Shown here: positions 1-64,000 of the stretch, piece by piece
How the letters are laid out: each line of letters starts with the position of its first letter
Position numbering within the stretch: the first letter of the stretch is position 1
Origin: Polytrichum commune
Taxonomy: Eukaryota > Streptophyta > Polytrichopsida > Polytrichales > Polytrichaceae
NCBI GenBank assembly: GCA_950295325.1
Contig: OX485807.1
Location: 37,108,440-37,172,439 of the forward strand
DNA length: 64,000 nt
Direction of reading: 5' to 3'
The notes under the pieces: generated by a model
What the model was told of the DNA's origin: nothing
What the model saw: the letters and a program-made list of their open reading frames with translations, nothing else
The model's database searches: none
Made by a program: the position numbers and the translations under genes

Positions 1-254
1 CAACTTTGGTTGAAAGCAAGAAAAATTCACATTGGTTGGAAGCAAGAAAAAACTCATATGGAGTGGAGGATGTGCAAGCACCACGGTGATACAAACATTT
101 GCCTCGCCATGTTCCTAGTTAGTCTCGCTCTCCGATCACCATCTTAGCTCCCGGTTACAAAGGAAATTGCAAGAGCAAAGTTGAACTTAAGTATGTGAGT
201 GAGTGTAGGAAGTTCTCCTACTGTTATGGGTTATGTTTTCCGGATACTTGAGCT

Positions 255-455
255 GCACTTTATAATACTCAAGTAATACGTGTCATTTCAATTTCTATTG
301 TGTCAATTGACGTGTGGTTTTTTTCTTCACAAGTCACAGTACATGTCAATTTCTAGATTGTGCGTGTCAATTGACGTGCATTTTTGTTTTGTGCAAGTTT
401 TTGCGTGTCAAAACAGAAAAACTTGCAAAAACTTTGTCAAACATATACACTGCTT
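255..455 (-). repeat. Dispersed repeat C, copy 1 (GTCAATTGAC-containing)
   Basis: The segment contains the palindromic core GTCAATTGAC several times, with stretches such as TGACAAAGTTTTTGCAAG when read on the minus strand. The same elements recur at about 29,781-30,045 on the plus strand. That makes it a dispersed MITE-like repeat. I could not define terminal repeats or a target duplication. Confidence 0.4.
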
Positions 456-460
456 GCAAC

Positions 461-2593
461 CTGACATTGCGCAGTAGTCTCTACAGTGGCTACAACTGGA
501 ATAAAAAGTTACATTGATCTTGGATGTGGTGGAAGTAAATTCTACATAGCCATTTCAACTTTGCTTTTGGATGCAGTAAAACTCTTTAGCATCAAGAATA
601 TCTGTATTTTCAAGTATATGAGCCAGACAAACAGGGAAAGTCTCAGCAATCAGTCTCGATTTTGGGGTCCGGATCTCGGACGAAGTAACGACCAAGTTAC
701 CACTACAATCATGATCATTTTTCCTGGGTCAACTTTGTTTTTGTTCTTTTTTCTAATGACTCAATGTTCGGTTCTTGGAATTGTTTCTTCTCTAGTTCAT
801 GGTGACTCAGCATGTCCACCAGAACATTTTTATTCTCTCCAACAATAATTTGATGGTAGCTTTAATTTAGCATCATGATGACTGTCACTTATCAGCATCC
901 CTAAATTTTCTAACCCAAAAGTGGATACAGAGTTTATTGGGCAAATAGGACCTGGATGAAGTTGGTTTCCAAATTTACATCACCATTGATTGCAGATCAA
1001 TGCCACTCAATCACCTGAGGAATAGGTCACAGAGAGTGTAGTTTTCCAACTTGTCACGACATGGTCCATTATCATCCTCACATATAACAGACCAATGTTG
1101 GCAGATTGGAACCAAGTGTTATTGGCTCGAGAGCAGTTTCCCAAGTGTTTTCAAATGATATATTTTCCAGTGCGTTCATGTCATTAATTTTCCTTCTATA
1201 AGAAACAGCTTCACAATATAGCTCAAATACTAGAAAATAGTGGCAGAATATGTCCAGCTCAGCCACTTTCAATAATCCCTGTACTAAGAGCTCAGCCAAC
1301 ATAGAAACACAAAGTGAATTTACATAATACTAAGCACAAAGCCACTCTGACCTGAAACGACAAATTACCTTAAAAACTTGGATTCCTCCCTTTGAGTTGG
1401 TTGTGTTCACATGCAAGTATAAGAGACCCATGGTGACCCTATTGGGGGCACTTCCAACTCCAAAACAACATTTGGGGGACATCGTTGGATTTGATTAGGA
1501 ATTGTCTAATTAGGTTAGCAATAGTGAATCACATATATTGTCATTTCAAGATGTTAGTTCTCTTTGAGTGATCACATAGGCCAACCCTTCCCATATTGTT
1601 GATTGTTCAACTTAGATTGGTGAGTATAATTTGAGCATGTAGTCCACTCTCATCATAACACTTGTCTTTTGATGTGCGCTCCTTGATACAATCCATATCA
1701 TAACTTTATACCCAACCATGGGTGTGTGATGAAGAAGAGTGACCACATCATATACTTGGTCCACCTACCTTAAAGTATCATGTGTGCATGTTTGTTGGCG
1801 GCATGTTAGGTGGCTCATTTTTCTTGTTCATCAACTTTTATTGATTAGATTCACATCTTCAAAATTTGTGATGCATAACTAACAAATCTATGATGAAACA
1901 TCAACAAAACCAATTTGAAAATTGGAGCTCTCCTAATTTGGATATGATTACTTGGTGTGCATGTTTGTTGATTTCCTTGATTGAGTACATAGGTCCTTCC
2001 AATTGTGTTCATTATTGAATGTGGAGTAGTTAATAAATTTTGAAGACATACTCCTATATCTGCTAATCATGTGTCTTCATGGTGTTTGCTCTTTGTTTCT
2101 CACCCAACCACAAAAAAATCAAATATAGAACATGTCCAATTGAGTTAAGTAATTGAAGAGCACTTACATACCTTAAGCTTCCATCAAATACAAAGCAAGT
2201 GCTAGCATGTTTTGAGAGATAAGGTAGATGACCCTAATTCTTTTTAAGATATTATATGGACATCCTTTATTTGAGTGGTGTATCATTGGGTGCGGATCTT
2301 AGAATGGACACCAAAACTACGTTTGTTGGAAAGAAATTAGACTACACGCTTAAAATTTGCTAATTATTTTAGAAGTGAAAGCCAACATGATTGAGGGAAC
2401 CTAAATGATATTTTATTAACTAAGAGAATCTTTACTCCGTATTCATATGAAATAAAAAAAATTACGAGGAAAGTGACAATGGCATGATTTGGGTATGCTA
2501 AATCGCCAAGCACTACAATTGCGTGTTCACATCATATGAGAAGCGGGCGTAGAGAGAAAAAAACCCATTTAAGACTTGCACACCTTAATAAGA
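461..2593. other. Gene-free AT-rich stretch
   Basis: Only short random-looking open frames are present, none with recognisable motifs, and I see no repeat boundary or RNA gene here. Confidence 0.5.
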
Positions 2594-2812
2594 GTGTCCG
2601 GAGAGATTTTTGGGCATAATTGTCGAGCTCCTAGTATTTCCAAGTCCAACCGGTTACAAAATTGCAATCTTTTGGATTTTCTTCATTAATGAGGTGTGTT
2701 CTACAAAATCCTTTAAAATGATGGGTAATTCTCATGAAATCTTGAACTTCAACCGGTTAATTCTCAAACTCAACTTGTTTATCAGTGACTAGCGGCCGGT
2801 TCTCATTCATTG
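2594..2812 (+). repeat. Dispersed repeat A, copy 1
   Basis: It starts GTGTCCGGAGAGATTTTTGG and ends near GCCGGTTCTC...TTCATTG. The same ~215-bp sequence occurs at 8411-8624 and 13900-14112. Internal AACCGGTT-like motifs are spaced similarly in the copies. No protein is encoded and no clear target duplication is visible, so it is probably a short non-autonomous element. Confidence 0.6.
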
Positions 2813-3999
2813 CTTATACCATGGAACATGAAGTCATCCCAAGGCTTTGTAAAACATGTGATTGGTTGTTGAACTTGCCCCAGGTTCACTTCAGTTTACA
2901 CTACAGTAGCTAGGGGAAAAATTGTCAGAATGACCATGGAGTTCGAGGTCTTCAAAAGACATATTTTAAGGCCTACATTATACACTGACATGGTCCAACA
3001 TGTTTTGTGGTGGGAGAGGTAAAAGAATTGCTCTAGTAGAAAAAAGCAAGGGCCCATGACAAAGAATTGTTGTTATAATACATTTTCAATGAAATTTCTT
3101 TTGGGGAAGAGAAAATGAAGACAAGAAAAGACAAGAGAATGGTCAAACTTGTCAAAAGTGCCTTTTTGGGGCATATATTAAAAAAATCAACACACTCACT
3201 TTTTGATGCATGATTATTCCTCTTGATCCACATTTGGTTTACACCTAGTGAGGAACCCAAAAGCTTTGTAAATTGAAGTTTTCCGTCTTCGGACCATGGA
3301 AGTTGGACGATGGAAAAAAACCATCTTTCATGGTTCGACCTCATAGTCCATGGTGTAAACCAGTGTTGGACCGGTATATGTGTTAGGGCCTGGTATAAGC
3401 ACTGGTATCAAGTAGGGTATTGCAAACCATACCCGACTGGTATCAAAGGGGACAGTTGAGTAGCTCATACTTGTGCATCATGGGCAGAAGATATTTATGA
3501 ACATACCAATACTAAGGAGGGGTTTAGAATGCAATACTAACACCATTTTTGTGAACATGGTCACGTCATTTCTCCACAACATTGTTCTCCACTTTCTTAG
3601 GGTTGCATTCAAAGGTTGTAGTTAAGCATATAGGGATGGAAGATATTGGTGGCCCACCTTGGTTTTGATGCAAAATGGGAAGAAATTTGCTGCATCAGTT
3701 GTTGAAGATTCAAGCTGTCACTGCCTTCATGGTGCTTGTTGAGGTTTGGCCCTAAACATGTATCACCTAGTTTAGTTCAAGATTTCATGTTATTTTTCCT
3801 TAGTCGATGGGTGTCATTTTTGTTTTCTAGTTGTGATCAACACATGTTAACAAGATCTTTGTGTTCATGGCTAGGAAGGTCATATGAATAAGATGTGATC
3901 TATTTGCAAAGATTAACTCTCAAAGACTAGGGTTCTCCTTTTAGGGTTTCGTAGTTAGATTGTAACAAATATGATAACAACTTTGGTTCAATATGAATG

Positions 4000-4344
4000 G
4001 GGAGGACAAGGTTTACCAGGAGGACAAAGTCAAGAACAACATAATACACACACAACATCATTGCGGATACTGGAGTTACAATAGAAGAGTTGCATGTTGC
4101 AGAGGAGTTGGCAGTTTGGCATGTACGACTCACTCATCTACAAGGCAACCACATGTTTTGGATACCTTATCATAGAACCTCTTTAGTGTGGGCATTTTTC
4201 TTGTTGCAAGGAATCAAGGTTGATATAAAGGTACCACAAATAATGAGGTGTGTTTTGTGCCATCCAACATCATCCACTCCAACTGTGTCAGAAAGGCAGA
4301 GCTCCATTGTAATGCAAAAGGATACATTGCCTCTCGAAAGTTAA
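4000..4344 (+). pseudogene. Possible Ty1/copia GAG-pre-integrase remnant
   Basis: One frame (4090-4344) contains WHVRLTHLQG followed about 40 residues later by CVLC. This resembles the H-x-R-x-x-H ... C-x-x-C zinc-binding segment before copia integrase. No integrase or reverse transcriptase continues from it. It lies inside the hAT-like element at 3361-5766, so it may be captured or nested. The match rests on a short motif, so the call is tentative. Confidence 0.3.
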
Positions 4345-5312
4345 AGACACTTGTGAAAACAAGATTCGCAAGTAAAGTTGTGCTTTTTCAGGTGAAAACA
4401 TGAACATGAACATGAACCAACGCCTTCGTCTTCTTTTTCTCTGTTTTTCTTTCTTCTAAAAGGGTACCTAAAATAGAATGTACATTAGTTATGAGAAGTG
4501 CTTGGTCTTGTATGTAATTTGATGTACTTTGATTTATATGTAAGTTGATGTAATCTGATGTGCTTCTCTCATGGACTTCTAATGTTTAGTTTTTACTGTT
4601 GCAACCCATGTACTTGAAGTGTACTTAGATTGTTGAAGACAGAGCTCCTGGGTTAGCTATGAATGGGCTATTAAGAGTTGTGATAGATGCATTCGCAGTC
4701 TTCATCGCGAGCTCCTTGGAGAGAAGGTCGTACTCGTGTACTTGGAAGTCGCTATGGACCTTTCTCCTTGCACGAATCTGAAGATTCATATATCCGAAGG
4801 AATGCGAGTGGCCGTTGAATCACCGCAAGTATGGTTATTGGGATCCAGGGGAACACATCAAAGACATCAGTAGGTATGAGTTTATAAAGTGGGGAGGGTC
4901 GTACCTCATGCATGGGAGGTGTGCGGAGTGGTTTAAAGAATGATGCAATCTAAAGCCCTAAGCCTCTGGACACGTCATCGAATCAGGTGGCAAATGTCAA
5001 TACCCCTCCATGATTTGTGTAAATAACTAGCAAGTACTCACGAGTCTGAATTTGGAATATGAACAAACTGGATGTTCAAGTTCGGTTATCCTAGGCATGC
5101 TGGAAGAAATAAGGTTTTAGGGTGGTCTGCCATATTGGAAGACATGCTACTCAATGCCAGGAAACCTAAACATCTTAATCTACCATATACTAAGATGAAT
5201 TACAAGTAGCAGGTTGCTTTGAGGAAGACCCTACTTGCTCAGATGACGAACTAGATGAGTATAATTAGTATAACGTCTAGTTCAAGATGCTCGATGGTCA
5301 AGATGCATTTTT

Positions 5313-5356
5313 GTTTTTCTTAGACAAATGAAACATTTTATTTCATCGCCAACAAA
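5313..5356 (-). mobile_element. Extremely truncated LINE 3' tail with 15-bp TSD
   Basis: About 44 bp, read on the minus strand, give GGCGATGAAATAAAATG...GTCTAAGAAAAAC, the end of a plant LINE 3' region plus A-rich tail. Flanking copies of TCAAGATGCATTTTT lie at 5298-5312 and 5357-5371. The insertion sits inside the older hAT-like element. Confidence 0.65.
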
Positions 5357-5774
5357 TCAAGATGCATTTTTTCACCACTTGTATTTGTATGTTCACATCC
5401 ATAAACAAAATTTGATGAAATTTCATTTGTTTTGGTGACATGGGCCAATATGTTTGTCTTGAACCTTTAATTCAACAACAATTGGAGCTTGAAAATTTTA
5501 TTGAACTTCACCACGCATTGAAAAGTAAGACTTAAAATCATAACATACCATTATTTAGCCTTCGGCCCTCCGGTGTTATCAGCAAGGCGCTTGAACTGGT
5601 ATTAGATACCATTGCAGAGCCATAATTCTTGCATGTTTAATATTATACCAGGCTCTACATTTCATGACCCCTCTAGTACCTTGGCAAGGCCTAATAGTGA
5701 GCTACAAAATCATTACATACCAGGACCTCACCGGTATCATAAAATAGTAATACCAGTCCAACACTAGTGTAAAC

Positions 5775-8410
5775 CAACCCTTAATAATGCTAAGCAATTA
5801 TCATGATTGTTGAGCGACTCCCAGCCTAGCTACCAAACCCCTTGTTGAGGGCATCTTATCCAAGAGAAAAGTCAGAAATCACGCACTGTTGGGAGGAGGA
5901 CATGGTTTAAAGGGATGAGAAATGAAAGTCAACCATTCATCCACTGGGAATCGTAAACTACAAGGTTGTGAAATTATAGTCTCCTATGGTGCTTCTTGGG
6001 ATACACATGGACAACGACCTTGGTGACATGGCATTCCTAGCTGGCATGGAAACTTGATCAAGGCTCCCGGGCGGGCATACTGTATATGCTGGAATGAGAA
6101 TGTTTTGACAGGCTGGTGGTGCTTGTAAATCTGAAAGGAGAAGTATAAGTTCTTTCGTTTTCGTCTCGCCCACTTTCAAGTCATCAGGTAGCTTGCAGCT
6201 TCCCAACTGCATCCTTGCCATTGGGGGGGGGGGGATCAAAGTGGTTATGGGAATTTACAATAAGTATCTGACTTAGTGTGAGAGCATCAAAAGTGGTGTG
6301 CTATGGAATTAACTAGAGTGGGCTTTTAACGTTCATGATTTGGCATGCAATATTAAGTGTCATATGGCACTTTCTTTTAGCGTCACTTAACATGGGTCAT
6401 TGAGAAATAGTGTGAGATGCACCAATTTAGATGTTTAGCATATTACATCCAAAATTGTCTTGAGCATAGTTATTATCATTATCATTATTTATTTGATTTT
6501 AGTTAGATTTTATTCATAGTTGAAAGATGATCTTGAACATACATAGTAGCATGTCTAAGGTTGTTTTAGTACTAAATGAATAAAGTATAAAGTGGTCATT
6601 ACACTGAGCACCTAGGGGTGGATTCTTCATACCATGTACGAATTAATGTGAGTGTAAGAAGGGGTAATATTTGAGGCATTAGTGTACATCATATAGATAA
6701 TTATGAGGGAGACGTAGTAGTTTTCTTTACTTTGTACATTTAAAAAGGCTCTTAATAATTTAAAAGTAAAAGTGTAGGTACAAAGGGGGCCCTAAGGTTT
6801 AAAGAGAAAAAATGAAAATAGATGTGTTGGTTTAATCCGATTATTCATGTCATCCATTGTTGTCATATGGTATTAATCATCAATGACAACTCTATCCATT
6901 GGTATGAGGGTTATAGTAGGGGTCATTTTTCTTTTGTTAAGGTTACAATTAGATGTAGTGACCATATTTATTACCTATGTTTTAGAATGAATGTGAGGCA
7001 GCCAACGGGAACACACGAACTCATTCTTGAAGATAATGAAAGATTGACTTGTTACTTAAAATTGAGAATGTACCCTTGCTTGCATTGAATCCCAAGGAGA
7101 TGTGCTTGCTTCAAACATTTTACCACGCATGTATGTGGAAGACTTGTGAGTGGCTGAGCAACAAGAGAATTCAATTTGGCGAGTGATACCCATGCACTGA
7201 TTAAAACCCTGCTCGACCAAGGTGAAGCCTCCAAAACCAAATTGACTTTAGGAGAGATTTCGGACCACTACACAATTTAATATGATAATTAGTGCCACTT
7301 ACTATTCACAATTACATAGTGCTATAACCATCTTCTAAGATTGTAATATATTACCAAGTAAAATCAGTATGGTCTATAACAACCGAACAACCTATTCAAC
7401 CTTTGCAAATAAAAAATAAAATTTAGAATAAAAATTATTGTAGTATTAAATGATTATAAATAGTAAGTGACATTAAATACCATAAATGGCATGTTAAAGC
7501 AAAATTCTCTTGTTGACATCTACCGAACCATTTATGGTATTAAGCGTCACTTACTATTTGGAATTACGCATTGCTATAACATTTTGTTGTTAATGAATTT
7601 TTTCACCAGATAAAGATGTTAATGTAATATAGTGTCCAGACAACGGATTCGACCTTTTTGATAAGAAATGAGAGCCATAATGAAAAACTTTATAGAGCAC
7701 AATGTAACTCCAAATAGTAAGTGACACCATAAAAATGTAGTGGGATTGATTCACGATGAGACTTGGGCGATGCAGAATCACATAAGGTATGTGGGCGGCC
7801 TCAATGTGTGAACTAGTTTATCTTCAAGATGGGCATAATTCAGTACATAAGTGGACATGCTTTACCTTTATTTGAGTGGTATATGCTTGTAGGGTTTGTA
7901 GTACAAAATGAGGTGTGTTATGTTGAGGGCTAATGTTATCGCATTAAAAAGAAAGACACTCTTCATTATGACCTGTTACAACAATACTCGCATATTAACT
8001 CTGGTTTTGGAACTGGAATGATGGATTGTGTGATTCGGCAATTGCTACTCACCAGACGAGACGCTTCCTAATTTGCTTCGACATTCAAATTTCCATGTGA
8101 AGTTCGAAGCGCCCACAATAAAACTACATACCTTGACTAGTTGAGGGCGGTCCCCCACCCCCACTCTCGGCCCCGCGGAGGGAGAAGATTATCGCATATG
8201 AGTGTACCTCTCATCCATTTAACATAAAAACTTGACCTCCTGTAAGATTGTGCCCAATGCCTCTCGTATGACATTAGACAAAGTTTGGGTCTTTAACGCT
8301 AATTCCGGCGTGAAATCTACACTGGGCTCCATAGTATTTCAAGGCCTTTACGTTGGATGAATGGGAGGTGTGCTCGTATCAGGCAATTCACCCACCCTCA
8401 TCCCCCATCA
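5775..8410. other. Gene-free stretch with hairpin-rich repeats
   Basis: No coding potential is recognised. It contains a poly-G run near 6222-6234 and a cluster of CACTTACTATT-type inverted and direct motifs at about 7280-7735, described separately. Confidence 0.5.
7452..7571. repeat. Imperfect inverted repeat (hairpin), ~40-bp arms
   Basis: The arm at 7452-7492, containing ATAGTAAGTGACATTAAATA, is the near reverse complement of 7529-7571, containing CGTCACTTACTATT, with about 37 bp between them. Related motifs occur at 7291-7330 and 7709-7727. This looks like an MITE family or nested copies of one. No target duplication is assigned. Confidence 0.5.
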
Positions 8411-8624
8411 GTGTCCAGGGAGAATTTCGGGCATAAATCCTAGTGTTTCCAAGTCCGACCGGTCACGTGTTGACATCTTTCAGTTTTCTTTGTTAATGTG
8501 GGGTATATTTTATGAATTCTTTTGAAATGATCGTTAATTTTCCTGGAGTCTTGAGCTTCAACCGGTTATTTCTCCAACTCAACCGGTTCATCTGCAACTA
8601 GCAGCCGGTTCTCCCCGTTCATTG
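8411..8624 (+). repeat. Dispersed repeat A, copy 2 (upstream of GLOX gene 1)
   Basis: It shows the same order of motifs as the copy at 2594-2812: GTGTCC.GGGAGAA, TTTCCAAGTCCGACCGGT, TTCAACCGGTTATTTCTC and GCCGGTTCTC. It ends about 640 bp before the GLOX start codon, so it could contribute promoter sequence, but nothing shows this directly. Confidence 0.6.
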
Positions 8625-9268
8625 ATCCCCACCCCCCAAGGGCAGTAAAAAGTGGAAGCACGGCCTGGTGACCTGGGCACAAGTCTACCTCCCTGCGTTC
8701 TGCTAACAATAGAAATTTGAGAACAAATTACGTGCAAAACCGACTCGGTCATCAGTCGTCGGGGATGCACATCCATTTCTTTAAGTTGCAGACGCGCGGC
8801 TTTCCGATGAATCCAAGGAGATCGTCAATCAGTGAATTCCCTACCTGTTCACGACACGAGGAGTGGTGACTAGGCGACTCTGCCTCCCATCGTGTATTTA
8901 TAACCTCGGCATGACGATCACCATTGCAGTTGTAGATCGCATACCTTTGGTTTACAACTCCGCCATCTGAAACCAAGCACTGTTGTACATTTGAGGCGGA
9001 AAACTGTTTTGGCTCTAGAGAACGCGACAAACAGTTATTCCTGATGTGTCTGGATCCTCTGACATAGCCTGTACGAAGTTGGAGCAGCAGAGACAACGAT
9101 TGACATTAGTTAAGTTCACATCTGATCAGGTCGAATTAAGTCGAGGTATTAGAGTTCAGCAAGTGCATGCATTGAGTTCTTTGATTGAGGAGCTGCTGGA
9201 GTACTGGCAAACTCAGTGTCTAGAGGTCTTGATCTCTGATTCTGAGAAGGTGTAGATTAAGCACCGAA

Positions 9269-11228
9269 ATGATGAGGATGGGTGGGGGTAAGAAGACCCT
9301 GATAGGATTCCTCGCACTCGTGCAGTGGTTCATGTCGACTCTGGTTGTTGTGAGAGGGCAGGGCACATGGCAAGTCCTCAACAACAATGTTGGTATTGCT
9401 GCCATGCATTGTGCTCTCACTCACTACGACACGGCCATTATGCTAGATCGGACCAACATCGGGCCCTCGCAAATCGCATTGCCAGGGGGGAGATGCCGCG
9501 ACAATCCTCAGGACCTCGTGCTCAAGCACGATTGCACTGCTCACTCGGTCATGTTCACACCCGGGCCCAACACCGTTCGCGCTTTGTTCATCAACACAGA
9601 TACTTGGTGCTCCTCGGGGCAGTTCATGGCCGATGGCACCATGGTGCAGACTGGAGGCTGGAGAGATGGCAACTTCAAGATCAGGACGCTAGCTCCCTGC
9701 CCGAGTGGTGGAAATTGCGACTGGGTGGAGACGAATGTGCCGTTGGCGAAAGGAAGGTGGTATGCCTCCAACCAGGTTCTTCCTGGAGGCAACCGCCAAA
9801 TTGTGGTGGGCGGCATAGGCGAGCCAAATTACGAGTTTGTGCCCAAGAGGGCAGCGGGAGAGGGGGCGTTCGGGTTGGGGGTTCTGAACGGGGCCGACAA
9901 TCTGTACCCCTACGTCTACCTTTTGCCCACAGGAGAACTTTTTATCTTCTCGAATAGGAACGCTGTTGCCCTCAACTACAACACCGGCGTGGTGACGAGG
10001 AATTACCCTGCCATCCCCGGCAACCCCCGAAACTACCCCTCCGCAGGGTCTGCCGCCATGCTCCCACTGACATGGCAGACGGGATTCGGGACCGCAGAGA
10101 TCATGGTGTGCGGAGGAGCGACGGCCCACAACCCAGGGGCAGCCGCATCCGCGAGCTGCGGGAGACTAGTGGCGACTGGGGCCGGGGGAGGTTGGGCGAT
10201 GGAGAACATGCCCATCCGTCGAAATATGGGAGAAATGCTCAACACACCCGACGGCAACATCATGATCATCAACGGAGCGCAAAACGGGTACCAAGGTTTT
10301 GGATTGGCCAATAATCCTGCTCTCAACCCGGTGAAGTACGCCCCAGGCGCGGCTGCTGGAACGCGGTTCCAGGTGCTCGCGGGGACCGGCATTGCGAGGA
10401 TGTACCACTCCACCGCCAATCTGCTGACCGACGGGCGGATCATGGTGGCCGGAAGCAACACCCACCAATTCTACACTTTCACCGGCCCATTCCCTACGCA
10501 GCTCCGAGTGGAAGCCTTCTCGCCACCCTACCTTGGTGCCAAGTAAGTGGTTTATAAAGTTTGCAATTTGGATAGAGTCCCGGGATCCGCCATGGTCTAC
10601 TATGTTCTGAGATGACCACTTGGAGGAGGCAGAATTAATCAGTACACCCAGTCGTGGTATAAACATCGATTTACTTTTTTGCAGATGAAAGCAGTCTACA
10701 TCTTGAAGAATGTCTGGTTCGTGAATAGTTGATATGAAATACAGCCTTGTAGTTTACACGGGCTTTGTGTAGTGACTTCGATAATAACAGATTCGGACAC
10801 AACTGTGCGTGCTAGTAATGTTTAGGAGGTGCTATCGATTATAGATTCGGCACTTTGTTTTGGATCGCTTGTACTGACCTGGTTGTCATGATATGTTCCT
10901 TTGCAGTTTCAACAACGTGAGACCCAGAATCACTGGCGTGCCCGGGCGGTTCGGATACAATCAGGTGTTCACCGTGACGTTCGTGGTGGGCGCCAGAGTG
11001 GGCGGCGTGGGAGTGAACTTGAATAGCGCTCCTTACTCCACACATTCATTCTCGCAAGGCCAAAGACAACTCAGTCTCAAAACTTCGGTGCCTGTCGTGG
11101 CTGGCGGAGGATGGTCATGCCAAGTTACAGCTCCTCCCAATGCCAACGTCGCTCCTCAACAATACTACATCCTCTTCCTGGTGCAGAACGGCATTCCTGC
11201 AAAGGGCGCCTGGGTGCACATGGGCTGA
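9269..11228 (+). CDS. GLOX: Secreted copper-radical oxidase (glyoxal/aldehyde oxidase-like), copy 1
   Basis: This gene has two exons, 9269-10542 and 10907-11228, joined by a 364-bp GT-AG intron (donor CAA|GTAAGT, acceptor TTTGCAG|T). The product is 531 aa. Residues ~10-30 form a signal peptide, with likely cleavage before QGTWQ, so the enzyme is probably apoplastic. It should oxidise aldehydes to acids and release H2O2. Family active-site residues are visible: Cys114 (DTWCSSG) and Tyr165 (GRWYAS) for the thioether cofactor, Tyr379-His380 (RMYHST), and His471 (STHSF) in the second exon. The N-terminal two-thirds is the seven-bladed propeller domain and exon 2 is the C-terminal DUF1929-like domain. 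Length is normal for plant GLOX. Substrate cannot be inferred. A near-identical paralogue lies 11 kb downstream. Confidence 0.93.
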
Positions 11229-13899
11229 GTCGAAGCTTCCAGATAGCCCTGTACCATATTAGTCAAAGGTCACTGAAGCCTGCTTAGGACTGAGTTACAT
11301 GTGACCTGCTACATCTCCTCGATCTCACTTTAAGCCACTTTGGCGATTGTCCAGGTGTCACAAGAAGATTTGGGTCTTCTATCGAGGCTGGTATGATAGA
11401 CGCTGGTTCATCATGTCGTAGCTGGGAGAATAGTGGTCTGAGCGCCGGCAATGAATATTTGCTCTGGACAACACTCTACCCGGCAGCACAGAACCTGGGA
11501 AGGTTCATTTGGTTTCTTCGTGGAGGAGGTAGAACTTGGACAGGAGACAGTTGTGTCTTAGTGAGTCATATGCATGTGAAGCAGTTCCTTCGTTTTCTTT
11601 TGGGGTTCCCTTTAGTCCTCATGATGATCACTTGAAAAGATTCCATGGAAAAGAAAGAGTAGCTGAAAGACGTAGTTAGGATGCTATGACTGAGGATTAA
11701 TCAATGCCTGTCAAGCAAATAAATATGCTCTCTTGACATGTGATTCTGCCTAGAGTGCCGAGGAGATTACACTAGCACTCAAATCAATAAAGGCAGCTAA
11801 GAGGCAACCATGCCATGATACAAGTGAAAATTGAACATGCCTCTTTGGATTCCTCCATTTGATCCAGGGGATGTAGGAAGTCATTCTATCAAGTAATTTT
11901 CTGTCTCTATTAATCTTGACACTAAGAAGATTTAGATCATGGCTGCATTGTTTATTTAAATCTGGAATAATTTGATTTTGGAAGACTAGAGAAATTGTTT
12001 ACCCTCATTGGATACCGTTATGCCATTGGATTTACAATCTAAAATTTTGGGAAGATTTATTGCGGCTTTCGGAGATGGCACTGAAGCTAATTGAGGATTT
12101 GTGACTATCACAAATGAACTGGACTAAGAGTTTTCCTAGGCTTCATATTGTCACAACATTTATAAATTTAGGAACTTGTAGAATATGCAGCAATATCACA
12201 GTAGAGGACCTCAGGTTTGACCTCTTGAGGATGTCCCCAGGTTATGGACTTGGTCCTTGATGGCTAGTCCCAATATGAGATTAATTAGAGGCTGATGTTC
12301 TGTATACAAAGCACACTGGGTAAACACAACTTTACTTCCAGACTTCTCTATACATGATGTGCGCCATAAAGTTTTGAGTGTGATAATTTTATTCATCTTA
12401 TTAAAGTAGATATTGAAAGTTACTTGAATCTATAATGCATGTTAAGGACCCAAAATACAAACACTATTCATGACTCGTGATGGGTACAAAGCTTTCGTTT
12501 GAATATCAGTCCAGATAGAGATGAACCCCACCCACCTATTAAATGGTATAAGGTAGGCATACCAAAACCAACTTTTAATACATTTTTCATACATTTGAAC
12601 CCCTGAATGTGAATTTTGGCACACAATGTTGGTTTTAGGTTTTAGTGTTGGTTTGGGTACATGTACCTTATATGTAGGAGTCCAATCAGATCTGCCTCCC
12701 TTTACTCAATGGCTGTTGACTCCCTGGTTTCATTTGTTTCAAAACATTCTTATCTCTAGAAACAATACTACAAAATCTTCGCTCGACAACCCTCTGGTTT
12801 CATTAGTTCAAAATATTCAAGTATCCAAAAACATTACTACAAGAATCCGGCACCTAATGAGTTTCATTCATTGGGAGCTGCAACTCTATGAGGTGGACTC
12901 TAGCGGTCCGAAAGTTAGTAGTTCAGCTGATTTATTCGGTGTCCACATCCCAGAGGTCAGGTCTTAGTTGGAATCCATGGTGATTGGCATCCGGTATGGA
13001 AAATCGTATTAGCAGTACAATGTGCACTTGACTTGAAAGCTGTATATATGTGTTGGACACTTTCAACTAGCTATAGACAATTCCCAAAAACCATGTAAGA
13101 AAGCCTTCATAAAGGAAGATCCTTGAAGGTCCTTGCATTCTAAAATGAGGCCCCTTCCTTTCATTTCAGTATTCATGTGATGGTGGTAACTAGTATAAAC
13201 TATCTTAAGCATAGGACAAGATTGTTTGAGACCAAAACTTGCATTCGTTATAGAAAATTTGTGCGAACATCAATGCATTACTAATGGTATTTAGTGTCAG
13301 TCACCCATTAGTGTCACTTAGTACCTTATTAGTATTGAAACCCAGCTATGTGTATTAGGTTACACTAATTTCCAAGCCGATTCCAATTGGTGTTTTAACT
13401 TAATCTAAAGCAAAAATGAACACACATTGCATGGAATTCGGCCTCGATTTTATTGATGGAATCACTAGTTCAGAAAAAATCATATTAATAATGATAATAA
13501 TAATGTCATTTTCTTGAATAAAAATATTAAAGTTGGATTGAGATTTTACATAGAAGTTAGGTGTTTTTAAAGAACCATATATTTGTATGTAATATTTTTC
13601 GCTTGAATATAAAGATATGTAAACATGGAGAGGCAGGTTTCCTGCAAGTGGTCCAGATCATCCTTACTAAGTGACCAGGTCACCGTTCACTTTTATCCTC
13701 ATTTCTCATGCCTTACACTATGTCAAAACATAAAAAGTATGCCACTTTTTAAATTTTACTCAATTTCAAATAATGGACTTGGTGTGTCTGTGTATCCTGC
13801 TGGCAATCATGATTGAGGACCCTTTTAATAGAGATTCTGTTGGAATTTTTTAATGTAACGCTGGCTGTAGACCGAATTCCTTGGTCTGGACTCTGGACC
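11229..13899. other. Downstream of GLOX copy 1, no gene seen
   Basis: The first few hundred bases are presumably 3' UTR of the oxidase gene. Beyond this only short unsupported frames occur. Around 13,285-13,345 there are TTAGTGTCACTTAG-type motifs like those in the MITE-like elements elsewhere, without definable ends. Confidence 0.45.
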
Positions 13900-14112
13900 G
13901 TGTCTGGAGAGATTTTTGGGCATAATCGGTCGAGATCCTCCTGTTTTCCAAGTCCAACCAGTTATATGTTGACAGACATCTTCTGGTTTTTCTTTGTTGA
14001 AATCAGGTATATCCTCTAATTTTTATAGTATTTTTCCTACAGTCTTCAAACAATTATTTCTCACACTCAACCAGTTCATTTGTATTTAATGGTTGGTTCT
14101 CCCAGTTCATTG
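13900..14112 (+). repeat. Dispersed repeat A, copy 3
   Basis: It begins GTGTCTGGAGAGATTTTTGG and ends near the motif CCCAGTTCATTGG. The motif order matches the copies at 2594 and 8411, but the CCGGTT motifs have decayed to CCAGTT, which marks this as a more diverged copy. Confidence 0.6.
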
Positions 14113-15394
14113 GTCTGGAGGAAGACTTTCATGGCAATTCCTAACCGTCATCTCATCATGTCAGGGAGTATTTTGTACGCATCAAACACGTTCCCTGCGT
14201 GGCATTGCTCGTTTCAATTGTTGATATTGTGAATGATTAATGATCCAAGTCTCTTGAGAAGGGGCATAACATTATCAAGTTGAAGAAGGGTGTTGGGTGG
14301 TCTAGGAATATATTAGAGTTTGTTCCCAGACAATGTTACTGTGATTATATGGAGTACAAATTTAGCTTAAATCTACATTACCTTGCTCGTGTATTTGTAA
14401 CGGCAATTGTCCCTTTATTCAAGGCAGTTTTCATGTTCCAACTTGTCTCCTACCTTGAGGGGTAGGAAGGATTACCCAAATCTAAGGTGGTTGGCCAGCT
14501 AATTAGGTTTGTTTAATTCACATTAGCCATGTTATTATCAATGAACTCCCTAACGTTGGTAGTATGCCAACTTCAACGTTGGCTAATTCACAACAATTGC
14601 TAGGGTCCATGACTCCCATTGGCAATTAATGCTAATTTTTTTTTAATGATTAACATCATGGCATGAGGTGCACTTTAGCATCTACAATAAGGTTAGGAAT
14701 TTCCATATATATAGATGTTGTTAGAACACACATAAGATACTTCATAGCTAGGTAGGTCATTAACATAATTGAGAATGTGACTATTTGAGTGTGCCCTAAA
14801 ATTTTGGCCTTAATGTTTTCAAGGTGCACACATTTTGCTTAAAGGTCTAAATTAAGCTCAAGAGATGGACATGAGACCTATGCTAATTAAAACTGGAAAG
14901 AGGTTGGGCCCTCTTTTTTAAAATTAAAACCATCCATTATTAAAGGTCTAGGTGTCAAACCACCACACACATCCTATTAGTGAAAAGCATAGAAGCAAAA
15001 CTAATACTCCCTATCACAAAATCGAAAGAGTACATTTAAAGAAACCAACACAATTGTGACACATTATGCATACTCCACACTAGTCATAAATGAAGACTAG
15101 AAAACCGACAACCTATTGTAGATCTCCAAGACCCACCTTAAACCAACAAATCCAAAGAGAAACATTAGAGACACAAACCTATGTTGGAAAACCTACATTA
15201 CACCTAGCCAATAAGCAATATATCACAGACCTCCTAGACATGCCATAAAATAACACAACAAAAATATTGATATTGGCACAAACCGTTGTTTAGTTCAATT
15301 AATAATTGCTTTGAGATAAGCCATTGGTCAATACTACATTTGTTGCATGTATTCACATAGCAACACCATGTCATTTACACCCACATCCACTCAA
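14113..15394. other. Gene-free AT-rich stretch
   Basis: I see no coding region, RNA gene or clear element boundary. Confidence 0.45.
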
Positions 15395-15482
15395 ACAAGT
15401 CCATGAGAATCGAACCCGGACCAAATAATATGGAATAAACACTCGCTCCCAACCAAAGCGGAGCTAATAACATGGTATCCAT
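15395..15482 (-). repeat. tRNA-derived SINE-like head
   Basis: On the minus strand a box A-like TAGCTCCGCTTTGGTTGGGA (15475 leftward) is followed by a box B-like GGTTCGATTCT (15416-15406). The spacing is longer than in a normal tRNA and no acceptor or T stem can be paired. This is a polymerase III-type SINE remnant and not a working tRNA gene. Confidence 0.4.
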
Positions 15483-15961
15483 TGACTACCAAAAAAACAG
15501 CCTTATAATTTATTTTCTAATGGCACTATGTTTTTGGAACATCCAAGAACTACAGTTTCAGGATATTGGTTATGATTAATGATTATTGAACACTAATTTA
15601 ACGTCTACTCCCTACAAAGGGTGAAGTAGTTCTACATCTAACATTATTGTCCTTGAGGATGTGACCACAAATATTTATGAACATACACTTTATTCACTAT
15701 GGCCTCCCTTTTGAAACCGGAGTTCTTCTTCTGTGTGTTCTAATCAAATATTTCTCTCTAAATTTTCTGCCCAGCATTAGACTTTTGCAAAAGCTTGTCG
15801 ACATTTTGGCCATGGTACCTTACAAGGTGGATAAGAAGGAAACCGTCATTTGTAGATGTGGCTGAAAAAGTGATGCGTCAAGATTATAGACTTATTTAGC
15901 TGGTCTCCACAACTGTTGGCATTCACTATCATAGATATGTGGCAAATTGTATAAAAGCTAC

Positions 15962-16120
15962 AATCTGCCAGTGATCGTGGCGGTGTTTTCACGCCCGAGG
16001 GGCCCCGCCTCCCCTCTGTGAGGGCGTGAAATTTTTCTTCTGTGGTATTCATTTTGGCGTTGGCCCGGTTGGCTTCTGTCTCAAAAAAAAAAAATAAAAA
16101 TAAAAAAATCTGCCAGTGAT
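15962..16120 (+). mobile_element. 5'-truncated LINE insertion with 14-bp TSD
   Basis: The insert at 15976-16106 carries the 3' end of an L1-type LINE: GGCGTTGGCCCGGTTGGCTT, CTGTCTC and then an A-rich tail with T interruptions. It is flanked by direct copies of AATCTGCCAGTGAT (15962-15975 and 16107-16120). The same 3' end recurs at 23190-23249 (minus) and about 50090-50146. Confidence 0.85.
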
Positions 16121-17102
16121 ATGTTGGAATAACCATGCTGTAGAAAGATTAATTGAGAGTAGGAAATCTATGTCCTTGTAGACTGGTGGGCCTCAAGCTT
16201 GGTTGCAAATAGGACTGTTCTATTCGTGAACTGAAGGAATTGTTTATCTTCAGGATTGATAGTAACATGGACGTTTTCTTCTAGATTGCCTTGGTCGGAA
16301 TGCTGAATGTGTAGGGAAGCCATTGGGCAAGTCATGATAGAATATTATAATTCTGACACAGATAAGACCTGAAGACCCTTGAATTTCAAGAATAATTTGG
16401 AATACCCATCCGCAAATCCCATTTCACGCCATACTCATCGGCCTTGGCCTTTAAAAAAATTGTTCAAGGTACTGTGAACAGAATAAACTAGAGCTTCTGC
16501 TGAAAAAACCCAGAGTAAAATATGTGTTGGATGTATCCTCAGACCTCAATTATTATGATGGTGTAACCTTTTGCCAGTTTCCTTGCTCATGATTGTAATT
16601 TCTGCTGGAGTTGTGAGGAAGATTTCCCTTGTGAGCTACCTCAAAATGGATTTGATGTCTGGAAAGTCAATGCAATCTACTGGGTCCTTGCCTTGCTGAT
16701 GTATTTGTGACAGTATTACTGTATAAGTGCAAATAAAATTCTGCACAGCTACAGTAGTGAGCCCCAGGTGACAACTCTCCTTTTAAAACAGCTGTAATAG
16801 TTGCTACCTCATTTCACTAGAAGAAAACTTGTCTGCCACAACCACCCTTGCAACTGGCACTAGTAGGATGGCACTAGTAGGAAAGGGGGTCTTTTCCCAC
16901 ACAAAAACTACACTAAACCAACACTTTTCTGCAACCACGACAGAGGCCATGAAGGTTGCAGCCACTGTCAAAATACTGTCGTCTTGGACCAGTCCTATTA
17001 TCTGAAAACGGCATGTCAAAATCATGTCGTCATTTTAGAGTGTAACTTTTACTGTGGCAGTAAATTATGATTATATGTAAAGTTCAGAGTTAATTTAATT
17101 GC
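16121..17102. other. Gene-free stretch
   Basis: No coding region is supported and no repeat boundary is evident. Confidence 0.45.
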
Positions 17103-17325
17103 ATATATATATATCATTAAAAGCTAGACATACTGGTAGGTCCGCACCTTCTAATTAAACCCTCCCATCTAGGTCTAGCCTTCAACCTATGACACACCCA
17201 CAAGAATAGGCTACCTACCACTCACCTAGAGCAAGGTCAATGGTGGCGGCCAAGGGATTCGAACCTTGCACCTTGTGACACCCATGCATGCGCCTTAGCC
17301 ATTGAGTCATCAACTCACATGTGAT
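17103..17325 (-). mobile_element. tRNA-derived SINE
   Basis: Read on the minus strand there is a box A-like TGACTCAATGGCTAAGGCG (17309-17291) and a perfect-looking box B GGTTCGAATCC (17265-17255). A ~110-bp tRNA-unrelated body and an AT-repeat tail (ATATATATAT at 17103-17115) follow. This order is that of a plant SINE. No target duplication was identified. Confidence 0.6.
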
Positions 17326-17375
17326 ATACATGGAGTGCTTCAAACCTTTCTAGACTAAGGCCACTCTTTTCTCTC

Positions 17376-17890
17376 TACTACCTACTATTTACTGTATATA
17401 ATTTACTACCTTCTTTTACTATTTACTGTCTAATATTTACTGTCCAATATTTACTCTCTGATATTTATTGTCTAATATTTATAGTCTAATATTTACTGAT
17501 ATTTACTGTCTGATATTTATTTACTGTCTGACATTTATATACTGATATTTACTGTCTAATATTAACTGATATTTACTGTCTAATATTTATTGTCTAATAT
17601 TTAATATTTAATATTTACTATCTACTATTTATTTTTTGTTGCCCGCTATTTATTGTTTTCTGGCATTATTTACTATAGACTGTCTATAATTTACTTTCAC
17701 TGTATATTATTTACTGTTTATATATTATTATTTTCTATTTACCATCTATTATTAAATATCATTGTCCATTTTTAATGTTTAATGTTTAATAATCACTACT
17801 TAAAGTATCTTATTTACTATTTATGGTCTGCTATTCTTAATTTAATGATTTATGATATATTGTTTACTATTCATTGTGAAATACATAGAG
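17376..17890. repeat. AT-rich low-complexity array (TATTTACTGTCTAA-like)
   Basis: Some 500 bp are built from degenerate repeats of ATTTACTGTCTAAT and close variants (TTTATTGTC, TTTACTATC). The unit is about 10-16 bp and irregular. It is non-coding and the run is almost free of G+C-rich words. Confidence 0.8.
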
Positions 17891-18119
17891 TTTATTATTT
17901 ACGATCTATTCTTACAATGCTTTAATGTTGGATGATTGAAAGATACACTTGTATGCGCCAATTGCCTCTCTCCTACCTTAATAATCAATGAAGAAGATGA
18001 CTCACATCTAGGTCTAGATCTACCTAGAAGATCTATAAAACTCAATAAAGATAGAACATTCCTCCACGGACCTTTTGCATGACATCAAAGCGACATAACT
18101 CCCACACATATGCATAAAA

Positions 18120-18262
18120 TATGTCACGGAGCTCAAAACTCCAACACAACTCCAACTCTAGCGCGGAGCTCAAAACTCCAACACAATTCCAACACAACTC
18201 CAACACAACTCCAACTCTAGCGCGGAGCTCAAAACTCCAACACAACTCCAACACAACTCCAA
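18120..18262. repeat. Minisatellite of AACTCCAACAC units
   Basis: The higher unit CGGAGCTCAAAACTCCAACA ... CTCTAGCG occurs three times. It contains a nested 11-12 bp unit (CAACACAACTC) repeated a variable number of times. A minus-strand open frame across it encodes a repetitive peptide, which I take to be fortuitous. Confidence 0.8.
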
Positions 18263-18263
18263 C

Positions 18264-20394
18264 ATGAAAAATTTTCATGTCAAAGGCCACATGTCAAAGG
18301 GTACCCCCTTCCTACTAGTGTGGGCATTGCAACTAAATTGTCCATTTTGCAACCAATTTGACTTGTGGGTGGTTGGAGACATGCTAAATTTCCTTACTAA
18401 CAGGGTAGGTGGCATGCAACCACATAGTTTGCAATCAAAACTAGTGATGAGGCTAACTCACAATTGTTAAGCAGCTTCAGAGCAACCTGCACATAAGAAA
18501 TTCATAGGGAATGAGGACCTATCCAAAGTACTTCATTGAAATAATGGGTCATAGACTTTGAAACATGCAAACTCTACCCAAAAGTGGTTTCCAACCATCA
18601 CTAAGAGGAATCTTGTCCACCTAACCATGAACAGAGCTGGGCTTTATGACTTAAAAATGCATTTGGTGACAAATTTGCTAGTGATGGATGGCCACATGGT
18701 GAAATTATTTGCTTAACATGTTTAGGTGTCACTCGACTAAATTATTCTCAACCACAATTGGTAAAAGGACTGACTATCAAACATCATGTATATTAAATGG
18801 GATGCCCATAAGATATCTACTTTGATTACTGACCAACCCATAATCATTGAATCAACAACTCATGGCCTTCTGAAACTCCCTTCGCTCCACCCCATTTTTT
18901 GGTAAGATCAAGTAGCCATGTATCATAAGATAACCCCCTTTTCTTCCTTTACATGGTGGCGGTTACTTGCCAGACTTAATTCCATGAACACGTTGGCAAC
19001 CATCAAACCTGGTTGCCATCTGAACTTGGTTGCCAAGTACCACATAGAGAGGGTTGAATCTCTTAAAAACCATGTGCTCCTCCATATGATTGGTTGATTA
19101 GTTTGGGATTGGAGTTTTAATTGCACAAAAAGTTGCAGCTGTTTGAGCCCACTAACCTCCCACACAAGCAATGACGAAGGTGAGGGGACATGTTTCATTT
19201 TCCAAGTACTTGCAAATGAATAAGATTACTTTCAGATTATGTCCACATTCTCTTCCTATTTGTAAATTGTTTCTTCCAAGTTACTTTACACAAACATTCG
19301 CCTCCCACCAAAATGGACACCTGAACAACCTCTTAAAACCTAATCAAGAGACTCATTGGCTCTTGTCTCTTTTGCAACAATTTTTCACCTAAACCCTAAA
19401 CCAAGGTGCATAATTTGTTTTTGAGCATTTTGAACTTAGTATTTATCAAATTTCTTTTGATTTTCATATTTTTAGAAAGCTCTTGAAAATTCACTTCTTT
19501 TGGTGGTAGTTTTTTTTTTCCAATTCAAAGTTGTATTGGTAGAGTTTTGAGCATTTGAAGGTAGCCTAAAATATTGCAGTTCATTTCTAGATATCGATCT
19601 ACTTTTGCACATTCTAAGATTAATTTTAATATGATCTTCCTCAATTGCACATTGTTAAAAACATTATTGAAATTGTGCTTGTTTTGGAGGTAGATTTTAT
19701 GAGAAAATTTTACATATTTGTAAAGACATTTGAAAAAATATTTATTTTATATATGTGGCAAAATATCTAATGTGTGTTTTCATGAAGTACTTTATTTTTA
19801 TGACAAAGAGGTCCAATTTGTCATATTACTGAATATGTGACACCTCAATAATACAACGGTCATCGGGTTTCTCGTTTCCCAAACATGTCATATTAAAAAG
19901 GTAGGACTGAGTTCTAACCAAAACAGGAACTGACTTATTGATATGTGAAGGATCCCATGATTCCCAGGTTCTTCAAAGACGCACTTTGAATATTCCATTT
20001 CACCTTCCAAGTTTGAGCACTATAACTTGCACCTCCATGTCCTTCTTTCTTAAGCTTCACAATATTCATGCGGTAAGTGACGGCCTCATCTGATGTTCTT
20101 CATCAATTTCTCCATTCTATTCCCAACTTTGAGTTTTAGTGGGATCGATCTGATCAGGTTGCTGTGACAAATTTAGAGTAACCAACAAATCAGAAATTGT
20201 TGGTGTCTGGAATTGCATACTAGAATTAATTGTTAGTGTCTGCAAGCGACCGGAAATGTTGAATTGCAGGATGATGTGCATCGACTGACATTTCAAATTC
20301 CGCTGGTTGTTGGTTACCAAATTGCAGAGGAGCAATCCTGCACCCATTCTCTAGACTTCCGGAAGATTTTCAGCTACTCCAGGAATTACGACCG
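18264..20394. other. Upstream of GLOX copy 2, no other gene seen
   Basis: Short frames only. The final few hundred bases should include the promoter and 5' UTR of the oxidase gene. They show no similarity to the upstream region of copy 1. Confidence 0.45.
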
Positions 20395-22641
20395 ATGATG
20401 AGAACTTCGAACATAAATATGATCAGGATGTTGCTATTAAACCTGGTCACGTTTCTGCTATGCTTCAGTTGGAGTCCTGTCCTGGTGAATGGGCAGGGCA
20501 CATGGCAAGTCCTCAACAACAATGTTGGTATTGCTGCCATGCATTGTGCTCTCACTCACTACGACACGGCCATCCTGCTTGATCGGACCAACATTGGGCC
20601 CTCGCAAATCGCATTGCCAGGGGGGAGATGCCGCGACAATCCTCAGGACCTCGTGCTCAAGCACGATTGCACTGCTCACTCGGTCATGTTCACACCCGGG
20701 CCCAACACCGTTCGCGCTTTGTTCATCAACACAGATACTTGGTGCTCCTCGGGGCAGTTCATGGCCGATGGCACCATGGTGCAGACTGGAGGCTGGAGAG
20801 ATGGCAACTTCAAGATCAGAACGCTGGCTCCCTGCCCGAGTGGTGGAAATTGCGACTGGGTGGAGACGAATGTGCCGTTGGTGAATGGAAGGTGGTATGC
20901 CTCCAACCAGGTTCTTCCTGGAGGCAACAGCCAAATTGTGGTGGGCGGCATAGGCGAGCCAAATTACGAGTTTGTGCCCAAGAGGGCAGCGGGAGAGGGG
21001 GCGTTCGGTTTGGGGGTTCTGAACGGGGCCGACAATCTGTACCCCTACGTCTACCTTTTGCCCACAGGAGAAATTTTTATCTTTTCGAATAGGAACGCTG
21101 TTGCCCTCAACTACAACACCGGCGTGGTGACGAGGAATTACCCTGCCATCCCCGGCAACCCCCGAAACTACCCCTCCGCAGGGTCTGCCGCCATGCTCCC
21201 ACTAACATGGCAGACTGGATTCGGGACCGCAGAGATCATGGTGTGCGGAGGAGCGACGGCCCATAACCCAGGGGCAGCCGCATCGGCGAGCTGCGGGAGA
21301 CTCGTGGCGACTGGGGCTGGGGGAGGTTGGGCGATGGAGAACATGCCCATCCGTCGAAATATGGGAGAAATGCTCAACACACCCGACGGCAACATCATGA
21401 TCATCAACGGAGCGCAAAACGGGTACCAAGGATGGGGATTGGCTAATAATCCTGCTCTCAACCCAGTGAAGTACACCCCAGGCGCGGCTGCTGGAACGCG
21501 GTTCCAGGTGCTCGCCGGGACCGGCATTGCGAGGATGTACCACTCCACCGCCAATCTGCTGACCGACGGGCGGATCATGGTGGCCGGAAGCAACACCCAC
21601 CAATTCTACACTTTCACCGGCCCATTCCCTACGGAGCTCCGAGTGGAGGCCTTTTCACCACCCTACCTAGGCGCCAAGTAAGTCCAGCTCAAGAGTCATT
21701 GGAATTTCCACGTTCACTGTAATCCCATTGAACAGCTTATGCTGAAAAGGAAGTTAGGGACTACCAGGCATTATTAACTGGATTCTTCATCAAACATACA
21801 TATAAACCTAAACTCCCTTTGTGCCATAATTCATCAACATCAGCAGGCTCGGGTGCTAAACCATTTCTAAAAAATATTTTTTGGGAGCTGCTTTCGTGTT
21901 ATAAGCATTTTTAAGACTAAAGCCTCTAAGGAATGAAATTCAACAACTAGTAATCTAGATGGTGACCCTTGCTTCTAATTGATTCTAAATATGACATTTT
22001 AAAGTGCAAATTATACCTAATACAAACACAAAATCATATCAATGGATTCCTCCCGATGTTCTCTTCCCAAGCATGTTCTCTTCTTTGTGAAAGAGCAAAT
22101 CATCAATGTATTTGAAGTATTAAAAGTGATTTATGAAAAACCGTTCGAAAAGGGAGAGTTGCCACCCGGGTCAGAGGACATCAAGATTCAGGAGATGGGC
22201 ATTTCAGGCCCATATTTTCAGCTTGTTACAGTTACCTTTAGCCAATGATATAGCAATGGTTTGTGCATGAGACATTTCTAATTCGTTGATCAAACTCCTC
22301 AATGAATCCACTTTTGCAGCTTCAACAATGTGAGGCCCACAATCACTGGTGTGCCCGGGCGGTTCGGATACAATCAGGTGTTCACCTTGACATTTGCGGT
22401 GGGCGCCAGAGTGGGTGACGTGGGAGTGAACATGAACAGCGCTCCTTACTCTACACATTCATTCTCGCAAGGCCAAAGACAACTCAGTCTCAAGACTTCG
22501 GTGCCTGTCGTGGCTGGCGGAGGATGGTCATGCCAAGTTACAGCTCCTCCCAATGCCAACGTCGCTCCTCAACAATACTACATCCTCTTCCTAGTGCAGA
22601 ACGGCATCCCTTCAAGGGGTGCCTGGGTGCACATGGGTTAA
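20395..22641 (+). CDS. GLOX: Secreted copper-radical oxidase (glyoxal/aldehyde oxidase-like), copy 2
   Basis: Two exons, 20395-21677 and 22320-22641, with a 642-bp intron at the same position and phase as in copy 1 (CAA|GTAAGT ... TTTGCAG|C). The product is 534 aa. The signal peptide (residues ~1-33, hydrophobic around 12-31) is unrelated to that of copy 1, but from QGTWQVLNNN on the proteins are almost identical. Catalytic residues are all present: Cys117, Tyr168, Tyr382-His383 and His474. It should be a secreted H2O2-producing aldehyde oxidase like its neighbour. Start choice is slightly uncertain because Met1, Met2, Met9 and Met12 would all leave a signal peptide. Tandem duplication with homogenised exons is the likely history. 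Confidence 0.93.
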
Positions 22642-24586
22642 AGAGATTCAATTGCTGCAAGTAGTAACTTAACCCTTCCCAGATTTTTGTGTTGTGTGGA
22701 TTTCAATTTCATAAAAGTTTATTATGAAATCACTGCAAAGTAGCCCAAATATGGCAGATCGAGAGATAAACTTTCACACACTGAATAATCATATGTGGGT
22801 CTTCATGTTCCCTTATTAGTGTGGTGAGCCCCATAAAGCTTAGAACTGAAACAGCAGTAATTACCAATCAGATCAGATCAGATCAGCAACTTGTTGCAAT
22901 GAGGGGTATGGAAGAGGCTAGGATAATTGGGTTAGCTAGGGACCCATCAGGCCAACTGTGCATTCCTTGGACAATTATGGCCACTGAATATAATTGGAAG
23001 GAATGATTATGCAATGGAAAATATTTTGTATTCATTAGTACTCGTAGTATTGCAATGTCTTTTGTTTTCTTGATTATTTTACCACTTTCGTGCATGCCGA
23101 CATGCTTCTTTCTACGAGTACTACCCTCCCTTTTGCACTTAGCGGCAAGAACTGAATAACAAGCAAAGTCAGAGCCATCCCACCCGATTTTCTTTTTTCT
23201 TCTTTTTTTGAGACAGAAGGCCAACAAAGCCAACGCCAGGATGAATTGAATCCCACCCGATTCTACATTCTTTGTTGGGCAGGTTTTATCTTTTAAAACT
23301 TTCAACTCAATTGACAATGATTTCATGACAAAGAAAGTAAGAGTATGCAGGCACCAATTAGGAGTGAAACTAGGAGGAAAACCCAGTAAAATACAAACTC
23401 AGCAACATTAAGTCCTACCATGGACATACCTCAAGTTCTCAAGGTGAGTCAATTGACTGTCACCGAGGTGCACAATACCCATTCGCTGTGGAGATCTCTC
23501 ATCCAAATCCAGGGGCGGCAACATAGGTTTTATATTAAGCAATTTATTTTCGTTCATTATGCTTCTTTTTTCACAAATCTTATTCTCTCAATGAAATCAG
23601 TCTTGTTGCAAAGAGCTCAAGAAGGTGAATCCAGTGGTATCTTCTTTGACATAGTTAACTTCCATATTTTCCGCAGGCAATGGATAATAAAAGACAAACA
23701 AATAAATAAAATTGGATGGATCTTCAGATATAATAAGAGCTTTGATGAACCTTAATAAAGGATAATATGTCTTATAATACCTTATTATGCCTTATCTTTA
23801 CCATTGATGTACTCTATTTATAACACTTTCACTCTTTATTATGAAGTTATTATAAAAGTGTCATAAGTCGCCGACCCGGATCCAAAACCAAAGGAGAAAC
23901 TCATTTGACACAAATGTACACAGGATCGGGAGTTGTTTTGCACATATTTGGGTCGCATTTCTGTCGGCTATGTCATGGAAAACCTCGATAAGATCAGAAA
24001 CGCAGTTTGGTCTTCAGGCTCAACACGGACACGACTCAGTCATGCAGATCATGTTCTTAGTGCGGCAGACCATCAATTCAAAACTCATTCCAAGGAGCAC
24101 GGATACTTAGAGCCAATCTAGCATACACACTGAGATCCAGGAGTAGTGGTGCAATATTACATTGAGTGCTGCATTGTTCTGACCAATTTGCATCGGCTAT
24201 AATGATCTCCATGACCGTCGATCGGGCTCTTGAGTGCTATCACTGGTTTTAATTCTCCAGCAAGCGGCATGTCTTCGAGTACGAGCAGACTCTACAGATG
24301 CGTGGAGCTAGCATCTAAGCGATCTCCCGAACCTGGATGGCGACCACTTTCGACACCAATTCGCTCTGATGTGCCAGAATGCTTACCGGTTTCCCAAAAT
24401 GCAAGGCGTCCCAGTTGGGTGCCTGCCCGATTTGTGGAGGCAGCTGTAGCTGAGCATGGTAGAATTTACGCCATGGTGTATGAGGTAGAGTTGACGTTTC
24501 TAGAGTACTAGTTCTGAAGCTTTGAATGAATTGATGTTTAGTTGTTGCACAAAGAGCAGTGTGATGCTTGGACAGAACTTGGACAG
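22642..24586. other. Downstream of GLOX copy 2; a GC-richer stretch at 23.87-24.51 kb
   Basis: No gene is supported. 23,870-24,510 is GC-richer than its surroundings and has open frames of up to 93 codons with no recognised motif. It could be a decayed gene. Confidence 0.35.
23177..23262 (-). mobile_element. 60-bp LINE 3'-end insertion with 13-bp TSD
   Basis: ATCCCACCCGATT occurs at 23177-23189 and 23250-23262. Between them the minus strand reads CCTGGCGTTGGCTTTG, then GGCCTTCTGTCTC and an A-rich tail. This is the same LINE 3' end as at 15976-16106. Only the last ~60 bases of the element were inserted. Confidence 0.85.
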
Positions 24587-24951
24587 AGCTACACTAAACA
24601 TGAAATTTAGTGTCACTAATTCTAAATGTCTTGCTCAATACCAATTGTAAACCGTGGTATAATGTCACCAACACCAAATGTTAACCCAACATTATTTGTC
24701 ATTTCTTGTAAATTTTTTGGGGGATTATAGATTTGCAGTGTTGCAATTACTGTCACTTACCAAGTAATTTTTCATCCAAATTTCAATCATCCATGACAAT
24801 ATTTCATCACAAGTTGCTGACAAGAGAAGGTGGGGTTTTGCCCAATGGATGAACTCATGCATCATCCATGACAATATTTGTTCACTTATTCAAAAGAAGT
24901 GTCATATGGTAAGTTACCACAGTGACATAAAATACCATATTTAGTGTAGCT
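24587..24951. mobile_element. MITE-like element, copy 1 (AGCTACACTAAA termini)
   Basis: The left end AGCTACACTAAACAT matches the reverse complement of the right end, AGCTACACTAAATATGG. Interior words (GTCTTGCTCAATA, AATTGTAAACCG, ACATTATTTGTCAT, CATGACAATATTTCATCAC, GTTACCACAGTGACA) recur in the same order at 50241-50643. No target duplication is certain. Confidence 0.6.
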
Positions 24952-27639
24952 ATAACGTTTACGCATGGAGAGAAATCCAATCATGCCATTAAATGCGTCT
25001 GTTTGATATAGAAAATATTTAAACTTTTAAATGTTGATGTTTTTCAATGATGTTTAAGAGTCTTAGTCTAGGGGATTTTTATGAGACGAAAGCACCTGGC
25101 TCCAAAATGTGATGCCTCTTGCAACTGTTTTAGCAGCTCCAAACTAGGTTATAAAGATAACAGCCATGGTGGTGCACTAGTAGGAATTAGGGTATTTTTG
25201 ACATGGCCCATGTGAAAATTATCATTTAGGGCCTCTGAAATTGTACATTTTGTGTCTAAAATACTTTAAGTGTCGAAGTTCTCACCAAATTTGGTGCAGG
25301 GCATTACACATGTGGCACAAGTTGGGTTTTTCCAAAACTTAGGCCTTGATCTCCCCTCTGAAAATGACATGGCTCTTCAATGTTTTAAGATGTCTCTTGG
25401 TAAGCTCCCATTCACGTCGATATACAAAAAGATCAATGTTATCTTTACTTTTCATATGTTTACTTTACATCATTTCAGTCTAGGTATCCTGCATCAATAT
25501 TTTCTGATGAATTTGTATGTGATGCAGGTGCAAGGTCTTCATCCAGCACAATTTCTCCTGTTAACAGATAAACCATCAGTAGGAACAAATACTTTGTGCC
25601 CCCTTTGTTCATTGACTTCTTTGTTTGTATAGGATCTCATATGCTCCACATAGCATGAAATTCAAGTCACCAATTTTTAAGGTCGATATATATCATTAAC
25701 TCGAGGTATACACTTGATCTTTTAAAAGACTAAAGGAGTGACTATAAAAATGTTGTCCACATGTTTAGCAAGGCATGGCACGGGAGCAGGGCTTGCAGCC
25801 AGTGTTCAATATTGAAGTCTTCAACACCTGTCAAATGTCATTTTGGCCATCATTTTTTTTCTTCTTTTCATTGTGGCACTTCACAAAAATGTGCTATGCA
25901 ATGTTTCCACCAGTCACAGTGAAGGCCTTTCCAAAAACTGCCTGTCACAAAATACAGTGGCAACAATTTGCAAATAGAAATATAGCTGAACTCCAATCTT
26001 GGCACTTTAGCAGACACTTCCAAATTCCAATAACTCCTGCAATTTCGACTCGGCACTGACTTCAACTTCAACTTGGCAAGCACAACTATATGCGAACATG
26101 GATTTTCCAAACATAATTGGGTGAAGAGTGATTGCAGAAGTTGATTGAAACTTGAAACATTGGATGCATTGATGTGAGTGTCATTATGCAGTCTTTCGAT
26201 GGAAAATATGGAATGGGCTAGAATTTTTGACACTTGGAAATCAATCAAAAACTAGAGGGCTTTCCCTTCGGAGTTGGATGATGATTAAGTGCATTATGTA
26301 GGGAATCTAAATAATTATAGTGCATCATTTTATTGCTGCATGTACTTCTTCAATATAGTGAGACATCATATTATATTCATATTCAATACAAAATGGCCGA
26401 TATCAAGTTTTTTTTTTATGTAGTGTTGCAAAAAAAATTGAAAGCTTGAGTGAAGTGTGATTATTTTGAAGCCCTTCACATTGAAATGCATGTGCACACT
26501 TCAAACTTGAACACTGCTTGCAGCACTATCCGCATATCCAGCTACTCCAGTTGTAGCTTTTTTGGGTATTTCATCCTCTGCTCAATTTCATATTCACAAC
26601 TGCAATCTCACAGGGAGCCTTTTGGCAATTTACACCCAGGGTATCAACATGCGCTGCAGTAATAATCTGGGGAATGGGCCTGAGCTATTCTCCATGTTTT
26701 TGTGCACTTTAACGCATGTCTCCCTATGTAGGTGTTTATTGTCCAAAGTTCCTCCTATTTTGCTGTTGGGGACGACAATGTTGATCCTAATTTTTTCTGG
26801 CCCACATACATAACATGTGGGGATCTAAATTTCATGATGCCTCTCATCTTCACTATACATTTGATGTAATAGGGCATTGAGATTGGTGCGCCATGTAAAT
26901 AAAAGTGGTCATTATGACTTGTTATGCTGCACCAAGTGTCAAATTTGACATCTTCTTTAGCTATCACCCAAGATTGCAGGACAATTAACGTGGGTCAATG
27001 ATGAATAATGTGGGCCACTCTTAAGTCATATAATTAGTGTACTTGCCTCAAGGTATAGTGTACCACAAGAGAAACATTTTGTTCAACATTTGCATTATTT
27101 GACCAACATGTGGCAATTGGCTTGTGGCTTCCCATTGTAGGGCACTTGGTAGTAAGGCCGCCCTTGAAACTAGAAATCTAGAAAATTCAATGCCAAGAGC
27201 GAGAACAAGGTCATCACTATTGCATCTCAATATATGATGTATGCAGCTTCTCATCACCACCTTTCTATCACAAGGATCTTTGGCCCGCTTTGGGACATTT
27301 GCCGCCTAGGAAACATGTGCAAAATTACCCAAATTCTGGTGGTTAGACAAACCTACTTAATAAAGGCCCATTCATTAAGTTTTGTCCATCTACCATATGA
27401 TTTCTGAGGTGGTAAATTGCTCAAAGCTATGGACTTTGGATATATCTTCTCTATAACTTATTCCTTCTATTCTAGTTGCATGTGTTGTGGACATGTTCTG
27501 AAATTACAATCCTCTTCTTTGAAACTAGACATGACAAAGTGATGAGGACCCTAAACCTACTAAACTTGCAACTTGGAGATTGGCACCCTACTCTCACAAT
27601 AGGACTTCATTTGATGTTTTTGGTACTTTATTTTAATTT
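24952..27639. other. Gene-free stretch
   Basis: Open frames up to 126 codons occur on both strands with no domain signature and ordinary AT-rich composition. I regard all as chance. Confidence 0.45.
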
Positions 27640-27690
27640 TTGAGACAAATGAAACAAGTTTATTTCATTGCCAGTATTAATATAAGGCCA
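27640..27690 (-). mobile_element. LINE 3'-end fragment
   Basis: On the minus strand it reads TGGCAATGAAATAAACTTG followed by TTTCATTTGTCTCAAAAAT, the same type of LINE 3' end as the 44-bp insertion at 5313-5356. No clean target duplication was found. Confidence 0.5.
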
Positions 27691-28150
27691 CCAAAATCCA
27701 AAAAAAAGACCGTAGGCAACCTTTCTTAGTTGCACCCTTGGAACCATACAACCTCAAGTTAGAAACCTAAGCATGATCAACTATGCCAACATTAGACGTT
27801 TTAATACTCCAAGTCATCTTTCTAGGGTTCAATCTATAATAGAGGAGGTTGTTGCCCCCCCCCTTAAAAAAATTCACATCAAATATGATGCTTTTCCAAT
27901 TGACATATTACATATATTCTTTACCTATTCCAATATTTTCATCATAATTACAGAAGAATTACATGTAGCAATTCAAAAATTAAAAGTGAATTAGACCTTG
28001 AACTAGCTCAACAAAATCCCACGATCCCCATATTTCCAACCCATTTTTCAGCAGTGCACTAGTTATATCCATGACTCAATGTGTGAATGTAGCTAAGTGT
28101 TGGCCTACTTTGATGTGAACAAAATCATTTAATATTTGCACTAACTGAAC

Positions 28151-29060
28151 CAAAGTTGGACTAGTATCAACTTTGTTTCATACCACTTCGGTATATATAT
28201 AATAAGATTTAAAAAAAAAATCAGACTGGTATGTTATGGGAAATTTACATAACATTATCCACTTGAGTATGGAGGGTGGGTGGGGCCACGAATAAATCAA
28301 ATACTATTCGGAAACTATACCTTAGTTATTTTCTTACTAACATTCTTATCTCATATTTAACTTGATAAACTTGGGTGAAGCATTGTTACTAAATACTATT
28401 AGAAAGCAATGGTTGATAGCAACTAAATAATGTTATGTAGGATATAATTATAATTGGTATAATTTGGGTCTATTTACCATCCAAACCTAGGTAATGTAAC
28501 CCTAGTATCAATGTCGCAATAGGACGGTATTAGAGTTATAACTCAACACCATGACTTTTGGTCAGGATTGGTTGTTGCATACAACAACTTCCACGTTTGC
28601 GGGCTTCCATGTTTTTGGTGCATGCTTAAAGGTAGTGTGGAGGCTTGAACAGTTTGATAGAACATTTTGTATCAGTTCATTGAGGATCATTTACTCATCA
28701 TGGCATTCCAAGAGGTGCTAATTTGAGTTTGGCCTTCAATAAACCGAAGGAGGTTACTCTTCACTCAAATCAAACACTACCTACAGGCATGCATCACACA
28801 AGCAATGGAAAATCATGGGAGATGGACCAACTCCCGACAAGTAAGTCCTAATGAGTTCATTTAATAGCTCATTCGACCCAGATATACGACTTCCACGGGT
28901 CTACGAAGATTCACCTATCTTGTTATATCCACCCAGGTATCGATATATGGCTGGTATTACAATTTTGATACCAGGAGGGTAGGTAAAAGGCTCTTTGTAC
29001 CATTATTGGTCTTGTGTACTGATGCCATGCATCCAGCTATACTATACCGGTCGAACCTTG
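28151..29060. mobile_element. hAT-like relative of the 3361-5766 element
   Basis: The left end CAAAGTTGGACTAGTAT resembles the reverse complement of the right end, CAAGGTTCGACCGGTAT, and both resemble the ends of the 3361-5766 element. Internal ACTGGTAT/ACCAGG motifs are also shared. I could not find an 8-bp duplication, so the borders are approximate. Confidence 0.4.
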
Positions 29061-29275
29061 GACCAAACTACGTTACTTGGCCAAACACAAAGTGCTTGAT
29101 GATATATGAGTGGCTGACACAACATCTGGAGGCTTCAAGTGAGATTTTCTGTGCAACTTTCTCATAGGCCCTCAGCCACCGCAACTCATTGCTTCAATCA
29201 AGTGGAACACGATCAACAATTTCTCTTTTTCATGGCATCTGGGCAACAGACACCAACGTCCCAACTTGATGTGCA

Positions 29276-30355
29276 TGTGGCAGATTGATTACTAACAGCT
29301 TATCCATTTACCTCTAATTAACTACATGTCTACATATATTGATTTTTTTGTATGCGCTTTCTTCTGGTCAAGGTCAGCAAAGCTACTGCGACACATTTGC
29401 CTCATCTTCATGCCATCACGAGAGCCACAAAAATTACTTTAATCAGTGAGAAGAGCCTACTACTCTCCTTGGATAGGAATAATAGTGCACTTGGATGGAA
29501 CAACAACACATGTCCAAGACGACGATGATGAGATTGTGTAGATTGGGGCCAACACATGTCAGTGTTCACGTCTACTTATTGTGGGGAGGCTTGAACCTTG
29601 TTCGTTTTATTAGTAATCAGGGGGAGGTGTTGTGTATAAACTGAAATTTTGGAGAAGCTTCAAGCTACTGATTTAGTGTGAAAGTGGCAGATTCATCACT
29701 AACAGCTTATCTAGTTGACTCTTATACTATCTACAAATACATCTACATGTATACATCATTTCTCTCTGCTTATATTTATGACAAAGTCTTTGCAAGTTTT
29801 TAACCTTGCACCCTAAAATTAAATTTCTTTAATCAAAATAAAGGGCACGTCAATTGACGCGCACAATTTAAAATTTGAAAGCATTAGAAACTGAAATGAC
29901 ACGTACTACTAGACAACTTAAAATTGATGTGACATATTAGAATAAAATGTAGATGTCAATTGACATTCACTTTTGTTTCTGAAAACGTCACGTAACACTT
30001 TGGATTTGAAGTTAAAACGTCAATTGAGATCTTTCAAACATACAAGCTGCTTTCTCTGATCAAGGTCGGCCAACAGCTCTTGCATTTGCCTCCATCCACA
30101 TGTCTTCGCAACAACCACGAAGAATGCAGTAATCGGTGAGAAGAGCCTACCCTCTTTGGATAAGAATAATAGTGCACTTGGACGGAATAAAAACACATGT
30201 TCAGGATGTTGATGAACTCATGCAGGTTGGGACCAACACACAAGTTCACATCTATTTATTGTGAGGAGGCTTGAACCTTGTTTGTCTTATAAGTAATCAC
30301 AGGAAGGTCTTATTTAGATTAAAAAAACAGAAGTAACTTCAAGCTATTGACTTAC
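29276..30355 (+). repeat. Large direct duplication (~400-bp unit), second copy interrupted
   Basis: 29276-29680 (starting GTGGCAGATTGATTACTAAC) is repeated from 29686 (GTGGCAGATTCATCACTAAC). The second copy runs to about 29780 and resumes at about 30046 (CTGCTTTCTCTGATCAAGGT). Shared later words include GAGAAGAGCCTAC, GAATAATAGTGCACTTGGA and GGAGGCTTGAACCTTG. Repeat C separates the two parts of the second copy. Confidence 0.7.
29781..30045 (+). mobile_element. Dispersed repeat C, copy 2, inserted in a duplicated segment
   Basis: It contains GTCAATTGAC motifs and the opening TGACAAAGTCTTTGCAAG, matching 255-455 in the opposite orientation. It interrupts one copy of a local duplication, showing that it inserted as a unit after or during that duplication. 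Confidence 0.5.
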
Positions 30356-33300
30356 GGAACACCATATCAAAAACATGTGACAATAGTAGCATGAGCATCT
30401 CTGAACCTCAAAAATTTGAGTCTAGCTCTTGATTGGCATACCATGGGAAATCACATGATTGGCATAAGTGGGAAATCATACTGTGCACATGCTCCCTGAT
30501 GAGTTGGCTCTTCGATGATTGATACAGTATGCACATAATTTCATGAGGAGTGGTAAGGACTTTTGCCAGCCATCCTTCTAATCTTACGAACGAGTTCATC
30601 ATCAATGACCAAATAACAAAACAGAATCTAACATCAGCGGTTGAATGCTCTTGCATTCACTGCAACATAATTTCTCCACACAAAGAACACGAAGGCCTTT
30701 ATACCATAGGAGTATGGATTCTTTACTTAACTTAGTCCCATTTACATTGTCTGCTGTTGCATTGAGATGTTCGCCACAAATAATGTCGGAGTTCGCTCAT
30801 CCATTATCTATGCCATAGCCACACTCTCGCCCACAAATTTCTCATGAGGTCATCATCCACCCCTATCAGCCATTATCTGTGCCATAGCCACACAATAAAT
30901 AATGGTCCCACAAGGAGGCTGTCGTGTTACGTTCATGAGCCACGACTCCTCCATGGCATACTCTCCTTTCATCATACTTGGATAAGGTAGATGGGTCTCA
31001 AATGGTTACTTTTTCTAGCCCACTTCTCCTAAAATATGAAACACACAGTTAATACGAGACAATTTAGCAAATCCAAATCTAAGGCCATAGGCACTTTCCT
31101 CATTATTTTCAGAGCATCATTGTCAGAGAGAAGTTTCTCGTGCCCATTAAATGCTCATATAGATGCCCCCCCCCACACTCACACACACACACACACACAA
31201 ATAATGTTGACTATTGCACGTGGAATGTTTCTTTTCAAAACACATGTCTTTTGGTGTGTGTTCTTGGAGCCACACCTAACCAAATACCACTAAGCTATAG
31301 GTGTCTGATTAAGATAAGTAATTGAATTAGGCACGTCTACCTTAACCTTGGTAGTGGTTGTCAAGAAGTTGAGGTTCCTATAGTGGAGGGCATTCCTTGC
31401 AAGACTTTTAATGTTGGAAGGCACGAAGTAGAATGTCGCATGGGATGAATTGTAGCCAACGGGGATGGAGGGCGCAAGCACGGTCAAGTACATAACTCCA
31501 TTACCCTACATAGGGTTAAGTGAAAGAGATTCCAAACCATGTACTAACTTTGAATTTTGTGAAGGAAAAAAGCATTAACATTTGAGAAACACATTGATCT
31601 ACAAAGCCAAGTAATTTATGTTGACAATTTTCTTTCAAGAAAAGTCTACACAAAAGTAGGTGCAAGTAGTGGACAAGTAGATATATTGGACACGTAATCG
31701 TCTAGAACTTGTTTAAAATATGATAACATTACATTAAATTGATGCTTTCTACAAATATTTGTAATCGTGCCTGCAAGTTCATAATGAATTCAACGAATAT
31801 GGGGGGAAAATCCAATTTCAAAATATTTTAGGTCATGAAATCTACGTCCAAAACTAGATTTAGCCATTATCTTTTGAGCAGTATATTTAGTGATAATTTT
31901 TGAAGATCGAATCTTGATATTTGAGTACCTAACACAACAATAAAGGACACCATTAAAGTCCAATTTAAAGAACACTTTGCCACTGCTTTTAGGCGTTTCA
32001 CCAAAAAAATTAATGGTTTTAGTATGCCGAAGCATTTTTTCCATATACTCAATCGTGCTTGCTCCCTAGACATGTCACAAAAAACATTTGATGATAGTTC
32101 AAGTTTCAAATTATTGTAGAGGGCGCTCTGTTTCATCTTTACTACACTAATTATCCCAATTAGTGTTTGTTACTATTCGGAGTTGTAACACAGTGCAATA
32201 ACGTCTTATTTTGGAGTTAAAATTTTTTCTTACAAAAGTTCATTAGGTTATTCAAATGGTAGTTAAGAAAGCAAAGGGTTTTAGCAATGGATTGGACGTA
32301 GCAAAAGAAGAGATTGTGGTACACATCCAAATCCAACGAGGGGCTTGGATCTAGGAAGGATAACGCTGGAAAGATCATATGTGTGGAGCAGAGGCATAGA
32401 TGGAATTAGAGAAGCATTGTGAACACAAGACGAGGCAAAAGGAGTTGGTTGCTCACAGCAAGACCCCAATGTTGTAGGTGACCAAGCATTGGAACTCATT
32501 GACACAACCGCCTCAAAAACTTGTTGGCCAGAAACAAGACATTCAAACACTACTAGACAACGGGGACACTTTCAAAAAAAATCAATGAGAAGAAGAGCTA
32601 GCAAAAAGAAAGGTCTAAACATAGGAAGAAGATGAGGGTGACAAGGAAGGGCATGGGAGAGAAGAAGAGGAAGCAAAGGAGGAAAGAGGTTGGGAGAACA
32701 AGAAGGAGAAAACAACGACGTAGCAGCCTCAAGCGAGCTAGGAGAGGAGGCAAACTTCAAGGGAGTAGTAGCAGCCGAGGAAGACCAATGCATGGTTACA
32801 TGAGAGCTAGCTACACATCACCTAAAGATAAGGAGGGGGAGATCAACTTGACGTGGCGACAAGGAGACCATGGAGAGGACTAACAATGCATCCAAGGCCC
32901 GTGCACCAAAGGCCGAAGTAGAGCATCAACAGCTAAGGGCTTGTAGTAATCCCTCACTTAATACCGATATGGAAAAATCAGAAGATTGTTACCCAAGAGG
33001 TAATTTTCCTTCATCGCCATTTAGCAAACCTAAAGACATCATCCTATAAACTCAACTAAGCGCTCACACTATGTATAATGAGTATGTAGTTAAGGAGATT
33101 ATTGCTAGTATTGGACTAGATAGCCCTATGGCCTCCCAAGACGAAGAGATAGTTATGGCCATAACTCACCCATAAGGACCCCAATTCACCAAGTTGCACA
33201 TAGCCTTATCAGCAATAATATTGCAAAAATGGGGTCTAGACATGTTAGCACTCCTAATCATAATAGTGCAGTCAATCTTATGGCTCTTGGACAACATGTT

Positions 33301-33392
33301 TTGAACCCTAAGAAGGGGAAATTTGGGTACTTAGAGGTAAATCCCCCTTAGGAGGGAAGTAACAAGGATGGTCATTTTAAATTTCTTTTCTT
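30356..33392. other. No gene recognised; possible upstream part of a LINE near its right end
   Basis: A (CA)n microsatellite sits at 31166-31201. A purine-rich stretch at 32,580-32,880 and the decayed sequence up to 33,392 may be the 5' region or ORF1 of the L1-like LINE whose endonuclease starts at 33393, but no ORF1 motif is recognisable. Confidence 0.35.
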
Positions 33393-33599
33393 GTGAAGTT
33401 AAACATCATGACGCACAACATATGGGGACTAAACAACCCCATGAGCATTCTTAAACCCAACAGATTCCTTTGGTCCATTTCTCCTAGAGTAGATGTTCTA
33501 TTATTTCAAGAACATAAACTAAAAGGGGGAAAGTTAAAACATCTCAACAAGAGATTAATGCCTTGGAGCATTGGATAGATTTAGAGGTAGAGCCATGTT
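33393..33599 (+). pseudogene. L1-like LINE endonuclease, N-terminal part (left of giant insertion)
   Basis: The frame reads an APE-type endonuclease start: NIWGLNNP (motif N) and, about 30 residues later, LLFQEHKLKGG (motif E, Gln-Glu-His-Lys as in plant L1 elements). The frame breaks at a TAG at 33576 and a small indel, and the coding similarity stops where the inverted repeat of the 15.8-kb element begins. The remainder resumes at 49,357. The LINE was already a target when the large element arrived. Confidence 0.7.
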
Positions 33600-33629
33600 A
33601 ACACTATATTCGGTATTTGGAGACTTTTG
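33600..33629 (+). repeat. Left terminal inverted repeat of the 15.76-kb element
   Basis: It begins AACACTATATTCGG and continues to TTTGGAGACTTTTG. It pairs with 49327-49356 read in reverse complement, with two mismatches. Confidence 0.75.
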
Positions 33630-34017
33630 GTTGATTATGAGACTATATAAGGATGCACATTTCAAAAATGGACCAGTAATGACGACTAAAAATCCCATAT
33701 GTATAATGGTATGCTACTATTATTATACATAAAGGCATGGAAGTGAACAAAAATGTGAGTCATACATGAAAATAGTTGCGTATGAAATGACAACTCGTTA
33801 TGAATGGAAGGGAAGATGCGAAGAATGAATGGAAGTTGAATGAATTAATTGGGATAGAAATACAATTATAATGGAAATACCATCAATGTCTTGAGTAACT
33901 TGGAATAGCATAGAAAGTAAGCACTTAAATATGTTCTACACCTAAGCCCATTTAGGGAGTCCGTCCCACTAGTACGCTTCTAGTCACACTAGTCCGACCC
34001 ACTATTTTTTTTTGCGG

Positions 34018-34890
34018 CTAAGTCCTTTTTTTTGGCGGCCTCCATGGCTTTAAAAATCTCAGGCCCACGACTGTATCCTTGTGTGTTGCCTGGAAAGGAA
34101 TATGTGTCGTTCTTGCATGTTTCAGGACGCGCTCCCAAATTGTACGAGGTGGTATTATAAGTAGAATACGAGGGCGTTTGCGAAAGGGAACGTCTTGCGC
34201 TTCTCCGGAGGGCCAGAGAACGATCGCACTCGGAAGATGCGGCCTTGAGGGCGTGCCTTGGCAATGACGAAGTCGAGGAGGGTTGGCCACCAAGCGAGCG
34301 GGGAGCCACCTGCCAAAAACGCCATAGGAAGATAACAATAAGAACGGAGTGGGGAAAATGAGGAAGGGCGGTTTGGGATGGGCGCTCGTAAACCTCTTGG
34401 CACGCGCAGACAAAGAGGAAAGCAACGGTGAATATGGGTTTAGGGACAAAGAAGGGCACCTTGGATTTGGTGACATCGATCCCGGGGACGATGGGGGCGT
34501 CTGGAGAGCATACGAATCCGGTTGAATTGCGGCACTGTTCAGTAATGTGGGGGAAGCATGGCAAGGAGGGCCAACGACCGGGGATGGGTTTGCAAGAGGA
34601 GGAACGGGGACGACGGGGGAGGGGTTGCACCGGGTTGCTTCCAGGTGGAGACGTCGGCTCGGCCCACGACGAGCGACGGCGTCGTCCCTCGAGGGCGACA
34701 CATGCCCCAAACGAACGAGCGTCCGCTTCTCCTTGGAGAGGGGGGAGGGCGACGGGGCGAACGCACGGGGGACAACCCTAGGGGGCGGGCTGTTGACAAC
34801 ACCGTCGTCGACGTCCCGGGAGTAATCCACGGCCGAGGCCGCGTCGACCGCCGAGAAGTGGTAGAGTGAGGGGATCACGGAATACGTCAC
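34018..34890 (-). CDS. GC-rich hypothetical open frame downstream of the phosphatase exon
   Basis: A 290-codon minus-strand frame, Ser/Pro/Arg-rich (SPSPLSKEKR, NPSPVVPVPPLANPSP), lies just 3' of the leftward gene of the giant element. A second overlapping frame (34630-33989) ends in a lysine-rich tail (AAKKKDLAAKKN). I recognise no domain. The GC content is much higher than in flanking DNA. It may be an exon of a third gene of the element, its real frame may switch by splicing, or it may be non-coding. A CAA-repeat tract lies at 34979-35001. Confidence 0.25.
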   Translation of the reverse strand: MTYSVIPSLYHFSAVDAASAVDYSRDVDDGVVNSPPPRVVPRAFAPSPSPLSKEKRTLVRLGHVSPSRDDAVARRGPSRRLHLEATRCNPSPVVPVPPLANPSPVVGPPCHASPTLLNSAAIQPDSYALQTPPSSPGSMSPNPRCPSLSLNPYSPLLSSLSARAKRFTSAHPKPPFLIFPTPFLLLSSYGVFGRWLPARLVANPPRLRHCQGTPSRPHLPSAIVLWPSGEAQDVPFRKRPRILLIIPPRTIWERVLKHARTTHIPFQATHKDTVVGLRFLKPWRPPKKRT

Positions 34891-35081
34891 GCCGCGGGAA
34901 GGGGAGCCTGGGGACGAGGGGGGACGGGAAAGGCCGTCGAGGACGGGGGCGTCACATATGGGGGCAAACTATGGGGAACAACAACAACAACAACAACAAC
35001 ACAGACAACAAAGACATCCAAAAACGGATGAAGCATTAGATATGTGAACCAAATGATAACACGCACATACATGAAGATATT

Positions 35082-38000
35082 TCAAATGAGTTTATTAAAT
35101 TTCGCGAGCCTCATGATGCTCTTGTATACATTATCGCGGGGGCTTAGTTCCGCATTGCCGATGGGGTTGGACCTAACAAAAAAGGGGATGCTACCGGCGT
35201 GGAGCACAAGCCTTCTAAGGTACGGCGCTAGCGTATCGACCAAAAATGTGTCCTTCCTATCGCCGGTCCACGTGTCGGGAAAGATGACGTTGCCCGGGGG
35301 GTTCAAAACGCTCTTGGCGGGGTTGTCGTCGACCAGGAGAGTGTTCTCCGGAGTAGGCCACCACCCGTGGGGGGTCCCCTGAAGCCGGGGGACGCCGCGC
35401 CAAAGTCTGGACCTGAGGACCTTGAGGAACTGTTGTCCTCTGCCTCGGCCGCCAAACTTGGGAACCGGTAGACCCTTTTCGTCGAGTAGTTCATCGCAGT
35501 CCTCTTGCCCGAGGACAAGGCAAGGGCTCGGGAGATCACGGAATAGGAAGTCGACGATGGGTTCCGTGTTCTCCATGACCATGGAGCTCCACACAATGAC
35601 GTGGGCGAACTCGACCACCTCGCGAAGGAAGTCGTGCAAGCCGGGACGGGCGCGGACAGCCTTGCGGTTTATTAGGGTGTCGAGCTCGCCGTCATAGTCC
35701 CTTTCGTCGGGGTGACGGAAGGGACGCGTGGGGACCCTCGGGATGTGTTCGGTGTGACACAACACCCCGTTGAGGTCAAACACGATGAACGGCTTGTTTC
35801 GGGTCTGAGGTCCACTGGTGGAGGGGTTGCGACCTATCTCCGGGGGGTCCTGTGATTAACAATTCGACTAGTTTAATGCTATGATCCAATAAAGAATTTA
35901 GCAAACATGAAGATGCAGTATGGAAAAAGACGAAGGGCGAGAACAAGGGTACATTTGCGAACGATCGTTCCTGAAAGGCCAGCAGTGACCATGCGCACCA
36001 TTCACGAACGTTCATTTGTGAATGAACTGTATAGTGCATTTACGAACGGGCGTTCGTGAAAGAGATGGTCGCGGGGTGGCATCCTTTTACGAGCGTCCGT
36101 TCGTGAACGAGGCAGAATTGCACAACAGATTTGAACCCGCATGAACATACACAAAACAACCAATGCGAGACGACGCGATTCGATGCAAAAAAATGTTTCA
36201 TTTATATGAATTCCGTGAAAATTTACAGTTTGTCTCAGATGATAAACTATCGTACAGGTTCCTAGGGCAACAGGATGCCGTGTCCTACAAAACTGGTCGA
36301 CCTAAGGAAGCACACAAAAATGGGCTATCGGAGGTCTCGGATGCCGATGTATATAACGCGCCAAAAATACAACGCATGTGGTTAGAGATGTTACGAACGC
36401 GCGTTCGTAAATGCATGCGGTAGTCTCAAAGATGAGTTACCTCATCATCGGAGGGAGGGGCAGCGGCGCTGGATTGAGCGGCAGCTCTCTCCTCAGCGAT
36501 TAACGAACGCGCGTTCGTCACATCCGCCACCGCAGGTGCCTCAGTCTCCATTAGGTCGTCAGCACGCGCCGCCTGAGACGCCTGGGTCTGTTGTATGTCG
36601 TCCTCCTCGCCACCCAAGTCGAGAGTCTCCATGTGCACGTCCCCAATGTATGCGGAGGGATGTCGGTCTTCCGCGGGGCTGTCCTCGACGTCCATCCTCT
36701 GGACGCCTGCGGTGTCACTCGGGCTCCCCTGCGTGTCCTCCACAATGACCAAGTCAGTGTGTCGCGCAGTATCATCGCCCCTTGTCCTATCTAGTAAACT
36801 GGGGACGACGGTGAAAGGTGCCGTGTCCGTCTGTGAAGGCAGTCCTACCCTTGGTGGGGGTGGGGTGAGGACTGTTGGACCTAAAGATTCACGAACGTGC
36901 GTTCGTAAATCCTCGTCCTCACGGATAGCCGCCGAGACTGCGTCGTGTATGTTGGCGGTGTCCGTGGGCATTGTAGGGGGTGGAGGAGTCCCCACTGGCG
37001 TTGGGTGGGGCGCTGGCTGGTAGGAAGGTCCTCCCGGGAAAGGACCGTGCGTGGGGTATCCCGCAGGGAATGGGAATGCTGCCTGAGGGGCCACTGCAAA
37101 GTTTTGCAGTCTGGTCAGCATCGCCAGTATGGCGTCCGTCTTCTCGTTGGAGGACTTCAGCTCCTCCTCAATTTTTCTCATTTTCCGGGCATTCTCCTCT
37201 GCAGCCGCAGCCATGTCTTCCTTCATCTTCTGCTCGAGCTTTGCGTTAAGCTCGGCGACGGAAAGGGCCTCCTCCTTGACCCTCTTGTTCTTGTCGAACT
37301 CCACCCCAAGCTCGACCATAATGTCCATGTCCCCCTCGTCCTCGTCGGAGACCTCGATGATCGCCCCCTCGGGCAACTCCATGTACGGGGTCTTCTTCAT
37401 CCTCCGTCGCGTGTTGCGGAACAGGTCCAACGTGGGACGGGAGCGTTGGTCGAGGATATCGAGGGTCTCCATTTTCGGGACCGCCAGCCTTTGCTTGGGG
37501 GACACTGACGTCGAACAACCTCCTGGCGTGCCGAAGGGCTCCGCGCCTGAGGTAAGCGCGGGGAGGACATCCTGGGTGGCACCCGCCGAGGATCCAGTAT
37601 ATCTAGCCGGGGTCCCTTGGTATTCTGAAGGCTCCCCCGATGGGGCCAACAACCGGAGAGGAGTGACATCCAAAGCCTGGAGGATGGCATCAACGTTGAC
37701 GGAGGGGCCAGGCTCGTCGTCGTCTGTTTCCATGGGTGGCATACCTTCGTTGGCCGGCATGTTGAAGTCCGTTCTGGGCATGGACATGTCAACTAGGTCC
37801 ATCGTCGACGCTTTTGTCCTGTGGAACTTGTAATCCTCCTCGTCGACGGCGTCAATATATGTGTTCACGCACAGGCCCAGCATCTGAGATAAGAAGGCAA
37901 AGATTCAGTCATTTACGAACGCGCATTCGTAAACATGAAGGCTTTGAGCGAGGAAATACTAACAAAATAATTCACAAAACAATCATAAGTATCGGCTGCC

Positions 38001-40819
38001 CATGATAAATTGTTTGGAGCATGCAGTGTTTACGAACGAGTGTTCGTAAAAAGTGGTGTGAGATCGCTTACCATGGCCGCGTACATAAATTTGCTGCCCC
38101 CAAATACGTTGTAGACAGTCTCGCCAGTCATTGCCAAACCCTGCAATATGGAGACGTAGAACTCCATCCTCAGCTCCAGCGCTGGGAAAACAGTGTACAG
38201 AGTCTCCTGGAAGAGATCCTTTGGAGGTGGGTGAGGGATGTTGTATATCTTCTTGAATGTGTTGCTCGCCTTTATGGGTGCTCGCCCATTCCTAAGCGCA
38301 TTGTACGTCAAGAAGATGAGGCTCACCGCTCCCACCTGCTTGTTGCCTCTGGCCTCGTTTACGGCAACAATCCCCTCCGTCTTCGCTGGCACGTATGTGC
38401 TGTGGACGATGTTGTACTCGAACTTGATCTTGTTCTCATACAAATCGATGACGACGGATTGCTTCTCCTGCTCCACAATCCACAGCCATACGTGCGGCTC
38501 CCTCATGGTCGGAGATTTGTGCTCCATGAATTTCGCCATGAAAGGGTTGTAAAAAGGCTCCCCCTTCGCGCCCTGTCGTGAGGCGCCGGGGATCCCTCTG
38601 AAGTCGATGACCGCGAAGGGACAACCCCTTCGATCCTCCCTGACCTCGGACCTGCTGAAGGTGCCGTCCCACTTGAAAAACGTGGTCCTCTCCAGCCCCG
38701 TGGTCACCACACAAAATCTTGCCACGCCCTCGAAGGTGGCGTTCCTCTTCCTCTCCAAGAAGGAGATGTACCGTTGAAGCTCTTCAGGTTCCGTTTCTGT
38801 TTTTTTTGTTCTTTTGTTTCCCTTGAGCTTCAGGACGGCGACGTGCTCCTTCACCAGGCTGCGCATTGAGGCACCGTTGATATTGTACAGCACCTTGAAC
38901 TCCTTCCATTTCGCCCAGTTGATATCCTCGTCGGCCTGAAAAAAGTGCATCTCAGGCAATAGGCCGCTAATCTCCCGCATCGCAGCGGTCTTCAGCTTCC
39001 TGTGGTCGCACCACTCTTTGATCGAGTACGTGCCGGGCTTGTGCTTTGGTCTCTTCAAAAATATCTTGGGATAAGGGATGGTCCTTCCGACGGTGTTCCC
39101 AAGAACGTGAACCGCACAACGTTGCAACTCTGATTTAGTCAGTCCTTGCAGGGCCCTAAAAAATTCCCGCAGTAGAGGCGGGGCCTCTCCGCTCTTCTCT
39201 TGAGCGTACTTCTCTTCTGTGTCTGGGTTCACCAGATCGCCCGAGCTGTGAGCGTCGAAGAACTGGGTCCACAACTCCCAGGTGTCTCTGTTGCAGCAAA
39301 TCAGACGGAGCTCACCTTTGAGCTCCAAAACTAATTTGGTGCTCGTGGACTTCATGTCGATGGAGGAGAATTTGTCCACCATCGCATCACAGAACGCCTG
39401 CAACATACATACGAGGACGTCAGTGTTCAATACTAAATACGAACGCACGTTCATAAGTTGGAAAATTTAGAAATTGTTTAATGCAACATATGCTTTACGA
39501 ACGCTCGTTCGTGAACTCACCTTCCACTGTGGAGATTGCGTCTTGGCGTTCTTCCTCTCTTTTGGCGGGCATCCGTGCGCGACCCACACGTCTCTGGCCG
39601 CCACTATATTCGCCGCCCAGGAGGCCTCGAATGCCTTGATCTTGTTTCCGGAATTCAAAAATGTAGATATTTTGCGGAGCTTGTCCCAGTCGTCAGACCA
39701 AACCAAAAACGCCTTCCAGTAGCGCAGGTCCGCCTTGAGCTCGTGCTGGAAGTTATCATCCTTTAGGATGATCTGTGACGCCTCTAGACTGTGTTGTCCA
39801 TCGATTATCCAGAACTCTCCATTCTGGATTCTTGGCCAATCTTTCTCTGTGGGGCGTGACAAAAAACCCTTGGGCATCACGCAGACGGTCTGCCTATCCC
39901 ACTTGACGTTGTTCATGAGGTTATTAATCTGCCACTTCACCCCCCCCCCGCTTTCATGAGACCTCACCACCCACTTGTTAGGGGATTTCTCGCACTTGAA
40001 ACAATCCACGTTGAAAGTGAAGTGGCGTCCCATAGGCCAGCAATCCTTGGAGTAGTTGTTGAAGTCTCGAAGGATTTTTGTCGCTTTGGCAGCGTCTGGG
40101 TTTTCTCCCTTCTTCAAAGGGGTTGGCATCACTGGCGGAGAGCTAACCTCAGCGCCTTCCGTCAATCCGGACTTCTCCATCTCGTCCCTCGACCTCTTGG
40201 ATGGAGTGGATTGTCTGCTGGGCCCTTCTGTCAACCTGCTCCCCGAATGCACAGGCCGCGGAGCACTTCTCGATCCTCCTGCCCCCGAAGCAGCTAGTTT
40301 TTTCGGACTTTTTTTATTTTTATTTGCCTCCGCGGCAACACTGTTGTACTTCGAAACATTCAAGGTCAGGGCAGTCAACTTCCTCGCCATCCAATGTTGA
40401 CTCAGGGCATATTTGGTAAAGAGAGCATCCAGGTTGAAATGTTTCGCATCGGATGCGACATTATTGCATGCATAAGCATAAGAGAATGGGTGCAATAGGT
40501 AGTTTAAGAGGAGGTTCACATGGTCTTTTTTATTTTTCATATCCAGAATAACAAAGTCTCCTTGTGCCTCTACGGACTCTATCTCCCAATTCTTTGTCTG
40601 CACCCATTGGTCTGGTTGGTCAGCCCTTGTCTGCAGCTCATAAGTGAATCGCAATGCAAACAACCCTTCGTCGGTCTTCGTGGGGATGGCCGTCCACTCA
40701 GCCATGACTTCTTCTTTTGGGACATAGTTGTCGTTCCCATTGGTATCCGAGACTCCCTCTGGAAGGCGCTCCACTGGCACTGCGAACAAGTCGATGGCGT
40801 TTCTGCTAGCTTTAGCCAT
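35082..40819 (-). CDS. Multi-exon gene of the giant element: ParB-like start, coiled coil, FCP1-like C terminus
   Basis: Four exons fit with all junctions in phase 0: 40819-39521, 39397-38072, 37883-36441 and 35804-35082. That gives about 1,596 aa. The first exon is preceded by a good acceptor (TGTGATGCAG), so more 5' exon may exist. Exon 1 contains WIIDGQHSLEAS, like the DGQHR core of ParB/sulfiredoxin-type nuclease domains. Exon 2 is a ~440-residue globular region I do not recognise. Exon 3 is acidic, with a coiled coil (about EELKSSNEKTDAILAML) and Pro-rich stretches. Exon 4 is an FCP1/NLI-type phosphatase: FIVFDLNGVL with Asn in place of the second Asp, as in some plant relatives, then IVWSSM and LLVDDNPAKS. 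Every visible intron carries TTACGAACG palindromes, often within 30 bp of the donor. The last junction (CTCAG|ACC at 35804) is the least certain. Confidence 0.6.
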
Positions 40820-41339
40820 CTGCATCACACAAGAGCAAATCAGAATCGCTTTTACGAACGTTCGTTCGTAAACAACACCGTGCCATGCATACTATTTTCA
40901 TAGTGTGGTTTTTGGAAATACGAAGTTTTGAATGCTTTATGCATTTCAGGGTGGTTTCCAATGCATTCACATTGGTTCACATCTTTCACGAACGCGCGTT
41001 CGTAATATGAGATACCTGTTTATTAGTATTTTGTACATAACTATACGAACGCGCGTTCGTAAAGTCATGCGATATTGTGTAACCTACTGAGTTAAATTTT
41101 AGTGTTGTGATTGGATTTAAGTACTTATATGAATTACAGCATAGATATATCCCTCCATTTTGGATTTAGGGTTTCGAACGCACGTTCGTAAACGTAGTCC
41201 TTGGGTTCCAAAGAATCTTTACGAACGCGCGTTCGTAAAATGGTATATATTTTGCGCGGCACATGCATTTACGAACGCGCGTTCGTAAATGGTTGTATAT
41301 TGTGCGCGGTAGAGGTATTTACGAACGCTCGTTCGTAAA
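35953..41339. repeat. Palindrome cluster, left group
   Basis: Copies of TTACGAACGNNCGTTCGTAA, often extended to 22 bp by T/A, occur near 35953, 35999 (decayed), 36039, 36086, 36391, 36503, 36893, 37912, 38029, 39438, 39494, 40851, 40986, 41043, 41172, 41218, 41268 and 41318. The last three are spaced exactly 50 bp apart. Most lie in introns or the 5' region of the leftward gene, while 36503 and 36893 are in its third exon. Arms are 9-10 bp and the two centre bases vary. Confidence 0.9.
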
Positions 41340-42769
41340 TGAGCCTGTTGTTTGTTTTTATATATATAATTAATAATAACAATATAGTGTCCGTACATAT
41401 ATGGATTCGTATATATACGAACTCGTATATATACGTATGGCAAGGTCTTGCTTGCTGTGTCTCAGCAAAGCTTGCACTTGTGCCTGCAAGTGTTCGTCAG
41501 AAAGGTGAGATTGAAGAAAAACAATACAATCAAAACATATAGACTTGGAATGTGACAGAGAATTCAGAATGAGGATCCGAACTTGACTTCCAAAACACAT
41601 GCCATTCAATAATGAACAAATATAGACTGTGAAGGATTTGAGAATGGAAGGAATATTGTGCTTACTCTGAAATTTTACACACCCAGAAGCTGCTTGCTCC
41701 CTTGTTGAAAACCCCAGGAAACCCCACAAAAGCAAGGTGATTTGAAAGTCAAATGCACCACTGCACCACTGAAATTGCCTTCACACTAGTTGTTGCATGC
41801 TATGTACAAACCCTAACTAAGACTCTGATGTATATGCAACTTCAAATGCAGTATCTCTCAAGCTGCTACTCTAAAATTTGCAATTATCAAGCTTATAGCT
41901 TGAGTATCCTAATCTTAAGCTTCCAACTCTCAAGCTTTCAACTCTACAAACTTTCAACTCTCCAACTTTCAACTCTTCTAGCTCGAGTTCTCTATTCTTA
42001 AGCTGCAACTCTCAAGGGACTGTCAATAACTCTCAACACTTGCGCCTACAAAAGAAGTGCACCACACAAAACTAAAAATTGCAAGAGCTTCGCCTCTAAA
42101 CTCTAAACCAACGCGGCGCTCCTCCTCTCTCTGCTCCAAATGAGAATGAGGAAGGAGAGGAGGGGGCGCGGGGAGGTAGCCCGCGCCTCTAGGGTTTTCC
42201 CTCGGGCTGCCACATGGCCGCTTCCCATTGGGGAGGGAAGGGATGGGTCGGGCTAGGAAGATGAGGGGATGGGATGGGGAGATAGCATGGGGTGTGGGAT
42301 GGGTGGATGGGGGGGATGGGTTGGAATTCATTGGGGTTTAGTAATTCAATGTAATCAAAGCACATAAATATATTCAATGTGACTTAATAAAGTGATTTGC
42401 ATGGGGGGCACTAACCGATTTGACATAAATATATGTCATCACAATAAGAAATGCAACTATATATTACACCATTTGCACTTAGTTTGAGACTTTCCCAACT
42501 CTCTAATTAACGAAAATAATCTAAGTTGGATGTATAAGCAATAAAGGCACGTTAATTTCAAGCTTTTTAATATGTATATGCCTCCATCACATAAACATAA
42601 GGAGTCCAGTACAAAACATGCATTTTAAATGCTACATCCCCTTCATCTACTTTGGATACATTGTAAACATCTTCTAGATAGGGAGTATGAATTCAATTTC
42701 CACATTGCACATCATGTACTAGGGATTCGATGAAAACCCTACCCCCAACGATGTGTATTAATATGGTTG

Positions 42770-42963
42770 TTTAGAAATTCCCTGTTTTGGGACGGGTTGT
42801 TTTTTCTTTAACCTTTCCATGGACGGGTTGGTTTAGAAATTACCTGTTTTGGGACGGGTTGTTTTTTCTTTAACCTTTCCATGGACGGGTTGGTTTAGAA
42901 ATAATTACCGGTTTTGGGACGGGTTGCAATTTTTTTTGCCTTTCAATTCAAGGTTTTTGGACG
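42770..42963 (+). repeat. 62-bp tandem repeat, about three copies
   Basis: Units start at 42770, 42832 and 42894 with TTTAGAAAT and contain GTTTTGGGACGGGTTG. The first two are almost identical and the third is diverged at its 3' end. Confidence 0.85.
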
Positions 42964-43395
42964 TGGACGGGCAAAACCTTTGTGAAAAATCAGCCTTCGG
43001 TGGGGGGGTTTAAAAAAGAACAACTATACAAAATGTACAAGTAACACTTGTACAACTAAAACCCTAAACCATGAACATTTATAGAATTAACACTAATTGT
43101 TTTTAAAAAGAGGACCCTAAGGTTTAATACAAAAAAAGCATAAACGATAGTATATATAATTCAACTTAACTATTAATTGAATGAAACATTCTACAATATG
43201 TAACACTTATAACGACTTGAATGTATAAGTAATGAGTTCACATTAAATTCATGATTTGTAAACCCTATATGTAATGGATGCGTCTATCACATTAACTTCA
43301 ATAACTTAGTAAACATGCTTGAATTTTGTTTATCGTCATTCATCTGAGGACATTTTAGATCGAACTTGTGCATTGCAGCCATGTGGTCGAATACA

Positions 43396-43415
43396 CTAAA
43401 CCCTAAACCCTAAAC
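43396..43415 (+). repeat. Short interstitial telomere-type run
   Basis: CTAAACCCTAAACCCTAAAC is the complement of the plant TTTAGGG telomere repeat, here in fewer than three units. It supports a plant origin but is too short to show a chromosome-end event. Confidence 0.6.
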
Positions 43416-44660
43416 ACTATCACCAACCCTAAACTCTATATCCCTGCATCTTTGTATCTTACATGGTAGTCTTGTATGTGGCCATGTTGTGATCTATGGG
43501 CATGTCAAAATGATCTACCGATGTTCGATGGATTGGAAATTGCTTTATTCGATTCATATCAATTGTAATAATTGAGAATCATGCCGATTGTCATTTGGAG
43601 ATTCTAAATTAATTGAATTGAGACAAAAATTTGGTTTATGTAATTAATAAAACTTGAAACTTAAGAGTTTTGATGAAATAATAACTTAATAGTTATTATA
43701 CAATTTGATCACACAATCCATACTTAATATTATTATAACTTACATGTCTTAGGCTCTTGCTCTTAATTCATGCGTCAATGATTTTCTGTTCATGGGTCCA
43801 TGAGTCCCACTCCCACCTTATTGAGTGATATAAATTTAGTTTCTAAATTTAGTTTCTTTTATATATCAAGGTTAAGAAGAGTTATGGATGGTATTTCCAT
43901 TGAATTGATTCAAGTTCCATTAATTCTCGGTATGTTCCCTTCCTTTGGGGTCTATTTCTCATTTCATGTGCAAATATTTTCATGTAACTATGTTTCATAA
44001 TTTCGTTCACTTCAATGCCTTTATGTCTAATATAAGGTGTATCCGATTTGGAAACTATACGTATGGAAGTTTTAGTTTGTAATTACAAGTCCATATTTGA
44101 AATTTAAAGTGCGTTCTTAAATAGTCTCCAATTACCAAATATACCATTATTATATTAGATATGAATTGTTAATTAACTTGGACTTCACACCTTGGTTGCA
44201 AATCATTTAATCTTCTATGTCAAAATTCATAATATTTAAATATCATGAAACATATATATGTATATATATATATATATAGATTTGGTGGTTCAGACCTTGG
44301 TTACATCTAAGGTGTGCGACCGATTTACATTTTTTTCCAATATAATGTGCTTGCATGCAATACATGTTGCATACAAAATGCTATTTATATAATTGGTCAT
44401 GGCGGGAATGGCATATTGGTAGGTCTAGGTAGGGGGCGGGAATCCGCTTTTTAAAGAGCATCCAAGAGATTTTGAACCACCGGGGGGAGGTACTTAAAGC
44501 TTTTCCCCCCACGGGAGAGCTCTTTTCTGCGGCTGACGGGAGGTGTGCGCTCTAGAGAGTCGTCGGAGCGCGCTCAAGCCACCCTCCTGTTCGCCAACCG
44601 TACTCCTCACAGGTACACGACATAGCATATCCCGCATATACCGCCGCAAATACCGGATAC

Positions 44661-45722
44661 TTACGAACGCTCGTTCGTAAGTATGAGGTCCCATCACTAG
44701 CACAGTTGGATCGGACGGAATGTTGTGGTTTTACGAACGTGCGTTCGTAACTACCAAAGTATACCAGAGTCGACGTTGTGACACATGTATATCAATCATT
44801 TGTAATGCGAATGGTGGTTCATTTACGAACGTGCGTTCGTAAATGTGGCATCTATGCTTTTATGTATGTGCAATTATAAATATACTGGTTGTTCATTTAC
44901 GAACGTGCGTTCGTAAGTACGCCATCTATGATTTCCTAGTGTATACATTCAAATGGGGGTTGCTGTGGTTTTACGAACGCGCGTTCGTAAGTATGAGGTC
45001 CCATTACTAGCACAGTTGGATCGGACGCAATGTTGTGGGTTTACGAACGTGCGTTCGTAACTACCAAAGTATACCAGAGTCGACAGTGTGACACATGTAT
45101 ATCAATCATTTGCAATGCGAATGGTGGTTCATTTACGAACGTGCGTTCGTAAATGTGGCATCTACGCTTTTATGCATGTGCAATTATAAATATAATGGTT
45201 GTTCATTTACGAACGTGTGTTCGTAAATGTGGCATCTACGCTTTTATGTATGTGCAATTATAAATATAATGGTTGTTCATTTACGAACGTGCGTTCGTAA
45301 GTACGCCATCTATGATTTCTTGGTGTACACCTGCAGATAGTGATTGCTGTGGTTTTACGAACGTGCGTTCGTAAACATGCTATCTATTTTGTCCCGATAT
45401 ACTCTTGGAAATTCGGGATAGTTGTGGTTTACAAATTTTTCTCGTTAATACAACATGCGAGTTCTGTACTGGTTTCTAGAAAAAACTCCTCGTTTATAAA
45501 CCTTTATACCCAAACTCATTCATCCTATGCTATACGAACGTACGTTCGTGTAAAAAACTTGTACGTTCTGCTCATGCAGGTCGATGTTCTGTAATTAACG
45601 AACGCACTTTCGTAAATTCCATCAGCGATCAATATGATAGCACTTTGAAAGTCTTTCTAAGTTATTGACTTCCACACATAGGCACATTCACTATTGCAGT
45701 CGTATACGAACGGACGTTGGTA
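44661..45722. repeat. Palindrome cluster, right group, with 310-bp higher-order repeat
   Basis: Palindromes of the TTACGAACGNNCGTTCGTAA type start near 44661, 44731, 44822, 44896, 44971, 45041, 45132, 45206, 45280 and 45354. Decayed copies lie near 45533, 45595 and 45703. Spacings run 70, 91, 74, 75, 70, 91, 74, 74, 74 bp. The block from 44661 is duplicated from 44971, with flanks such as GTATGAGGTCCCAT and CCAAAGTATACCAGAGTCGA shared, and the 74-bp subunit is amplified once more in the second block. The array ends just before the rightward gene, so it occupies its promoter or 5' UTR. Confidence 0.9.
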
Positions 45723-45730
45723 TTTAGAAC

Positions 45731-48700
45731 TTGACTGATTTGACATGCTGCGTTGAATGTCGTCCATGTTGGCTGTCATTCTTTCGTTTACGTTTGGGTC
45801 TCCTGGTGCCTCTGGTTTTTGTAGGTGGGATGGCGATGCATGTGGGTGGTAGTTCTCTGGAGTTGTCAACAGACATGTCGTCCTCCGTTCGTGAATGTGA
45901 AATTTCATCCTCATCCGCGTGTAGTTTTGACGACACAAACGTGGAGGGTGTGTCATTGCGTACATCCTCTCATGATTCTTTTCAAGTACACGACAGTTCT
46001 CTACATTCCGGTGTGGACGACGATGACATTCCTTTGTGTACAGGATATGGTAAGGAGAAATGGGTGGGCCTTGATGTGGTTCTACTTAATGATCTAGGTG
46101 TCCCGGTGGCAAATGACATATGTAGAAACTCCGATCCCCGTGAATGTGTTGATGCCAATCCACTTGGTCTCCATGATGTTGGGGTGTGCATCTTGAATTC
46201 TTTGCTTCCGCTTGAGGTCCCTGTGACTTGGAGGTTTTCATTGCGCCGATGGCCCCTTCGTCGGGTTCTCCATGAAGAAGTAAGCTTGTGGGATCATGGG
46301 CGACGGCATGAGCAAATTCAATCAACCTTGGTTTCCAACACTCGTCCTCGCAAAGGCCTCCGTAGATATGATTCTAGCCGCGCGCCTCCTGATGATAAAG
46401 AGCGTCGACGGGATCGCATAATAGGAGACGATTCTATCCGTCTCGTGTCCGCCAAGGACTGTTGTGCAAAAAGATGTTGCCAATTTTTCCCCTGCGAAAA
46501 AATTAAGTCTTTGCGTCAGGAGATGTGGCTCGCGGATTTTCGTATGAGGTTAGCAAAGAAACTCGAGGTCCATAGAAATTTGCACCTTGATGCCTATGGC
46601 CATAAGGTGGTGACCCTCGAGAATGTGGAAGTGTGTTGTACCGCATGGTATACCATTCATGCCGTCTCCAAGGCTGACTTTTATAGGTTTAGAAAGTATT
46701 CATCATTGGGTCGTCGCTCTCGATTTCATGGCAATGCGGGCACAAAGAAACCTAGGGAGGCTACACTCCAAGCCTCCGCCACACTCTCCACAATCATAGT
46801 GCCATTGGCCGATGCAATGCCCCATAAGACGAGGACATTGTCGACAGGGGAGAAAGTTGTTCAAATGGTGTTGCCCACGGGCACAAAATGGAAGAACATA
46901 TTAACGGATATCAACGAAGTGGGTCGCATAGTGGGTTGTGGGTCCATTTCTTTGTCCAAGTTGAGTGTTATTAAAAACCAACAATTTGCAGAATACATTT
47001 TGAAGAGACCTGGTGACAAGTTCGCGAGGTGCACGACGTGTGAAAAATACAAAGGTCTTCGAGATGCCCACCCCATAGGTACTGAGTCTCATACCAGGCA
47101 TCAAGCAAAATATATTGAACATGTCAACAACCAAGAGGCTCACCGTCAAGATTACTACAAGAACCGTGCTCTGTCCATAATGAGGCCTACAGAGGTTCTA
47201 ACAATTATCCATGATAAAATGGACCACTCGAAGACCGCATGCCCTTGTTATGCTCGCAAAATAAAGGCTACAGATGGTCTTTTCAAGTTACCCGTATCTG
47301 TAACAGGTTTGTATGGCATCACAAACCTATTTTCACCCTAAATCCTATTTTATTGGGTGGTTTTTCCAAATATTCTACTTTAGTGGTCTCTTCATTTTTT
47401 TGGAGATTAACCCATCGTTTGTTTTTTATAGGTATGATTGCCCACGGCCATGGGGACGTAAAATATGCCCATTATGGTTTGGATTTTTACCCTGGCGATG
47501 CTAACCACACGGTGGGTTCATTTGCAAAACTCTTGCGCGATCTAGAGAAACCGCCGATACAGTCTTCACGTGCATTGTTTGATGGGTGTGGAACGACACC
47601 CCTTTATGAGGCAGTGCTTGCGGGTAAGGAGGTTTATATGTCGTCATTGCCGGAAGCATCCGGAGAGCTTATTTGTGCAAAACCTTTGCCTCCAACTCTC
47701 CACGTTCAACTTGATAATTGCGCAAAGGACAACAAATGTCGATACGTATTTTGTTTTTGGTCTTTGCTTGTGGCAAAAGGTATCTTCAAGGAGGTGTTTG
47801 TGTCTTTCTTGATGGTGGGACACACACATGACGACATTGATGCGTCCTTCGGACGGTGGAGCATGAAGTTGCATGAGGAAGATTTTCCAACCATATCACT
47901 TCTTATGAAATTGTATATGGATTTGGACCATATGCCGGTGATTCCGCACATGATCGAGGAAGTACCAGATTTTAAGGCCTTCATCAAGCCATACATGTTG
48001 AAAGGAGGGGACCGTTTGGTGGGACACACCAAAGCACAACAATTCCGATTCTATATGAGGGATGATGGTCTCCCGGCCATGCAATTCAAGCTTTTGTGCA
48101 CATCTCCTAATTGGGGCCCGGATGATGGTATACTAGTATGGCGTCAAGACAATGATGGGAAATGTTTGCTCCCGGATGGGGATCCAAAGCCTTGTAAACC
48201 CGACCCCATGAGGAATGAACCGGAGATCATCAAATGTATATCCAGATTCATTGAATATTGGAAGGAGTTGTGTGAGGAGGACATCACTAGACGTGTTAGA
48301 GATACTCATGAACCATTGATTTCATATTGGGATCGCATTCGCTCGGCATTAGTGACAGTTGATGGCGACACCCGTACGACTTTGACACAAGGGTTTTGGC
48401 CACAAAGTCGTTTGACGGTTGTCGAGTCCGACACCATGTTTTTCAGCAATGGAGACGTTCGTGAAGAGTTCGCAATGGATGAACATTACATTGGCCCTGC
48501 CCGCAATCGACCGGCACCGTCGTTTCGTGTTGGGGTTGATTGCCACGAAGGTTATATGGTGCTCGTACAAGCTGGGGATGAGGAGCATCTCAAACCAATT
48601 TGGTTGGTGAAAGCATTGTCTTCACCCAATTTTGTTCGAACTAGCCCCAACTTTCGTCAAATTGAGGTGGAATATTGCCGTCCAAGCACTAAAGACCAGA

Positions 48701-48951
48701 ACGTGCTTCGCACTTATTTAGGTTAGGACACCAAAAAGAATTTCAAGTGGATAGTGGACTCAGCGTACAAACCGGTTTGGATAAACACGGATACTATACT
48801 TTGTGCTTGGAAGCCGCGCAAAGGTTCCAAAACAGAATCAATGACCATCCCCCAAAAACATATAGATTTTGCCAAGGACAATTTGGCACGTATTGCAGCT
48901 GCAGAAAATGACTTGGACAATGGATATGAAGCGGAAGATGGAGATGGGTAA
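45731..48951 (+). CDS. DUF7869-like protein, candidate transposase of the giant element
   Basis: Two exons, 45731-47306 and 47432-48951, are joined by a 125-bp intron (ACAG|GTTTGT ... TTTATAG|GTATG). The combined length is 1,032 codons with one in-frame TAG at 48724-48726. That is one G-to-A change from Trp, so this copy may be recently disabled. The start is uncertain: Met34 (ATG at 45830) follows a possible acceptor. Recognisable features in order are a Cys-rich CCAKRCCQFFPC with an Arg/Lys helix, CTTCEKYK, IIHDKMDHSK, HVQLDNCAKDN and VGHTHDDIDASFGRW. The last three spaced acidic motifs match what I recall of DUF7869 proteins, common in expanded transposon-like families of non-seed plants, and could form a DDE-type catalytic site. 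This is inferred from motif spacing only. Confidence 0.6.
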
Positions 48952-49326
48952 ACATAACATACTAGGTGGGAGTTAATCGCGAGAGGCATGTGAGCTTAGC
49001 AAGCTTGGTTTTTAATAGACTTAGTAGACTTGTCACATTCCATTGTGGCATATGTTTGGGATGTGTCATCCAATTTTATAAGACCCTTACTTTTGGGATG
49101 GGCACCCTAAACTCTAAAATGACAAAAACAATTTGTTTTTAAAAGTCCATTGTTATTTTTTACATGGACTACACGTTTTCATTGTAATTGAGACTTTCTA
49201 TTTTTAGTAATGATAATATTCTGCGCATGCGAATTTATAAATCATCATGTTCTTGATGTTCCCAATATTCTATATGCCCACAATATTGGCATCCCAAACT
49301 ATGGGCATATTTAATTTTGAGACTTT

Positions 49327-49356
49327 CAAAAGTCTCCAATTAACGAATATAGTGTT
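49327..49356 (-). repeat. Right terminal inverted repeat of the 15.76-kb element
   Basis: It reads CAAAAGTCTCCAATTAACG followed by AATATAGTGTT. A subterminal hairpin (GAGACTTT/AAAGTCTC, 49319-49336) overlaps it. It is the reverse complement of the left terminus with two mismatches in the 28 bp from the CACTA onwards. Confidence 0.75.
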
Positions 49357-50150
49357 TGTTACAAAAGTTGGCTTAACCATGATGGAGCCGGAAAAGGGGG
49401 AGTAAGTATTTTACTAGCTTCCAAATACGCTAGATTATTCACATCATCTAGGTCCATCATGAATAAGAGAGTCATATGAATCAAGATGGAAGGTAGAGAA
49501 GGGTTCAACCTAGGCATTGCATGTATCTACGCCCCCAATATTCCCTCCTATAGAAGTTCACTTTGGCAAGATATGACAAAATCCTTGCCTAAGGATTGTA
49601 GCTGGAAGTGACTTCAATATCACAAAACACCCCAAGGATAAATCACAAGATTGTGGCAGAACCAAAGTGATCTAGAAACATTCAATTGGAACTCCCTAAT
49701 GCATGCCCTCCAACTACATGACTTGTTTCAACATAGGGGTGGGCCACATTTCTTGTGGGATCACCAACAACAAGGGCTAGAGCATCATCTTGCTCAGCTA
49801 GACCATATACACTTAAGAATAAAGGGGAAGATTTCATTCTTGCAGCTTATGCAATTCATGGAGATTCTCTTGGATTTTATCATTTCTCGCTTAAGTTAGA
49901 ACTAAGTATTAGCACAGAAGAAAGCAAGTCATTACCATGCAAATGAAATGCATCTTATTTGAAAGGTTTGGGGGGTTGTCCTTGGTGAGTCCTTTGTTAC
50001 TTGGTTCTCTATTACTTTTTACATGGCAACATGGCGCGTTTGAGTAAATCTGCCTCCCCTCAAAGTGGGAATGTCTTCCTTGGTTCTTAGTGCATTTGGC
50101 GATGACTTTTTGGCCTCCTATCTCAAAAATAAAATAAAATAAAATCATTA
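49357..50150 (+). pseudogene. L1-like LINE, endonuclease remainder and 3' end (right of giant insertion)
   Basis: It continues the endonuclease of 33393-33599. GAGKGGVSILLASKYA is followed by CIYAPNIPSYRSSLW, DCSW (where the GDFN motif should follow), and SDLETFNWNSLMHALQ ... HRGGPHFLWD, the standard order in plant L1 endonucleases. Several frameshifts separate the pieces. Reverse transcriptase is absent: the sequence passes to a LINE 3' end (GGCGATGACTTTTTGGCCTC, then CTCAAAAATAAAATAAAAT ending near 50146). This is an internally deleted LINE and the host of the large insertion. Confidence 0.7.
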
Positions 50151-50240
50151 AATACAATGTACGTACAAGATGTGTTAAAAGATGGAAGAATATTCGTGAT
50201 ACTGGGTGGTGTTAGTTTTGACGCCTAACTTTATTCATTA

Positions 50241-50643
50241 GCACTACATTGAATATTGTATTTAATGTCACCAATTCTATTTGTCTTGCTCAATATGAAT
50301 TGTAAACCGCCCGTGTATTGTCACCAACTCTAAATGTACCCCTAACATTATTTGTCATACCTTGTAAAAAAAAGTGGGCATTATAGTTTGACAATGTTGT
50401 AACTACTTTCACTTATTAAGTGAAATTTCATCCTAACTTCAATCATCTATGACAATATTTCATTACAGAAAGGTTAGAGTGCAGAATACACCAAACTTTG
50501 TTTCAATAGTTGGCATTTGGATGAACTAAAAGTGAGTTGGGATGACATTTCTTGTAAACTTGTTTATAAGAAATGTCATTATAAAAGTTACCACGGTGAC
50601 ACAAAATACCATACGTCACTAAGTACAATATTTAGTGTAGTGC
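50241..50643. mobile_element. MITE-like element, copy 2 (GCACTACA termini)
   Basis: The left end GCACTACATTGAATATTGTA and the reverse complement of the right end, GCACTACACTAAATATTGTA, agree except for two bases. The interior follows the same word order as the element at 24587-24951. It lies about 95 bp after the LINE 3' end. No target duplication is certain. Confidence 0.65.
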
Positions 50644-51370
50644 CCCTCTTCCATGCCAGAAATATTTAGCTTGAAAAGAAAGGGGAGGAGGGACAAGTGA
50701 CACTTCCTCCCCATGATTCACAATTTTTGGAATCTTGATCGATGACGAATACATTTTTTAATTTTTTAATTTTTTTGGTTAAGTTTGTCTCGGCTTCTTT
50801 AGCCCCCACATTTGGGTGGGCCCTATGGCATCATGAGACGTTTCTTGAAGAATAATATGTTGAACATGGTGTTGGGCACCTTTTGATGGACTTAAAAAAT
50901 GAGCTTGAGGGTATCGGTTTCTGAATCATGGGCAAGTGAGCTCGGGCAAGTTGCTAACTACCACACACATCATTTTTCCCACTCGACAAAGATGGTTTGC
51001 AAGGAAACAAGGATGCAACAAAAACATGGGGTGGACGTGCACCTCATTGTTGTCGTGGACATGTAAGTGTTTGTTGTGTGTGTGTGTGTGTAAACTAGAG
51101 ATCTAGACAATGGGCGGAGGAGCGGCCCTGTGAGCGTGGCGAAGCCCTGGTAGTTTGTGAAGAGAGCTGTTGGAGGTAAGGGGGAGAGAGTCCGGAGTTG
51201 AAGCGGCAATAATGTTGCTCCTCGATCCTCTCTCCCCCTAGCCACCCACCTCTTACAAATCTGAAAGGGCAACCCTGCGCGATCCACGGAGTCACCTCCC
51301 AAACATAAAAGACCTTCAAAGTCAGCCTGCTATGCACCCACTTCACAGTAACCAGGGGAGCATACACTGC
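50644..51370. other. Non-coding; possible start of the dual-endonuclease LINE
   Basis: A (TG)n microsatellite lies at about 51072-51091. The GC-rich segment after it blends into the 5' repeats of the LINE. I cannot place the LINE's 5' end exactly. Confidence 0.3.
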
Positions 51371-51510
51371 GCCGAGGAGAAGTTGTCGACCCACACTACG
51401 CGATGCCTACACTGTAAGGAGAGAAGAGAGCTACACTCGCCGAGGAGACGCTGCCGACCCACATCTCGCGAAGCCCACACTGTGCCGAGGAGAGAAGACT
51501 GTCACACGCA
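51371..51510 (+). repeat. 68-bp tandem repeat in the LINE 5' region
   Basis: GCCGAGGAGA..GTCGACCCACA starts at 51371 and again at 51439 (GCCGAGGAGACGCTGCCGACC), with GCCGAGGAGA appearing once more near 51484. Units are diverged by several substitutions. Confidence 0.65.
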
Positions 51511-51688
51511 ACTATGTGCGAAGGAGCGCACTGAATCAAATCAGATCCACGCTCAAGACGTTGCCGAAGAAGATCAACACCCCATACAACTAGACCCACG
51601 AGCCACAATCTGAAGAGGAAGAGGCCGTATCTGCCGAAGAGATACAACTGAAGCAGAGAGAGAGAGATACCGGAGACAAAGGCAGTCC

Positions 51689-52322
51689 GATACCAGATAC
51701 CAAAGGCTGCCGAAACTCACAGACCCTGCCACCACAAAACAAACGGCGATCTAATCGCCGAAACAGGAGAGGTCTGATCGCATTCCAACCCCCTCTTGTT
51801 CTCTTTATAAGCTTAAGATCCCTGCTTTGACTCAGTTAATAGATCATCATCCACCACCAATCCACCAACCTCTAGGTACTTAGAGACTTAGATCTGATAG
51901 AAAACTCTTGATTACCAAAGTAGAATAGATCTTGTTCCACCAGTCTGCCATCTCATCTCTTTCCCTTTACATTTCTGGCTCATCTAATAGATCAGAACCC
52001 AAAACTCCCAGTAGTCAGATTTGAGAAGGAAATACCAGACACCGAAGATTGCCGAAACTCACAGACCCTGCCCCATAAAACAAAAGGTGATCTAATCACC
52101 GAAACAGTATTCTGATCGCATTCTAACCCCTCTTCTTTTTTCTCTTTACAAGTTCCCTGCTTTGAATCAGCATCCACGACCAATCCACCAGCCTCTGAGA
52201 GACATAGATCTAATAGAAAATTCTTGATTACCGAAAGTAGAACAAATTTTTTCCATTAGTCTGATATCTTATCCCCTTCCCTTACATTTCTGCTCAGCTA
52301 AATAGATTAGAACCCAAACCTC
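51689..52322 (+). repeat. ~342-bp direct tandem repeat in the LINE 5' region
   Basis: TGCCGAAACTCACAGACCCT is found at 51708 and 52050. The units share ATCTAATCGCCGAAACA, GATCGCATTCYAACC, CCACCAATCCACCA and TTCTTGATTACC in order, with the second copy shortened by small deletions. Tandem monomers ahead of ORF1 resemble the promoter monomers of some LINEs, which is my inference for their role. Confidence 0.8.
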
Positions 52323-53196
52323 TGTGCGCGAAAATAGGCTAAAACAGGAAAAATCACCGGGCGGAGGAGCAAACCATACACTCAGCGCCGAATAGATAGA
52401 AACAACCCTGTAAAAATTAAAAACACCGAGCGGGGAAAAGATCTGTTGCAAAAACCGAAAGAAGCACAATCTGCCACAGGCCATAGTCTGCAGCTTGCAG
52501 TCTGTGAACGGGTATTGAAGAAATCAGACCGGGACAACTGGAAGGAGCTGCCAAGTCCCGAAATCAAGAAACTATGTGAAGAAAGCTCGAAGTGCTGCAG
52601 GAACCTAGCTGATACCTGCTGCCTCCCCAACAGATTGAAGACTCCTCGAAGGCACTGGTTAGTTCAAACCCACTCACTGCTGCCAATACGAGGAATTGCT
52701 GCTAGACCCAAAAACCCAACTTGGAGCTGTCGGAGTCGAGAGAGAGTACTACAGTGCGATTCAACAAACCACCTCAACCAGAGAAGCTGCAAGCAAACAC
52801 GAGCAGCTGCTGGAGTGCTGAAGCAGCTACTCGGAGCTATTGAAGGTGCACCAGAATTCGAGCTGTTGAAAGGGTATTGTGCAACGAAATCCCATCCCAG
52901 GTAGGAGGGAGTTTGAGGTGCTGCGAAGGAGAGGAGCAACTCCAACAAAATACTGCCCGAGCTAAACCAGGTATCACTCAAAACCCCCACTTAGATAGGC
53001 ACTTAGACAGATAGAGAACACACACAAACGAAACAAACTAAAATCACAGTAGATACACACTTAATCAATTAGAAACACACACATTAATTAACTAGGCACT
53101 TAGCTTCTTTTTTGCTCCCTTCTTATTTGCACATAGGCACACACATAGTCTTAGACACATCATAGCATTGATAGGTTTGTCAGGATAGTAAGCAAA

Positions 53197-53763
53197 ATGA
53201 AGGTTGCATATGCAACCTACATTGTTATCATTATGTGGCTAGTACTAGCCACACCATACTGGATATACTCTCATAGTGTCAACTCTCACACCACATGGGA
53301 ATGCCTTACAAACTCTTGCTTTAAAAACACATATAAGAACGTCATAAATCCAAAGGTATGGTATAACAACCTTAATGTTCATATCATAAATGAATGTTCC
53401 ATTAGAAATAATGGATCCTTGGTAGTAACGGTAGATGCTTGTGCTTTTAGTTATACTTGCCTCAAATGCTTAGGAGATGTATGGAATGTTAGAGTTGTGA
53501 CAAATCATAATCTACATAAGAGCACTTACAACCAATTTGTAAATGCTAATATGAATAGGAAAAGGTGTTATAGGATGAATGCAAGTTGTACTCATACTAG
53601 TACTCATATGATGTTAGAACATGCAAATCACTTCTTCTTTCACTCTCAATTCCTAGGAGGCCCACAACTTAATTTGTGGAAAGGAATTAGAGGAAAGAAA
53701 ATAAGAAGTATACCTCATTCAAAACTAAAGTACAAAACGTTTGTTTGCTTTGCTTATATCAGA
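53197..53763 (+). CDS. Open frame ahead of LINE ORF1, possible membrane-anchored Cys-rich leader
   Basis: This frame is open for 189 codons and runs straight into the ORF1 frame without a stop. Its start, VAYATYIVIIMWLVLATPYW, would be a membrane helix or signal anchor. Cysteine pairs follow (CLTNSC, CAFSYTCLKCLG, CYRMNASC). It may be a genuine N-terminal extension of ORF1, a separate small ORF or chance. The favoured ORF1 start is the Met at 53764, because the known kind of ORF1 sequence begins there. Confidence 0.3.
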
Positions 53764-54325
53764 ATGGCAACCATCACTCCAACCTCATCATCCCGTAAGT
53801 TGTTTGAAAATGAAAATATAGATTCTACAAGTGGAAAACGTCCAGTGTTTGATGTGGTATTGTCAAGTCAAAAAAAGGTTAAAGGAATAGCACCCACTGA
53901 GAGAACACGCCCCCCCCTATTGGCTTGGTTTTCAAGCTATGAACACAATTGCAAAATTTGCCAACATGCCTCTCATTCAAACACCTTCTTTCACTGAGTT
54001 AGTCAAAAAAGGTATGTGTGAGTCTGAAGCACATGAAATGGTGGAGTCAGCTCCCTCCTTTTCGTTCATTGCCCAAGAAGAGTGGCCTTCTATACGAACG
54101 GATGGTAAGGAGGGAATGCACTACAATCTCACCCAGATTCCTTCAAATGTGGAAGTGGGTGACCATGGATTTGCTTTGGACTATCACATATCTATCCATT
54201 TTGAAATTGAAAGAATAGAATTGGATAGAGATGTGATACTTAACTTAACAAAGGATAGACTAAAAACAATGAAGATAAAGGTCGGGGAAGTCTTAGGAGA
54301 GCCCATAGCTGTCCTTTGTTTTCAT

Positions 54326-55176
54326 CTTGGGGGGGCACTGGCGAAAAACGTAGGAACTATGTGCGATAAAATATAGGGTCTTGTATAAAAATTTGGCGTA
54401 AAATTTGTAAAATTATTAGATGTAGTATAGGGTGCTCTAGGATTGTGAAACATGATTATATGTAATATAGCATTTGACAAAACACGATTAAATTACCTAA
54501 GTGGTACATATAAAATAGCATGGAGAAAAAACGATAGTTTCAAAAATTAAATACTTTGCCACCAAAATATAAAACCGGCCCCACTTTAGACCTTTCGGAA
54601 ATTGCATAAATGAAAAAAAAAATACCGGCTAATTGCCTAAATACATTAGGAAATGGGGGCTATCAACCGATAAATTTTGCACTCTCTAGGCCCACTCTCG
54701 GGTAAAAATTGAAAAATCTACGTAAGACCTCAAGGTTTCTAGCTGTGTTATCCAACACAACTTTTATTCGTTGGCTCGTGTTGCTTAATGACATGTAATT
54801 GCAATCTTTTGTTGTTATTGTTTAGTGTTTTGCTTTGCCCGGACTTCAGTGTGATCATGAACCCTAAACCCTAGTAAATGTTTGTTTCTCTTACTTTGTA
54901 CACGTGCTTTTAACGAGAATTCTATTGTATCATACACTTTAAGGAATGGGGGCAATCAGGGAATTTTTTTTTACATATAAGTAATATAGGGTACCATAAA
55001 ATCAACCATCCAAGAATTTATAATTACCAATAGGGTGCAAATAATCACAACAATTTACCATTATTTCAAAAATTAGCATCCCTTTTAATCCTTTCTCATA
55101 GGTAAATAGCCCCCATTTTAATAGGTCATTATCGCAGGTGTATGCAAAATATACAAGGGAGTGCCCCCCCCCCGAG
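54326..55176. mobile_element. hAT-like insertion in LINE ORF1, 851 bp
   Basis: GTTTTCAT is duplicated at 54318-54325 and 55177-55184. Termini are CTTGGGGGGGCACT and, in reverse complement, CTCGGGGGGGGGGCACT. An 8-bp duplication with G-rich short inverted ends suggests a hAT-related non-autonomous element, though the first bases do not fit YARNG well. No coding sequence lies inside. Confidence 0.7.
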
Positions 55177-55710
55177 GTTTTCATGGGACCAAAAGATGGA
55201 GTGGAATTATTAAACTCCACCTTAAAAACCCTGAAATGGATGGATATGGCCTTCTCTGTGGATTGAGACCTTTCATCCTCAAGCTTGGCCGATTTACGCA
55301 TGCTATAGGCAAAGTGTGTAAATCCTTTGATACCATTGCAATTGCATCCATGCTCTCCGTCAAAGTCACAACCCCGTCAATCAAAGGTAAAGAATGGTAT
55401 GATTTGTTTGTAGAAATAGTTGGGGATGGATTTCGACGAGGCCTTGACTTTGAAATAACGAATGTGCAAAAATCGGCGGATGCAGAGTTTGCTTGGATTA
55501 AAGCACCCTCTCCAGAGGAAGCCAAAAGAATTAAAGCACTCAAACTTTCGTTTTTCAATGAAATAGTAGATGTAAACTTTGCAAGTAACGAAAAACTCTC
55601 AGAAGATGATAAAGCCCGAAAGAATGCACTCATTCTAATTGCCCGTAACCTCAATAAGGTAAAAGCAACCATGCAAATCGAAGAAGGAATCCAAAAATGC
55701 ATGGGAGAAC

Positions 55711-56805
55711 CAGGGTTGTCTATTGTGTCGTGACGGAGGGTAATCCCGACATAATGTTGTGCCGTCACGACATTATGACGGATGATGTCTTTATCCTGCC
55801 GGACTTGAATTTTACCGAATTTTTTGTGTATTTACATTACCCCATTGCGGACACGTAGGAGTTACGATGTCCACGTGTGATGACATGTCAGCAAAGTAGA
55901 GGTAAAGTGGGGAATAAAATTACTAGCGCCCGTCCGCCCTCCCGTCCGCCCCCGTTCCCCGTACCCTAACCCCGCTCCCTTAGCCCATTAACATGTTCCC
56001 TAACCCGTTCCCTACGTTCCCTCCCGTCCGACCCCCCCGTCCGACCTTTTCCCGTCCTCCCTTTTCCCGTCCGACCCTCCCGTCCGACCCTCCCCCCCGT
56101 CCGACCCCCCGTCCTCCCTCCCGTTCCCTACGTTCCCTCCCGTCCGACCCCCCCCGTCCGACCTTTTCCCGTCCTCCCTTTTCCCGTCCGACCCTCCCGT
56201 CCGACCCCCCGTCCTCCCTCCCATTCCCCTAATCCCGTTCCCATCCATCCCGTCCTATCCAAACCTCCTAAACCCGCTCCCATCCCCCGCTCCCCACATT
56301 CCCACACGCTCCCCGCGTTCCCCCCCGTCCGCCCCCCCCCCCCCCCCCCCGTTCCCACTTACCTTCCCGTCCTCCCTCCCCGTCCTCCCCCCGTCCTCCC
56401 CCCCATCCGACCCTTCCCCCCGCCCGACCCTCACCCCCATCCGACCCCATGTTCCCCCGCGTTCCCACACGTCCGCCCTCGCTCCCCACCCGTTCCCCCC
56501 GTCCGACCCTCTCCCCCGTCCGACCTACACCCTCCTTAGTAATATTTTATTACTTTGATTTTAACAAAATGGTAAACACAATGGCAAAATGGTTTATATG
56601 CCAAGGGAAATATGCACATCCACGTCGGCATTTTTTGCCACATAGGACGCTACCTTGGCAAGAAGGTAAGTATTTTACCCACCCTACTAGGTTGACCCTA
56701 GTTTGACCCTACGAGGAGCCTATTGTGTCGTGACGGAGGGGTCCGACCCAACACGACGCGTCATGACGGCACGACCCCGTCATGACGTCGCGATAGACAA
56801 CCCTG
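55711..56805. mobile_element. hAT-like insertion in LINE ORF1, 1,095 bp
   Basis: GGGAGAAC is duplicated at 55703-55710 and 56806-56813. The ends are inverted: CAGGGTTGTCTATTGTG on the left and CAGGGTTGTCTATCGCG in reverse complement on the right, the CAGGG start typical of hAT. Subterminal GTCGTGACGG/CCGTCATGACG motifs recur at both ends, including an inverted-repeat pair at each. The middle is a C-rich minisatellite. Removing element and one duplication rejoins the ORF1 frame at ATG GGA GAA CTA. Confidence 0.9.
55990..56530. repeat. C-rich minisatellite, CCCGTCCGACC units, inside the hAT-like element
   Basis: Repeats of CCCGTCCGACC and CCCGTCCTCCC make up about 540 bp, with a higher-order unit of roughly 117 bp (CGTTCCCTACGTTCCCTCCC at about 56005 and 56122). 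Open frames on both strands are products of the repeat. Confidence 0.85.
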
Positions 56806-57468
56806 GGGAGAACTAAATGTTCTCGGTTTTTACTTTAGACTTGAGAACGGGAAGCATACGGGCTCATGCAATGTCCAATGCCTCAACTCGTTTGTCTACA
56901 AGAAATTTGTTAAGAAAAATGAAAAAATATTTGGTAAATATGTTGAATTTACCCCCCATCCAAAAAGTCTAGACGGGATAAATGCACCTAGTAAAGAAGA
57001 GCTAGTTAGACTTGGATTTTCAGACGTGAACACCGCACTTGCAAACACCATCCAAGCTCTGGAGAATGGACCGCACCAAAACATCACCAACAAAGATCTC
57101 AACAAGATGGTAGAAGCAGCGGTAAAAAAGGGGACGGATGAAATACGAAAGGAAATGGTGAACCTTAAAGGTAAGATTGTGCAAGAGGCAAAAGTTTATG
57201 CCGACCATGTGCAAGCGGAGTCAAACAAGAATTCCAAGCTCCAAATACAACTCCTTCAAAGGCAAATGAAGATTACCTTGGATGCTATCGAAGCGCCTCA
57301 TCCGGACATATCGGAAATTGAAAACAATATGGACTTGACAAACTAATTTCAACAAACATCCCGGCGGCGTACAATTATAAATTACTTATAGTATATTTAT
57401 ATACTAAAAACAAAAACATAATTAAATTATTAATATATACTAAAAATAAAACCCTACATATAGTATTC

Positions 57469-60400
57469 ATGAATACTATAACATCAAAAATTCACAAAGA
57501 AAACCCCTCCAACACCTCACAAAAACAAATCTATTTATTCACAATACAACAATATCCTATCCAATACAACAAAGTACACAATACGGCCTCGGCCTACCGG
57601 CCTCGCCACAAAATAAAACTAACAAGATATATACACTACAACTCCCTCAACCCCATCATTAACACAATCACAAAGCCTACCCACCAACATACTAAACCTA
57701 TACACTACCTCCCAAAAACTACACAAAAAACAATAATTGCAAATAAATCTACAAAATACATACAAAATCTATTTCCGGAATTTAAACTCATTTTCAACAA
57801 CACACATGCACTCACAAGATGCATACAACAAAGAATGCCTTATACCCCCGGAAGAGGAGGCTTACTCACACTTATCCACAAGAAATATGCATTCCCTGGG
57901 AATATCACAAAAATTCCCACACCAGTAAATATATCCCCATACCTACAAATAATTAAAATAAACAACCATCCACTAATACCTTGGCTAATCATACGCATGT
58001 ACATGCCTACACACTTAGAAGACACATGCCTCATTCCACACCTTAAGAACGAAATCACTAACGAAATCACTATACACCCCAATCATATGTATACATTATG
58101 TGGGGACTTTAACCGAGATATCGCACTTAGAGGCAGACAAAATAACAACATTAACACCCCTCCACAAGAAGAAGATTACCAATGGAAAATTTTCACCGCA
58201 TCACTCAACCTAGAATATATCCCAACTAATACAAGCATCTCCAGACAAGGAGGCTATAATTATACATCAACAAGTCTAATAGATGGATTCTACATTCATT
58301 CACCAGACAACAGCAAATTCATTTTTACCACAAACACAAACATAAATCTAAACTCAGACCATTATCCAGTTGTACTACATATCCCCCACAACACCCTTAT
58401 AGCCAGATCCCCACCCCCCACAAACACGTCACCAACTAGAATACTAAACCCAATACCACCAGAAAACATCGAAAAATTCAACATAACATTCTTCGAAGAA
58501 AACTCTGCACAAATAAAAGCCCTTACCACCCTACTCGAAAATCACCAACACTTAAGCCTGGATCAATGGGCAGAAGCCTGTATAACATTCGACCACATTA
58601 TATACAAAATTTCAGAAATAATTGAAGAAACTTGTAAAGCAGACCCACTACCCAACCTTACGAACAGAACATCACAACAAGGTGGGTTTTTGCCACGTAA
58701 ACTTGCGAGAAAATGGAAAAGACACCTCAACACATATCACCTCATCAGGAAAACCATATACATTGCACAACACGATCCACTCTAGCAAGCACACCCCATC
58801 CTAAACGATATACGAAACCACCAACACACAAATATCCCACACCCACCTGTTACAACGGCACCTCCTACTGAATGGATTGATACCATAGCAACCATCGCAA
58901 AAAATGCAAATAAAGAAGCCAGGAAAATCACCACAAAATATACCAAAGACTGCATTCTAAAGGCCGTATCAAAATACCGTCAAATGTATGAAAAAAGCCC
59001 CAAAAAGATAAATTGAAAAGTCTTCAAGAACACTAAAACCTCACCCCTGGACTCCATTGATAGACAAAACAATATATTAACTAACCCAGAAGACATCGCA
59101 GCAGAAATATACACGCAACAATCCATCAGTAACCGTCCTACAGTTCCCACATGCCAATATCAAAATACACACCCACTACACTGTACATGTAGAGTCCGGC
59201 AATATCCATGGCATGACTTAGACGGATACATCATTGACAAACGAGGACAACCCCAAACCCCCCTACACACGTATTTTGACCAAGAAACATATGACTTTTG
59301 TCTTAAAAACCTAAGTAATAACAAAGTCCCAGGCCCAGACAAAATACCCAATTCAATTCTAAAAAACATGCCTCCACGCTTCCATAAATTACTCTTCTTA
59401 TTTTTTAAACATTGTTATAAACAAAAACAAATCCCTGCATCATGAAAAACCAATCTAACAGTTTTACTATACAAAAAAGATAACCCATCACAACTAACAA
59501 ACCATAAACTTATTGCACTAGCTAACACCTTATATAAATTCTACACGAGTACATTAACTTCTATCCTATCAGCGTATGGAGAAAAATACCAAATATTACA
59601 CGATAATCAAGAAGAGTTTAGAGCAGAGAGAAGCACTTCTAGACAAATCCAATTATTAATCGCAGCGCTTGAAGACGCAAGACTCACGAACCAAGATATA
59701 TATATCCTTTACATTAACTTCAAAAACGCCTTCGGCTTCATTGATCACGCCAGACTTTTAGCCATAATGAAAGATCTAGGATATCCCACTGACTCCATAA
59801 ATCTCATAGGAAACATATATTCACAATCCTCAACAATATTCACTAGTGAACACTTCGGTAAAATCTTACCAATCCCCATTCAAAGAGGTACAATACAAGG
59901 TGATACCCTTAGCCCATATCTATTTATCATATTCCTAGAACCCCTCCTCAGATGGCTACAACAAGGGAATAATGGATACACTTTTGGTACATCTAAAATT
60001 AAAATTCATCAGCAGCATATGCAGATGACCTAGTAGCAATCGCCAATAAACTAGAGACACTACAAACACAACTCAACAAACTAGACAAATTCTGCGAATG
60101 GGCAGGAATGGATCTTGGAATACCCAAGTGCGCAATAACTGGATGCCCAAACAAATCCAAACTTCACCCCACAACCTTCAAAGCCCTAATCCAATCTACC
60201 AATATCAACTACAGAAACCAACCTATACCAGTCTTAAACCAACATGAACCATACACGTATTTAGGAATAAACCTTGCGCCATCACTTAAATGGAAAACAC
60301 AAATAAATACCACTACAGCTAAAGTAATAAAACAGTGTCAAGCCCTTGTAACATGCCCAGCTACTATGAAACAAAAAATAAACATGGCAGATACAGTCAT

Positions 60401-63400
60401 ACGTGCTGGAATAGCATACAGCTTCTACGCAGTGCCATACTCCATACCAGCTATCAAAAAACTCGATAAAAAAATCATAGCACTTCACAAAACGATATGC
60501 GGAATACCCAAATGCACATCTAACATCGCTACACAACTCCCACACAATCTATTCGGAATCGAAGCATTCTCACTACAAAATGCCTATTTAAGATGCATTG
60601 GAGAACAACTACAAAACGCCCTCAATGATAAAGGTAGAATTGGGAAAATATATGTTGGTCTACTTCAATTCATACTCGCCAAATATGGGGGCTTTAAGGA
60701 AATTACCCGCATTAAATACCACCATTGTGTTAGATCACCCATCACTAGAACATTATTTTTGCTCAAACATAAAGCCGGAGTCCACCTAAAAAGTACAATA
60801 AACAATTTCCTACTAACCCCATCCCCACTTGAAACTGCATGGATGCAGGAAGCACAAATGCTTCATGGCCTAAATCCCAACACCTCACTTAAATTACTAC
60901 ACAAACTACTAGTACATAATATAATCACACTAGACCAAATTACCATGCCTAATGGTACCACTCTAATGAACCCGGACGAATTCAAAATCTACCACTCCAC
61001 TCCTTCTAAACTTATCAAAAGCGCACTTAACATAGCTAATCAATTATTTTGCCACCCCCCTTGTAATCAATGCCCCCTACCATACCAACAACACCATCCA
61101 CCAAGATCCCTAAAAAATAAATATATAATAAGACACCACAATATCCTACCACACCCACCAACCGCCCCCGTACACCCCCCTAACCTCCCCATCCCCCCTC
61201 TACCCCCTCCTCCCAACAACATGCTTAAAGACCCCCGACAATTCCCCATACACAAAATAATCGATCATAAACAAAAACAATCCAATGACCATAACGGAAT
61301 AAAAAGAACAGTCACGTCGTACTTATGTCAATGGACTACAACAAATAACAACACATATAACAAATGGCGAACTCAAATGGACCTATACCCCTACTATGAA
61401 GCCAACACATGTAATCACAACACAGACCTACTTATCCATTACTACAAAGAAAGACAACACAAACATTTTTCAAACATAATTAATGCCTACTTCTCCACAG
61501 AACAACATAGAGACACAAGATACGTCACACCAACCACAATAATTCCACTAGCACATATCTCTATTAATGAATGCAACCCAGAAAACGACATCGAAACAAA
61601 CTCTGATACCATCGAAACACAATTCGATGTCGCTCACATATACGAAGACAATGGCCGACACCTCATTACCATCCCGAAAGCTAGACTAACATGGCTATGG
61701 AAACAATACCAATTAGCAAAAAACAACACACACGGTCTAGAACCATCTACCTAATCGTTCGAAACTGAAATTGTTTGGTTATACCAAAGGTACAAATACC
61801 GTATTCCAAAAAATGACCCATTCAAACGAGCCCAATATACAATACCAACCCAAATATTAGATCTCCTGATTACAACATTCAATATTAACCACTCATATTT
61901 TTCATCCCCAGTTACATGTCCCACATAATTCACCCAATTCTACTCACCATTCTCGCGAGACATAATATTTGGATCCCTAGGTAAAGCGTTTGACCATAAA
62001 TGGCAAGGAATCGGTTACACACACCCTCATAATACAACAGACCTACAACAAGCTATTCACTGGGCGCGCATAGCGGCCCAAAATGATCCATATACAATCA
62101 CTATACTTATATCTCTAGATACTAATTGGTACCAAAACTCCAACCCACACACAGGCCCATTTCCAGACACACACGTCATTGCCCATTTCACCGCTGATAC
62201 GATCACGTATGAGGAACCCACAATACCCCCCGAGCTCAATATCACAAGAAAAGAACCATCTACCATGCAAATATTTTGTATCCATCACCAAAACAATAAC
62301 ATAGGCACCTACGAACAAATGAAATTAATAAAAGACACAGCAAATAACCTCCAAATACTACAAAGTCACACACAAACTGCACCACCCACCCCTCCAAACA
62401 TCACTGTTAACCCTAGTAAAAAATGGGCCACATCAAACTACCCAAATACAATCCTACACAATAATACCCCTACCCCACAACTTCCAGACTACCAAACTAA
62501 CTTACCGCTAAAATTCCACCCCCAATTTAGCTACTACACAGACGGATCCTTTATAAAACCCAAAGAAATTGCCCCTGGGGTATGGAGAAGAGAAAGAGCT
62601 GGATACGGTATCTATAGCCCCAAAGGCTTAAATATCGCCAAAAGACTCCATGGGCATCAAAACATACTACGTGCAGAAATGATGGCTATACACAAAACAC
62701 TAAGAATCATCAATACAAAATTCCCTAATGAACCCGCATTCATATTCACAGACAGTCTAAACGTATTATACCTACTCAACACACAAATTAAACACCCCAC
62801 TCTCCATAATAGTCACCCCGACCAAACCACACTCAACTCCATGGTAAAAATCCTCCAAGACCGTACACAGCCAATCACACTATACAAAGTCAGAGCACAC
62901 GTCAACATTGACGGTAATGAAAAAGTGGATAAACTAGCAAAAGACAGGTTAGAATTAGAACACAGAATTGCCATCCACCCATACGAACATGCCCACGCCA
63001 TCCCGTACTATTACCAAAAGGACGTCTGGGCCTCGATGGCAGACGTCCCAGACAAAGGCCCAGTAAGATTCTTAGAAAAACAAATAAAAAAATATGATAG
63101 GGAAACCAATATAGCAATCATGGCCACACAAACCCCCAACACGTGTAAATGGACAGAAAATATAGACATTGACAAAGAACTGTCCAACGAATTCTGGACA
63201 AATCCCTTAATCACAGACAAACAAAAATCACGCCTTATTAAATTCCGCACAGGAACATAGTACATGGATAATGCTAGAAAACAAATGTTCTTCGGTTACC
63301 AGAGGTACCCCTCTATCACATGCCCTATATGCAACTCAAACGATCCAGACACTTGGCTACATGTTCTACTGAAATGCAACCAACAACATATACACTCACT

Positions 63401-63995
63401 ACGAATTAAAAGACATAACAAAGCAGTCGGAGAAATTAGGAAGCTTCTAATCTCGTCCGAAAAATCCCGATGTTTTACTCTCATGAATGCCGGTACCTTC
63501 AATAATAACCCCCAAGAAAATACAGTCCCCAATTGGCTACTCCCCTACACATGTAACACACAAAGATGTCATTGCAACGCAAGATTTCGACCTGATATAC
63601 TTTGCGTTAAAGGATTACCATATCAAAATGACCCTCCCATTGACATTGACCCTAACCTCACCATACAATTTATTGAATTCACATATTGTAATGACAGATT
63701 TTCCCCAGAAACAATAGAAGCAAAAAACAACAAATACAAACCTTTGATTGATAGTATCGCTTCCAGAGGATGGAAAATCGAACCACTTATTGTCATCACA
63801 GCTGGGGCCCGAGCTACGGCCCACATCCCATCTATGAAAATACTAGAAGAAAATCTCAAAATACCCCTGGTTACCATCAAAAATACCTTTAAAAACATTA
63901 ATACCATTGCAATACAATATGCCATGTCCATCCTCCTCCATAAGAGGAGAATTGAAAACCACCAACCGCTCCCCCAAAACTTAGACCCTCCATAA
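57469..63995 (+). pseudogene. Dualen/RandI-like LINE ORF2: APE, RT, RNase H and restriction-like endonuclease
   Basis: About 2,175 codons run in one frame from 57469 to near 60005, then in another to the stop at 63993-63995 after a net 1-base loss. In-frame stops are at 58783, 59014, 59443, 61752, 61926 and 63258. Domain order: APE endonuclease with GRGGLL, LCGDFNRD (~58100), SLIDGFYIH and NSDHYPVV (~58354); RT with motif A at 59710 (YINF, where Asp is expected), QGDTLSP (~59896) and AYADDL (~60015); an extra domain at 61755-62264; RNase H with Asp (62541), Glu (62676), Asp (62751) and AHVNIDGNEKVDKLAK; a CCHC knuckle C-x2-C-x9-H-x4-C (63321-63377); then RPD (63588), IEFTY (63675) and KNNKY, the PD-(D/E)XK pattern of R2/NeSL-type LINEs. 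The APE Glu is Lys (QKT, 57724). The copy is dead. Bearing both nuclease types fits the Dualen/RandI clade. Confidence 0.8.
61755..62264 (+). other. Extra ~170-aa domain between RT and RNase H of the LINE
   Basis: In the ORF2 frame this reads SSPVTCPT (then TAA), QFYSPFSRDIIFGSLG, AFDHKWQGIGYTHP, LQQAIHWARIAA and TITILISLDTNWYQ, followed by PFPDTHVIAHF. The series recalls phage-type DNA adenine methyltransferases (FGS..., W.G.GY.NPPY, then a helix and LLP...W), and also PCIF1-type ASPLN...FGS motifs. The expected catalytic NPPY/DPPY position reads THPH here. Function is therefore only a suggestion. Confidence 0.35.
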
Positions 63996-64000
63996 AACCC

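Follow-up and report, generated by a model that had tools for sequence, protein, structure and literature searches.

A giant inverted-repeat transposon of Polytrichum commune with two divergent genes and arrays of lineage-specific palindromes

The element, its insertion site and its copies

The window is the whole 64,000-nucleotide stretch of Polytrichum commune DNA that was analysed. Positions 33600–49356 are, with near certainty, a transposon. It is a DNA element with terminal inverted repeats (TIRs), whose 30-nt end arms (33600–33629 and 49327–49356) are identical at 28 of 30 positions (93 % complementary) or at 26 of 28 counted from CACTA onwards, the latter being the figure of the initial annotation. 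That annotation had described a TIR transposon with two divergent genes and palindrome arrays, a description supported by the ends, the duplications, the gene matches and the palindrome count. The features are listed below with their evidence; window position equals element position + 33559.

33596–33599, no strand: left target-site duplication, TGTT (flank letters; empty site)
33600–33629, plus strand: left TIR, AACACTATATTCGGTATTTGGAGACTTTTG (inverted-repeat search; joint end pattern at 877 genome places)
35082–35855, minus strand: NIF/FCP1-like ORF, probably the last exon, motif FDLNGVL (Pfam NIF, E 1.2e-16; dN/dS 0.085 to copy A; gene order shared with family D)
35954–36411, no strand: a group of five palindromes flanked by exon 3 and the NIF exon (palindrome scan, element positions 2395–2831)
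36441–37883, minus strand: third exon of this gene, judged coiled-coil/acidic by eye, with two palindromes inside (dN/dS 0.21 to copy A)
37884–38068, minus strand: intron 2, with two palindromes (splice sites)
38069–39397, minus strand: exon 2 (dN/dS 0.07 to copy A)
39398–39520, minus strand: intron 1, with two palindromes (splice sites, palindrome scan)
39521–40819, minus strand: exon 1, 'ParB-like' by the IIDGQHSLEA motif only, start codon tentative (ORF; dS saturated, no dN/dS)
40851–41339, no strand: seven palindromes where the minus-strand gene has its leader/promoter (inverted-repeat and palindrome scans)
44660–45724, no strand: thirteen palindromes on the upstream side of the DUF7869 gene, some of them in 74-bp and 310-bp tandem repeats (repeat and palindrome scans)
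45830–47306, plus strand: DUF7869 gene exon 1, with VLTIIHDKMD inside and KLPVSVTG at its end, start codon tentative (ORF, copy comparison; dN/dS 0.05–0.10)
47307–47431, plus strand: DUF7869 gene intron, GT...AG (splice sites; frame uninterrupted across this point in family D)
47432–48726, plus strand: DUF7869 gene exon 2, carrying the domain (Pfam, E 3.8e-41)
49327–49356, minus strand: right TIR (inverted-repeat search)
49357–49360, no strand: right target-site duplication, TGTT (flank letters; empty site)

The TGTT flanks, also reported in the initial annotation, lie within a decayed LINE-like repeat that is present on both sides of the element. The joined flanks had 11 genome matches, of which six spanned the junction by coordinates. 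The two of these repeat copies that were aligned (L076 and L077) cross the insertion point and read ...GAGCCATGTTACAAAAG... with a single TGTT, as an empty site would; their alignments are identical and they may be one duplicated locus. The earlier claim that both flanks belong to one LINE coding region stands for the shared repeat, while its LINE identity rests on motifs only (QEHKL, GIACIYAPN), and the single 163-aa piece tried gave no Pfam match.

The joint end pattern was found at 877 places in the genome and at none in the control, which indicates that the ends are not due to chance. Of the 20 other copies examined, 19 had a 4-bp target-site duplication, as did the window copy; the remaining one had no matching duplication. 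On contig C1, 71 ends formed 22 head-to-head pairs (median 16.5 kb), with four tail-to-tail and one same-direction neighbours. Ends without any interior, which the initial annotation held would refute the element, were not seen among these 22 pairs, the shortest being 7.6 kb (ends with two mismatches were left out of the listing). The 40 left-end matches scored were 98–100 % identical over about 300 bp. Units of 16–25 kb occur as near-identical copies, and the window copy belongs to a large, recently active cut-and-paste family of 15–25 kb elements, with several hundred ends in the genome.

DUF7869 genes lacking these ends, the other proposed refutation, do occur, yet they belong to a second family (D) with TIRs of its own. 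Family D elements are about 25 kb long, with unrelated ends (AACACTA termini in one family, ATGGGGATATT, beginning ATGGGG, in the other) and 4-bp duplications in 10 of 10 cases. Two copies on different contigs, D1 and D2, are 98.7–99.7 % identical in three blocks covering most of 21.9 kb. The plan is kept, with a DUF7869 gene facing a multi-exon gene that has an FCP1/NIF-like part. Gene order is identical between the window copy (W) and D, and homology was detected for the 'ParB' ORF (E 5.9e-9), NIF (E 1e-28) and DUF7869 (E 1e-147). At E 1e-3, the 'ParB' ORF of D had matches in W and A and none in B or C.

The two genes

Purifying selection was observed on five of six exons tested, with dN/dS of 0.05–0.24 wherever dS was computable (10 of 18 exon comparisons); none was obtained for the 'ParB' exon, where dS was saturated. 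For DUF7869, dN/dS was 0.05–0.11 in five of six comparisons, those with computable dS. The window-copy DUF7869 frame stops about 75 codons early relative to 577-aa open frames elsewhere, and coding similarity continues past exon 2 to about 48948. Open frames are present in many copies. Together with the low dN/dS, this fits the candidate transposase proposed in the initial annotation, although proof is lacking. Candidate acidic motifs (IIHDKMD, QLDNCAKDNK and GHTHDDID) could be aligned, but copies Z and B do not keep every one of them intact. An RNase H fold found no support from structure or profile matches. Single-sequence structure models of two window stretches had mean pLDDT values of 33 and 34, too low for use, and PDB sequence searches with DUF7869 returned chance-level matches only (E 0.5, 0.89 and 2.1); one query in the PDB searches overall had no match at all. 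No relatives outside this genome were confirmed in the viral contigs and prokaryote genomes scanned, and no paper using the name DUF7869 was found in a literature search of limited coverage. DUF7869 is likely to be a DDD transposase, without an RNase H fold having been demonstrated.

The minus-strand gene encodes, as predicted from its sequence, a large multi-exon protein with an N-terminal part carrying a GQH[ST]xxA motif and probably a C-terminal, phosphatase-dead NIF/FCP1-like domain. The FCP1-like assignment of the initial annotation was borne out, with NIF scores of 61.3 bits in W and 44.5 bits in D against a cut-off of 21.8. The catalytic motif of NIF/FCP1-like phosphatases is DxDx(T/V), which these proteins lack: the motif reads DLNGV in W, A, B and C and DVNGI in D, with the second Asp replaced by Asn. 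The ParB-like assignment holds only at the level of a motif, the GQH box, which resembles the ParB/DGQHR box. At E≤1 neither Pfam nor NCBIfam offered a family for the 'ParB' ORF of W, which had only a PHROGs match (E 0.27). ParB-type profiles were likewise missing from the Pfam results for W (E≤1) and for D and F3 core (E≤10), and from searches of NCBIfam, PHROGs and PDB profiles. The same database searches gave no profile supporting a DNA-binding domain in this gene. PDB matches to a bacterial toxin binding component (E 0.05–0.12, with similarity scattered) and to four other kinds of protein (E 0.21–1.2) were all rejected as chance-level. The VANC protein domain is of DUF1985 type, and none was found by Pfam at E≤1 among four minus-strand ORFs.

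Palindromes and the protein that may read them

The palindromes are 22 bp long and lineage-specific, with arms TTTACGAACG, TTTACGGACG, CCCACGGGTG and CCCACGGGCG. These four motifs share one shape, and their differences are mirrored symmetrically on both arms; arm sequence is nearly constant within a lineage. The dozens of palindromes reported initially correspond to 31 sites in the window copy with at most four mismatches to TTTACGAACGNNCGTTCGTAAA; none occurred in any of five dinucleotide-matched random sequences. Twenty-nine of the 31 lie outside predicted coding exons, mostly in leaders and introns, and two in coding exon 3. In both W and A, an intron 1 palindrome begins 5 nt past the exon end (AAG|GTGAG followed by the 22-mer). 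A sigma-70 promoter scan was set aside as irrelevant for a plant. The TIRs contain no palindromes of these kinds, and in the window copy the first lies 2.4 kb inside the left end and the last 3.6 kb before the right end. Some family D palindromes are nearer the ends (in D1 at distances of about 0.6 kb on the left and 0.2 kb on the right; F1 likewise). Even spacers of 0–8 scored almost equally, the arms being nested, so it is the variable centre of the W and A motifs, and not a spacer count, that supports the 10+2+10 layout; B, C and D mostly have a fixed centre (CG; AA/TT/AT). Three of the motifs were found at 3737, 1310 and 819 genome places, with none in each control. Among the first 100 W-motif matches listed, 43 had no listed end within 18 kb.

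Motif and gene divergence were compared over nine loci. Pairs sharing a motif had identities in the second gene and DUF7869 of 81 % and 93 % (W/A), 85 % and 94 % (D/F1) and 82 % and 93 % (D/F2), and pairs differing in motif 74 % and 88 % (D/F3) and 43 % and 77–82 % (W/C). An interpretation that tied the motif to the second gene and not to DUF7869 was withdrawn, the ranks of both genes agreeing with the motif, and the likelihood assigned to the second gene as reader was lowered for this reason. On these sequence comparisons the palindrome-binding protein is not identified, motif change tracking the divergence of both genes.

A lineage-specific 22-bp palindrome beside genes looks like a private on-switch. 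The best overall explanation, favoured by a modest lean only, is a giant TIR transposon with a DUF7869 transposase and a second-gene palindrome reader. The DUF7869 protein would be a DDD-type (RNase H fold) enzyme moving the element by a 4-bp staggered cut. The second-gene protein would bind its lineage's palindromes as a symmetric dimer and, once bound, would keep both transcription units of the element active or free of silencing, in the way that VANC acts on VANDAL elements; there are no binding data, and this part falls somewhat short of an even chance. A more elaborate private protein–palindrome code, in which each lineage's dimeric reader spreads from or acts at its sites and uses its phosphatase-dead FCP1-like domain to engage RNA polymerase II against silencing, with symmetric one-letter changes making lineages mutually blind, is rather improbable.

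Alternatively, the palindromes could be sites for the transposase itself or for a TnpA-like repressor or synapsis protein. En/Spm-type transposons bind their own subterminal repeats; the present sites are symmetric, dense and largely element-specific, some in family D (D1, F1) are near the ends, and DUF7869 divergence tracks motif change as well as that of the second gene does. However, the palindrome-free TIRs, the distances of 2.4 and 3.6 kb in the window copy and the placement of arrays in leaders and introns, where regulatory sites would be expected, make this unlikely, though not to be dismissed. A role as RNA hairpins (in splicing, decay or small-RNA production) or DNA cruciforms could account for the site that W and A carry 5 nt past the end of an exon and for the foldable, perfect 10-bp arms with a 2-nt centre. 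A hairpin needs pairing only, yet the arm sequence is near-constant within a lineage; a 2-nt loop is also poor for RNA, and upstream arrays carry sites too, leaving this a slim prospect.

Plant genes commonly carry the NIF/FCP1 domain, and the second gene might be a captured host passenger without a role for the element. This is very improbable given the conserved gene order, the low dN/dS in exons 2, 3 and NIF and the intronic palindromes, across families with unrelated ends. Membership of CACTA/En-Spm (CMC) with an unusual duplication is next to untenable. The ends of one family do contain the CACTA letters (CACTATATTCG), and large size and internal repeats are shared with those plant elements. 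The duplications are 4 bp instead of 3 bp (19 of 20 and the window copy), as the doubt voiced in the initial annotation anticipated, the termini begin AACACTA or ATGGGG (ATGGGGATATT), and in the transposase candidate DUF7869 was the sole Pfam family above cut-off (W at E≤1; D protein at E≤10). CACTA membership was rejected on duplication length, termini and the lack of any CACTA transposase domain in these searches.

Comparison with known systems

The best reading, which is inferred, is that of a Sola-like giant transposon in which an element-coded protein may read the palindromes and keep the element's genes active, VANC-like without kinship. No prior description of such elements was found by title or abstract opening in searches of limited coverage (ParB-like transposon, giant palindrome-bearing plant transposon, Sola literature). 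In the available part of one source, Sola1, Sola2 and Sola3 elements have 4-bp duplications, a DDD transposase and variable termini, some exceed 15 kb, and they occur in the moss Physcomitrella (PMC10741241). The present elements are similar in their 4-bp duplications (19 of 20 plus the window copy; 10 of 10 in D), large size and variable termini, and a DDD transposase is only a candidate. Sola2 duplications are also given as 4 bp, and are described as AT-rich, in the accessible portion of PMC3627910, whereas those here are mixed, and the available parts of both sources do not mention a second gene or palindromes. On this reading the plant repertoire would gain a group of 15–25 kb transposons that is abundant and recently active, and DUF7869, a Pfam domain of unknown function, would be given a function.

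Bacterial ParB–parS systems share palindromic sites in arrays and a box resembling the GQH motif. They differ in that no profile similarity was found and the window gene is eukaryotic, multi-exon and probably joined to a NIF-like domain. Under the more elaborate private-code reading, a true ParB-type fold of the GQH box would mean that a parS-like clamp system serves anti-silencing in a eukaryote.

In Arabidopsis VANDAL elements, according to the available part of the source, element-specific short motifs that differ between lineages lie in tandem repeats, in introns and upstream, and binding of the 9-base motif by VANC and demethylation have been shown (PMC5735166). The arrays here are likewise lineage-specific and placed in introns and upstream, with 29 of 31 sites outside coding exons. 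The window element differs from these Mutator-like elements in its duplication, its transposase, the absence of a VANC domain by Pfam and its symmetric 22-bp palindromes in place of a 9-base motif; binding and demethylation have been demonstrated only for VANDAL. It may be a second independent case, after VANC, of a regulator that is encoded by a transposon and has a DNA motif to itself, and the natural one-letter palindrome variants between lineages make the question of specificity directly testable.

Ends, copies and duplication length

The window element (W, 33600-49356) has inverted-repeat ends of 30 nt that are identical at 28 of 30 positions and is adjoined by TGTT on both sides, in agreement with the initial annotation. 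Both sides had also been assigned to the same LINE; the flanks do look like a decayed LINE endonuclease region, with LINE identity resting on motif only. A query of both flanks joined, with the element left out, gave 11 matches in the genome, comprising the window's own two flanks, six that cross the junction by coordinates and three partial matches. Two aligned matches were unbroken sequence with a single TGTT, as expected of an empty site, and may be one duplicated locus. Inside the element, window 42483-42527 is 80% like its own right end and window 43705-44143, inverted, is 77% like its left end, which would fit a leftover of a related element in the intergenic spacer. Elsewhere in the window, two presumably glyoxal-oxidase-like ORFs (9233-10546 and 20275-21681; 437 and 468 aa) form a direct repeat, are very similar by eye and apparently arose when a host gene was recently duplicated. 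A second LINE-like stretch (57000-63995; strong GC skew, -0.3 to -0.5) has long open frames with, by eye, reverse transcriptase- and RNase H-like sequence.

The end pattern of the window family occurs at 433 + 444 places (≤2 mismatches) in the 408-Mb genome and at none in the backward control, from which about 400 elements are inferred if most ends are paired. Positions were listed for 100 places only. On contig C1 below 71.3 Mb, the 71 listed ends (0-1 mismatch) included 22 head-to-head neighbours within 35 kb, spanning 7.6-25.4 kb (median 16.5 kb), with four tail-to-tail and one same-direction neighbours; 27 of the 71 had no partner among the listed ends, which exclude those with 2 mismatches. 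Duplications were sampled in 20 pairs (15 of the 22 on C1 and five on C2/C3 picked from end matches). The 4-bp duplication noted at the window element recurred exactly in 19 of 20, the single exception having flanks AAAT/TAAA. No fixed sequence was duplicated (e.g. TGTT, ACCT, CACT, CCTA, TTGT, TAAA, AAAG, ATAG, CCTT, TAGT, CCAA, CCGG, GTGT and CGAT). Two of the 20 pairs (L058/L059 and L060/L061) have common flanks and thus represent one insertion. These elements, at C3:44442957-44458736 and C3:44557422-44580272, lie in opposite orientation with identical flanks and measure 15.7 versus 22.8 kb; they are probably an inverted segmental duplication that postdates insertion, one copy having been enlarged since.

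A second family and the shared genes

In a genome search with the Pfam DUF7869 model, 150 of 1491 candidates were scored and all 150 exceeded the cut-off; none of 14 control genomes gave a signal. One group of these genes, with a 692-aa open frame, defines family D. Its right end was obtained from a two-copy alignment and the TIR, ATGGGGATATTAACTAAAATGAG[AC]C, was then derived; this occurs at 97 places (≤3 mismatches; control 0). The ends included 37 head-to-head neighbours within 70 kb (spans 9.5-62.5 kb, 17 of them 24.8-25.2 kb), one tail-to-tail and three same-direction. Exact 4-bp duplications were present at 10 of 10 pairs sampled; the two families have unrelated ends and equal duplication length. 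Gene order in D is as in the window element: a 482-aa ORF, second and third ORFs and a NIF-like ORF, with DUF7869 opposite. The NIF and DUF7869 sequences of D match those of W and of the window-family copies A, B and C, while its 'ParB' ORF matches W and A, with B and C unmatched at E 1e-3.

The plus-strand DUF7869 gene of W has two exons and a 125-bp GT-AG intron; D has no intron at that point and in-frame reading continues. The frame ends about 75 codons early in the window copy; other copies have a 577-aa open frame. Three acidic motifs occur in its protein: IIHDKMD, where exon 1 ends, QLDNCAKDNK (QASNFGRENK in the distant copy Z) and GHTHDDID (VGRTHDDID in copy B). Their order would fit an RNase H-type DDD enzyme, an inference with no database hit or model behind it.

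On the minus strand, exons 1-3 are followed by the NIF exon. Among four splice sites compared, W, B and D keep all four; the AG is gone from the exon-3 acceptor in A and from the exon-2 acceptor in C; the exon-2 donor of C gave no match to the search pattern. Shortly before the exon-3 stop, W, A, B and C share a conserved GAG|GTAA through which exon 3 could be joined to the NIF exon as one gene; a NIF gene of its own remains possible. Asn replaces the second catalytic Asp of the NIF-like domain in the five copies read, so a binding rather than a catalytic part is inferred to be more likely.

Codon comparisons of W with each of A, B and C covered six exons, 18 comparisons in all. Values of dN/dS were 0.05-0.24 in the 10 with computable dS, dS was saturated in all three comparisons of the 'ParB' exon, and two of the 18 contained one stop each. 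Between W and A, dS varies along the element from 0.28 to saturated; this unevenness suggests that lineages have exchanged sequence.

Palindromes and their possible reader

At ≤4 mismatches, TTTACGAACGNNCGTTCGTAAA was found at 31 sites in W and 29 in A, and TTTACGGACGNNCGTCCGTAAA at 21 in B and 25 in C; the five random sequences used for each test had no site. The motifs differ by one change per arm, and so each element gave 17-25 sites against the other motif; D gave 0 against both. Exact ACGAACGNNCGTTCGT numbered 21 in W, 23 in A, 0 in B, 1 in C and 0 in D1, D2 and Z. The D palindrome is CCCACGGGTGNNCACCCGTGGG (19 sites at ≤4 mismatches), shared by loci F1 and F2, while F3 has CCCACGGGCGNNCGCCCGTGGG. 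Locus Z (L032/L033) carries roughly 30 copies of a different palindrome, GGGTGAGGCA..TGCCTCACCC, plus variants, with an ambiguous centre. Its DUF7869 gene is distant (26% to D) and no match to the D second gene was found in 17 kb of its sequence; it is possibly a third independent lineage.

In W, 29 of 31 palindromes lie outside predicted coding exons and the other two in exon 3 (P 2e-7, with coding exons estimated at about half of the element and assuming independent sites, which tandem copies violate). D and F1 also have palindromes <1 kb from either end.

Palindromes of W outside predicted coding exons
Between exon 3 and the NIF exon: 5
Intron 2: 2
Intron 1: 2
Minus-strand gene leader: 7
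Upstream of the DUF7869 gene: 13

Genome-wide, exact 20-mers numbered 3737 (W motif), 1310 (B motif) and 819 (D motif), with controls at 0. Of 50 B-motif sites listed, 41 were inside four TIR pairs, six inside a single end and three unassigned; for 100 W-motif sites listed, 57 were inside one of the listed ends, unpaired, and the remaining 43 unassigned. At C1:640865-646098, 31 exact W-motif palindromes occupy 5 kb with no window-family end nearby among those listed, possibly another lineage with the same motif. About 4.5 kb past the right end of the D1 element (L029; C2 about 4183250-4183840), GGATGGCCGTTAACGGCCATCC is repeated, another repeat carrying a 22-bp palindrome.

Palindrome motif and protein identity in five pairs
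W/A: same motif; second gene 81%; DUF7869 93%
D/F1: same motif; second gene 85%; DUF7869 94%
D/F2: same motif; second gene 82%; DUF7869 93%
D/F3: different motif; second gene 74%; DUF7869 88%
W/C: different motif; second gene 43%; DUF7869 77-82%

The second gene diverges faster than the DUF7869 gene. Motif change tracks overall divergence, and five pairs leave the reader undecided between the two proteins. That the second protein would read the palindromes is inferred from their symmetry and placement, without binding data.

Mechanism and comparison with known elements

The ends, duplications and empty site imply cut-and-paste movement with a 4-bp stagger, likely carried out by the DUF7869 protein; DUF7869 was not named in any paper of the literature searched. 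The window element belongs among the TIR DNA transposons. Sola is the nearest superfamily by description, as far as the part of PMC10741241 available goes, with no sequence comparison behind it. In the available part of PMC5735166, motifs of VANC21, an anti-silencing protein of VANDAL elements in Arabidopsis, are reported in introns and upstream regions. The palindromes of the window element are similarly placed, some within introns of the presumed regulator gene and others ahead of the DUF7869 gene, and on this resemblance we propose that the second gene and the palindromes may have an anti-silencing role.
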